Shown here piece after piece: positions 1 through 40,938 of a stretch of DNA of 40,938 nt; within the stretch, counting starts at the first letter, position 1; every line of letters starts with the position of its first letter. Origin of the DNA: a virus. Under the pieces are notes generated by a model. The model saw only the letters and a program-made list of their open reading frames with translations. It was not told where the DNA came from and ran no database searches. The stretch is taken from the IMG/VR virus record IMGVR_UViG_3300010354_000200, positions 1 through 40,938 of that record; one strand, 5' to 3'. The translations under genes were made by a program, and so were the position numbers.

Positions 1-216
1 GAAGATCTAATACAAGTTCGCGGCCGAGTTGTTGAGTGCTTACCTAATGCAACCTTTCGAGTAGAATTAGAAGGCGTTAATACAGTTATTATCGCGACTA
101 TATCAGGGAAAATCCGAAAGCACAACATAAACATATTAAAGCATGATGTAGTTGATGTTGAAATCAGCACATATGACCTAACGAAAGGTCGAATCACATT
201 TAGGTACAAATCATGA
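1..216 (+). CDS. infA: Translation initiation factor IF-1 (5' end cut by window)
   Basis: The reading frame is open from the first base and encodes 71 residues, so only about the first three codons are missing if its length matches bacterial IF-1 (about 72 aa). The resemblance to bacterial IF-1 is close along the whole length: [12 protein letters not shown], then ISGKIRK, then [11 protein letters not shown] correspond to the LPNTMFRVELENG, ISGKMRK and YDLSKGRIVFR segments I recall for E. coli IF-1. IF-1 is a single OB-fold protein that binds the A site of the 30S subunit and tunes initiation together with IF-2 and IF-3. The stop overlaps the start of the next gene (ATGA), so it lies in a phage operon with lysis genes. 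The identification rests on recalled family sequence; a role in redirecting host translation is inference. Confidence 0.9.
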
Positions 217-722
217 GTCAGTTAATTTGGATGATAGACCTAATACCCAATTGGTTTTGGACATTGGTATTATGGGCCGGCATAGCGGCGTTGGCTGCAT
301 CTTATGTTCTAGGTAAAATTTCTTTTGTTGCACAATATCGAATTCCATTGCGTATAGGCGGTGTACTAGCAGTTATTGTAGGTGTTTACTTCTTTGGCGT
401 AATTGCTAATGAAGAAAAATGGCAAGCAAGAGTTGAAGAGCTACAGAGACAGGTACGAGAGGCCGAAGTTGAAGGCGAAACAGCAAATGAACGATTGGGA
501 CAGGCCCTTGAAGACAAAAAAACAGTCATAGTAGAAAAGGGTAAAGAAATTGTCAAATATGTTGATCGCTTTAAAGATAGAGAAGTTCTTAAAACAGTTG
601 AAGGACCCGAAAGAGTAAAAATCGAAAAGGTCATTGAATATGTTGAAAAATGTCCAGTACCTAAGGAATTAGTCGATGCACATAATCAAGCAGCAGTTCC
701 GCCAACAGGAGACAAAAAATGA
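213..722 (+). CDS. Probable inner-membrane spanin (i-spanin, Rz-like)
   Basis: This 169-residue protein has two hydrophobic segments near the N-terminus (about residues 5-32 and 45-65). A long charged coiled-coil follows (about 68-145, rich in E, K, R and V), then a short tail with a [11 protein letters not shown] motif. A membrane anchor plus periplasmic coiled coil is the layout of i-spanins, which bridge to an outer-membrane lipoprotein and fuse the membranes in the last step of lysis. The next gene overlaps by ATGA and encodes a small lipoprotein, which is the usual arrangement of the partner. Two hydrophobic segments rather than one is slightly unusual for Rz. The function is inferred from architecture and context. 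Confidence 0.6.
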
Positions 723-997
723 AAATAATAATTGTTTGCTTGTCAGCCTTGATGTTGTCTGGTTGTGCCATGTTTACCAAATATCTTCCAGCTAAACCAA
801 AATTTCCAGAACCTGTTAAGGAGTTAACAGAGCCTTGCCCGCATTTAGAAACTATAAAAGGTGATCAGATCGCCATAACAGACTTGCTAAAAGCAGTAGT
901 AAACAATTATAATTTATACTATCAATGCAGCCTAAAAAATGAAGGCTGGAATGAATGGTACAAAAAGCAAAAAGAAATCTACGATAAAGTCAAATGA
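719..997 (+). CDS. Probable outer-membrane spanin lipoprotein (o-spanin, Rz1-like)
   Basis: A 92-residue protein that starts with a lipoprotein signal ending in the lipobox LSGC (lipidated Cys16), followed by a proline-rich stretch (about residues 22-38, with P at short intervals) and a PCPHLETI motif. The C-terminal half carries conserved-looking aromatic residues (NNYNLYYQC, WNEWYKKQKEIYD). The lipobox plus proline-rich segment and the ATGA overlap with a coiled-coil membrane protein fit an o-spanin. It would sit in the inner leaflet of the outer membrane and bind the i-spanin. It is longer than the minimal lambda Rz1. An alternative is an unrelated phage lipoprotein. Confidence 0.6.
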   Translation: MKIIIVCLSALMLSGCAMFTKYLPAKPKFPEPVKELTEPCPHLETIKGDQIAITDLLKAVVNNYNLYYQCSLKNEGWNEWYKKQKEIYDKVK

Positions 998-1014
998 TTT
1001 ACAAGGAGACAACT

Positions 1015-1272
1015 ATGAAGTTACCTGTATTAGTTTCGTTGGTTGCGGTGCTAGGTGGTTGTGCTACTAAAGATTATCAGCTTTATGCTGAACAAACTGC
1101 CAAAATAATACAAGCTAATTCAGCGGCTGAATCTGCTTGTTTTCTAGTTATGGCCGAAGGCCTTAAAGCTGGCGATAATTCCACCAAAACAGCTATAACC
1201 ACTCAATTGGAAAAATGCAAGAAAGAATCAATAAAAATTGAGCCACCAAAGAAAAATTGGCTTGGTTTCTGA
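1015..1272 (+). CDS. Small phage lipoprotein, unknown function
   Basis: Encodes 85 residues from the ATG at 1015, which is preceded by a strong AAGGAG site at 1003-1008. An upstream in-frame ATG at 994 overlaps the previous stop but has no such site, and it would bury the signal peptide behind extra residues. The N-terminus is a lipoprotein signal with lipobox LGGC (Cys16). Mature residues include two further cysteines and a basic C-terminus. I do not recognise the family. Its place directly after the spanin pair suggests an envelope role, for example in lysis or superinfection exclusion. That is inference. Confidence 0.6.
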   Translation: MKLPVLVSLVAVLGGCATKDYQLYAEQTAKIIQANSAAESACFLVMAEGLKAGDNSTKTAITTQLEKCKKESIKIEPPKKNWLGF

Positions 1273-1301
1273 TTGACTTTCTCTAGCTAATCCTGTAAAC
1301 T
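1273..1301 (+). promoter_or_regulatory. Sigma70-like promoter, TTGACT/TAAACT
   Basis: TTGACT at 1273-1278 and TAAACT at 1296-1301 are separated by 17 bases, directly after the stop of the lipoprotein gene and 66 bases before the clpA-like start. The -10 box matches the consensus at four of six positions. The same -35 hexamer recurs in four other intergenic regions of this window. Confidence 0.5.
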
Positions 1302-1367
1302 AACGATTCAATCACGAATGAAGTTCAAAATTGTTTTTGAGCGCAATTCTTAATAAGAGGAAATAAA

Positions 1368-3566
1368 ATGGCCGCTGAAGAAAATAGTGCAATCAACGAA
1401 ATTCTAGAAAAAGCATTTAGATTGGCACTAAACAAAGAACATGAGTATGTTACACTAGAACATCTCACATTGATTCTTTTAGAGAATAGGGAAATTGAAG
1501 AGTACCTCGGCCTAATGGGTGTTAGCACTACTCCACTCATTGAGGATCTAACTAACTTTTTAAATAGCCAAGATTATCTAATTGTCCAAGGACTAACAAA
1601 GCCCCGCAAAACACAAACATTAGAGCGAGCATTTAATCGTGCTTTTACTCAGGCTATTTTCAATGGTCGCGCCGGCATTGCACCGCAGGACATGATGCTG
1701 AGTGTTCTTAGCGAAAGAAATAGTCACGCTTGTTTTTATTTGGCAGAACATGGCATTACTAAAGAATTGTTCTTGGAAATTTTAACCAAACACTCCAAGC
1801 AGCCAAATAAAAACAATCGCGGTATTGAAAAAATACTCAATGAGTATTGCGTTAATTTAAATGAAGAAGCCATGGAACAGCGCATCGATCCTCTGATTGG
1901 TCGCAATCATGAAGTTGGTGTTTTAGCTCAAATCTTGGCTCGTCGCAAAAAGCGTAATGCTATCCTAGTAGGAGAGCCCGGAGTGGGCAAGACGGCCATT
2001 GTAGAAGGACTTGCTCGTAAAATCACCGAAGGCTCAGTAAGTCATACTCTTAAAGAATCTGTTATCTATAGCTTAGATATGGGTGCGCTAATGGCAGGTA
2101 CAAAATATCGCGGCGACTTCGAGGAGCGAATTAAACAAGTAATTGATGTACTAGAGCAAATGCCAAACGCTATTCTTTTCATCGACGAAATACACACAGT
2201 GGTCGGCGCAGGTGCAGCAGGTTCTAGTAGCACAGACATGGCTAACCTAATTAAGCCAGCATTGACCCGGGGCCGCGTACAAATCATTGGATCAACAACT
2301 TGGGAAGAATATCGAGAAACCATCGAACCTGAACGAGCTCTAGCACGCCGTTTTACCAAACTAGAAGTCGAGGAAATGGATCCCGAAGACTGTAAAGCAA
2401 TGCTGCACGAAATCATGCCAGAGTATGAAAAATATCATGCCGTTGAAGTTCAGCGTGAGGCCATTGATGCCGTAGTAGATCTAACTGCTACCCACATGCA
2501 TGATAGGTATTTACCCGACAAGGCAATCGATGTATTAGACAGCGCCATGGCTTTGTTGAAAGTCACGCAACGGGATCGACTATTAACCTTAGAAGATGTT
2601 AAAGTTGAGATCAGCAAGCAAGCAAGGGTTCCAATGGAGCAGTTGAACACCAGCAACAATACTGCCGGCAATGTTGATTACGAATTTAAAATCAAGTCCA
2701 AGGTTTTTGGTCAAAACACCGCAGTAGAAAAATTGCTAGACAGCGTTTATATTGCTAAGGCTGGACTTAAGGATCTAAATAAACCCTTAGGCAGCTATCT
2801 GTTTGTCGGACCAACTGGTGTTGGTAAAACTGAGTTGGCACAGCAATTAGCTGATTGTTTGGGTATGAAGCTGCTACGCTATGACATGAGCGAATACATG
2901 GAAAGTCATAAAGTGGCTAGCTTGATTGGTGCTCCTCCGGGTTATGTAGGCTACGGCGAAGGCGGTGCTGGTGCCGGTAAACTAATCAATGATTTGGAAC
3001 AATCTCCCAGTTCAGTTCTACTATTAGATGAAGTTGAAAAAGCGCACCCGGATATTTTAAATATTCTACTAGGCGTTATGGACAATGGTATGCTGACCAG
3101 CAGCGGCGGCAAAGCAATAAGCTGTAGGAATATTATTCTTATTATGACCAGCAACTTAGGTGCTCGGGACGGCGAACGAAATAAAATCGGTTTTGACAAT
3201 AGCCCCAACAAGAGTGCCAGCGTCGATGCTGTTAACAAGCATTTTACACCAGAATTTAGAAATCGCTTAGATTCAATTATTGAATTTGATCGACTAGACA
3301 AGTCACAAGTTCGTCGCATTGCTATGAAGTTTATTGGAGAACTAAACGAACTGTTGGCAACTAAAAACATTCATGTTGATCTCAGTCCCGAAGCACTAAC
3401 TAAACTAGTTGAAGACGGTTTTGATGAAAAAATGGGCGCAAGGCCTATGCGTCGATTGATTTCTGAAAAAATTAAAAAACCTCTCAGTAAGAAAATTGTT
3501 TTCGAAAATCTTCGAAACTGTAATATGATGGTACTGCATAACGGTAGTGAGTATGAACTTAGATAA
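1368..3566 (+). CDS. clpA: ClpA-like AAA+ unfoldase with two ATPase domains
   Basis: The 732-residue product is close to the length of E. coli ClpA (758) and lacks the long middle coiled coil that marks ClpB. The N-terminal region (about 1-150) resembles a Clp N domain. AAA domain 1 has Walker A GEPGVGKT near residue 205 and Walker B ILFIDE. AAA domain 2 has Walker A GPTGVGKT near residue 483, Walker B VLLLDE and [10 protein letters not shown]. Between Walker B and that last motif lies RNKIGFD (IGF near 607-609), at the place of the ClpP-docking IGL loop of ClpA. It should unfold proteins and feed them to ClpP. No clpP is seen in the window, so it would use the host peptidase. RBS AGAGGAAA precedes the ATG. 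Confidence 0.9.
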
Positions 3567-4233
3567 TTTTGCAGTTCCAACAAATATTGCTGTTAACTAT
3601 ATTCAAAAAAAGTACTATGACAAGTATTTTTATAAATTAGTACTGAATGTAGATCAAACAAAATTAATCAAGGACGACAAAAATCGCTGGCGTGGCCTTA
3701 ACTATACTCTTTATAGCAATCGATTTGCGTTAGTTAATAATCTAATTAAAGATATTGAAGCTTCGATTGTAGACGATGACTATAGGTTTAGAAGCGAAGG
3801 CATCACTGTGTCTGTGTTTACTAACTCTGAAGCTAATATCATTAAATTGATTACAGATCTTCCTGACAGAGCCGCGTCTCTATATAGACCATTAAACACC
3901 GCACACATTGACATGGTGGAAAATCACAAGAAGGTTCTGGTTAGAAATAGTCTGTTCGAAAAACAATATAAATTTAAAGTTTATCTAAAACCCAGCTGGA
4001 CAGAAAGAGAATCTCGTTTCAAAGAAGTCAAAGAGTGGCTAACAGAATCTAAATTAGATTATGGTATTAACGGAGCACTCAACAAGTATTTTTATACCAA
4101 TAAAAGTATGCGTGGCTTGGGTTATACAATAGCTGTCTATTTTAACGACCCGCAGGATCTCATGATGTTTCAATTGCGCTTTAACGATAAAATTCTTAAA
4201 ATCGAAGAAGCCGTATTGCTGTCTGAGCTGTGA
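3553..4233 (+). CDS. Conserved-looking hypothetical protein
   Basis: A 226-residue protein without signal peptide or membrane segments. I take the ATG at 3553; a GTG two codons earlier is also possible. The gene overlaps the end of the clpA-like gene by 14 bases, so the two are probably co-transcribed and translationally coupled. It is rich in K, Y, N and D, and the C-terminal part contains YGINGALNKYF and a repeated aromatic-basic pattern. I do not recognise a family. Coupling to the unfoldase raises the possibility of an adaptor or substrate role, but nothing in the sequence proves it. Confidence 0.7.
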   Translation: MNLDNFAVPTNIAVNYIQKKYYDKYFYKLVLNVDQTKLIKDDKNRWRGLNYTLYSNRFALVNNLIKDIEASIVDDDYRFRSEGITVSVFTNSEANIIKLITDLPDRAASLYRPLNTAHIDMVENHKKVLVRNSLFEKQYKFKVYLKPSWTERESRFKEVKEWLTESKLDYGINGALNKYFYTNKSMRGLGYTIAVYFNDPQDLMMFQLRFNDKILKIEEAVLLSEL

Positions 4234-4238
4234 TTTTG

Positions 4239-4246
4239 TATAAATA
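4239..4246 (+). promoter_or_regulatory. T4-type late promoter element TATAAATA
   Basis: The octamer TATAAATA is identical to the T4 late promoter consensus. It lies just after the stop at 4233 and 29 bases before the ATG of the first gene of the structural block, which has its own RBS (GAAAGGA). T4 late promoters need only this -10 element, read by a phage sigma factor and stimulated by the sliding clamp. Confidence 0.75.
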
Positions 4247-4275
4247 CAGTATCTGATTTTTGAAAGGATTTTATT

Positions 4276-4635
4276 ATGGCAATTAGCGACAATTGGCAAA
4301 AAGCAGCCCCAAGTACACGATTTGGTACTCCTGCCCTAGACTTCTATGTTGTAGATGTTGGTGCAGATGTTGAAACTAACTGGGAAGCAAGCAACAGCAT
4401 GTTTTCTAAGGCAGTTCGTGGACTTCAGTTAGTAGCGAACCTATACTTAGTTGGTGAACCAGCTGGTAATGCTTTTACTGTTGCAGTAGTAAGCAATACC
4501 TGCCCAGGCGCAAATCCAGGTGCTGTTAGCGGCAGAAATTCTGCTCTAGAAGCAGCCGTTGACGCAGCAACTGGTGAAGAGTCTTCTATTTACTATGCTG
4601 CATTCAGTGGTACAAGTTTTGTATTCAACGACTAA
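4276..4635 (+). CDS. Small virion-type protein, unknown
   Basis: A 119-residue protein of low charge, rich in A, V, S and G, without signal or membrane segments, starting MAISDNW. The composition resembles small phage structural proteins. It has its own late promoter element upstream and a strong intrinsic terminator downstream, so it can be expressed as a single-gene unit, as is common for abundant structural or decoration proteins. I do not recognise a domain. The structural role is inferred from context and composition. Confidence 0.6.
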   Translation: MAISDNWQKAAPSTRFGTPALDFYVVDVGADVETNWEASNSMFSKAVRGLQLVANLYLVGEPAGNAFTVAVVSNTCPGANPGAVSGRNSALEAAVDAATGEESSIYYAAFSGTSFVFND

Positions 4636-4636
4636 T

Positions 4637-4652
4637 TAGTTAAATTTAACTA
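4637..4652. repeat. Perfect 16-bp palindrome
   Basis: TAGTTAAATTTAACTA is its own reverse complement. It starts immediately after the stop at 4635 and ends eight bases before the terminator stem. It may be a protein-binding site, part of the 3' end structure, or chance in AT-rich DNA. Confidence 0.5.
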
Positions 4653-4660
4653 CTAATGTA

Positions 4661-4691
4661 AAGGCGCAATTTCGGTTGCGCCTTTCTTTTT
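4661..4691 (+). terminator. Intrinsic terminator with UUCG loop
   Basis: AAGGCGCAA (4661-4669) pairs perfectly with TTGCGCCTT (4676-4684). A TTCG tetraloop is closed by a wobble pair, and a T-rich tract follows to 4691. It ends transcription of the 4276-4635 gene. Confidence 0.92.
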
Positions 4692-4693
4692 GG

Positions 4694-4700
4694 CTAAATA
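4694..4700 (+). promoter_or_regulatory. Late-promoter-like element CTAAATA
   Basis: GGCTAAATATTAA starts right after the terminator T-tract and lies 19 bases before the ATG at 4720. It is one base from the TATAAATA core and recurs before other genes here (14575, 14941, 17509, 39575, 39660). Its place after a terminator supports a promoter for the fibre operon. Confidence 0.5.
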
Positions 4701-4719
4701 TTAACAATGGAGAATAACT

Positions 4720-4890
4720 ATGGCTAAAATAGTCGAAGATATTGTAATCATCAAATTAAGTAAACTGGTTAAAGACAGTGATAGCGAAGTTCAGATTGTC
4801 AACAATGAACAAGTACAGGCGCTTGAACAAGTAGCCCAAGAACTAGTTGGCGAATCTGTAATAATTGAGGTCATGCGCGATGGGAACTAA
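4720..4890 (+). CDS. Small acidic protein, unknown
   Basis: A 56-residue reading frame starting MAKIVEDIVIIKLSKLV, with RBS GGAG at 4709-4712, seven bases before the ATG. It is acidic and rich in V, I, E and Q, with alternating hydrophobic residues that suggest beta strands. It is the first gene after a terminator and a late-promoter-like element, and its stop overlaps the next gene start by 11 bases, so it belongs to the structural operon. I recognise no family. A small virion protein or a chaperone for the fibre is possible. Confidence 0.65.
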   Translation: MAKIVEDIVIIKLSKLVKDSDSEVQIVNNEQVQALEQVAQELVGESVIIEVMRDGN

Positions 4891-5251
4891 TTTAAGCACA
4901 GTTACCATGATGCTAGGTAACGGACAATTAGATCAACTCAGTGATCCTGTGCGTGGAGATGGATATTATGGCTACAGAGAAGGATTTCAATCCATGGCCA
5001 TACAATTTGACAATTTTATTGGCAGAATACAAATCGAAGCAACTTTAGAATTAGACCCCAGTGCTGCAGATTGGTTTCCAATTTGGTTGACTCCTAGTCA
5101 TCCTTATAAAGAATACAACGCAGCCAAAACAGGCACAGAAGCATTTACCTTTAGAGGTAACTTTGTGCTAGTGAGATTTAGAAAAGAGCGTAGTTATTTG
5201 TCAACAACATCGCCAGTAGGTGATATTACCAAAGTTATGTTGAGTGTATAA
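4880..5251 (+). CDS. Putative virion structural protein
   Basis: Encodes 123 residues from the ATG at 4880, which has GAGGT at 4867-4871. A TTG further upstream is less convincing. The protein is mostly beta-prone, with FDNFIGRIQIEATLELDP, WFPIWLTPS and FRGNFVLVRFRKER. These patterns are those of a jelly-roll or sandwich-like tail or baseplate component. It lies two bases before the long fibre gene. I think it is a small structural protein that associates with the fibre; the exact role is unknown. Confidence 0.65.
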   Translation: MGTNLSTVTMMLGNGQLDQLSDPVRGDGYYGYREGFQSMAIQFDNFIGRIQIEATLELDPSAADWFPIWLTPSHPYKEYNAAKTGTEAFTFRGNFVLVRFRKERSYLSTTSPVGDITKVMLSV

Positions 5252-5253
5252 AC

Positions 5254-8200
5254 ATGGCAATTTATGTAGATAATCTGGGCGATAGCAATCTTCCAGTAAC
5301 ATTAAACAACCCACAAGAGGGGGAAGCCCTTATTTGGGACCAAGAAGCTGGTGCATTTGTTAATGCTCCGAATGGCGCAAGTCCGGAGGTTATTCAAGAC
5401 ACAGTAGCCGAAATGCTGGAAGTTGATCCCGATGGCACAAATGTTGCACTCAGATTAGTCAGCACCTATGATGATGTAACTGGTAAGTTAACATTTAATG
5501 TAGTGGCTGATCCAGGCGGTGCTGGCGGTGGCGGCATAAGCGGTGTAGTTGTAAAAGAAAACGGTACCACTCGTGGTACTGCTACTACACTAGACTTTAA
5601 CGGTGCGGCCGTAAGTTTTGCCAGCGGCACAGCAACTATAACAGGTCTATTAGACAGCATTGGTATTAAAGATACTGGCATTAATGTTGGTGATGTTCAA
5701 AATTTCGACTTCCGTGGATTTGATTTAAGCGTAAGCGGCGACACTGTCACTGTTATAGCACCAGACTTAACAGGTATTATTAGCAGCATTGAAGTTCAAG
5801 AAGCAGGCAGCAAGCAAGGCGATGTAACTAAACTTAACTTCAGCGGCGCAACAGTTGGCGTATCTGGTGATACTGCTACTATTACTATTACCGGCAGTGG
5901 TGGAGGCGGCGGCCTAGCAAGTATTCCTGTACAGGAAAGCGGCGTTAGCAAAGGTTCTGTTACATCACTTAACTTTGTAAACTCAACTGTAACAGTAGGT
6001 GGCGGCATTGCCACAATTACTAGCGCCGGCGGCGGCGGTGGCACTTATACATTGCCAGCTGCTACTAACAGCACACTCGGTGGTATTAAAGTTGGTACCA
6101 ATTTAAGTATTGATGGCAATGGTGTGTTGTCTGCTAGTACTGGTTTAACTAATTCTGACCTTGCCTCATACTTAACAACCAATGGCTATGCTACACAGAC
6201 TTATGTAACTAGCCAAGTTAATAGTGTATTAAATGGTGCTCCTGCTGCACTAGATACATTGAACGAACTAGCAGCGGCACTGGGCAATGATGCTAACTTT
6301 GCTTCAACAGTAACAACAAGTCTAGCTGGTAAGTTGAGCTTAACAGGCGGCACAATGACTGGTGCTATTACACTAGCTGGTGCTCCTACAGCAAACTTAC
6401 ACGCAGCGACCAAGCAATATGTTGACACAGCTATTGCCAATGTTCCAACTAATGTGGCTGCTGCTTCAGCAACAACTGGACAAGTTCTAACCTGGAATGG
6501 CACTACTTGGGTAGCTGCTGCTGGCACACCTGGTCCTACTGGTGCTACTGGTGCTCAGGGTCCTGCGGGTTTAAGTATTAGTGCTGCAAGTATCAGTTTA
6601 ACTGGTAACCTATTACTAACATTAAGCAACGGTTCGACTGTTAATGCTGGCAGCGTTGCTGGCGTAAGTAGTGCCGCAGTAAATGGTAGCGGTCGTTTAA
6701 TATTAACTAAACAAGACGGCACAACAATTGACGCTGGTAGTGTAATTGGCCCAACTGGTGCCACTGGTGCTACAGGTGCTACTGGTGCTACAGGTGCTAC
6801 TGGACCTGCAGGTGTTGGCTTCAGCACCGCTACTGTTGATGGATCCGGTAATTTAATTATCACTAAAACAGATTCAACTACAGTTAATGCAGGTAGCGTA
6901 ATTGGTCCGAAGGGCGACAAGGGCGATACAGGTGCTACTGGTGCTACTGGCGCTACAGGTCCTGCGGGTAATGGAATTTACAGCGCAGTAGTTGATGGCT
7001 CGGGTAACTTGATTCTTACATTAGACGATGCCACTTCAATTAACGCTGGTAGTGCTGTTGGTCCGCAAGGCCCACAAGGTGCTCAAGGTCCTGCAGGTCG
7101 TAGCATTGCTAGTGGCGGTGTTGTAGTTGACGCTAATGGCGATTTACAAATTACATTAACAGATAGCACAGTGATCAATGCCGGCCATGTTGTTGGTCCA
7201 CAAGGCAGCACTGGCCCCACAGGTCCAAAGGGAGACAAGGGCGATACCGGCGCAACAGGTGCTACTGGTCCTGCCGGAACAAGTTGGACATTAAATGGTA
7301 CCACAGGTAATGTTGATGTTTATGGTTTAGCATCAACTACACAACCTGGATTTGAATTCGAAGTTGATTTATCTAATAAAGCACTAAGACTCAATACAGC
7401 CAGAACTATTAGTTTAACTGGTAAAGTAACTGGCCTTGGCAGTTTCGATGGCAGCAGTAACCTAAGTCTTACAACAGCACTAAGTGGTGTAACAACCAAT
7501 GATGTTAGTGAAGGCACAAACCAATACTTTACTCAGGCTCGTGCTCGCACAAGTATAAGCAGCTCGGCCGACAGCAGCATTTCCAGTTTAATCAGCTATG
7601 ATGATACAACTGGTGTAATTAGATTCCGTGCTAGTACTAGCTACATCACAGAAGGTACTAATTTATACTTTACAAACTCAAGAGCAGATGCTCGTGCTGA
7701 TGTAAGAATTGCAGCAGCAAGCATTAATGCTTTAGCTGATGTCGACACAGTAACTACGGCTCCAACTAACGGCCAAGTGTTAACTTGGACTGGTAGTGCA
7801 TGGACACCAAGCACAGTAAGCGGCGGCTCTGGTGCAGTCTCTAGTGTAAACAGTAAAACTGGTGCAGTAACACTAAACACAGATGATGTTGCAGAAGGCA
7901 CGAGTAATCTTTACTATACAACTACTCGATGGGATCAGCGTTTGTCAACAAGGACAACTGACAACCTAACCGAAGGTACAACTAACAAGTATTTCAGCAA
8001 TACACTTGCTCGTAATGCTCTAGCAGCTGGTACCGGTTTAAGTTATAACAGCAGTACTGGTACATTTAGTATTAGTGCTAATACAGATCAAATTACTGAA
8101 GGTAGTTCTAACTTATTCTATACTAATACAAGATTTGATACTCGATTAGGACAAAGCACATTAAGTCAATTATCGGATGTTAGTGATACTACTCCAACAA

Positions 8201-8682
8201 GCGGCCAGGCTCTTGCTTGGAACGGCAGTGCGTGGGCACCAACAACAATATCCGGTGGCGGTGGTGGTTCAGGAACATCAGGTTTATTCCGTGCAACTGT
8301 TCAGATTGATTATGCTGCTAACGGTGATATATCCAGTGTAACTGTACTAAGTGGTGGCATTAGTGCTGTCATTGCTACTGCTACATCAACTACTGCTACA
8401 GTAACATTTACATTTACTGGCAGTGTTTGTGCTCCATTAGGTGTGTTTGTATACGGTTATCAAAGAGCTAGTAACATATATGTAAGTCGTGCTTTGGCTA
8501 GTGACTTTACTTCAAGAACAATGGCAGCAGGCGGAACCAGCGGTAGTCCAACAGCATTTAGTAGCTTTGATCCTAGTGTTAACACAATGACTTTGAGTTT
8601 AACTAGAACATTGACAGGTGCTAGTGCTGGCGTAGGCCAAACAACAAGTGCCGTAGTTCAGTTCTTATTAAGTAGTGTTTAA
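5254..8682 (+). CDS. Long tail-fibre-like protein with collagen-like tracts
   Basis: An 1142-residue fibre protein. The N-terminal part (about 1-90) includes NNPQEGEALIWDQEAGAFVN, the type of segment found at fibre bases. Then come three imperfect repeats of about 45-50 residues (about 95-260) and a linker with LGGIKVGTNL. Five collagen-like G-x-y tracts (about 425-675) are separated by beta repeats ending in NAGSVIGP. Two later copies of a NLYFTN/NLFYTN...ADVDTV/SDVSDT...GSAW module precede a hydrophobic C-terminal domain (about 1010-1142). Such proteins form trimeric fibres for host recognition. The coding strand is almost free of charged residues in the repeats, and gly, thr, ser and ala dominate. 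Fibre identity is clear; the receptor is unknown. Confidence 0.85.
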   Translation: MAIYVDNLGDSNLPVTLNNPQEGEALIWDQEAGAFVNAPNGASPEVIQDTVAEMLEVDPDGTNVALRLVSTYDDVTGKLTFNVVADPGGAGGGGISGVVVKENGTTRGTATTLDFNGAAVSFASGTATITGLLDSIGIKDTGINVGDVQNFDFRGFDLSVSGDTVTVIAPDLTGIISSIEVQEAGSKQGDVTKLNFSGATVGVSGDTATITITGSGGGGGLASIPVQESGVSKGSVTSLNFVNSTVTVGGGIATITSAGGGGGTYTLPAATNSTLGGIKVGTNLSIDGNGVLSASTGLTNSDLASYLTTNGYATQTYVTSQVNSVLNGAPAALDTLNELAAALGNDANFASTVTTSLAGKLSLTGGTMTGAITLAGAPTANLHAATKQYVDTAIANVPTNVAAASATTGQVLTWNGTTWVAAAGTPGPTGATGAQGPAGLSISAASISLTGNLLLTLSNGSTVNAGSVAGVSSAAVNGSGRLILTKQDGTTIDAGSVIGPTGATGATGATGATGATGPAGVGFSTATVDGSGNLIITKTDSTTVNAGSVIGPKGDKGDTGATGATGATGPAGNGIYSAVVDGSGNLILTLDDATSINAGSAVGPQGPQGAQGPAGRSIASGGVVVDANGDLQITLTDSTVINAGHVVGPQGSTGPTGPKGDKGDTGATGATGPAGTSWTLNGTTGNVDVYGLASTTQPGFEFEVDLSNKALRLNTARTISLTGKVTGLGSFDGSSNLSLTTALSGVTTNDVSEGTNQYFTQARARTSISSSADSSISSLISYDDTTGVIRFRASTSYITEGTNLYFTNSRADARADVRIAAASINALADVDTVTTAPTNGQVLTWTGSAWTPSTVSGGSGAVSSVNSKTGAVTLNTDDVAEGTSNLYYTTTRWDQRLSTRTTDNLTEGTTNKYFSNTLARNALAAGTGLSYNSSTGTFSISANTDQITEGSSNLFYTNTRFDTRLGQSTLSQLSDVSDTTPTSGQALAWNGSAWAPTTISGGGGGSGTSGLFRATVQIDYAANGDISSVTVLSGGISAVIATATSTTATVTFTFTGSVCAPLGVFVYGYQRASNIYVSRALASDFTSRTMAAGGTSGSPTAFSSFDPSVNTMTLSLTRTLTGASAGVGQTTSAVVQFLLSSV
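5536..6035 (+). repeat. Three tandem about 45-50-residue coding repeats in the fibre
   Basis: Three copies share a pattern of V-x-E-x-G followed by a short spacer, then a (L)-x-F segment and a TATIT-like strand. Examples are VVVKENGTTRGTATTLDF, IEVQEAGSKQGDVTKLNF and IPVQESGVSKGSVTSLNF. They are diverged at the DNA level. Confidence 0.65.
6529..7280 (+). repeat. Five collagen-like tracts alternating with beta repeats, period about 150 nt
   Basis: Gly-x-y tracts start near 6529, 6746, 6903, 7060 and 7195. Each is followed by a unit of about 35 residues of the form V-DGSGNL-I-T--DSTTVNAGSVIGP. The first tract is followed by two such units. The GCTACTGGT-type DNA of the tracts is near-identical between copies and could recombine. 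Confidence 0.75.
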
Positions 8683-8691
8683 GGATTATCA

Positions 8692-10695
8692 ATGACTATT
8701 AATTCGTGGAAAACTAGCTTCGTCGGTATCAATAAGCCCAGCAAGGTTTTATCAGGAACCGCAGATAGTTTTACTCCAAAATCACTGTGGGCTTATGCTA
8801 ATGGCCCAGATGATCCTTATTGGAGCGGCGGCACTAACCCGCAGTTTTATCAATGGACTGTTGAATTTACTATTGAAGAAAGAACTCACGGCAGTAACTT
8901 AACTAGAACACCTTTTAGATATGACGCACAAGATATAGAAGTCGGTGACTTTGTTGCAGGAGCCCTTGACGGCAAAGTTTGTCAGATAATGAGCATTTTG
9001 GAAAAAACAAATTCAACTGTAACTGCTGTAGTTGAAGATAGAATGCGTTATAACACATTTAGAGATCCAACTGGTTTTGGATTATTCAGCACACCAGGCC
9101 CAGTAATATTTTTCCAGATTAATGAACTAGGTTTTCCTATGTTGGATCCTGTTCCTGGTACTGCTGCTGCTGATTTCTTTACCAATGTAATGAGTAGATT
9201 CCAGAACATGAATCCTCTTACAAATTATTTGTTAGAAAAACCCAGTCATGGTTTTCAAGTTGGCGATGCTATTTGTATTGAAAGCGGAGACTTTGTATTA
9301 AGCGATCCAGATAATGTAGTAAAATTTATTGGTACAGTACTACACGCAGGCCCAGGTCCAGATCAATTTATTCTAAGACCAGCCAACGGTATTATCGACT
9401 TTATTCCAGGTTTACCCGGTGCTGTAGGAGATTATGTCTATCCTAGTATTAACGGTACTGGAGATTTAACAACTGATGACTCAAGTCAACGACCAATATT
9501 CTTAAAAATCGCCAATGCTATCGAAACTTATAGTATTGGTACAGGTATCGATCCTGCGGGTGTAGATGGTGACATTGTCGAAATAAATCGAGTATCATTA
9601 ACTTTAACTGGTAGTGGTTCTGGTACTTATAATATCGACGAAGCAGTAAGCGTAATAAATGCCAACACAGCCGATCATAAAATTACTGCCGATAAAGTTG
9701 GTGCAGCAAATGAAGTAGTATCAGATGTTGCAGGTCAAGGCAGTGGTTATGGTATTGTTGCAGGTTATACACCTTTTAGTATTACAATAAATGGGACCAC
9801 AGTTAATTTTACAACTACCACTAGCGGTGCACCAACTTATGGTGATCCTAGTGTTGCAGATCACAATGACATGGTCGCAGACATAAATGCCGCCGGAGTT
9901 CCCGACATTGTGGCTAGTGTTTATAACGGCAGTGAAATTAAAATTAGAAATAACATCGGTGGTGCTATTAATATTGTTAATGTAACTAATGATACCAACG
10001 GTACTCCTTTCGCCGGCCCTAATAGTGTATCTAGTATTCCATTATCAACACCTGCAAATACTTCAACATTTGCATTAAGACTAAGAAGACCAGATGGCGG
10101 CCCGATGTCATTAAGAGATGTATCAGGTACATTCTTTAATGATGCTGGAGTTATTAGTGGACAGAATGGTCGCTATGCTTTAGGTCTGTATATTGAACAA
10201 GGTCTACGCAGTAGCAGTACAACAGTAGTTGCCGATATCACGGCCAGAAATGCACTGTATCCTTTAATTGGTGATCAAGCCTATGTTATCGACGATGGCA
10301 ATGGTGAATGGGCATTATTTGTTTGGAACGGTGCTGCTTGGCAGCGTGTAGGTAATCAACGCAGTGATGCTACAGACGCTAGAACACTAATACTAGATAT
10401 TGACCTATCAACTACTAGTGGTGTGCAAAGTCTGGGATATATTAGTGCTGACAGAACTGTTATTGGTGCAAAAGTTTTAGTAACAACTGCCGGCCCTAGT
10501 GATGCTACAGTTACTATCGGAACTAGCACAAATAATTCTGCTTTTGCTGAAGCCAATGATTCTAGACTGTCGCAAACGGGTTTATATACAGTTAACCCAG
10601 ATTACAGAATAACCAGCTACACCGAAGTAGTAGCAAATGTATCTAGACCAACACCTGGGTCTGGAAACTTTACAGTTATGATAACTTATGTTTAA
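8692..10695 (+). CDS. Large virion structural protein (tail/fibre-associated)
   Basis: A 667-residue protein with RBS AAGGAT, ten bases after the fibre gene. The N-terminal third includes QWTVEFTIEERTHG, VGDFVAGALDGKVCQIMSI and HGFQVGDAICIESGDFVL, which look like beta-rich structural modules. The C-terminal third has ALYPLIGDQAYVIDDGNGEWA and WNGAAWQRVG, a pattern common at the ends of phage fibre and adhesin proteins. I recognise it as a phage structural type but cannot name a T4 equivalent. Its operon position between the fibre and the holin supports expression late in infection. Confidence 0.7.
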   Translation: MTINSWKTSFVGINKPSKVLSGTADSFTPKSLWAYANGPDDPYWSGGTNPQFYQWTVEFTIEERTHGSNLTRTPFRYDAQDIEVGDFVAGALDGKVCQIMSILEKTNSTVTAVVEDRMRYNTFRDPTGFGLFSTPGPVIFFQINELGFPMLDPVPGTAAADFFTNVMSRFQNMNPLTNYLLEKPSHGFQVGDAICIESGDFVLSDPDNVVKFIGTVLHAGPGPDQFILRPANGIIDFIPGLPGAVGDYVYPSINGTGDLTTDDSSQRPIFLKIANAIETYSIGTGIDPAGVDGDIVEINRVSLTLTGSGSGTYNIDEAVSVINANTADHKITADKVGAANEVVSDVAGQGSGYGIVAGYTPFSITINGTTVNFTTTTSGAPTYGDPSVADHNDMVADINAAGVPDIVASVYNGSEIKIRNNIGGAINIVNVTNDTNGTPFAGPNSVSSIPLSTPANTSTFALRLRRPDGGPMSLRDVSGTFFNDAGVISGQNGRYALGLYIEQGLRSSSTTVVADITARNALYPLIGDQAYVIDDGNGEWALFVWNGAAWQRVGNQRSDATDARTLILDIDLSTTSGVQSLGYISADRTVIGAKVLVTTAGPSDATVTIGTSTNNSAFAEANDSRLSQTGLYTVNPDYRITSYTEVVANVSRPTPGSGNFTVMITYV

Positions 10696-10707
10696 GGAAG
10701 AATAAAA

Positions 10708-11214
10708 ATGCCTAAATTAGATGAAGATGATTTTGTAGATCCAGGTAACTTGCCTGCAATTGCAGGTCCAAAGAATCCACCACCAGCCGGACTAGCTAGT
10801 CCCGGGGGTATGGGCGGCGGTTTCGGAGGAGGTATGGGCGGCGGCTATGGCGGCGGTTCAACTAACATTGGTCAACAATTCAACGCTGCTCCTGCAATGG
10901 ATCGCAATGCTGCAGGTTCTAACGCTGCACAAGGTGCAGATGTGTTAGTTAAGCACAGTAAAGAAAGCGAAGACTGGATCAATAAGAAATGGCGCCCCGT
11001 TATGGGTTGGGTCTATATGGCCACTTGTACTGCCGACTTTGTGTTGTTCCCTGTGCTATGGAGTTTACTACAAGCGGTTCAAGGCGGATCAGTCAGCAGC
11101 CAGTGGAATCCAATCACACTACAAGGCGCTGGACTTTACCATATTGCTATGGGTGCTGTTCTTGGTATTGCTGCCTACGGTCGTACTAAAGAAAAACTTG
11201 AGCAGAAACAATAA
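10708..11214 (+). CDS. Holin, three-helix GTA-holin-like family
   Basis: 168 residues. The N-terminal 65 are a proline- and then glycine-rich disordered region (repeats of GGMGGG/GGGYGGG). From about residue 90 comes WINKKWRPVMGWVYMATC, then hydrophobic segments DFVLFPVLWSLLQAV and GLYHIAMGAVLGIAAYG, ending in a basic tail. The W-RP-MGW, then QW-P-TLQGAGLYHIAMGAVLG, then GRT-EK pattern is that of the 3-TM holin family first named from gene transfer agents. It would form the lesion in the inner membrane that starts lysis. The long glycine-rich extension is unusual for a holin. Confidence 0.8.
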   Translation: MPKLDEDDFVDPGNLPAIAGPKNPPPAGLASPGGMGGGFGGGMGGGYGGGSTNIGQQFNAAPAMDRNAAGSNAAQGADVLVKHSKESEDWINKKWRPVMGWVYMATCTADFVLFPVLWSLLQAVQGGSVSSQWNPITLQGAGLYHIAMGAVLGIAAYGRTKEKLEQKQ

Positions 11215-11222
11215 CTAATAGT

Positions 11223-11570
11223 ATGATAACTGAAGAATTTCAACATTACTTTAGAATTTGCATGGGCAGAAAAATTAGCAGCGAAGAGGCTCGTCAATAC
11301 CTCTTTGCTGTTAATGATCACGCCGATGTAGAAGCAGACAAAGACGATGTTGTCATGGTTTATCATTTGGATGAAGACACTGGTGCTCATTGCTATGATG
11401 TTAGATTGGCCAAAGATATAACTGGCGACCAGGGCGATGAAATTCTTTATGGCTTGGAAGAAATCTTTCCAACCGATGATTTCACTGCAGAAAGCAGCAT
11501 GGAAAACATTGAAGAACAACAGTATTTGAACCGAGCCGTTTTGGAACAACTTAACCAAAAATTGGTTTAA
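11223..11570 (+). CDS. Acidic hypothetical protein
   Basis: A 115-residue, strongly acidic protein with no membrane or signal segment, starting MITEEFQHYFRICMGR. It lies eight bases after the holin gene and lacks a clear ribosome binding site, which suggests coupling to the holin gene. The N-terminal half may be helical (ISSEEARQYLFAVNDHADVE). I do not recognise a family or motif. An antiholin or lysis regulator would fit its place, but that is speculation. Confidence 0.6.
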   Translation: MITEEFQHYFRICMGRKISSEEARQYLFAVNDHADVEADKDDVVMVYHLDEDTGAHCYDVRLAKDITGDQGDEILYGLEEIFPTDDFTAESSMENIEEQQYLNRAVLEQLNQKLV

Positions 11571-11576
11571 ATTTAA

Positions 11577-11605
11577 TTGACTACATTCGCAAAGTCCTAT
11601 ATAAT
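11577..11605 (+). promoter_or_regulatory. Sigma70-like promoter TTGACT-17-TATAAT
   Basis: TTGACT at 11577-11582 and a perfect TATAAT at 11600-11605 are separated by 17 bases. The ATG of the UV endonuclease gene begins at 11612, six bases after the -10 box, at about the expected transcription start. The transcript would be leaderless or nearly so. Confidence 0.85.
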
Positions 11606-11611
11606 TAGCAC

Positions 11612-12643
11612 ATGACTAAACGAATTGGTTTCGCTTGCAAGTGGATTGACCACCCACATCAGGTAAATGGTATCAAACCCAAAGACGACTGTAAAAAATA
11701 CAATACAGGCACAACTACTATTACATGGTTAAATAGACAAAAGCGTGAAGTTGCCGAACAGCGACTTTGGGATTTGATGGTTCAAAACATCGAAGCCACT
11801 AGACTGCTAGTAGAAAGGGTTGGTACACTAGATGAAAGCCTTAGGATGGTGCGTATTAGCAGTGATCTGCTGCCTGCTTATACTGAACCCAAGTGGAGTT
11901 ATTTCTGGCGTCAGCCTGATACTATCGCTTATTGTCAGCAGCATTTTCATCGCATTGGGGTTTGGGCTCGCAATAATAATACTAGGCTTAGTTTTCATCC
12001 TGGCCAGTTTTGTGTACTTGCTAGTGACAATCCTGATATCGTTAATCGTTCAATAGAGGAGTTTGAGTATCATGTGGATATGGCCCGTTGGATGGGATAC
12101 GGCAAGGAATTTCAGGACTTTAAAATCAATGTCCACATTGCGGGTCGAGCCGGTCCCTCCGGTATTCGAGCAGCACTTCAACGCCTCACACCAGAAGCCC
12201 GAAACTGCATTACCATCGAAAACGAAGAAATGGCCTGGGGACTCGACAGCACCCTCGAGCTCGCCGGGGATCTCGCTCTGGTGCTAGACATTCACCACCA
12301 TTGGATTAAAACAGGAGAATACATTGAAGCTAATGATGACCGTGTTAAAAGGATTATTGATAGTTGGCGGGGTCGCCGCCCTGTTATACATTACAGCGTC
12401 TCACGAGAAGAGCATCTCCCAGATGCCTGCCGTATCAGCCGCCCGTGCTTGACCACTCTGCTAGAGTCTGGCCATAAAAAAGCCAAACTGCGAGCACACA
12501 GCGACTTCTATTGGAATGAAGCTGTGAACGAATGGGCCTTGACACATAACGAATGGGCCGATATAATGTGTGAAAGTAAAGCTAAAAATCTAGCCAGTTT
12601 TAAACTCTATGAACAAGCAAAGCGTTACCGATTTGGTGTTTGA
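11612..12643 (+). CDS. uvdE: UV damage endonuclease (UvdE/UVDE family)
   Basis: The 343-residue protein has the length and sequence pattern of UVDE TIM-barrel nucleases: RIGFACKW at the start, RISSDLLP, LSFHPGQFCVLAS, VHIAGRAG, ITIENEE, LVLDIHHHW and IHYSVSR. The H, E and D residues in these motifs are the metal ligands of the family. The enzyme nicks DNA 5' of pyrimidine dimers and other lesions and so starts an alternative excision repair. It would protect phage DNA from sunlight. Bases about 12120-12300 are clearly richer in G+C than the rest of the gene. Two further small genes overlap in series downstream. Confidence 0.93.
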   Translation: MTKRIGFACKWIDHPHQVNGIKPKDDCKKYNTGTTTITWLNRQKREVAEQRLWDLMVQNIEATRLLVERVGTLDESLRMVRISSDLLPAYTEPKWSYFWRQPDTIAYCQQHFHRIGVWARNNNTRLSFHPGQFCVLASDNPDIVNRSIEEFEYHVDMARWMGYGKEFQDFKINVHIAGRAGPSGIRAALQRLTPEARNCITIENEEMAWGLDSTLELAGDLALVLDIHHHWIKTGEYIEANDDRVKRIIDSWRGRRPVIHYSVSREEHLPDACRISRPCLTTLLESGHKKAKLRAHSDFYWNEAVNEWALTHNEWADIMCESKAKNLASFKLYEQAKRYRFGV

Positions 12644-13223
12644 CTTCAAAGATCTTTTTGAACGAAAAACCACATCAATTGATCCTACACTAAAAAACAT
12701 TGTAGATACAATTTATTTGGGCTCTAGCTACGCACAAGGTCCTTGGATTGCTGGAGGTATGGGCAGGCAACTTGTACTAGGTGAAACCAACTTTAGTGAC
12801 ATCGATGTTTGGTTTAGTTCAGCATATCAATTTGAACGACTACAAACTCGACTAAGTGAAAATTTCAGCGACTACATGTACGAAAGCTATAACAGCGAAA
12901 ATGCTGTGACCTATTGTATTGGCGATCACAAGGTACAATTAATCAAGCGAGCATATTACCCTAGCTTAAATGCTGTGTTGGACAATTTTGATTTTACTTG
13001 CTGTCAGGTAGCTGTCATGCCCGATATGAAAACTGTTGGGCCAGGCATTGAAGATGCTAAGAACTTTGTGCTAAAACTAAACAAGTTGGATAAAAAAGGC
13101 TTTCTTGCTCGATATGGCAAATATGTCAGCTATGGCTATGAAATGAATCCAGAAGAGTTTATTAAAATTATCACCACGGAAGATCTAAACTATGAATTCG
13201 ACGGCGCAGTTTTCGGATACTGA
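12609..13223 (+). CDS. Minimal nucleotidyltransferase-fold protein
   Basis: 204 residues starting inside the UV endonuclease gene (35-base overlap). The core pattern IAGGMGRQLVLG (near residue 46) followed by DIDVWF (near 64) matches the GG...R and DxD motif of the polymerase-beta/poly(A)-polymerase nucleotidyltransferase superfamily. The two aspartates would bind metal. A third acidic residue may lie in the NFDFTCCQ region (about 123-130). The substrate cannot be told. Chromosomal relatives include tRNA nucleotidyltransferases and toxin or antitoxin enzymes. Placement with a DNA repair gene suggests nucleic acid work, but this is not shown. Confidence 0.65.
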   Translation: MNKQSVTDLVFDFKDLFERKTTSIDPTLKNIVDTIYLGSSYAQGPWIAGGMGRQLVLGETNFSDIDVWFSSAYQFERLQTRLSENFSDYMYESYNSENAVTYCIGDHKVQLIKRAYYPSLNAVLDNFDFTCCQVAVMPDMKTVGPGIEDAKNFVLKLNKLDKKGFLARYGKYVSYGYEMNPEEFIKIITTEDLNYEFDGAVFGY

Positions 13224-13554
13224 TATCGATCAAGCTGCACTAATGAGTAAACTCAGCGGTGTGCCTGCACAGGTCCAACCTGGTGTTTTTGTTTGGAACG
13301 GCATATTAGTCGATCGTGCTAGTGCAGTTGTAAGTTTGCTCAAAGTCTACAACCAAGTGCCTGTATCGACTAGTGCAAAAAATCAGCTCTACAACAAGTA
13401 TATTAAACAATTTAATCAAGAAACACGAGCACTGTCAGTTACCGACGATAACTCCGAAATTTGGTTTTACAAACTTTGTAAAAAAATTCAAGGTGAAGTT
13501 AAAACTCGAACCAATGAAGAAATCAAACAAATCTTAATTGGCCTACATCGGTAA
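13192..13554 (+). CDS. Hypothetical protein
   Basis: 120 residues, overlapping the previous gene by 32 bases and the converging minus-strand gene by 12 bases. Its mid part reads VQPGVFVWNGILVDRASAVVSLLKVYNQV, followed by a mixed-charge helical C-terminus. There is no signal or membrane segment. I do not recognise it. Its chain of overlaps with the UV endonuclease and nucleotidyltransferase genes suggests one co-expressed unit of three genes. Confidence 0.6.
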   Translation: MNSTAQFSDTDIDQAALMSKLSGVPAQVQPGVFVWNGILVDRASAVVSLLKVYNQVPVSTSAKNQLYNKYIKQFNQETRALSVTDDNSEIWFYKLCKKIQGEVKTRTNEEIKQILIGLHR

Positions 13555-14493
13555 TGTGTCAAAATAGGCAGTTTCGAATATTATCTTACGATGTTTAAAG
13601 TCGTAATTAAAAAAATCTAAACCCGAATATTTCATGTAATCGTCGATGGATCTCGCAGTGCCTAATCCATATGGACTGGCAACTTGTCCTTCTACAAGTT
13701 TTCTAATGTGTTCCTTGGCTTGGACTTGAATTTTAATATCATGGCCTGGAACATAATCTCTTTGTACCACACCTCCGTATGTCTTATTCCAACAATGGTT
13801 TAACGGAATTTTAGACATATGAAATATATTATAGCCATGGGTCCAGGCTCGCACACTGAGAATAGCTTCTTCACCGCCAAAAAACACTGAATCATCATAA
13901 GGTACTTCTTGAGCAAAACTAATATCAGAAAAAATAAAACAAGCACCTAGATGATAACCATGTATTATTCCGAGACTTGAAGGGAACCAACCGCCAACAG
14001 GTGGGTGAAATCCGTGGAGAGCAAACAAATGATTGCGTTCTTCCATATTTGAAATTATATTAACGCTGTTTGGCACTCCGGGATGTTTTTCAAATGTGCT
14101 GCAATCAAAATCGTCAGGATAACCCGACATTACACATTTAGGATGATATTTTTTAATTTCATCTAATGTAGATATTAAAGTCTGATCCCAATTAGGGTTA
14201 AACAAGGTGTGAGCATCGATTTGTAAAAAATACTGCTCATCAGTAATCATTTCCTGGATATTTTTTCTAGCCCAACAAACACCTTTAGTGGTTTCAGGGT
14301 CGACTCGTTGATATCGTATCTGATCCCGAAAAGGAAATTGTCCTAGATCCAAACAATCAGACATGTGTATCTGTTCAAAAATTCCAAATACTAAACGATC
14401 TTTATATTGAGCATTATTGTAAGCTTCTAAAATTGTATTTTTGAGTAATTTATCTTTGTATGATGCAATGCTGATGAAGATTTTATTATCCAT
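13543..14493 (-). CDS. GT60-like glycosyltransferase
   Basis: 316 residues from the ATG at 14493 on the minus strand; a TTG eight codons upstream is less likely. The N-terminus IFISIASYKD followed by TILEAYNNA, the VFGIFEQ strand, CWARKNIQ and the QIDAH motif (DxH) match the UDP-GlcNAc transferase family related to Skp1 GlcNAc-transferase (GT60). SGYPDDFD and FFGGEEAILSVRAWTHG are further signatures. It transfers a sugar from a nucleotide sugar to protein or another acceptor. It is cytosolic. It stands alone against the direction of its neighbours, like a moron. Modification of a virion protein, or of host receptors against superinfection, is plausible. Confidence 0.75.
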   Translation of the reverse strand: MDNKIFISIASYKDKLLKNTILEAYNNAQYKDRLVFGIFEQIHMSDCLDLGQFPFRDQIRYQRVDPETTKGVCWARKNIQEMITDEQYFLQIDAHTLFNPNWDQTLISTLDEIKKYHPKCVMSGYPDDFDCSTFEKHPGVPNSVNIISNMEERNHLFALHGFHPPVGGWFPSSLGIIHGYHLGACFIFSDISFAQEVPYDDSVFFGGEEAILSVRAWTHGYNIFHMSKIPLNHCWNKTYGGVVQRDYVPGHDIKIQVQAKEHIRKLVEGQVASPYGLGTARSIDDYMKYSGLDFFNYDFKHRKIIFETAYFDTLPM

Positions 14494-14543
14494 AGCTTTA
14501 TTTATTAGGTTGTCCAAAAGTAGAAAAAATGCACTGAAAATTG

Positions 14544-14581
14544 TTGCACTGCAACATAATTTCAGTTATAATTGCTAAATA
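14544..14581 (+). promoter_or_regulatory. Composite promoter: TTGCAC-17-TATAAT plus CTAAATA
   Basis: TTGCAC at 14544-14549 and TATAAT at 14567-14572 are 17 bases apart. A late-promoter-like CTAAATA follows at 14575-14581. Both precede the phasin-like gene, whose RBS AAAGGAG stands just before the ATG at 14641. Early and late expression of the same gene is suggested. The remaining bases between 14494 and 14640 show nothing else. Confidence 0.7.
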
Positions 14582-14640
14582 GTAATATGCGATGCTTATG
14601 ACAAGGTCGCCAGTAAACTTGCTTATTAAAGGAGAAAACT

Positions 14641-14910
14641 ATGTTTACATTTGATTCAATGATTGATGCTGTTCAAAGCTCTAAGAAAACTGCTGTTAAT
14701 ACTTTTGTTACCAATGACAAAGTTAAAGCTGCGCTAATCGATTTCATCGATGCACAAACCGAATATACAAAAAACGCCACTAAAGTTGGTATGGACACTT
14801 TCAACACAGTTGCCAAAGAAACTGTAAGTGCTGTTCAAAATGCTGCTAAGTTTGATTACAGCAAGTTTGGCGAAGGCATCATGAAGGCCTACCAAGCACA
14901 GACCAAGTAA
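14641..14910 (+). CDS. Phasin-like protein
   Basis: An 89-residue, wholly helical protein with NDKVKAALIDFIDAQTEYTK and VGMDTFNTVAKETVSAVQN. This resembles the amphipathic helical pattern of phasins, the proteins that coat polyhydroxyalkanoate granules in Betaproteobacteria and others. It is shorter than typical phasins (about 110-190 aa). It has a strong promoter, an ideal ribosome binding site and its own terminator, so it is probably made in quantity. It might act on host storage granules, or be a helical chaperone-like or virion protein that only resembles phasins. The family assignment rests on recalled pattern only. Confidence 0.55.
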   Translation: MFTFDSMIDAVQSSKKTAVNTFVTNDKVKAALIDFIDAQTEYTKNATKVGMDTFNTVAKETVSAVQNAAKFDYSKFGEGIMKAYQAQTK

Positions 14911-14934
14911 TAACATTTTACTTCGAACTATAAG

Positions 14935-14968
14935 CCCTGGCTAAATATAATATTAGCTGGGGTTTTTT
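14935..14968 (+). terminator. Intrinsic terminator with embedded CTAAATA element
   Basis: CCCTGGCTAA (14935-14944) pairs with TTAGCTGGGG (14953-14962) through two wobble pairs, followed by six T. The late-promoter-like CTAAATA at 14941-14947 lies within the stem and loop, 24 bases before the ATG at 14972. The element may end the phasin transcript and start the next one. Confidence 0.75.
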
Positions 14969-14971
14969 ATT

Positions 14972-15646
14972 ATGCGTTTTCATGAAATGGATCAGCCACA
15001 GGTTGGCGATATATTAGAAATTGAAATTGGCGACGAAATCGTCGAAGCAGTCATCGCTGAAATTAACGGTGACGAAATTATCAGTGAAACTGACAATGCC
15101 ACTGGCGGTAATTTGCTACTTGAGCATATGGCTAGTTCAAGCAAAGCAGTTATCAAAGGCATGCGCGAACTCAGCGGCGATCAATATGTTGGACTTTACA
15201 AGTTTGGTAATGATGTAGCAGGACATGATGGCAAAAAACAAACTGCTCCCAATGGTGGATCCGATGACGAAATCAGCGACAAGCCTTTTGCTTATGCTTA
15301 TACTGATGTAGAAAAAGATATGATCAAAGGTGCTGATCCCAAAGCTAAACAAATTACTAGCGACAAAAGCGAAGAGCCTAAGAACATGGATGAAAGCGTA
15401 ACTGAAGCTGAATATCAGGGTCGCGAAGTTAAACTAGGCAAACCCATGCAGGGCGATGTTAAGAAGTTTAAAGTCTATGTACGCAATCCCAAAACAGGAA
15501 AGACTATCAAAGTAAACTTTGGTGATCCTAACATGCGTATTAAGAAAAGCAATCCCAAGCGCCGTAAAAGCTTCCGTGCTCGCCACAATTGTGCTAATCC
15601 CGGACCACGCACAAAAGCTCGCTACTGGTCATGTCGTAAGTGGTAA
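14972..15646 (+). CDS. Modular head-associated-type protein with basic Cys-pair tail
   Basis: 224 residues. The N-terminus MRFHEMDQPQVGDILEIEIG resembles the starts of the 22999-35651 cassette proteins. The central part is acidic and soluble. The C-terminus is strongly basic, with KRRKSFRARHNC, then ARYWSCRKW, that is two cysteines in an Arg/Lys-rich context that could bind nucleic acid or metal. Similar tails occur, as I recall, in uncharacterised proteins of T4-like phages. No ribosome binding site is visible; the ATG follows a terminator and promoter element directly. I infer a DNA-associated or packaged virion protein; no enzymatic function is visible. Confidence 0.6.
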   Translation: MRFHEMDQPQVGDILEIEIGDEIVEAVIAEINGDEIISETDNATGGNLLLEHMASSSKAVIKGMRELSGDQYVGLYKFGNDVAGHDGKKQTAPNGGSDDEISDKPFAYAYTDVEKDMIKGADPKAKQITSDKSEEPKNMDESVTEAEYQGREVKLGKPMQGDVKKFKVYVRNPKTGKTIKVNFGDPNMRIKKSNPKRRKSFRARHNCANPGPRTKARYWSCRKW

Positions 15647-15655
15647 TTTAGTACT

Positions 15656-16276
15656 TTGACTGATAGCATTAGTGATTGCGATGTTTGGCCTTTGCTAGAT
15701 CCCGAAGACTTGTGGATCTATGACAAACTAATTGTAGCAAAAAAACTAAAACATTTAGCAGGGCCAGCCGGAGTCAGCGTTCCTAAAGCTGACTGGTACA
15801 TTGTACGCCCTATTACTAATATTCGTATGATGAGCCGTGGCGCGGCAAGAGTATGGCTAACGCCAGACACCACTGACTTGGTTCCCGACGGGTATTTCTG
15901 GAGCGAAATATTCACAGGAGATCATATCTCAGTTGACTATCATTATGGGCAACAGGATCTTACTGTACAGGGCATTAGAAATGACAATCGACTTGATAGA
16001 TTTTATTGTTGGTATAAAGTCAATGTCGATCTGCCTTTGCCTGACATTTTGCAAGAATTAAGCAAAAAATATGAGTGGATTAATATCGAATATGTAGGCG
16101 GCCGCCCTATAGAAATACACACTAGGTATAACGATGATTTTAGAAATCACAATGCCGATTATATCTATCCTGTTTGGAAAGATGAAATTACAACTCAACC
16201 CGTGGGCTCTACTTGGTACGATAGTCCGGCCGGCGACAGATTAGGTTTCTGGGTCATAAATAAAAACACTAGTTAA
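15656..16276 (+). CDS. Conserved phage protein, possible ATP-grasp-like fold
   Basis: 206 residues, apparently from a TTG at 15656; no in-frame ATG occurs near the start, so the true start is uncertain. Signature stretches include DPEDLWIYDKLIVAKKL, GPAGVSVPK, WYIVRPITNIRMMSRGAARV, GYFWSEIFTGDHISVDY and GGRPIEIHTRYNDDF. The last resembles the metal-binding E-x-N/H-x-R segment of ATP-grasp enzymes, and an R-P-x-x-N...GA stretch could be a nucleotide loop. I recall similar proteins in cyanophages without known role. A ligase-type activity is a weak guess. The next gene has its own ribosome binding site. Confidence 0.6.
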   Translation: MTDSISDCDVWPLLDPEDLWIYDKLIVAKKLKHLAGPAGVSVPKADWYIVRPITNIRMMSRGAARVWLTPDTTDLVPDGYFWSEIFTGDHISVDYHYGQQDLTVQGIRNDNRLDRFYCWYKVNVDLPLPDILQELSKKYEWINIEYVGGRPIEIHTRYNDDFRNHNADYIYPVWKDEITTQPVGSTWYDSPAGDRLGFWVINKNTS

Positions 16277-16288
16277 CGAGGTGTTAAA

Positions 16289-16732
16289 ATGAAAAAGCTA
16301 TTAACTTTATTAGCATTTGCTGTAGTATCAACCACAGCAGTTGCACAAAAGCAACCGCAAACAGTCTGCTACGATTGGAAAATTAATCGCGTAGTGGATG
16401 GCGACACAGTAGAAGTTGCCACTCCTTGGGTTCCAGATCCTATGCCTAAGAAGATGAGTATTCGTGTGTTTGGTGTCGATACTCCTGAAAAGGGTTTCCG
16501 TGCTAAATGCGAAAGCGAAGCTCAACGCGGTGCTGCTGCTACTGTTTTTACAAAGAAAGTAATTACAGAAAGCAAAACTGCCAGAGTATGCGTTGTCGAC
16601 TGGGATAAGTTTGGTGGTCGTATGCTAGGGGACATTGTGTTAGATAACAATGTTAGCTTGCGTGGCTTGCTAATACAAAACGGTTTCGCTCGTGAATATT
16701 ACGGCGAAGCAAAACAAAGTTGGTGTAACTAA
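16289..16732 (+). CDS. Secreted thermonuclease (staphylococcal nuclease family)
   Basis: 147 residues. A signal peptide (MKKLLTLLAFAVVSTTAVA, cleavage near residue 19) is followed by the SNase fold: RVVDGDTVEV (34-43, metal Asp39), RVFGVDTPE (59-67, catalytic Arg59, Asp64 and Glu67), DKFGGRMLGDI with the second arginine, and LIQNGFAREYYG. All key residues appear present. The FGGR has one extra residue compared with the usual YGR. Four cysteines are left in the mature part (27, CESE, RVCVVD, SWCN), which fits a periplasmic protein with disulphides. It would cut DNA or RNA in the periplasm, perhaps against competing phage DNA at entry, or recycle nucleotides at lysis. Confidence 0.88.
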   Translation: MKKLLTLLAFAVVSTTAVAQKQPQTVCYDWKINRVVDGDTVEVATPWVPDPMPKKMSIRVFGVDTPEKGFRAKCESEAQRGAAATVFTKKVITESKTARVCVVDWDKFGGRMLGDIVLDNNVSLRGLLIQNGFAREYYGEAKQSWCN

Positions 16733-16754
16733 AATGGCCCGTAAGGGCCATTTT
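16731..16754. terminator. Bidirectional intrinsic terminator between convergent genes
   Basis: AAAATGGCCC (16731-16740) and GGGCCATTTT (16745-16754) form a ten-pair stem with a GTAA loop. T-rich sequence lies on the 3' side of each strand. It lies at the end of the nuclease gene and abuts the stop codon of the opposing methyltransferase gene. Confidence 0.9.
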
Positions 16755-17485
16755 TATTTCTTCTCGTAGACAAAGTATAATCTGTCCATGTCCTTCTTAA
16801 ATTCTAAAAGTTTAAGATTATATTTTTCTGCGAATTCATTTACAATTTCAAAGCTCCAAGGGAATATATCTACATAAGGACCGGTCTTATGTGGGATACC
16901 GGGATTAGCACGAAGATAAAATCTACCGCCTGTTTGTAGTAGTTCTACACAGCGACTAAAGCGTTGTTCAATATCGTCCCTACTGTTAAAGTTAATGCTA
17001 CCTAAAGCAATAACAACATCGTGACTACTGGGCTTAACTTTGTAGTCGAGAATGTCAACCATGTAGTCGGCACAGTTATTGTAAGGATCAATACCTACAA
17101 TATTTTGTATACGACCTTTAAACGGATGATATCCGCAACCAACATCCAGTACACTCTTGGGATTGAGTTTGTTAACTTCTTCGGCCAGCTGCCAACCAGT
17201 ATAATCGTACTCGCCTGTGCGCGGCTTCCAAATTTCGCCAAAGAATCGATTGATATAACGCTCGCTTAAATCATCGACAATATGCTTCAGCGTGCCTATA
17301 TAATCACAAGGCAAGTGTAGTTCTGCTTCTACAGCATCTTTGAATTTGCGATATCGGGCAGGTGTCCAGGGTAGTTTATCGACTTCGGTATTTTCGTCAA
17401 TGCTATCGAAGATTTTTTGGTACTTGGGTAAATTAAAAGCAATCTGTAAATTTTTTTTGATTAGGTTAAAAATTTTTGTATTCAT
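16754..17485 (-). CDS. Class I SAM-dependent methyltransferase
   Basis: 243 residues on the minus strand. The central part holds the Rossmann motifs: SVLDVGCGYHPFKG (motif I, SAM-binding glycine loop), NIVGIDPYN (motif II acidic residue) and HDVVIALGSINF (motif IV). Then comes LLQTGGRFYLRANPG, typical of the post-motif strand. The N-terminal 100 residues are helical and unusual, with ARYRKFKDAVEAELHLP. The target may be a small molecule, sugar, lipid or protein; there is no DNA-methyltransferase DPPY-type motif. It is a lone reversed gene next to a bidirectional terminator, like a moron. Confidence 0.85.
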   Translation of the reverse strand: MNTKIFNLIKKNLQIAFNLPKYQKIFDSIDENTEVDKLPWTPARYRKFKDAVEAELHLPCDYIGTLKHIVDDLSERYINRFFGEIWKPRTGEYDYTGWQLAEEVNKLNPKSVLDVGCGYHPFKGRIQNIVGIDPYNNCADYMVDILDYKVKPSSHDVVIALGSINFNSRDDIEQRFSRCVELLQTGGRFYLRANPGIPHKTGPYVDIFPWSFEIVNEFAEKYNLKLLEFKKDMDRLYFVYEKK

Positions 17486-17508
17486 GGTAATTTTTTTGAT
17501 TTTTCCTA

Positions 17509-17536
17509 CTAAATAACTTAGATGATATAATTATAT
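17509..17536. promoter_or_regulatory. Divergent promoter region with overlapping -10 boxes
   Basis: The 12-bp palindrome ATATAATTATAT (17525-17536) contains TATAAT on the plus strand (17526-17531) and on the minus strand (17530-17535). CTAAATA lies at 17509-17515. The region separates the minus-strand methyltransferase (start 17485) from the plus-strand binding protein (start 17561). The -35 boxes at proper spacing are weak on both sides. Confidence 0.45.
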
Positions 17537-17560
17537 ATCTGCTTTTATCATAAAATTACA

Positions 17561-18523
17561 ATGAAAAAACTACTATCCTTTATCTTTTTATTGGCCAGTA
17601 TTACCACTGCCAGTGCATTTACTCCTCCAAAACAAATAAATGTAACCGTGGGCTTTGCTCCGGGATCAGGCAACGAAGTTAGTTTTAGAGGTATCGCAGC
17701 GATTATTGAGAAGAATAATCCCAATATAAACTTTGTTATTACTAATCGTCCGGGCGCAGATGAAGTCATTGCTATGAACTTTTTTGCCCAACAACCCAAA
17801 GATGGCTCGCATCTTTATATTCCCAGCCAACAGGGTGCATTTACAATTATTGAACAATGGTATCCAGATCAGCTCAAAGTAAATCCAATGGATTTAGAAT
17901 TGATTACTACTATCGCTAAGAGCCCATTGGCCATTGTTGCTAATGTTAACAGCAAAACTAATACTCCACGCGAACTATTAGACCGAGTAAGAAATACCAA
18001 CGAAAACATCAATTTTGCTATTGGTGCCAGCGCACATCGATTGTTATTTGAATACATGATGGATCATGGCAAGGGTAACAGCAACCGAGTTCAAAGTGTG
18101 CTTTATAGAGGACCTGCTCAAGCTGTACAAGATGTAGCCGGTGGTCAAGCCGAGTTTGGTATTATGCCAGTAGCAGTTTCCTATCCTTTGTATAAGGCAG
18201 GAAAAATCAAATACATTGGCCTAGCCAGTGATTACAAAATCAGTGCTATTCCTGAAGTTCCATTGTTAAAGGAAGCCATTCCAGGCCTAACAATTTATGG
18301 TGCTTGGATGATTGCATTGCCTCCTGAAACTCCAAAAGAAATTGTCAAATACTATCAGGATTTGTTTGTAACAGCTATTCGCAGTCCTGAAGCTAAACAG
18401 TTCTTTGAACAAAATTTAATGATTGCTATTCCAGAAGAACAGAGTCCCGAAGGTGCTAAAAAATTCATCAATCATATTCGAACTGTCTGGATGCCTTACG
18501 CTAAAAAGATAAAGCCTAATTAA
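17561..18523 (+). CDS. Bug/TctC-family periplasmic solute-binding protein
   Basis: 320 residues, the usual length for the family. A signal peptide ends at ASA (residue 19). The mature part begins with PPKQINVTVGFAPGSGNEVSFRGIA, the family start (phosphate-like loop with P-G-S/G). Then NRPGADEVIAMNFFA, NPMDLELITTIA, FAIGASAHRLLFEYM, LYRGPAQAVQDVAGGQAEFGIM and YIGLASD follow the Bug/TctC pattern for strand order and ligand loops. Such proteins bind carboxylates, amino acids or nicotinamide for tripartite (TTT) or other uptake systems, and are hugely expanded in Burkholderiales. No transporter membrane genes are adjacent, so it would serve host TctA/B. It is a likely acquired metabolic gene. Confidence 0.88.
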   Translation: MKKLLSFIFLLASITTASAFTPPKQINVTVGFAPGSGNEVSFRGIAAIIEKNNPNINFVITNRPGADEVIAMNFFAQQPKDGSHLYIPSQQGAFTIIEQWYPDQLKVNPMDLELITTIAKSPLAIVANVNSKTNTPRELLDRVRNTNENINFAIGASAHRLLFEYMMDHGKGNSNRVQSVLYRGPAQAVQDVAGGQAEFGIMPVAVSYPLYKAGKIKYIGLASDYKISAIPEVPLLKEAIPGLTIYGAWMIALPPETPKEIVKYYQDLFVTAIRSPEAKQFFEQNLMIAIPEEQSPEGAKKFINHIRTVWMPYAKKIKPN

Positions 18524-18530
18524 TCACAGC

Positions 18531-19160
18531 ATGAAATATATTTTTGTAGCTGGCGCTCCAGGCAGCAAATGGAGCAGCGTAGTTAAAAACATCTACTATA
18601 GTCCCAGCATCGATAGCTCGGACTATAGAGATGAATGGACTTATTATCACGAAGCATCCGGTCGGCGAGAACTTATGCACTTAGGTGCATATTTTGATCC
18701 GGGCATGGCCTGTCCATTGCCCGAAGACCTGTCCGTGATGACCAAGCAACAATTGGAGGCCAGTTTTGATTATCCGTTTAACGCAGACTCTAAGGGAGTC
18801 AGAATTATTAAAAGCCATATTTTCTCGTATCGAGAAAACTTGGAATACCTTAGGCAACACTGGCCTGATTGTGCCGTTGTCTTGGTTTATCGCAGCGACG
18901 ACTCTTGCCTTGGTTGGTGGGTAAAATGCGGGCATTTTAATATAACATACCCGCTGTATCATGACTATTATCAAGACCTGAGGCATATGGCTGAAATTAT
19001 AAAACGCCAAAATCAAGGAATTGTTGATGCTTGGCAAATATATACAGGTACTGATGTAACTACTAATCATGATCTGGCTAGGGCATTAAATATAGAACTG
19101 CCGCCTAGTGAATACCAACAAAGCTATACGGCATCCGACATAAAGGTAAAAGTAATATGA
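18531..19160 (+). CDS. Sulfotransferase-like P-loop protein
   Basis: 209 residues without signal peptide. FVAGAPGSKWSSV near the N-terminus (residues 4-16) resembles the PAPS-binding P-loop of sulfotransferases. RIIKSHIFSYRENLEYL and AVVLVYRSDDSCLGWWVKCG correspond to the central strands and the 3'-phosphate-binding R...S motif. The protein is shorter than typical enzymes (about 250-300). It overlaps the next gene by ATGA. An APS-kinase-domain protein lies three genes downstream, which could provide PAPS. The acceptor is unknown. Alternatively it is an inactive family member or another kind of P-loop protein. Confidence 0.55.
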   Translation: MKYIFVAGAPGSKWSSVVKNIYYSPSIDSSDYRDEWTYYHEASGRRELMHLGAYFDPGMACPLPEDLSVMTKQQLEASFDYPFNADSKGVRIIKSHIFSYRENLEYLRQHWPDCAVVLVYRSDDSCLGWWVKCGHFNITYPLYHDYYQDLRHMAEIIKRQNQGIVDAWQIYTGTDVTTNHDLARALNIELPPSEYQQSYTASDIKVKVI

Positions 19161-19819
19161 AATCTAGCTGGGATCATACCCGACAATTAAGCAGCTATCA
19201 TTTTGATCCTGCGAAAAAGGATCGTTTTGAAGATGTAATAACATTACTAGGTCAACTGCCAGTAACATGGAAAGATGACCTAGATGCTATCATTGAAAAT
19301 AGTAAGCCAGCTACCTGGGAAACTCGTGGATATAAAGGTGAAGGTGTACCTCCTCCCCGCGAGGATCTGATCGCCGAAGAATATGATATCCAGCGTGTAG
19401 GTGCTGATCCTAAAATGATTATTACTAACCTAAACTGGAAGATACCCGATAGCCTTAAGGTTATTAGTGAGCAATTCGGATTAGAAGACTGCATGGAGCG
19501 TATCCATGTGCAATGGCCAGGTCAAGTTTGGAACCTTCATTTAGACAAACTACAAAAATGGTCACCTGACGATCCCAGTCGAGTGTTGCGTGTATTCATT
19601 GCGCTAACAGACTGGCAACCTGGGCAATTCTGGGAATACGGTAATTACCATTGGAATCAGTGGTGTGCTGGTGAAGTCACAACATTTGATTGGGCTAATA
19701 TACCTCACTGTACTGCTAACGCAGGACATCATCCCAGGGCGACATTTCAGCTAACCGGTGTTAGAACTGAAAAAACAGAAGAATTTCTACAACAATTACG
19801 ACAACAATTGCAACAATGA
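19157..19819 (+). CDS. Aspartyl/asparaginyl hydroxylase- or cupin-like oxygenase
   Basis: 220 residues. The C-terminal half holds a double-stranded beta-helix pattern: WNLHLDKLQKW (H-x-D iron ligands), RVLRVFIALTDWQPGQFWEYGN, WCAGEVTTFDWANIPHCTAN (distal His) and HHPRATFQLTGVRT (2-oxoglutarate-binding Arg). This is the arrangement of 2OG/Fe(II) oxygenases of the aspartyl/asparaginyl beta-hydroxylase type. It hydroxylates a protein side chain or small molecule. It lies between two sulfotransferase-like genes with ATGA overlaps at both ends. Hydroxylation that creates a site for sulfation is an attractive guess. Confidence 0.65.
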   Translation: MKSSWDHTRQLSSYHFDPAKKDRFEDVITLLGQLPVTWKDDLDAIIENSKPATWETRGYKGEGVPPPREDLIAEEYDIQRVGADPKMIITNLNWKIPDSLKVISEQFGLEDCMERIHVQWPGQVWNLHLDKLQKWSPDDPSRVLRVFIALTDWQPGQFWEYGNYHWNQWCAGEVTTFDWANIPHCTANAGHHPRATFQLTGVRTEKTEEFLQQLRQQLQQ

Positions 19820-20439
19820 AAACTATGTTGATATTGTCAGGGCCACAAGGCTCTGGCAATCACATGTGGAGTAAAATTTTCAGCCGGCATACTGATGTTT
19901 ACGGCTGGAAAGATCTTAACACAACTTATTGGATTGGCCATGATCGCGAGCCGTTCAATCAATACTGGAAAAATATTGAATCATTAAAAGATTTCAATTG
20001 GAATCAAAGTGACTATTATTTTACTAGCATTAGCGTTCCTTACATGGAAAACGGCGAACCCGCAATACCTAATATATTAGCATTTGGAAATACTGTTGAA
20101 GATTTAGGACATCGTGTTATCTATGGCATTATAGGCAGAGATAAAAACATTTTATCAATGCAGGAACGGAGACTTCGTGGCGGCGAAACTTATCACACAG
20201 CACTAAATTTTTATGACCAGCTGCCGTTAAATAAAGTATACTTTTTAAGTCACGAATTACTGTTATTGTATCAACGACAATATCTTTGTAAAATTGCAAT
20301 GGATTTAAATTTTCCCATTGATATGTCTGACAGTTTAGATTCAGTATTACAGGATAACGCCAACGAAAAATATCTAAGGCCTATTGATCATCATTGGGTC
20401 GATGATCTTGCAAAACAAACATCAAGGAAATGGAAATGA
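19816..20439 (+). CDS. Second sulfotransferase-like P-loop protein
   Basis: 207 residues. LSGPQGSGNHMWSKIF (residues 7-22) is a P-loop of the type G-x-x-x-S-G-N-H-x-x-S-K, like that of sulfotransferases. IIGRDKNILSMQERR fits the 3'-phosphate-binding segment (RD-NILS-Q). It is diverged from the 18531-19160 protein but of similar size and layout. It is coupled by ATGA both to the oxygenase before it and to the APS-kinase fusion after it. The acceptor is not apparent. A nucleotide kinase is the main alternative. Confidence 0.5.
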   Translation: MKTMLILSGPQGSGNHMWSKIFSRHTDVYGWKDLNTTYWIGHDREPFNQYWKNIESLKDFNWNQSDYYFTSISVPYMENGEPAIPNILAFGNTVEDLGHRVIYGIIGRDKNILSMQERRLRGGETYHTALNFYDQLPLNKVYFLSHELLLLYQRQYLCKIAMDLNFPIDMSDSLDSVLQDNANEKYLRPIDHHWVDDLAKQTSRKWK

Positions 20440-21287
20440 GCAAAAGAATTTTAATTATGGGATTACCCGGTGCAGGTAAAACTTACTTTGCCGAACGACT
20501 AAAAGCATGGTTAGAGCGCAACGGAAAAATGCTTCCTGAGCGTTTAGCACAATATGAAATGACGCCTAATGCCAGAGACATGCATGCTAAAGTGGATTGG
20601 TTTAATGCCGACGAAATTCGCAAGCGTTTCAATGACTGGGACTTTAGCAAAGAAGGTCGCATCCGTCAAAGTATTCGCATGTTCGAGTTTGCTGTAAAAT
20701 GCTCAGGTGATTATGTTATCTGCGACTTTGTAGCTCCGTTACCCGAAATGCGTCACAACTTCAAAGCAGACTGGACTATTTGGATTGATACCATTGACGC
20801 AGGTCGTTACGGAGACACTAACAAAGCATTCGTAGCACCTGATGTTTATGATTTCCGCATCACAGAACAAAATGCTGAGAAGTGGGTAGAGTTTGTAGGG
20901 CAGCATATTATCGAAGATCGTCGTCGTCCCGTATTCGACTGGCGCAAAGAAACAGTACAGATGCTGGGTCGTTGGCAACCATGGCATCAAGGACATCGTG
21001 CCTTATTTGATCGTGCTATTGCCAAAACAGGTCAGGTTTGCATTATGATTCGTGACTGTCAGGGTTGGAACGGCAGTAACCCGTTTGACTTTGAACAAGT
21101 TAAGAACTTTATTAAGCGTGACTTGGATCCGTTGTATCAAGGACAGTATACAATTCAACTTGTTCCTAACATCGTAAACATTACATATGGCCGCGATGTT
21201 GGCTATAAGATTGAACAAGAAGTATTTGATGATGCCACTCATGCTATTAGTGCTACAAAAATTCGCAAACAAATGGGCATAGAGTGA
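20436..21287 (+). CDS. APS-kinase-like domain fused to HxGH nucleotidyltransferase
   Basis: 283 residues from the ATG at 20436 (AAGGA seven bases upstream, ATGA overlap); the ATG six bases before it lacks spacing. Residues about 1-165 resemble adenylylsulfate kinase: P-loop GLPGAGKT (9-16), WFNADEIRKRF, EGRIRQSIRM and VICDFVAPLPEMR. Residues about 172-283 form a cytidylyltransferase-like domain with GRWQPWHQGH (HxGH) and ISATKIRKQMG (ISxTxxR). Fusions of this kind occur, as I recall, in cyanophages and pelagiphages. It might make PAPS or activate another phosphorylated compound. Neighbouring sulfotransferase-like genes favour a PAPS role. Confidence 0.8.
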   Translation: MSKRILIMGLPGAGKTYFAERLKAWLERNGKMLPERLAQYEMTPNARDMHAKVDWFNADEIRKRFNDWDFSKEGRIRQSIRMFEFAVKCSGDYVICDFVAPLPEMRHNFKADWTIWIDTIDAGRYGDTNKAFVAPDVYDFRITEQNAEKWVEFVGQHIIEDRRRPVFDWRKETVQMLGRWQPWHQGHRALFDRAIAKTGQVCIMIRDCQGWNGSNPFDFEQVKNFIKRDLDPLYQGQYTIQLVPNIVNITYGRDVGYKIEQEVFDDATHAISATKIRKQMGIE

Positions 21288-21508
21288 ACAAGTATCATGT
21301 TAGATTCAATACCAAGCATAACGGTAGTCCGTTAGTTTGGCGTGTATTTGAAAATGGCGTAGAACATCTGGCAACAGATGTTCGCATCATTGGCGAAACA
21401 TTTACTGAATGTACACAAGAATACGGCGAAACAAAGTGGAATATTGCTTGTCGGGGCCGTATGATTTGGGTCGATCAAGTTGCTGTAATTGTCACTGATA
21501 AGGATTAA
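21284..21508 (+). CDS. Small conserved-looking hypothetical protein
   Basis: 74 residues from a GTG that overlaps the previous stop (GTGA). It begins with NKYHVRFNTKHNGSPLVWRV, followed by FENGVEHLATDVRI and KWNIACRGRMIWVDQ. The pattern suggests a small beta-sheet protein. I recall similar small genes in T4-like phages but no function. Translational coupling to the APS-kinase fusion suggests it is expressed with that operon, of which it is the last gene. Confidence 0.65.
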   Translation: MNKYHVRFNTKHNGSPLVWRVFENGVEHLATDVRIIGETFTECTQEYGETKWNIACRGRMIWVDQVAVIVTDKD

Positions 21509-21521
21509 ATATAAGAACACA

Positions 21522-21604
21522 CCTTAGGACCGTTACCGTTCATCGGTAATCTAAGGCGTCAGGCGGCTGCTGCCTGTGTAATCGGATTCGCTACCCTGAT
21601 TACC
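21522..21604 (+). ncRNA. Candidate structured RNA with three hairpins and alternative pairing
   Basis: Hairpin 1: CCTTAG (21522-21527) pairs with CTAAGG (21551-21556), enclosing GTTACCG (21532-21538) paired to CGGTAAT (21544-21550), with a GACC bulge. Hairpin 2: CAGGC (21560-21564) pairs with GCCTG (21572-21576). Hairpin 3: GTAATC (21578-21583) pairs with GATTAC (21598-21603). GATTACC (21598-21604) can instead pair perfectly with GGTAATC (21545-21551) in hairpin 1, a switch-like choice. No T-tract follows, so it is no simple terminator, and it does not fold as a tRNA. The strand is assumed from neighbouring genes. No known family is recognised. Confidence 0.5.
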
Positions 21605-21621
21605 AAAGTGAGCATTTTATT

Positions 21622-21650
21622 TTGACTACTAAAAATAATAAATATTAAAT
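21622..21650 (+). promoter_or_regulatory. Sigma70-like promoter TTGACT/TTAAAT plus TAATAAATA
   Basis: TTGACT at 21622-21627 is followed after 17 bases by TTAAAT (21645-21650). A late-like TAATAAATA lies at 21636-21644. The collagen-like gene starts at 21667 with GGGAG as RBS. The promoter lies downstream of the hairpin region, so that RNA belongs to another transcript. Confidence 0.55.
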
Positions 21651-21666
21651 TAGCGGGAGAATAACA

Positions 21667-22434
21667 ATGGCAACAGCAGCAAGAGGGCCACAAGGTCCAA
21701 GAGGTGCAGCAGGCGCAACAGGACCACGAGGTGCAACTGGCCCCAGGGGTCCGATCGGGCCCGAAGGTCCAAAAGGCGATGTGGGTCCACAAGGGCCACG
21801 CGGTTTACGAGGACCAGCTGGTGGAGTTGAAAGTCTCAGTGAATTAACAGACATTGCCATCAACAGTGCAACCGAAAATCAAATATTAGTATTTGATGGC
21901 GAGTCTTGGGTTAATGATGTTGTTAAAATTCCTGCTTGGGATGTCGTTAGTACTCAAACTTTGAGCTTGAATTCTACTAGTTTTTCCTATAGCGAAGGCA
22001 ATGGTTTTTGGTGGGGAGAATGGAACGGTACTAAAATAATGTTTAAAAATCCTGATCAGGATGTAATAGATTTATTTACTGGTATGTCTGTTGGTACAGA
22101 GTTTTATATCGCCAACTTCGACACGAGTGTATTAGATCAAGATGTAACTTTTGTCAGTGCAACTGCATATCCAATTGGAACTTTGCCCAGCGGTGAAACT
22201 GACAACACTGTGCCTTATTTAGAATTAACTGTACAAGAAACTGCTCCTGCATCGGTATATGTTCATGTTGTAGAAAACAGCACAACAAGCCCAGCGCCTA
22301 CTCCAGCTCCGACACCGGCACCTTCCACTTCTTCATCCCCGGGAGTTCCAGGTCAGATGGCGTTTGACAGTCAATATCTTTATATTTGTACAGCACAAGA
22401 TACTTGGAAACGAGTATCATTATCGAGTTTTTAA
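21667..22434 (+). CDS. Collagen-like short fibre protein
   Basis: 255 residues. Residues about 6-57 are a continuous Gly-x-y tract ([16 protein letters not shown] and so on), able to form a collagen-like triple helix. A mixed beta region follows, with a [17 protein letters not shown]...DGESWVND module, then a proline-rich PTPAPTPAP linker (about 211-224). The short C-terminal segment is [20 protein letters not shown], common at phage fibre ends. It probably forms a trimeric spike or accessory adhesin. It lies far from the main fibre gene, between accessory genes, with its own promoter. Confidence 0.75.
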
Positions 22435-22440
22435 TATAAC

Positions 22441-22989
22441 ATGAAAATTATTATACTAGTAGCCTTGCAGGAAGAATTAGATGCAAGGCTACTTAATGTT
22501 CCTGTAGTTTATACAGGCGTAGGCATATCAAATGCCGCAATGATGACATACGATGCCATTATCGAGCATAGTCCAGATCTAGTTATAAATTACGGTAGTG
22601 CTGGTAGTTTAAAAAACTATAAAGGACTACTGCCTGTAAGTCGTGTTTGCCAGCGTGATGCTGATTGTAGTCCGTTGCGTGAGCGTGGTTACATGCTAGG
22701 CGAAAATGTGTTATACTATCACAGTGGAGAAGATGGCGTTTACTGCGGATCAGGAAATAATTTCGTAACAAAGCCCGATGTTTGGACTTTAGATCACTGT
22801 GATATTGTAGATATGGAATTATGGAGCATAGCTAAAGTTTGCGAATTTCACAAGGTTCCTTGGATCAGTCGTAAATGGATCAGCGACAATGCCGACAGCG
22901 ATGCAGGCAACACCTGGGAAACATCACTAGCAGCCGGACAAGCAGAATTTCTAAAATGGTTTAATTCAGGTAAATATACTAATACTTGA
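22441..22989 (+). CDS. MTA/SAH nucleosidase-like (phosphorylase superfamily)
   Basis: 182 residues, shorter than the usual 230. The phosphorylase fold is marked by YTGVGISNAAM (residues 23-33), VINYGSAGSL, YCGSGNNFV, then DIVDMELWSIAKVCEFHKVP (the M-E that binds ribose) and RKWISDNADSDAG with the catalytic Asp. These match 5'-methylthioadenosine/S-adenosylhomocysteine nucleosidases and related purine nucleosidases. It would cleave N-glycosidic bonds of adenosine derivatives, relieving product inhibition of methyltransferases or salvaging purines. Substrate choice cannot be read from the sequence. It is the last gene before the cassette with common N-termini. Confidence 0.75.
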   Translation: MKIIILVALQEELDARLLNVPVVYTGVGISNAAMMTYDAIIEHSPDLVINYGSAGSLKNYKGLLPVSRVCQRDADCSPLRERGYMLGENVLYYHSGEDGVYCGSGNNFVTKPDVWTLDHCDIVDMELWSIAKVCEFHKVPWISRKWISDNADSDAGNTWETSLAAGQAEFLKWFNSGKYTNT

Positions 22990-22998
22990 GTTTAACCC

Positions 22999-24276
22999 AT
23001 GAAAATTCAGCAAATTACAGAAACTGTTGACGGCAAGAACCTACATTTAGAGCATCTTGACGATGAGATATGGAATCGCGGCCATCAAGGTGCTGTAGAA
23101 GCTATACAATATCTAGAAGGTGCCGCAGGCCTATTGCTAGGCAGCAGCGATCAACGCTATTTTGCCACTAAAAAATGGGATGGTAGTCCAGCATTACTAG
23201 TCGGTGAAGATCCCGAAACTGGCGAATTTGTCATGGGTGACAAAGGCATCTTTAGTACTACTAAAGAAAATAGAATTTACAAAGCCAGTGATGTTGATCG
23301 TGTAAAGCCAGATAAAAAAGTCGGCGGCGAAACTGTTGATCGCAGCGGCCTTCGCAACAAGTTAAAGATGGCCTTCAACTATCTTAAAGACTTAAACTAT
23401 AACGGCAAAATATTACAAGGCGACTTGCTTTGGACACAGGGCGATGGCACCAGTGGTTTTCAAATGATCGATGGCGAAAACTACTGGACATTTACTCCTA
23501 ACTTATTAACCTATGCTGTTCCTGCTGACACTCCATTAGCACAGCGTATGAGCCGAAGTAAAGTGGGTATTGTATTTCATACTACATACGAAGGCGGCCC
23601 GACTATACAAGACATGGAAGCCAGATTTGGTGCAGACATAAGTGATATAGGATCTAGTCCCTATGTTTATGTTCGTGATGCTGCTATTAAAGATGTCAGC
23701 GGTAGCGTAACTCTAACACGCAGAGAAAGCCTGATGTTAGAAGTTGCTATTGTTGAATTGTATAGTTACTTAGAAGGCATTGGCGAAGAGACATTTGCTT
23801 GGTTAGATAGCAGCATTGCTGGACACAGCATCCGCGACCTAATTAAGATTGACATCAACAAAATGGTTCGTGCTGGTGCTATGGATCAACCAGAATTGTA
23901 TGTCAAGCAATTCATGACTAGACTTGCTGATCGTTTAGAAGCTGACATTGCTAAACTAAAGACACAGGCAGGACAAGAGCGTAAGCGTGCCGCACAAGAA
24001 GAAGCATTAAAGTATATTCAACAGCATGCCGAAAACATTGAAAATGTTTATTTGTTGTTTATCGGCATTCAGCGTGTCAAAGATGTACTACAGCGTCATT
24101 ATGCTGCTATTCGACAGATTGGCACATTTATTGCTAGACCCGACGGTAGTTTTGATGTTAAACCAGAAGAAGGTGTAGTCATTGTTGACCATTTAGGTAA
24201 AGGCGGCAAAGAGGCTGTTAAGATTGTAGATAGACTAGACTTTAGTCGTGAAAACTTTGCAAAGGCTAGACAATGA
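22999..24276 (+). CDS. Ligase-like nucleotidyltransferase with CTS-like N-terminus
   Basis: 425 residues. KKWDGSPALLVG (near 58-64) is the K-x-D-G motif I of the ATP-dependent DNA/RNA ligase and capping-enzyme superfamily; the lysine would carry AMP. GDKGIFS, ILQGDLLWTQGD and VGIVFHTTYEGG could be motifs of the central sheet. EEGVVIVDHLG (about 390-400) and EAVKIVDR (about 405-412) fit motifs IV and V. A large helical insertion of roughly 150 residues (about 240-380) separates them, unlike standard ligases. The start MKIQQITE|T has an I-x-E site like the T4 capsid-targeting peptide. Its product could be an RNA ligase carried in the virion. Confidence 0.65.
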   Translation: MKIQQITETVDGKNLHLEHLDDEIWNRGHQGAVEAIQYLEGAAGLLLGSSDQRYFATKKWDGSPALLVGEDPETGEFVMGDKGIFSTTKENRIYKASDVDRVKPDKKVGGETVDRSGLRNKLKMAFNYLKDLNYNGKILQGDLLWTQGDGTSGFQMIDGENYWTFTPNLLTYAVPADTPLAQRMSRSKVGIVFHTTYEGGPTIQDMEARFGADISDIGSSPYVYVRDAAIKDVSGSVTLTRRESLMLEVAIVELYSYLEGIGEETFAWLDSSIAGHSIRDLIKIDINKMVRAGAMDQPELYVKQFMTRLADRLEADIAKLKTQAGQERKRAAQEEALKYIQQHAENIENVYLLFIGIQRVKDVLQRHYAAIRQIGTFIARPDGSFDVKPEEGVVIVDHLGKGGKEAVKIVDRLDFSRENFAKARQ

Positions 24277-24896
24277 GATTACTAGAAATAAAAAAGCCTC
24301 GAGTAATAGTTGTCTATGGTGGCGGCTTTCAACCCTTTCACGAAGGACACATGAGCAGCTATAGGCAAGCCAAAGCAGCATTTCCCAGTGCCGATTTCTT
24401 TGTTGCTGCTAGTAATGTAACTACTGAGCGTCCATTTCAGTTTGCTGAAAAACAATTTCTAGCTAAACAAGCAGGTGTTACTGATCCTTTTGTTCAAGTA
24501 GGCACTACAAGTTATGTTAATGATGCTGGCCGTAAAGTAACTAGTACACCATTAAATCCTTTAGAAATTTTACAAGGCTATAATCCTGATAGAGACATAT
24601 TAGTTATCGTTCGCAGCGAGCGTGATCCTATGAAAACCACTGCTACCAGTTATTATCAGCCATGGACTGGTGAAGATACCGCTCAACCATTCGGTCAACA
24701 TGCTTACATTTATGTAACTAAGAAACATGATTTTAAAATCTGTAACCGGGGTGTATGTAGTGGCAGCGAAGTTAGAAAGATATACGGCGATGCTGATGAT
24801 AAAGAGAAGGCAAAAATTCTCAAAGACTTATATCCTAACAGCAGTCAACAAAAAAGAATTAAACAAATATTTGATCGTAGACTAGGAACAGCCTGA
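24273..24896 (+). CDS. HxGH nucleotidyltransferase (NMNAT/PPAT-like)
   Basis: 207 residues, overlapping the ligase-like gene by ATGA. VVYGGGFQPFHEGHMSSY (14-31) is the nucleotide-binding start with HxGH (23-26). CSGSEVRKIYG (near 161-171) stands where the family has ISxTxxR. The core is that of adenylyl- or cytidylyltransferases such as NMN or pantetheine-phosphate adenylyltransferase. The N-terminus MRLLEIKKPR is the cassette type. Pairing with a ligase-like enzyme suggests nucleotide or NAD chemistry, but the substrate is not evident. Confidence 0.78.
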   Translation: MRLLEIKKPRVIVVYGGGFQPFHEGHMSSYRQAKAAFPSADFFVAASNVTTERPFQFAEKQFLAKQAGVTDPFVQVGTTSYVNDAGRKVTSTPLNPLEILQGYNPDRDILVIVRSERDPMKTTATSYYQPWTGEDTAQPFGQHAYIYVTKKHDFKICNRGVCSGSEVRKIYGDADDKEKAKILKDLYPNSSQQKRIKQIFDRRLGTA

Positions 24897-26629
24897 TGAA
24901 ATACCGTGAAATATTAGAACAAGTTATTACTGAAATTAACATGAGCCCAGGCGTGTTACAGCGCCTAGCTGCCGACATTGATGCCAGAGCTGGTATGGAA
25001 TTTGAAATGATTATTCCCGATGCTGGCGGCGATGAAGATTTTGAATCAGAACCTGACTATGATCAAGACGAACGCATTCGTCGACTTGACGACATAAGAC
25101 AATTTTTCTACGACGGCAATTTCAACGGGCGTAGAGATGTTGAACGCTTAATGGATGAAATTTGGCAAGACTACGAAAGCAGTGATTGGCTCAGCGAAAA
25201 GAAACAAGAAGAATGGGATGAAGTAACAGTAGATCACATAAGAGATTTAGTCAGTCGTGACTATGAAGAAGAATTTAAAGAACAAGCTGAAGAAGAGGCC
25301 AAAAAACAAGCCCCGGAGTTTGGTATGAATGACGAAGAACTCAGGGATGCCATTGAACAGCGTTTTAAACAATTAATCAATGACAAAGTAGAAGAAATCC
25401 TAGGCGATGGCGGCAAGGAATATGATGACGCCTTTGATGAGTGGGAAAACGAACAGTGGCTAGAAACTTACAACGACGATGACATGTTCACTGACTGGCT
25501 AGACAGCGAAGGCATCACTCATATGAGCGAAATCGCATCCAGATATGAAATAACCTGGCCGCACTGGACCGAAGGCGGCGAAGAAGGCGAAGTTGATGTA
25601 GAACAAGTGGCAGACGAGTTTGGATCATTTATTGGTAGGCCAGTAAATTACAGTCGCAACTATCACGGTGCCAAAAGAACTACAGATGGCTATTCAGTTG
25701 AACCTGACAGTAGCCTAAGTCCAGACGATCAGCGTGACGGCGGTTTAGAATTTATTAGTCCTCCACTACCTGTTAACGAAATGTTCAGCGACTTGGAAAA
25801 AGTCTACAAGTGGGCAAAGCGTACAGGTGCTTATACCAATGACAGCACTGGCCTACATATCAATGTCAGCGTTCCCGGTTGGGATGGTGACTTAAACAAG
25901 CTAGACTATGTTAAGCTAGCACTATTGCTAGGTGACGAATATGTCCTACAAGATTTTGGTCGTGCTGGTAATACCTATGCCAAGAGTGCTTTACAAATAG
26001 TTAAAAGTCATATTCAACAACGACCCGAAGATGCCGGTGCTTTATTACAGCAAATGAAACGACATTTGAATACCGCTGCTGCCAAAAGCATACACACAGG
26101 TGTCACTAACAAGTATACCAGTATCAATGTCAAAGGTGGCTACATAGAATTCCGTAGTCCGGGTGGCGATTGGCTAAACGAAGATATCGAAAAGATCAAA
26201 ACTACTCTGTTACGATTTGTAGTAGCTATGGATGCTGCTGTTAATGAAGAAAAATATAAAGATGAATACGCTAAGAAACTTTATAAGTTATTAGCCCCTA
26301 GCAATGACAGCAGCGATACGCTACAATACTTTGCTAAGTTTAGTGCCGGCGAACTACCCAGGTCAGCATTGGCCAGCTTTGTTCGTCAAGCACAGCTACA
26401 GCGTAACTTGAAGAAAGGTCCTACTGGTGCCAAGTATTGGTGGGAAGTCAGCAAGTCAGACAGTTATGCCAGTATCGAAGTCGTGGCCACTAACAAAGAA
26501 GAAGCCATTGAACTCGCCCGCGGCGAATACCCAAGCTGGCGTTATTCTACAAACATCGTTGCTAAACCCTTAAGACCCTACGACAGTTCACCAATAAAAG
26601 CCACAGCCGGTGCTCCGCAAAGGATTTAA
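24896..26629 (+). CDS. Amidoligase-like protein with acidic N-terminal region
   Basis: 577 residues. It starts MKYREILEQVITEINMSPG; two L/I-x-E sites occur within 14 residues. AGMEFEMIIPD (about 32-42) followed, much later, by TGLHINVSVPGW (about 315-326) and YIEFRSPGGDWL (about 418-429) resemble the amidoligase (COOH-NH2 ligase, glutamine-synthetase-like fold) pattern of G-x-E-x-E, G-x-H-x-x and E-F-R. The region between about 45 and 260 is extremely acidic. A C-terminal segment (about 515-555) may be a separate small domain. Proposed activity: ATP-dependent peptide-bond formation on an unknown substrate. Confidence 0.65.
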   Translation: MKYREILEQVITEINMSPGVLQRLAADIDARAGMEFEMIIPDAGGDEDFESEPDYDQDERIRRLDDIRQFFYDGNFNGRRDVERLMDEIWQDYESSDWLSEKKQEEWDEVTVDHIRDLVSRDYEEEFKEQAEEEAKKQAPEFGMNDEELRDAIEQRFKQLINDKVEEILGDGGKEYDDAFDEWENEQWLETYNDDDMFTDWLDSEGITHMSEIASRYEITWPHWTEGGEEGEVDVEQVADEFGSFIGRPVNYSRNYHGAKRTTDGYSVEPDSSLSPDDQRDGGLEFISPPLPVNEMFSDLEKVYKWAKRTGAYTNDSTGLHINVSVPGWDGDLNKLDYVKLALLLGDEYVLQDFGRAGNTYAKSALQIVKSHIQQRPEDAGALLQQMKRHLNTAAAKSIHTGVTNKYTSINVKGGYIEFRSPGGDWLNEDIEKIKTTLLRFVVAMDAAVNEEKYKDEYAKKLYKLLAPSNDSSDTLQYFAKFSAGELPRSALASFVRQAQLQRNLKKGPTGAKYWWEVSKSDSYASIEVVATNKEEAIELARGEYPSWRYSTNIVAKPLRPYDSSPIKATAGAPQRI

Positions 26630-26630
26630 T

Positions 26631-26819
26631 ATGAAAATCAACGAAATAGACTTAAACAAAGCCAAAGTTCAAAAGGTAACTCGCAAGCGTGCTGATGATT
26701 CTACAGAAGTTAGATATCATGTTAAAGACAGTGACGGTGTTACTGTAAAAATATTTGACGACGCGGCTGTGGCTAAGAAGTATCTCAGCGACCATAGATT
26801 TGAATTAAACAAAGATTAA
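26631..26819 (+). CDS. Small basic protein of the cassette
   Basis: 62 residues from the ATG at 26631, which has AAAGGA upstream; an earlier in-frame start inside the previous gene is less likely. The N-terminus MKINEIDLNKAKVQKV is of the cassette type. The rest alternates basic and acidic residues and ends FDDAAVAKKYLSDHRFELNKD. No known domain is recognised. It may be a packaged peptide or a small partner of the amidoligase-like protein. Confidence 0.6.
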   Translation: MKINEIDLNKAKVQKVTRKRADDSTEVRYHVKDSDGVTVKIFDDAAVAKKYLSDHRFELNKD

Positions 26820-26820
26820 T

Positions 26821-27009
26821 ATGAAAAGAATACACCTACTAGTAGCTTCTCTAGCTGTGTCAGCTAGTTTCTTTGTGGGTTTAATTATTGGTATGATTGC
26901 CATGAGAGATTTTATGGCTGAAGAATTTATTGTTATTGATCCTGCTAAATTGCAACAGTATCAACAAATACAACATCAACAGACTAGACCGCAGGGACTA
27001 ACAGCATGA
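26821..27009 (+). CDS. Small single-span membrane protein
   Basis: 62 residues with one hydrophobic segment at about 6-28 (LLVASLAVSASFFVGLIIGM), flanked by KR at the N-terminal side. The remainder is a glutamine-rich tail (QQYQQIQHQQ). It lacks the cassette N-terminal pattern, so it is unlikely to be packaged like its neighbours. It overlaps the next gene by ATGA. The function is unknown; an inner-membrane anchor is all that can be said. Confidence 0.6.
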   Translation: MKRIHLLVASLAVSASFFVGLIIGMIAMRDFMAEEFIVIDPAKLQQYQQIQHQQTRPQGLTA

Positions 27010-28247
27010 GATTGTTGGAAGTTAAGCAAGGACTAGCACTAACTATCTTCGATATCGACGATACGCTATTCCACACCACCGCCCAAATCAAAGTAATCAA
27101 GAACGGGCAAATTGTTCGTAGTTTAACTAACCAAGAGTTCAACAACTACGAACTACAGCCAGGTGAAGAATATGACTTCGGTGAATTCCGCAGTGCTGAA
27201 AAGTTTAATAAAGAAAGCCAACCTATTCGTCCTATGATTGCTAAACTAAAAGCAATCTTAAACAATGCTGGTGACAGCCGAGTAATTATGCTAACTGCTC
27301 GTGCTGATTTCGACGATAAAGAAAAGTTTCTAAGCACCTTTAAGAAGTATGGTATTGACATGAGCCGTGTGCATGTACATCGTGCTGGCAACTTGCCAGG
27401 GGATGAAAACCCTGCTTACAAAAAAGCAGTATGGGTTCGCAAGTATCTAAATACAGGAAAATATAACCGTGTTAGATTGTATGATGACAGCAAGACAAAT
27501 TTAACAGTTTTTAAAGCATTGGAAAAAGAATATCCCAATGTCAAATTTGAAGCATACTATGTTGGACCCGAAGGTCAAGCCACAGTACATGAACAAGAAG
27601 TATTCGAAGACTACGATACTATTGAGCAAACACTAAGAGCGGCAGGTTATGAAGAACTAGGCAGCGGCGCAGATGCTACAGTATGGTCTAAAGATGCCGG
27701 ATCAGTTATAAAAATTATTGTTCCCGAGGAAGAAGGAGCGTTATCAGCAGCAGCTGAAACATTTAAAAAGTTCTATGAATTCTGTATGCAACATCAAGAT
27801 GTTGAATGCTTGCCAAAATTTATTCCTATACAGGGAAAACATTATACTACATTCAAAATTAATGACGAAGAATTTTTACAAATCAGCATGGAAAGACTGT
27901 ATCCATTCAAGTCCGGTTCATTAAATGAAGGCATAGTATATTTGTTTAGTGATTATGCTACTAAGAAAATGCCATGGGAACAAGTAAAGTCTGAACTTAG
28001 TCAACCAAAGACATGGCATGATACAGAATACTTTAGCAGAAGTGCTAATCAGTTTGCCTTAAAGATGTCCGGTCTTAAAGGTATGGCCGAAGCTAAACTA
28101 TCATTGCTATATACTGTTATGACATTATTGTACCATACAGGTCGTATCAATAAACTAGGCTGGGACTTACACACTGAAAATGCTATGCAGCGTCAAGACG
28201 GAACAATAGTTATTATTGATCCTTGGTTTAATTCGGAGAAGGACTAA
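27006..28247 (+). CDS. HAD phosphatase-kinase-like fusion
   Basis: 413 residues. Residues about 10-190 form a HAD domain: IFDIDDTLF (nucleophile Asp16, acid Asp18), LTARADF (motif II) and RLYDDSKTN near 158 (motif IV Asp pair). This resembles the phosphatase half of polynucleotide kinase-phosphatase. Residues about 205-413 resemble a protein-kinase/aminoglycoside-phosphotransferase fold: LGSGADATVW (near 219, glycine loop), VIKII (lysine), GWDLHTENAM (near 386, catalytic Asp and Asn) and IIDPW (metal Asp). The N-terminus MRLLEVKQG is of the cassette type. A kinase and phosphatase in one chain could modify a host target reversibly; that is inference. Confidence 0.75.
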   Translation: MRLLEVKQGLALTIFDIDDTLFHTTAQIKVIKNGQIVRSLTNQEFNNYELQPGEEYDFGEFRSAEKFNKESQPIRPMIAKLKAILNNAGDSRVIMLTARADFDDKEKFLSTFKKYGIDMSRVHVHRAGNLPGDENPAYKKAVWVRKYLNTGKYNRVRLYDDSKTNLTVFKALEKEYPNVKFEAYYVGPEGQATVHEQEVFEDYDTIEQTLRAAGYEELGSGADATVWSKDAGSVIKIIVPEEEGALSAAAETFKKFYEFCMQHQDVECLPKFIPIQGKHYTTFKINDEEFLQISMERLYPFKSGSLNEGIVYLFSDYATKKMPWEQVKSELSQPKTWHDTEYFSRSANQFALKMSGLKGMAEAKLSLLYTVMTLLYHTGRINKLGWDLHTENAMQRQDGTIVIIDPWFNSEKD

Positions 28248-28248
28248 C

Positions 28249-28890
28249 ATGAGATTCGACGAATTTATCAACGGAGCAAAACAGCCAGTAAAGCCTGAAC
28301 AGTTTACTGACATGGAACGGGCTATTATGGAAGGTGGCGGCAGTTTACCAGAAACACCTGCGGCACCAAGAACTAGTGCCCTTAGACAAGTTATAGCAGA
28401 AGACACGGAAGAAAAATATAATGGCATGATCATGTCAATCGCGGAGGGCGAAGACGGATTCAAACTCACAGCTAAAACACCAGATGGACAAAAATTAGGC
28501 TTCGTTGAATTTTCTTTTGATACTGAAGGTACAATACGAGCAGAAGAACTAGAAGTGTTTGAAAAATATCGTGGTCAGGGCATTGGTAAAGCCATGTATG
28601 ATTATGTAAAAAGTCTGGGATATAAAATTGCCAGGAGCAGCGAACAAACTCCTGACGGTGCAAAGTTTTGGGATAAGTATAAACCAGGCCAAAGAATCTG
28701 GGAACAAGATATAGAAGAAAACTTTGCTGATGGTAAGGTTAAGGGTAAAAGTCGCCCCGGTAGAGTAAAGCGTGCCGGTGCTAGTTGTAGTGGATCTGTT
28801 ACTGACTTGCGAGCAAAGGCCAGCAAGTACGGCGGCGAAAAGGGTAAAATGTATCATTGGTGTGCTAACATGAAGGGCGGCAAAAAATGA
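28249..28890 (+). CDS. GNAT acetyltransferase with Cys-pair C-terminal module
   Basis: 213 residues from the ATG at 28249 (RBS GGAGAAGG); an ATG 33 bases upstream lies inside the previous gene. The N-terminus MRFDEFING is of the cassette type, with IME|G and IAE|D further on. The middle (about 60-140) is a GNAT fold: VEFSFDTEGTIRAEELEV, then EKYRGQGIGKAMYDYVKSLG with the R/Q-x-x-G-x-G/A acetyl-CoA loop. The C-terminus is basic, GRVKRAGASC...YHWCANMKGGKK, with two cysteines. It probably acetylates a protein or small molecule. The tail could bind nucleic acid. Confidence 0.78.
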   Translation: MRFDEFINGAKQPVKPEQFTDMERAIMEGGGSLPETPAAPRTSALRQVIAEDTEEKYNGMIMSIAEGEDGFKLTAKTPDGQKLGFVEFSFDTEGTIRAEELEVFEKYRGQGIGKAMYDYVKSLGYKIARSSEQTPDGAKFWDKYKPGQRIWEQDIEENFADGKVKGKSRPGRVKRAGASCSGSVTDLRAKASKYGGEKGKMYHWCANMKGGKK

Positions 28891-29450
28891 AAGTCGCAGA
28901 GATTGTTGTCGAAGCCAAAGTTCCGTCAGTTAGAGATCAAATCATTGCTGATGTAAAAAAGCATGGCGGCGATGTTAACGAATACTTCGTGCGTTTTACT
29001 AGCATGGACAAACTGGGATTTAGTGCTGGGCAAACTTTCGGGCAAACACCCGATGTCGATGATCCTAAATTTGATGTAGACTACATTGGGACTGGAACAG
29101 GTCGTAGAGCACTTTGGTTTTATCCATTGTCTACTTACTTAAAAGACAAACAAGTTTATGCCAGCGAACAGCCTTATGTCTGGTTAGTTAAATTAAAACC
29201 CGATGCTTGGCTACAAACTGTAAAGCGTGGCGATAATCAAGTTATACCAGCACCGCAGGGTAAACAGCGTGTAGGAATATTACGCAAAAGTTCGCCTCCT
29301 GCTGCTATATTTTTTAAGCCTGGCTATGATGTTGTGGGCAAATACTATGATTACGCAGGGCAACATCAGCGTCATGGGCAAGTAAAAGGGGCTCCTAAAA
29401 AGCCGGGTATAGTTTCAAAGCTGTTAGGTATGCTCAGTAAAGGTAAATAA
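28887..29450 (+). CDS. Cassette protein, unknown enzyme-like domain
   Basis: 187 residues, ATGA overlap with the acetyltransferase gene. The N-terminus MKVAEIVVE|A closely follows the capsid-targeting pattern. The body is a single compact domain: EYFVRFTSMDKLGFSAG, GTGRRALWFYPLSTYL and PYVWLVKLKPDAWLQ. I considered an ADP-ribosyltransferase-like fold (T4 packages Alt, an ADP-ribosyltransferase), because the R...YPL...YVWLV layout looks loosely similar, but I cannot point to the R-S-E or H-Y-E triad. The C-terminus is basic (KKPGIVSKLLGMLSKGK). Confidence 0.6.
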   Translation: MKVAEIVVEAKVPSVRDQIIADVKKHGGDVNEYFVRFTSMDKLGFSAGQTFGQTPDVDDPKFDVDYIGTGTGRRALWFYPLSTYLKDKQVYASEQPYVWLVKLKPDAWLQTVKRGDNQVIPAPQGKQRVGILRKSSPPAAIFFKPGYDVVGKYYDYAGQHQRHGQVKGAPKKPGIVSKLLGMLSKGK

Positions 29451-29456
29451 TATATT

Positions 29457-30812
29457 ATGCGATTACTAGAACTTAAATCATTAGTAGAGGCTTCTGGCTT
29501 AACTGCCAAGGAATTTTCTAAATATGTAGGCGATGTAAAAAAAGATCGAGTGCCTGTCTTTTTAAGCAAAGTCGATCGCGGAAGTCCTTTTGAATTAGTT
29601 GCCGGCGGAACTGTTGTAATTGATAGATCAGAATTACCAAGGTTAAAAAAGCTGTTTGCAGCAGGGGACTTCGACTTAGTGGGCAAAATCAAAACTGTCG
29701 GCGGTGGCACCATAGTTCTTGGTAAATTAAAGAAAACGGGCGAGTTCGGTGGATTAACTGATGCTGGTGCAGAAAAGCTAGCTAATCGAGGTGAAGTTGC
29801 TGAAGGCATCATGGGAGCAGGATTATTTGCTAAACTTGCTGCTCGATCTGGCGGACGCATCAATATTGTAGGACCGGACGAGATATGGGCCGTAATCGAT
29901 CAACTTCGTGTGAGCGGAGATAATGAATATTCTACTACTAAGCGAGATGCTGGTAAAGTGGTAGTAAATGACAGCATTATTTTTACTCTAAAATTAAAAG
30001 AGGGACCTTACAAAGATCTAATGAATCCTGCAAAGCGAAGCTTAATGGATGATTTAGTACAAAGTGTAGTTGAATTTTCAAACAGTCCCGATGCAGAAGA
30101 ATACAGCAAATATTTTTACTTAAACGGCAAGCCTGATATTATTAATGTTATAGCCGACGGCGTTAGTGAAGAAACAACTAGCAAAGTAGATGTTAAGGTA
30201 ATAGTAACAGATCCTAAAACCGGAAAAAAATCAACTCGTGTACTTAATTTAAGCTTAAAGGCCGGCGCTGATCAATTTGGACAAGTAGGTGGTGGCAAGG
30301 CCGCAGTTGAAGGTTCACAATTTGAAAGTCAAAGAACTCTGTGGTCTCACTTTGGTATTAATGTAGATAGCTTAAAAGATGACTTCGAAAGAATCCGTCA
30401 GGACTCTGGCTTATTCAAGGCCGTAGCTATGATGTATATTAATGCTAATAGTATGTTTAGCGAACTGCTAAGTGGTGATTACGATGAAGAAGAATACTTG
30501 TACCTCAAAGATTTTGTAAAGGCTATTAATTATTTTGCCACCTTAAATGTGCCTGGTATTTTGTTAGTAACTTTAGAAAAAGGCACCTACGATGTATTAA
30601 ATTTTGACCTACTCGAAGACAAACTTAAGAGTATTAATTTAGATAGTAGATTTAGAGAAACGCTAACAAATCCTCAAATTGAAATATTTGATAAGAACAC
30701 AGGAGCTACTCTAATACAAATTCGTGCTAAAATTGAAGGTGGCACATATCTAAGAAACTACATTGAAAAAGGACCCCTAATGTCCAAGTTAATCAGTGTA
30801 AAGCGTTCCTAA
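29457..30812 (+). CDS. Cassette protein, possible PD-(D/E)xK-like nuclease
   Basis: 451 residues. The N-terminus MRLLELKSLVE|A fits the L-x-E pattern. About residues 235-285, SKVDVKVIVTDPKTGKK, then TRVLNLSLKAGADQFGQVGG resembles the two metal-binding strands of restriction-type nucleases: an Asp in the first and S-L-K in place of E-x-K in the second. A long helical C-terminal part follows, with REKL-like charged segments, ending KLISVKRS. If active it would cut DNA in the host early in infection. The assignment is weak; the change from E-x-K to S-x-K is the main doubt. Confidence 0.55.
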   Translation: MRLLELKSLVEASGLTAKEFSKYVGDVKKDRVPVFLSKVDRGSPFELVAGGTVVIDRSELPRLKKLFAAGDFDLVGKIKTVGGGTIVLGKLKKTGEFGGLTDAGAEKLANRGEVAEGIMGAGLFAKLAARSGGRINIVGPDEIWAVIDQLRVSGDNEYSTTKRDAGKVVVNDSIIFTLKLKEGPYKDLMNPAKRSLMDDLVQSVVEFSNSPDAEEYSKYFYLNGKPDIINVIADGVSEETTSKVDVKVIVTDPKTGKKSTRVLNLSLKAGADQFGQVGGGKAAVEGSQFESQRTLWSHFGINVDSLKDDFERIRQDSGLFKAVAMMYINANSMFSELLSGDYDEEEYLYLKDFVKAINYFATLNVPGILLVTLEKGTYDVLNFDLLEDKLKSINLDSRFRETLTNPQIEIFDKNTGATLIQIRAKIEGGTYLRNYIEKGPLMSKLISVKRS

Positions 30813-30839
30813 ATTTTAAAATAAATCGACACAAAATGA

Positions 30840-30846
30840 CTAAATA
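30840..30846 (+). promoter_or_regulatory. CTAAATA element just before a start codon
   Basis: GACTAAATAATAC ends directly before the ATG at 30852; five bases separate the element from the start codon. It is in the only gap of the 22999-35144 block with room for a promoter (30813-30851). A transcript from it would have almost no leader. Confidence 0.4.
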
Positions 30847-30851
30847 ATACT

Positions 30852-31142
30852 ATGAAAATAGTAGACCTTATTGTGGAAGACGCAGGCGGCATGGGAGCAG
30901 GCAGTGTAGCTGCTGTAGCCATGCCTTTTGTACGAGCACATCGTAAAAGAACAACTCGCGGTATGCGTAAAGAAAGCGGGAACGAAATACTACGCCGCGT
31001 ACCTTACAACAACATCGCCGAAGAACTATATGCTGCACTAGAAGAAAAGTGGAGCGAAAAATACAAGCGTAGCATCAACTGCGACAATCCCAAAGGATTC
31101 AGCCAGCGTGCTCATTGCCAAGGAAAGAAAAAACATGGATAA
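30852..31142 (+). CDS. Small basic cassette protein with Cys pair
   Basis: 96 residues. The N-terminus MKIVDLIVE|D fits the I-x-E rule. A glycine-alanine segment (AGGMGAGSVAAVAMPFV) follows, then a very basic body (RAHRKRTTRGMRK). The C-terminus is KRSINCDNPKGFSQRAHCQGKKK: two cysteines in a basic context. I recall similar tails in uncharacterised T4-like phage proteins. With high positive charge and small size it resembles T4 internal proteins IPI-IPIII. No enzyme motif is present. Confidence 0.65.
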   Translation: MKIVDLIVEDAGGMGAGSVAAVAMPFVRAHRKRTTRGMRKESGNEILRRVPYNNIAEELYAALEEKWSEKYKRSINCDNPKGFSQRAHCQGKKKHG

Positions 31143-32319
31143 AACTAAAGCCCGTAAAATGTATGAACTTGCTGATCGTTTAAGCAAGGTAGATACCAGC
31201 AAACTAAATGAGCAACAGCTAGTTGAACACACTGGCATGATTAAGCGTTTAGGTGAAGAACTAAAGGCAATGAGAGGTGTGGCGGAAGCAGCCGATAATG
31301 TAGACGAACGAGCAACAGAAAATACTGCATATAGATTTGTAGATATGTTAGCAAATACAGATGTGGGTCGTGCCGCTAGAAATCTAACACATCAAGGTAA
31401 ATTGGGGAAACGCCAAAACAATTATGTTACTATCACACCACAAGGCACGGCTCAATTTTCTATACCATTTCAAGTAATGGGAAGCGATGACCAAGCAGTT
31501 GCTAATAGTAAAAATTACAAAAGTCTTAACAATTTGTTTATGCAACTCATGTGGCCAAAACGCCAAAAAGAAGGCTGGTTTGTATCACAACCACGAACTA
31601 CACAGCACGGTGGTGCAGATGAGCAAGGATTTACTATACACACATTTGATTTTACTATGTATAAGCCGGCTGGCGGGCAAGGTGTGGCGGAAGCAAGAGA
31701 TACTGGCAACGACATAGATGATATTGTAGAAGATTACCTAGACTATCTCGAGCAACATGGCGGCTTTGACTATCCTACCCGTGAAGAAGAAAAAGCTTCT
31801 ATTATGGCAGACATAGAAAGCGGCGCTTTGCACCCTGACGAATTAGAATATGCTATGTCAGGCAACAATGATATGAATGAAGCGCCAGAAGAAGATTTAC
31901 ATACCAGCTATAATGTTGTTAAGTTAGGCGGAGCATTAAATATTGATCCACGCGGTTTGCGTATGGCCATTGCCCGCGGCATGCAGGGCAATCCAACAAG
32001 AACAGACATGATGACATTGTCAAATGCTTTCTTAAATTTACTAAAGAACAGCGACGATGCTGCTATTCAGAAATTCGCTAACTTAATTAAGAGCGGCAAT
32101 CCTCGTGCTGTTCCACAAGAAAGCACTGCTGCTGTAGCAGAAGCTAATGCCTTTGTTGACGCTATGCGTCAAGTTAAGAAGGGCGAGAAGTTTACTGTGG
32201 GCGGAAAAGAACATACAAAAACTACAAACTTCGGTGAAGGCAAAGTAGAAGAAGCAATCAGTACTGAAGCCTACGACAGACTAAAGCGAGTCTTCGACTT
32301 CAGCAACTTTAAAGGTTAA
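31135..32319 (+). CDS. Acidic modular protein with repeated VAEA sites
   Basis: 394 residues from the ATG at 31135 (AAGGAAAG upstream); the earlier in-frame start lies inside the previous gene. It lacks the usual cassette start (MDKTKARKMYEL). Three separate sites of the form G/A-VAE|A (GVAEAADN, GVAEARDT, AVAEANAF) divide the chain into modules of 60-170 residues. One module reads GDDQAVANSKNYKSLNNLF. Another, DLHTSYNVVKLGGALNIDP, resembles a helical domain. If the prohead protease accepts V-x-E, the protein would be cut into several peptides in the head. Confidence 0.6.
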   Translation: MDKTKARKMYELADRLSKVDTSKLNEQQLVEHTGMIKRLGEELKAMRGVAEAADNVDERATENTAYRFVDMLANTDVGRAARNLTHQGKLGKRQNNYVTITPQGTAQFSIPFQVMGSDDQAVANSKNYKSLNNLFMQLMWPKRQKEGWFVSQPRTTQHGGADEQGFTIHTFDFTMYKPAGGQGVAEARDTGNDIDDIVEDYLDYLEQHGGFDYPTREEEKASIMADIESGALHPDELEYAMSGNNDMNEAPEEDLHTSYNVVKLGGALNIDPRGLRMAIARGMQGNPTRTDMMTLSNAFLNLLKNSDDAAIQKFANLIKSGNPRAVPQESTAAVAEANAFVDAMRQVKKGEKFTVGGKEHTKTTNFGEGKVEEAISTEAYDRLKRVFDFSNFKG

Positions 32320-32322
32320 TAT

Positions 32323-33699
32323 ATGAAATTATTTGAATTATTTGAAAGCCCATTACTAGGCGGAGCACAAAATCTAAAAGCCATTGCCGCTGCTGTGGCT
32401 AACAGCAGCAGTGCTGAAATTGATTTAGCTGGCGAGCCAGTAACACTTGAGTATCCCGAAGCACGATTTGTATATGGTCTATACAAACAGGCTTTGCAAG
32501 ATGGTACTCAGGATCGTTTTATGCAAATGCTTAGTGATCCGCAGAGTTTCGATCGCATCATGAGTAAGATGGGCAGCATGCTATATAAGGATCGTGGACC
32601 TGAAATGGCACAAGCCGCTGCACAGCGTATCGGCCAGCCTGGTGTACAAGAAGCAGGCATGGACATAGATCAGCCTGCAAGTTCTGGTAACGAAAATACA
32701 CTAAAACATATTGTCAAGCGTTTTCCTAAAGAGGTCAGAGATTTCGCCGACGGCAGAGATGAACTTAGCCCCGACTTATACGAAACACTATTTGATTACT
32801 ATATGTTACATGGGGAAATGCCTTATGGTATTGCCAAAGGTCGTACCGGTGATCCTTTTGAATGGGTAACACAACGTTTCGATCAAGATGTAGAACAATA
32901 CCTACACTTGCACGAAAGCCTAACAGAAGGTAAGAAACAAGTTGCCGAGCGTTGGGATGACGATGATGACGATTGGTGGGGTCTAAAGGATAAAACACGC
33001 AAGACTAGTATGGGAACAACTGTTACTCAAACCGGTAAAGGTGTTGTTCACAAAGGCAAGTATGGCAGTGAATATCAAGGCGACGATGGCGATGACGATG
33101 ACTATGACGAGTGGGGCAAACTAAAGCCTGCTGCTAAAAAAGCTCGTGCTGCTGCCAAAGTTGCTGCGGTAGCCGCTGAGCCAAAACGCAGCCGTGGTCG
33201 TCCAAGTGCTGCTATTAAGAGCAGCGATGGTGGTGAAACAATTTCTGACTACAGCACATGGTATCGTAAGAGCAAGCGTAGTCACCCAGAGCGTAAGATT
33301 GTCGGCAGTGCTAACAAAGCCGTAGCTGTAATTCCTAAGGGCAAGAAGTTTGCTGTTGTTGGACATTGGGACGGCGGTTCTGGTAACATCCATGCCAAGG
33401 CCGGCGAACTAATGACTGCTGACCAATTAAGCGGATTTAAGAGTGCTAAAGGTCGTCCAAAGAAAGTCCGTGAGTTCATTGAAAATCTACGCTATGTCGT
33501 AGAAGCCAAGAACCACATGGGCGAAACAGAATATAACACTTACAGCGGTTGGAAGGCTGCTTGTAAGAAGGCGGGTGCCGACGAGTTCGAAGGTGACCGT
33601 GATATTTGTCAAGCCAAGAAAGGCGGCAAGGGAGTAGGTGAGTGGGACGGTGCTGTAGGCACAGTCTATGATGACGCACATAAGAAGGCAGCAAAATGA
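32323..33699 (+). CDS. Cassette protein with AT-hook-like motifs
   Basis: 458 residues. The N-terminus MKLFELFE|S fits L-x-E. The first half is helical and moderately charged, with HIVKRFPKEVRDFADGRDEL. Acidic clusters follow (WDDDDDDWWGLKD and DDGDDDDYDEWGKLK), then an alanine/lysine-rich linker and two AT-hook-like cores (KRSRGRPSAA and SAKGRPKKV), each with G-R-P. The C-terminus holds SGWKAACKKAGADEFEGD, then DICQAKKGG and GEWDGAVGTVYD, a Cys-pair module. Minor-groove binding is likely. A DNA-condensing or scaffolding role in the head is inferred. Confidence 0.65.
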   Translation: MKLFELFESPLLGGAQNLKAIAAAVANSSSAEIDLAGEPVTLEYPEARFVYGLYKQALQDGTQDRFMQMLSDPQSFDRIMSKMGSMLYKDRGPEMAQAAAQRIGQPGVQEAGMDIDQPASSGNENTLKHIVKRFPKEVRDFADGRDELSPDLYETLFDYYMLHGEMPYGIAKGRTGDPFEWVTQRFDQDVEQYLHLHESLTEGKKQVAERWDDDDDDWWGLKDKTRKTSMGTTVTQTGKGVVHKGKYGSEYQGDDGDDDDYDEWGKLKPAAKKARAAAKVAAVAAEPKRSRGRPSAAIKSSDGGETISDYSTWYRKSKRSHPERKIVGSANKAVAVIPKGKKFAVVGHWDGGSGNIHAKAGELMTADQLSGFKSAKGRPKKVREFIENLRYVVEAKNHMGETEYNTYSGWKAACKKAGADEFEGDRDICQAKKGGKGVGEWDGAVGTVYDDAHKKAAK

Positions 33700-34649
33700 G
33701 ATTAACTGACATCAGCGAAGGCGTAGCAGGTCCTAAGAATTGTTGGCCTGGTCATAGAAAAATTGGCACACAACCTGGCACAGGAAAAAACGCCGGCAAG
33801 CGTGTCAATAAATGTGAAAAGATCAAAGAGAGTGTTAATATAGAAGACACATACAAAGGTTGGAAGTTTGAAGTTGAATTTCAAAAAGAAGATGATCGCA
33901 ATGTGACATTCTATAGTGCTATTAGCCCCGAAGGTAAAACTCATATGTTGCCCAAGCGAGCAACCAAAGAACAGTTTAGACAGTTTGTAGACAGTAAAAC
34001 TGTCAAAGAAGGCCAAGTAACTAAAACTAAAACTGGAATTATTCATCGAGCCACAGACAAGTATGGAGCTGGAGAAACTGGCTTAGAAAAAGATGCCATG
34101 GATTTAACGGCCTTAAACAAGTATCTGACCGGCCGACTAGACAAAAGCATGGGTGTTAAACATGACCATGGTAATAAACGAAAAACCGAAGAAGGTCTAG
34201 GCGACGAAGTTAATCCTGCTGATGTTGGTGAATATGATCGCGAAGGCGACATGGCCAAACAAGATCTAGCTACTGCTGCCGATGCTGCTAATGAACTACG
34301 CAGTATATTAAACAGTGACGAAAACTTGCCAGAATGGGTTCAAGCAAAGATTACCAAGGCTGTTGATTATTTAGATACTGCTCGCGACTACATGAAGTCT
34401 AAAGAACAAGGTGTAACTGAAAGAGTCAGAGATCCAGAAGATTGGGACGAAGGTACTGATAAAATACCTAATAACATTGAAGTTAGTATCAATGGTCGTT
34501 CATGGAAAGTTTTTGCCGGCCGAGGCTTGCCCGACAGTCAAGAAGAACGCAATCATTTAAATAAAATGAAACAGTGGGCAGCAAGCAAGAGTGCTGCTAC
34601 TGGTAAGCAATGGGAAGTGCGTTTAACTGGTGCACCAATTAGTCGTTAA
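33696..34649 (+). CDS. Modular cassette protein with N-terminal Cys pair
   Basis: 317 residues, ATGA overlap. MRLTDISE|G starts it. Next comes GPKNCWPGHRK, then NAGKRVNKCEKI, two cysteines in a basic stretch. Further modules: GWKFEVEFQKEDDRN (sheet-like), TGIIHRATDKYGAG (shared in form with GVVHKGKYGSEY of the previous protein), and VGEYDREGDMAKQDLAT, followed by LPEWVQAKITKAVDYLDTA (helical). The C-terminal domain has NIEVSINGRSWKVFAG and GKQWEVRLTG. A mosaic of small domains with no catalytic motif suggests a structural or DNA-packing part of the head core. Confidence 0.65.
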   Translation: MRLTDISEGVAGPKNCWPGHRKIGTQPGTGKNAGKRVNKCEKIKESVNIEDTYKGWKFEVEFQKEDDRNVTFYSAISPEGKTHMLPKRATKEQFRQFVDSKTVKEGQVTKTKTGIIHRATDKYGAGETGLEKDAMDLTALNKYLTGRLDKSMGVKHDHGNKRKTEEGLGDEVNPADVGEYDREGDMAKQDLATAADAANELRSILNSDENLPEWVQAKITKAVDYLDTARDYMKSKEQGVTERVRDPEDWDEGTDKIPNNIEVSINGRSWKVFAGRGLPDSQEERNHLNKMKQWAASKSAATGKQWEVRLTGAPISR

Positions 34650-34661
34650 AGTGAGCCAGCA

Positions 34662-35144
34662 ATGAGATTATACGAACTACTAGAAAGCCTAGACAAAGAT
34701 CAAAAACGTGCGGGTCAAGTTGCCGGCGAAGAAAAGGCTCGCAAGATTGGCCCAGTATTAGGTAAGGCTCCTAAACAGCATCCTTATAAAGGTCGCCTAG
34801 TAGGTGAAGAAGTCGAAGACATTGACGAAGCTAGTTTAGCTACAATGAGATCGTATTTTGACGGCGACGAAGACGCAGAAGATCCCAGCAAGTCAACTAT
34901 GATGCGTAAGTATTATGCTGCCCTGGACCAAAAGCTCAAAGATAAAAATAAAAAGAAGCCCGAAGATATTAACAAGTTAGACAAAAGCAATTATGTAGTA
35001 ATCAACAAACGAGTTAGCGAAGTTGCTCCTCCTGGTATGGAAGATTGGATCAAAGATCGTAAAGCAGATTTCAAAAAGCGTTATGGTGATCGTTGGAAAA
35101 CTGTATTATACGCAACTGCTTGGAAGCGTCACAATAAAGAATAA
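34662..35144 (+). CDS. Small basic-acidic cassette protein
   Basis: 160 residues. MRLYELLE|S fits L-x-E. PKQHPYKGRLVGEE and DIDEASLATMRSYFDGDED are followed by a lysine-rich middle (KLKDKNKKKPEDINK). The C-terminal module DRKADFKKRYGDRWKTVLY, then ATAWKRHNKE, is one I recall as recurrent in uncharacterised phage proteins. No catalytic site is seen. It resembles a packaged basic protein. It is the last gene before a strong terminator. Confidence 0.65.
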   Translation: MRLYELLESLDKDQKRAGQVAGEEKARKIGPVLGKAPKQHPYKGRLVGEEVEDIDEASLATMRSYFDGDEDAEDPSKSTMMRKYYAALDQKLKDKNKKKPEDINKLDKSNYVVINKRVSEVAPPGMEDWIKDRKADFKKRYGDRWKTVLYATAWKRHNKE

Positions 35145-35199
35145 TACGCATGAACAAAATATTTGAATTCTATTTTGATATGTATGTTCAGCTTTTATT

Positions 35200-35226
35200 A
35201 GGCATGTATTACATGCCTTATTTTTT
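35200..35226 (+). terminator. Intrinsic terminator ending the cassette operon
   Basis: AGGCATGT (35200-35207) pairs perfectly with ACATGCCT (35211-35218) with an ATT loop, followed by TATTTTTT. It lies 56 bases after the stop at 35144. The gap 35145-35246 holds nothing else certain; a short reading frame from 35150 runs through the hairpin. Confidence 0.88.
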
Positions 35227-35246
35227 GGCAGGAGCACAGACACCAA

Positions 35247-35651
35247 ATGAAATACTGGCAGGAATATGTAAGAAGTAGTTACGAACTGGTGTTCGAAGCC
35301 GAAGGCAAGTCTCATATATATCTTGATCAACATATAGAAAGTTATCTAGTAAGACTATTAGCTAAATGGTTTGATCGCAACGATATACCACCAGAAACTC
35401 CTGTGGCAATATTGTTAATGACAGCTATGCAAAAGCCACGCGAACAAGAATTAGCTAATGTTGCCGACATTTGTTTATTTTACGATGGATTTAAAATCAA
35501 ACATCAGCGTTGGCCCAGCGTAAACTATTATAAGGATTTAGGAACAACAGCATATGGCATGGCTTATGTTACTAGCAATGATAGTTTGTATAATCAATTA
35601 GAACAAAACTTTACAGTTTGTAGTAAAATTTTATCAAATATAAAACTATAG
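35247..35651 (+). CDS. Hypothetical protein with CTS-like start
   Basis: 134 residues. It starts MKYWQEYVRSSYELVFE|A, which resembles the T4 peptide MKTYQEFIAE|A in its first seven residues. AGGAG stands at 35230-35234, twelve bases before the ATG, which is a long spacing. The body is helical with HIESYLVRLLAKWFDR, QEL ANVADICLFYDGF and WPSVNYYKDLGTTAYG. It is separated from the main cassette by a terminator. I do not recognise the family. It may be a further packaged protein or a cytosolic one. Confidence 0.6.
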   Translation: MKYWQEYVRSSYELVFEAEGKSHIYLDQHIESYLVRLLAKWFDRNDIPPETPVAILLMTAMQKPREQELANVADICLFYDGFKIKHQRWPSVNYYKDLGTTAYGMAYVTSNDSLYNQLEQNFTVCSKILSNIKL

Positions 35652-35682
35652 TTTTACTCAATATAACTGTAAAAGATAAATA
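35652..35682 (+). promoter_or_regulatory. Inverted repeat and ATAAATA element before dps
   Basis: TTTTAC (35652-35657) and GTAAAA (35669-35674) form an inverted repeat. GATAAATA follows at 35675-35682, seven bases before the Dps ATG at 35690. This looks like a late-type promoter with a possible operator. The leader would be nearly absent. Confidence 0.4.
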
Positions 35683-35689
35683 ATAAACT

Positions 35690-36130
35690 ATGGACGAATT
35701 ATCTCAAGCACTCAAAAAAGTATTAGCTAATCATTATGCTTTTAGCATTAAGGCACAAAACTTTCATTGGAATGTCGAAGGCCCAGACTTCAGTCAATAT
35801 CATGACTTATTTGCAAAAATCTACGAAGAAGTTTATGGCGCAGTAGATGTCATTGCTGAAAGAATTCGTACATTGGGTGCCTATGCTCCAGGTAGTTTTA
35901 CTCGTTTCAGCCAACTTGCTGATATTGAAGATCAAGTTGAAATTCCTAATGCCATGTCAATGCTACAAAAACTGCTCAGTGACATTGATGTTATTCAACA
36001 AAGTATCATGACCTGCTATCATCTAGCAGAAGAAAATATGAATCACGGACTAAGTAATTTAATGGCAGAACGCCAAGATGCATTTGCTAAACATGCATGG
36101 ATGCTGACAGCCACTTTGAAAAATAGATGA
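35690..36130 (+). CDS. dps: Dps-family ferritin-like protein
   Basis: 146 residues, near the usual Dps length. The four-helix pattern begins with SQALKKVLANHYAFSIKAQNFHWNVEG. The ferroxidase ligands of the intersubunit site are recognisable: His in FHWNV, His in QYHDLF, and Asp and Glu in VDVIAERIRTLG. Dps makes a 12-subunit shell that oxidises iron with hydrogen peroxide and can bind DNA. In a phage it could protect replicating DNA or packed genomes from oxidative damage, or handle iron. It overlaps the next gene by ATGA. Confidence 0.88.
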   Translation: MDELSQALKKVLANHYAFSIKAQNFHWNVEGPDFSQYHDLFAKIYEEVYGAVDVIAERIRTLGAYAPGSFTRFSQLADIEDQVEIPNAMSMLQKLLSDIDVIQQSIMTCYHLAEENMNHGLSNLMAERQDAFAKHAWMLTATLKNR

Positions 36131-36390
36131 GCCAAGAATCTAAAAAAGCAATCAAAGACCTAGTTCGAGTAGATCTAAACAAAAATCAAATTCAAGCAAT
36201 AGAATCGTTTATTGAACATCTCGGCGTCAATGTGTTCAAAAATTCCACTCTACTAAAAGTTCTAAACAAGAACGACTTTGGTCTAGTACCGCAAGAACTA
36301 GCCCGTTGGATTAAAACGAATGGTAGAGTTTCCGAAGAAATGATTGACCAGCGACAAATCGAAATTGATCTGTTTACCAAATCCACTTGA
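36127..36390 (+). CDS. C-terminal half of a GH24 lysozyme fold, catalytic half absent
   Basis: 87 residues. LNKNQIQAIESFIEHLGVNVFKNSTLLKVLNK, then VPQELARWIKTNGRVSEEMIDQRQIEIDLF follows the C-terminal part of phage R/P21-type GH24 lysozymes (QAALISF-N-G--STLLR-LN, then E-RWV-AGGR--GL--RR-AE). The N-terminal lobe with the catalytic Glu and Asp/Thr residues is missing, and the coding region has an ATGA-coupled start, so it is not a simple loss in the window. It cannot be a classical muramidase. It may be a domesticated fold used for binding or as a DNA-associated protein. Confidence 0.6.
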   Translation: MSQESKKAIKDLVRVDLNKNQIQAIESFIEHLGVNVFKNSTLLKVLNKNDFGLVPQELARWIKTNGRVSEEMIDQRQIEIDLFTKST

Positions 36391-36414
36391 CTTTGTTTTT
36401 GGAATCATTATAAT
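36387..36414 (+). promoter_or_regulatory. Sigma70-like promoter TTGACT-16-TATAAT
   Basis: TTGACT at 36387-36392 overlaps the stop of the previous gene. TATAAT lies at 36409-36414. The downstream gene has TAGGAG as RBS and starts at 36439. Confidence 0.85.
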
Positions 36415-36438
36415 AGTGGCTTAACTATAGGAGTTACT

Positions 36439-36696
36439 ATGCCACAACGCATGTTCAGTCCCGAAGATAAAGCTAAAATCAAGAAGCTTTTTGCCGAGGG
36501 TATTCAAGTGCTCAGCGAAGTCGCTGCACTTAACGAAGGTCTCAATGATACTATCAAGAGCCTTGCCGAAGAAATGGATATGAAGCCTTCCACTCTTAAG
36601 AAGGCATTGAAGATTGCTTATAAGAACGAGTTCGAAAAAGAACAAAGTAGCTTTACCGAAGTTGAAGAAGTTCTCGAAGTTGCAGGACACCGTTGA
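36439..36696 (+). CDS. dsbA: DsbA-like double-stranded-DNA-binding protein (T4 DsbA type)
   Basis: 85 residues, similar in length to T4 DsbA (89 aa). A helical N-terminal half (DKAKIKKLFAEGIQVLSEVAAL) is followed by LNDTIKSLAEEMDMKPSTLKKALKIAYKNEFE and an acidic tail (EVEEVLEVAGHR). This resembles the T4 DsbA pattern of a DNA-binding helical fold, as I recall it. In T4, DsbA binds dsDNA and influences late transcription. This is not the periplasmic disulphide oxidase of the same name. The gene has a strong sigma70-like promoter and is followed by polymerase genes. Confidence 0.6.
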   Translation: MPQRMFSPEDKAKIKKLFAEGIQVLSEVAALNEGLNDTIKSLAEEMDMKPSTLKKALKIAYKNEFEKEQSSFTEVEEVLEVAGHR

Positions 36697-36932
36697 TAAA
36701 TTTTTTACGCCAAAAAACATGGGAATTCTGGTTTGAATGGTCTTGCACCGCAGTACTTATTGCCGGTGTAGCTCTTACCAGTTTCGATGTTTTTCCTCTC
36801 AACTTATGGGTAAGTTTAGCCGGTAATCTTGGCTGGCTTGCTATTGGTTATATTTGGCGTAAATGGAGCTTGGTTATTGTTGAGCTCATTATTGTTGCAA
36901 TCTATATCGGCGGACTATATAATATACTATGA
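36693..36932 (+). CDS. Small membrane protein, two to three spans
   Basis: 79 residues from a TTG overlapping the previous stop (TTGA) with AGGA five bases upstream. It has hydrophobic segments at about 13-30 (WSCTAVLIAGVALTSFDV), 38-55 (LWVSLAGNLGWLAIGYIW) and 58-78 (WSLVIVELIIVAIYIGGLY). The NLGWLAIGYIWRKWSL segment is typical of small phage membrane proteins I recall as DUF6552-like. The function is unknown. ATGA overlap couples it to the DNA polymerase. Confidence 0.65.
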   Translation: MINFLRQKTWEFWFEWSCTAVLIAGVALTSFDVFPLNLWVSLAGNLGWLAIGYIWRKWSLVIVELIIVAIYIGGLYNIL

Positions 36933-39574
36933 GCTATGTTGACGCAATCTATTTAAAAGAAAAAGACATTATTAAGGTTGTCGAAAGAATTGATGGGCAG
37001 AGAAAAGAACGCCAATATCCTGCCCATTATCTTTTTTACTATCCCGATCCTAAAGGTCAATATACTGGCATCGATGGCCAAAGGCTAGCCAAAGTTGCAG
37101 TGGCCACACGCAAGGCCTTTGAAAAAGAACGCAAAGTCTACGGCCATAAAAAACTTTACGAAAGCGATATCAAACCTTTGAATCGCTGTTTGGAAACAAA
37201 CTATCTCAACGCCGAAGCACCCGAACTTAATAAAGCATTCTTCGACATTGAAGTTGCCTTTGACAAAGTAAAAGGCTTCGCAGATCCCAGCGATCCATTC
37301 AATCCTGTTACTGCGGTATCAGTTCATTGCGGTTGGCTTGATAAACTAATCACATTAGTCATTAAGCCCGACAGTATGGATTGGGATCAGGCTTATGCCA
37401 TTGTAGATAGGTTCGACAATACTGTTCTTTGCGAAAGTGAAGCAGACATGTTAGACATGTTCCTCAGTCTAATAGATGATGCTGATACTATCAGTGGTTG
37501 GAACAGTGAAGGCTACGATGTGCCCTACATGGTTAACCGCATTAGTCGTGTGCTAGGCGGTGATCACACTCGGCGTTTCTGTCTATGGGACATGAAGCCG
37601 CATCGGCGTGAGTTTGAAAAGTATGGAAAGATTGCCGAAACTTTCGACTTTGTCGGCCGAGTACATTTAGACTATCTCGAATTATATCGCAAGTATACAT
37701 ATCACGAAATGCACAGTTATCGACTGGATGCTATCGGTGAGTATGAACTAGGCGAAACCAAAGTTCAATATGAAGGCACGCTAGATCAACTGTATAACAA
37801 CGACTTTGAAAAGTTCATTGCTTACAACAGACAAGATACTGCTCTATTAGTCAAGCTAGATGCCAAGCTACAGTACATTGACTTAGTTAATGTGCTGGCA
37901 CATGCCAATACTGTTACGCTACGCACAACAATGGGCGCAGTAGCAGTAACTGATCAAGCTATTATCAATGAAGCACACAGTCGTGGTTTAATGGTCCCAG
38001 ATCGTAAGCGTGGCGACAGCAGCGAAACACAGGCTGCCGGTGCTTATGTTGCATATCCCAAAAAAGGTATGCATGACTGGATTGGATCAATGGACTTGAA
38101 CAGTCTGTATCCCAGTTTGATTCGTGCATTAAACATGAGCCCCGAAACTATTGTTGGACAAGTTCGACAGCGACAGACTAAAAGTGAACTAGATCAATGG
38201 CTAAAAGAAGGCAAAGGTTTTGCTGACTTTTGGGACGGTAAATTCTGCATCTACGAATATGATGAAATCATGTCCAAGAACAAAGGCTATGATTTGGTCA
38301 TTGATTGGGAAGATGGTCGCAGTACAGAAATGTCAGCAGCCGAAGCCTATGATTTGATTTATCTCAGCGGCAATCCTTGGATGCTGACTGCCAACGGCAC
38401 TATCTTTACCTATGAGAAGCAAGGTGTTATTCCAGGGTTATTAGCTCGTTGGTACGCCGAACGAAAAGAACTACAAAAGAAGGCTAAGGCTTGTACTGAT
38501 GCCAAAGAGTTTGAGTTCTGGGATAAGCGACAGCTAGTTAAGAAAATTAACTTGAACAGTTTATACGGTGCTTTGCTTAATGCAGGATCAAGGTTCTTTG
38601 ATCACCGTATGGGCCAATCAACTACACTAACAGGACGATGTGTGGCTCGCCACATGGCTAGTAAAGCCAATGAAATGTTCACTGGTGATTACAATCACTT
38701 AGGCAAAACTATTATTTACGGTGATACTGACTCCTGTTATTTCAGTGCTTATCCAATTTATCGAGAACAAATCGAGCGCAATGAAATCGACTGGACTCGA
38801 GATAAGGTTGTAGAACTTTATGATACTGTAGCCGACGAAGTCAACGACAGCTTTGCCGGCTACATGAATCAAGCCTTTAACTGTCCCAGCACATATGGTG
38901 AAGTTATTAAGGCTGGCCGAGAAGTAGTTGCCAGTAAGGGACTATTCATTACCAAAAAGCGTTATGCAGTTCTTATCTATGACAAAGAAGGCAAACGCAA
39001 AGATAAGGATGGTAGTGATGGCGAAATTAAAGCCATGGGTCTTGACCTTAAGCGAGCAGACACTCCTGAGTTCATGCAAAAGTTCTTAGAAGAGATTCTG
39101 CTTATGGTACTAAAAGGTCAGGACAAGCAGGATGTCATTGATGCTATCAATACATTCCGTACTGCTTTTAAAGAGCGACCAGGTTGGGAGAAAGGTACAC
39201 CTAAGCGTGTTAATAATTTAACCAAGCACACGGAAGTATTTGAAAAGACTGGCAAGTGCGGCGTCGGGCATGCTATGGCTGCTATTAATTGGAATCGTTT
39301 TAAGCGAGCATTTGCAGACCAACGAAGCTTAGACATTACAGACGGAATGAAAGTTATCGTTTGTAAACTGAAAAACAATCCAATGGGTATTACTAGTATT
39401 GCTTATCCAATTGACGAACTGAGATTACCCGACTGGTTTAAGGAACTACCATTCGACCATGCTGCCATGGAAGAAACTATCATTGATAACAAAGTGGATA
39501 ACCTAATTGGTGTTCTTGACTGGGATATCAGTGCTAGTGATCAAAAAACCAGCTTTGATTTGTTGTTCGGCTAA
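36929..39574 (+). CDS. 43: Family B DNA polymerase, T4 gp43 type
   Basis: 881 residues, like T4 gp43 (898). The exonuclease domain has FFDIEVAF (near 105, Exo I) and SGWNSEGYDVPYM (Exo II region). Polymerase motifs are MDLNSLYPSLIR (A, near 388), KKINLNSLYGALLN (B, near 540) and IYGDTDSCYF (C, near 598). It replicates the phage DNA with proofreading. Its C-terminus (SFDLLFG) fits a clamp-binding tail, and the sliding clamp gene follows directly, which is unlike T4, where other genes lie between 43 and 45. Confidence 0.97.
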   Translation: MSYVDAIYLKEKDIIKVVERIDGQRKERQYPAHYLFYYPDPKGQYTGIDGQRLAKVAVATRKAFEKERKVYGHKKLYESDIKPLNRCLETNYLNAEAPELNKAFFDIEVAFDKVKGFADPSDPFNPVTAVSVHCGWLDKLITLVIKPDSMDWDQAYAIVDRFDNTVLCESEADMLDMFLSLIDDADTISGWNSEGYDVPYMVNRISRVLGGDHTRRFCLWDMKPHRREFEKYGKIAETFDFVGRVHLDYLELYRKYTYHEMHSYRLDAIGEYELGETKVQYEGTLDQLYNNDFEKFIAYNRQDTALLVKLDAKLQYIDLVNVLAHANTVTLRTTMGAVAVTDQAIINEAHSRGLMVPDRKRGDSSETQAAGAYVAYPKKGMHDWIGSMDLNSLYPSLIRALNMSPETIVGQVRQRQTKSELDQWLKEGKGFADFWDGKFCIYEYDEIMSKNKGYDLVIDWEDGRSTEMSAAEAYDLIYLSGNPWMLTANGTIFTYEKQGVIPGLLARWYAERKELQKKAKACTDAKEFEFWDKRQLVKKINLNSLYGALLNAGSRFFDHRMGQSTTLTGRCVARHMASKANEMFTGDYNHLGKTIIYGDTDSCYFSAYPIYREQIERNEIDWTRDKVVELYDTVADEVNDSFAGYMNQAFNCPSTYGEVIKAGREVVASKGLFITKKRYAVLIYDKEGKRKDKDGSDGEIKAMGLDLKRADTPEFMQKFLEEILLMVLKGQDKQDVIDAINTFRTAFKERPGWEKGTPKRVNNLTKHTEVFEKTGKCGVGHAMAAINWNRFKRAFADQRSLDITDGMKVIVCKLKNNPMGITSIAYPIDELRLPDWFKELPFDHAAMEETIIDNKVDNLIGVLDWDISASDQKTSFDLLFG

Positions 39575-39589
39575 CTAAATAGAATCACA

Positions 39590-39643
39590 GGGCATACTTG
39601 GCGTATGCTCATCACCTAGCAAACTATGTTTTGGTAACATAGT
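39590..39643. repeat. Two tandem hairpins between polymerase and clamp genes
   Basis: The first inverted repeat is GGGCATAC (39590-39597) with GTATGCTC (39603-39610), including one wobble pair. The second is ACTATGTT (39623-39630) with AACATAGT (39636-39643), perfect with a TTGGT loop. The second ends two bases before the -35 box of the clamp promoter. No T-tract follows either, so they look more like operators or RNA structures than terminators. CTAAATA lies at 39575-39581. Confidence 0.6.
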
Positions 39644-39645
39644 AT

Positions 39646-39675
39646 TTGACTATCTAAACCTAAATACACTATACT
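39646..39675 (+). promoter_or_regulatory. Sigma70-like promoter TTGACT-18-TATACT, with CTAAATA in the spacer
   Basis: TTGACT at 39646-39651 and TATACT at 39670-39675 are 18 bases apart. CTAAATA (39660-39666) lies between them. It would drive the sliding clamp gene, with a leader of only about a dozen bases. Confidence 0.78.
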
Positions 39676-39694
39676 AGTGTATAGGAGAAAAATC

Positions 39695-40432
39695 TTGAAA
39701 GACGCAATTTTTGATATCGTAAGGCACACGGCAAGCCTTGGCTGTTTTGATTTGGCTAAAATTACCGGCACAGACACAGATACTGAAATCTGGACTTGTG
39801 ATGAGAAGAAAACTGTTGTACTAGATGCTAAACTAAAAGCCCCGCAGGCTGAGCTTATTGGCGAAGTTGGCTTAGGCAATCTTGGTTTTCTAAATGGACT
39901 TAGTGGTCTTTATAACAAAGACAGTGTTACTGTAGAAGTTCTTAAAACTACTAAGAACGGTTCGGAAGTTCCTGACTATTTGCAGTTCAAAGACGCAGAT
40001 GGTAATAGCGACAAGTATCGTTTGATGAGTAAAGAAATCATCGACGAACAACTACAACAAAGTAAGTTCAAAGGTGTTAAGTGGGATATCGAGTTCGAGC
40101 CCACTAAAATGAAAGTCAGCGAGATGTCAGCTAAGGCTGGTATTTACAGCGGCATCGAACCTACATTCACTGTTAAGACTGAAAACGGAAACTTGGTTTT
40201 CATCTTTGGCAGCGATGTTGGTGGCAGTCACTTTGGTCGTATGACCTTTGCCACAAATGTAGCAGGCACTATGAAAGAAGGCTATGCTTGGCCTATCGAC
40301 AAGTTCCTTGCTATTCTTAAGTTGGGAATGAGCGGCGAATGTCGTGTTCATTTCAGCCAAGTGGCCTGTATGATTACCATTGACAGCGGCGTTGGTACAT
40401 ACAACTATATTCTGCCCGGTCATACTCGTTAA
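39695..40432 (+). CDS. 45: DNA polymerase sliding clamp, T4 gp45 type
   Basis: 245 residues from the TTG at 39695, which has AGGAG at 39683-39687; a GTG 18 bases upstream would fall in the promoter. The segment AELIGEVGLGNLGFLNGLSGLYN matches the gp45 region around VIDFDVAIYDLNGFLGILSL. The C-terminal part has NLVFIFGSDVGGSHFGRMTF and ACMITIDSGVGTYNYILPG. It is slightly longer than T4 gp45 (228). The clamp trimer tethers gp43 and in T4 also activates late transcription, which fits the late promoter elements here. The clamp loader genes 44 and 62 are not in the window. Confidence 0.85.
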   Translation: MKDAIFDIVRHTASLGCFDLAKITGTDTDTEIWTCDEKKTVVLDAKLKAPQAELIGEVGLGNLGFLNGLSGLYNKDSVTVEVLKTTKNGSEVPDYLQFKDADGNSDKYRLMSKEIIDEQLQQSKFKGVKWDIEFEPTKMKVSEMSAKAGIYSGIEPTFTVKTENGNLVFIFGSDVGGSHFGRMTFATNVAGTMKEGYAWPIDKFLAILKLGMSGECRVHFSQVACMITIDSGVGTYNYILPGHTR

Positions 40433-40436
40433 TATC

Positions 40437-40667
40437 ATGGCTGATATTCAATCGGAAATACTTGCTGAGCTAAAAAAGCACACAGAGTATTTTGAGCGTA
40501 TGGATTGGAAGCTCTGGATGATTCAGAATATGATAGAATCCATTGCTAAGGAGAATGGATACACCTTTGATGTAGGTGCAGAAGTTGAACCGATGGAAAC
40601 AGAAACCGTTGAGCGGCCAGTAGATTCTACGCAGCCTAAGTATAATAAAGATTGGAGCATAGATTGA
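40437..40667 (+). CDS. Small acidic hypothetical protein
   Basis: 76 residues from the ATG at 40437, four bases after the clamp stop; an earlier in-frame start lies inside the clamp gene. The first half is helical (QSEILAELKKHTEYFERMDWKL and IQNMIESIAKENG). The second half is acidic and disordered (VEPMETETVERPVDSTQ). I do not recognise a family. A clamp- or replication-associated role is suggested only by position. Confidence 0.6.
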   Translation: MADIQSEILAELKKHTEYFERMDWKLWMIQNMIESIAKENGYTFDVGAEVEPMETETVERPVDSTQPKYNKDWSID

Positions 40668-40938
40668 ACAATCGACATAAAATGATCTGGGTAACCTTTC
40701 GCAAGGAAGGTATACATCGCTACCCTGATGCCAGTACTAATCCTAAACTGGCTAGCGGAGACGAATATGATGTCAGCTTTTTGGGCTATCCTCACAGACA
40801 CATATTCCATTTTAAAGTTGCTATTGAAGTTTTTCATGATGACCGCGATATTGAATTTATTCAGTTCAAACGCTGGTTAGAAAAACTCTATAGTGAAAAG
40901 ACTTTAGAACTCGATTTTAAATCCTGCGAAATGATTGC
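40664..40938 (+). CDS. Conserved phage protein, 3' end cut by window
   Basis: At least 91 residues from a TTG at 40664 that overlaps the previous stop; GGAG lies at 40654-40657. An ATG at 40682 is an alternative start without a binding site. The sequence MIWVTFRKEGIHRYPDA, then DVSFLGYPHRHIFHFKVAIEVFHDDRDIEFIQF, is one I recall from T4-like phages of aquatic bacteria. The HRHIFHFKV stretch recalls the His-rich strand of the 6-pyruvoyl-tetrahydropterin synthase (QueD) fold, but I cannot place the other ligands. The function is left open. Confidence 0.65.
   Translation, partial: MNNRHKMIWVTFRKEGIHRYPDASTNPKLASGDEYDVSFLGYPHRHIFHFKVAIEVFHDDRDIEFIQFKRWLEKLYSEKTLELDFKSCEMI

Follow-up and report, generated by a model that had tools for sequence, protein, structure and literature searches.

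Thirteen genes between positions 22999 and 35651 of the window, the whole 40,938-base stretch of viral DNA analysed here, encode proteins whose bodies are mutually unrelated behind a near-identical short N-terminus. This shared N-terminus is probably a capsid-targeting propeptide of the T4 type, which would recruit modular cargo for the head, be cleaved by an S77 protease and allow delivery of the cargo with the DNA. Comparison of sequences among relatives suggests that the label sends proteins into the virus head for delivery into the host cell along with the DNA, and the behaviour of the tag as a modular, cleavable propeptide is supported. The evidence consists of the tag motif, its modularity, the conservation of the junctions, the protease genes of relatives and an association of the tag with virion proteins in two published proteomes. 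For the window phage itself, core recruitment, cleavage and ejection are proposed by analogy, and the function of each cargo protein, including an effector role, is likewise putative.

The tagged block and its genomic setting

The window comes from a jumbo T4-like myovirus of bacteria, of whose genome it covers only a part. It carries ClpA-like, tail-fibre, cargo, DNA polymerase and clamp genes, with no head genes in its 40,938 bases. The nearest relatives of its B-family DNA polymerase are those of Sinorhizobium phage Phosso and Agrobacterium phage Atu_ph07, which are jumbo T4-like myoviruses of 469-490 kb. A megablast search of 22999-35651 against phage genomes gave no match, and the region of Atu_ph07 between the ClpA and DNA polymerase genes contains tail-fibre genes and no tagged block. 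The tagged genes and the late-promoter-like site of the window are listed below, with a slash marking the presumed cleavage site.

14972..15646, plus strand: tagged protein outside the 22999-35651 span, MRFHEMDQ, recognised by PSSM and motif; phrog_7595 C-terminus
22999..24276, plus strand: DUF6267 protein with KWDG ligase-like motif, tag MKIQQITE/T; PF19782, E 8.8e-75
24273..24896, plus strand: HxGH nucleotidyltransferase, tag MRLLEIKK, no nearby cleavage site; PF01467
24896..26629, plus strand: amidoligase-like protein, tag MKYREILEQVITE/I; PF12224, E 1.5e-8
26631..26819, plus strand: 62-aa protein, tag MKINEID, no site
27006..28247, plus strand: HAD phosphatase fused to a protein-kinase-like domain, tag MRLLEVKQ; phrog_415, phrog_15752
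28249..28890, plus strand: GNAT protein with basic Cys-rich C-terminus, tag MRFDEFIN, no nearby site; PF00583, E 4.7e-5
28887..29450, plus strand: body with weak ART-like fold, tag MKVAEIVVE/A; 11 homologues, AF2 model
29443..29449, plus strand: late-promoter-like TAAATA preceding 29457; similar sites at 22970, 30840 and 35676
29457..30812, plus strand: phrog_3560 protein, tag MRLLELKSLVE/A; E 2.1e-29
30852..31142, plus strand: small basic protein, tag MKIVDLIVE/D
32323..33699, plus strand: low-complexity, charged protein, tag MKLFELFE/S
33696..34649, plus strand: protein with basic paired-Cys stretch, tag MRLTDISE/G
34662..35144, plus strand: small charged protein, tag MRLYELLE/S
35247..35651, plus strand: 134-aa protein, tag MKYWQEYVRSSYELVFE/A

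The tags are 8-17 residues long, and all 13 N-termini quoted in the first-pass annotation were located at or near the positions it gave. The same annotation had called these genes consecutive; the 13 tagged starts are real, but two genes within the span are untagged, at 26821-27009 (hydrophobic, MKRIHLLVASL) and 31135-32319 (MDKTKARKMYEL). Its dozen packaged effector enzymes survive as a modular tagged set that includes enzymes, but enzyme domains can be recognised in only about half of the tagged proteins of the window, the others resembling small core or basic proteins. Its expectation that the tag would be enriched in this block alone did not hold, given the tagged gene at 14972 and the further tagged clusters of a 364-kb relative, G002, at about 266-268, 291-299 and 337-339 kb.

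Genes were called by one rule and their N-termini then tested. The motif M[KR]-hydrophobic-x-[EDQ]-hydrophobic, which was chosen post hoc, is present in 12 of the 15 block genes and in 1 of the 35 other window genes (Fisher 4.5e-8), confirming the earlier claim of a common N-terminus on unrelated bodies; among internal Met codons treated as pseudo-starts, it occurs in 1 of 225. In the syntenic block of the relative G001, which is homologous to that of the window, the motif is present in 11 of 15 genes and in 1 of 163 elsewhere. Because the motif was post hoc and the G001 block homologous, independent tests were sought in the modularity of the tag, its junctions, the protease and virion proteins. 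In G002 the clustering of tagged genes gave a permutation p of 0.006. Recent nucleotide duplication of the starts was ruled out, as codons and upstream DNA differ among them.

Chance, or compositional bias of gene starts, is a most improbable source of the pattern. Many genes (18-21%) start with M[KR], and in Phosso up to 1.5% of real starts are tag-like, so that single matches are weak; the concentration of the motif within one genome and the clustering in G002 led to rejection of an M[KR] bias, and the conservation of junctions across diverged tags strongly disfavours chance.

TAAATA-type sites lie upstream of four genes of the region, as would suit late expression, and 10 of the 24 plus-strand late-promoter-like sites precede a start by 8-45 nt, a range of distances that takes in 4.3% of the window. 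Short Lys/Arg-rich stretches with paired cysteines recur at 28249-28890, 30852-31142, 33696-34649 and 14972-15646 (for example NCDNPKGFSQRAHCQGKKK and NCWPGHRKIG...KC), sit also on other tagged bodies in relatives, and are possibly DNA-binding modules. Beside the block, at 35690-36130, is an untagged Dps/ferritin-like protein (PF00210), kept at the locus in many relatives and possibly a DNA-protection or packaged protein. Elsewhere, the window encodes a UvdE-type UV endonuclease (11612-12643, PF03851), a signal-peptide protein that is thermonuclease-like by eye and kept in relatives (16289-16732), and a secreted protein that, by eye only, resembles TctC-type periplasmic solute-binding proteins (17561-18523, and 43570-46092 in G001, where an apparent membrane partner gene, also judged by eye, lies alongside).

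Presumed cleavage junctions and the S77 protease

Nine of the 13 tagged window proteins have an LxE-type site no later than residue 17, in line with the first-pass statement that most of these starts contain an (L/I)-x-E-type site. None is nearby in the proteins at 24273, 26631, 27006 and 28249, and these four tags may therefore be retained; in the 27006 protein, an internal junction, EVFE/D, precedes the kinase domain. Across the clade, [LIVMF]xE[AGSTDE] is present within residues 6-20 of 51% of 129 distinct tagged N-termini and in 4-7% of downstream windows, a comparison whose p-values overstate independence because many of these N-termini are homologous, and in which the tag selection pattern, by forcing a hydrophobic position 6, favours sites ending at residue 8 and not the 48 ending at residue 9. 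Alanine is the commonest residue following the site glutamate (23 of 102, against a background of 6.7%).

In the family of the 28887 protein, with nine tagged starts and two internal copies among its 11 homologues, the junction glutamate is invariant and the next alanine near-invariant. The internal copies are buried in chains of 718 and 840 residues, with the junctions VEE/AKVPN and VNE/AKVPS. An AF2 model from the alignment of the 11 homologues has residues 1-10 disordered and the body folded; fold searches with it gave weak ART-like matches only (E at least 0.13), and a PDB profile search found nothing.

PF03420 (S77, the T4 gp21 family) was not found in the window, a fragment without head genes. 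It is found in G002, a further relative (G003), Phosso, Atu_ph07 and eight further T4-like phages including T4, so that the lack of a gp21-like protease, which the earlier reading had named as a ground for abandoning it, does not apply to the lineage. The peptide MKVAEIVVEAKVPS is an example of a candidate substrate of the G003 protease.

It is unlikely that the tagged proteins instead belong to the prohead core or the head structure, as scaffold or DNA-condensing proteins, and undergo processing in the head without being delivered as effectors. Such a role would suit several bodies that are small, charged, low-complexity or basic with cysteines (30852, 32323, 33696 and 34662), and a small tagged protein of G003 (41508-41765, MRLRELLGE/TATAGATSAGNIAS) aligns to the major capsid protein (132314-133483) around the presumed cleavage site YLAE/SATGGATSAGNVAT, scoring 71, while none of 500 shuffles exceeded 52. 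Scaffolds, however, would not be expected to have Nudix, ADP-ribosyltransferase, HD, kinase, nucleotidyltransferase or amidoligase bodies. The window protein at 30852 occupies the place equivalent to that of the small G003 protein.

Exchange of tags and bodies among relatives

The tag of the HAD-kinase protein differs across more than 12 homologues, and the HAD homologues carry MRLLEVKQ, MKILDIITE/R, MRASDFINE/R, MRAKEFSQ or MKKFLDFLQE/E, each just ahead of the first strand. The kinase domain, fused in the window, stands alone elsewhere with MKISELLNE/A or MILADFLLE/A. For the nucleotidyltransferase, the tag is absent in L124 and L128, where homologues start at M1, and others have MLLRELFE/N or MLLSELLE/A; DUF6267 has a tag in Melnitz, C48C1 and DLP_6 and lacks one in S-PM2, P-HM2, S-CRM01 and S-SZBM1. 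The amidoligase junction E/I[ND]M[SR]P is kept in relatives bearing different tags, and the phrog_3560 homologue of G002 has the tag MRFTELKE/A. Other tagged cargo in relatives includes Nudix proteins, a zeta-type kinase (L121), cell-wall hydrolases and a GDSL-type lipase. A short conserved N-terminal peptide common to otherwise unrelated proteins, by which T4-type CTS cargo is recognised, is present.

In L137 (6824-9080 and 12175-13485), eight consecutive genes are tagged, among them a RelA/SpoT-like HD protein (MRAHEITE/D) and a Nudix plus ADP-ribosyltransferase protein (MRLLELKE). Long multidomain proteins uniting several cargo domains are encoded in L121 (6768-9290), L124 (6969-9125) and L128 (3050-7600), with gp21-like sites directly ahead of modules in these chains, such as VNE/AKVPS and LEE/ASGYIP.

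Virion proteins of relatives and known systems

Among the T4 controls, IPII and IPIII start MKTYQEFIAE and gp24 starts MAKINELLRE. A strict T4-register pattern, with the spacing of MKTYQEFIAE, was set aside, as it matches only 2 of the 15 block genes; the jumbo tag is therefore a shifted variant, one residue off. The T4 DNA end protector gp2 (NC_000866), which starts MAIFQIINE/S, also fits the tag pattern, and L120:22062-22886 is listed with it.

The virion list of S-CREM2, obtained by mass spectrometry (PMC10665884), includes a SAM hydrolase (starting MKDFDSFLEE), a kinase (MKRFDAFLTE), a cytidylyltransferase (MKNFSSFLTE/A), ORF13 (MKDLHSFLTE) and ORF136 (MQTFSMFFSE), and the MK.F..FL.E starts of the enzymes resemble that of T4. 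The T4-register pattern is found in 5 of the 28 detected non-structural proteins and in 4 of the 145 undetected ones (p 0.006), most of the detected non-structural or hypothetical proteins being untagged; contamination of the list was considered possible by its authors (PMC10665884). In S-CREM2, RFASFMAE/A also lies near the N-terminus of a Cas9-like protein (OR473000, 7704-10313) whose annotation is that of a virion protein. For S-SZBM1, the virion list (PMC9146016) contains the tagged cytidylyltransferase (MRFRQFIIE/A) but not the untagged DUF6267 protein encoded beside it; another neighbour, ORF139, was detected with no obvious tag, and the tag is therefore not the sole route. The S-CRM01 kinase, reported in virions as cited in PMC10665884, starts MISFDQFLSE, if the annotated kinase is assumed to be the one reported. 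For Atu_ph07, 131 virion proteins are reported, mostly from three gene clusters (PMC6102473); its amidoligase relative (MRWQDISSKKLTELKMNSS) adjoins the portal gene and, by gene-number count, falls inside one of these clusters.

These virion proteins bear on a further alternative, in which the N-terminus has no relation to the head and instead docks its protein onto some other complex of phage or host (e.g. replisome, chaperone or membrane). The neighbours of the block are indeed DNA polymerase and clamp genes, not head genes, and some tags have no cleavage site. Docking is nevertheless very unlikely, since E/A junctions are conserved even within polyproteins and the tag matches those of S-CREM2 and S-SZBM1 virion proteins and of the T4 internal proteins.

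Under capsid targeting, unrelated proteins would be brought into the prohead core at a late stage of infection by their short amphipathic start, M[KR]-h-x-[ED]-h-(h)-x-E. Most of them would be cut after [LIV]-x-E by an S77 protease of the gp21 type, so that mature cargo would lie amid the packaged DNA, and this cargo would enter the next host along with the genome and act ahead of early gene expression. The block would be a modular cargo locus, whose bodies may gain, lose and swap tags between phages and may sometimes fuse into polyproteins that retain the cleavage junction.

The case for a general sorting code is evenly balanced: T4-like phages of aquatic and soil bacteria may mark head-loaded proteins by a short N-terminal tag, so that the injected enzyme repertoire would be readable from sequence, with bodies swapping freely behind the tag or fusing into protease-released polyproteins. 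If so, the repertoire would include Nudix, ADP-ribosyltransferase, SAM hydrolase, HD, kinase, nucleotidyltransferase, Cas9-like and other proteins. Capsid targeting by the tag offers a mechanism for enzymes that recur in cyanophage virion proteomics and were inseparable from contamination for the authors. It gives a sequence rule for predicting which of the many uncharacterised T4-like or jumbo phage genes are active as infection begins, where anti-defence and host-takeover enzymes are likely to be found, and the rule is directly testable on existing mass-spectrometry data.

A search of open-access literature for capsid targeting with jumbo phages or cyanophages (subscription papers being outside it) found no such system described, and DUF6267 is absent from the open-access papers searched. 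On that scope, the apparently new elements are the size and enzyme richness of the set, the exchange of tags, the interchange of tag and polyprotein, and the link to unexplained cyanophage virion enzymes.

Among known systems, the T4-like cyanophages S-CREM2, S-SZBM1, S-SCSM1 and S-CRM01 (PMC10665884, PMC9146016, PMC9602691) share cytidylyltransferase and kinase cargo, several of them tagged, and a DUF6267 neighbourhood adjoining DNA polymerase and primase genes; they have fewer cargo genes, DUF6267 is often untagged, and the three papers report detection only, with no targeting mechanism. The polyvalent proteins (Iyer et al. 2017, PMC5512222) are likewise predicted to form an arsenal of several injected enzymes, kinase, ART and GNAT domains among them, and the L133 kinase weakly matches Kinase-PolyVal. 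Polyvalent proteins unite several effector domains per polypeptide, whereas the window domains, except in the HAD-kinase, are in separate tagged genes, and long chains are found only in L121, L124 and L128. The ejection proteins of phiKZ and SPN3US and the Dar proteins of P1 are also head-packaged, with N-terminal targeting or propeptides. The window tags lack the long (often over 100 aa) propeptide of the phiKZ/SPN3US type, four SPN3US head proteins having propeptides of over 100 residues (PMC5694885), and the P1 Dar proteins have no common N-terminal consensus (PMC9024508), unlike the shared window tag.

The closest parallel is with T4 IPI-IPIII and Alt, which carry a capsid-targeting sequence according to Mullaney and Black (1996), as cited in PMC5694885 and PMC3012670. 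Both systems have an N-terminal tag of 8-20 residues with an MK start, hydrophobic and acidic positions and, for most of the window tags, an end at an [LIV]xE site, an S77 protease in the lineage, and unrelated bodies behind one tag. Unlike the T4 internal proteins, the window block has many more cargo genes and recognisable enzyme domains, its tags are shifted by one residue, often start MR and in several cases have no site, and its relatives have polyproteins. The principle is already known from the T4 internal proteins, and the window version is much broader and enzyme-rich.
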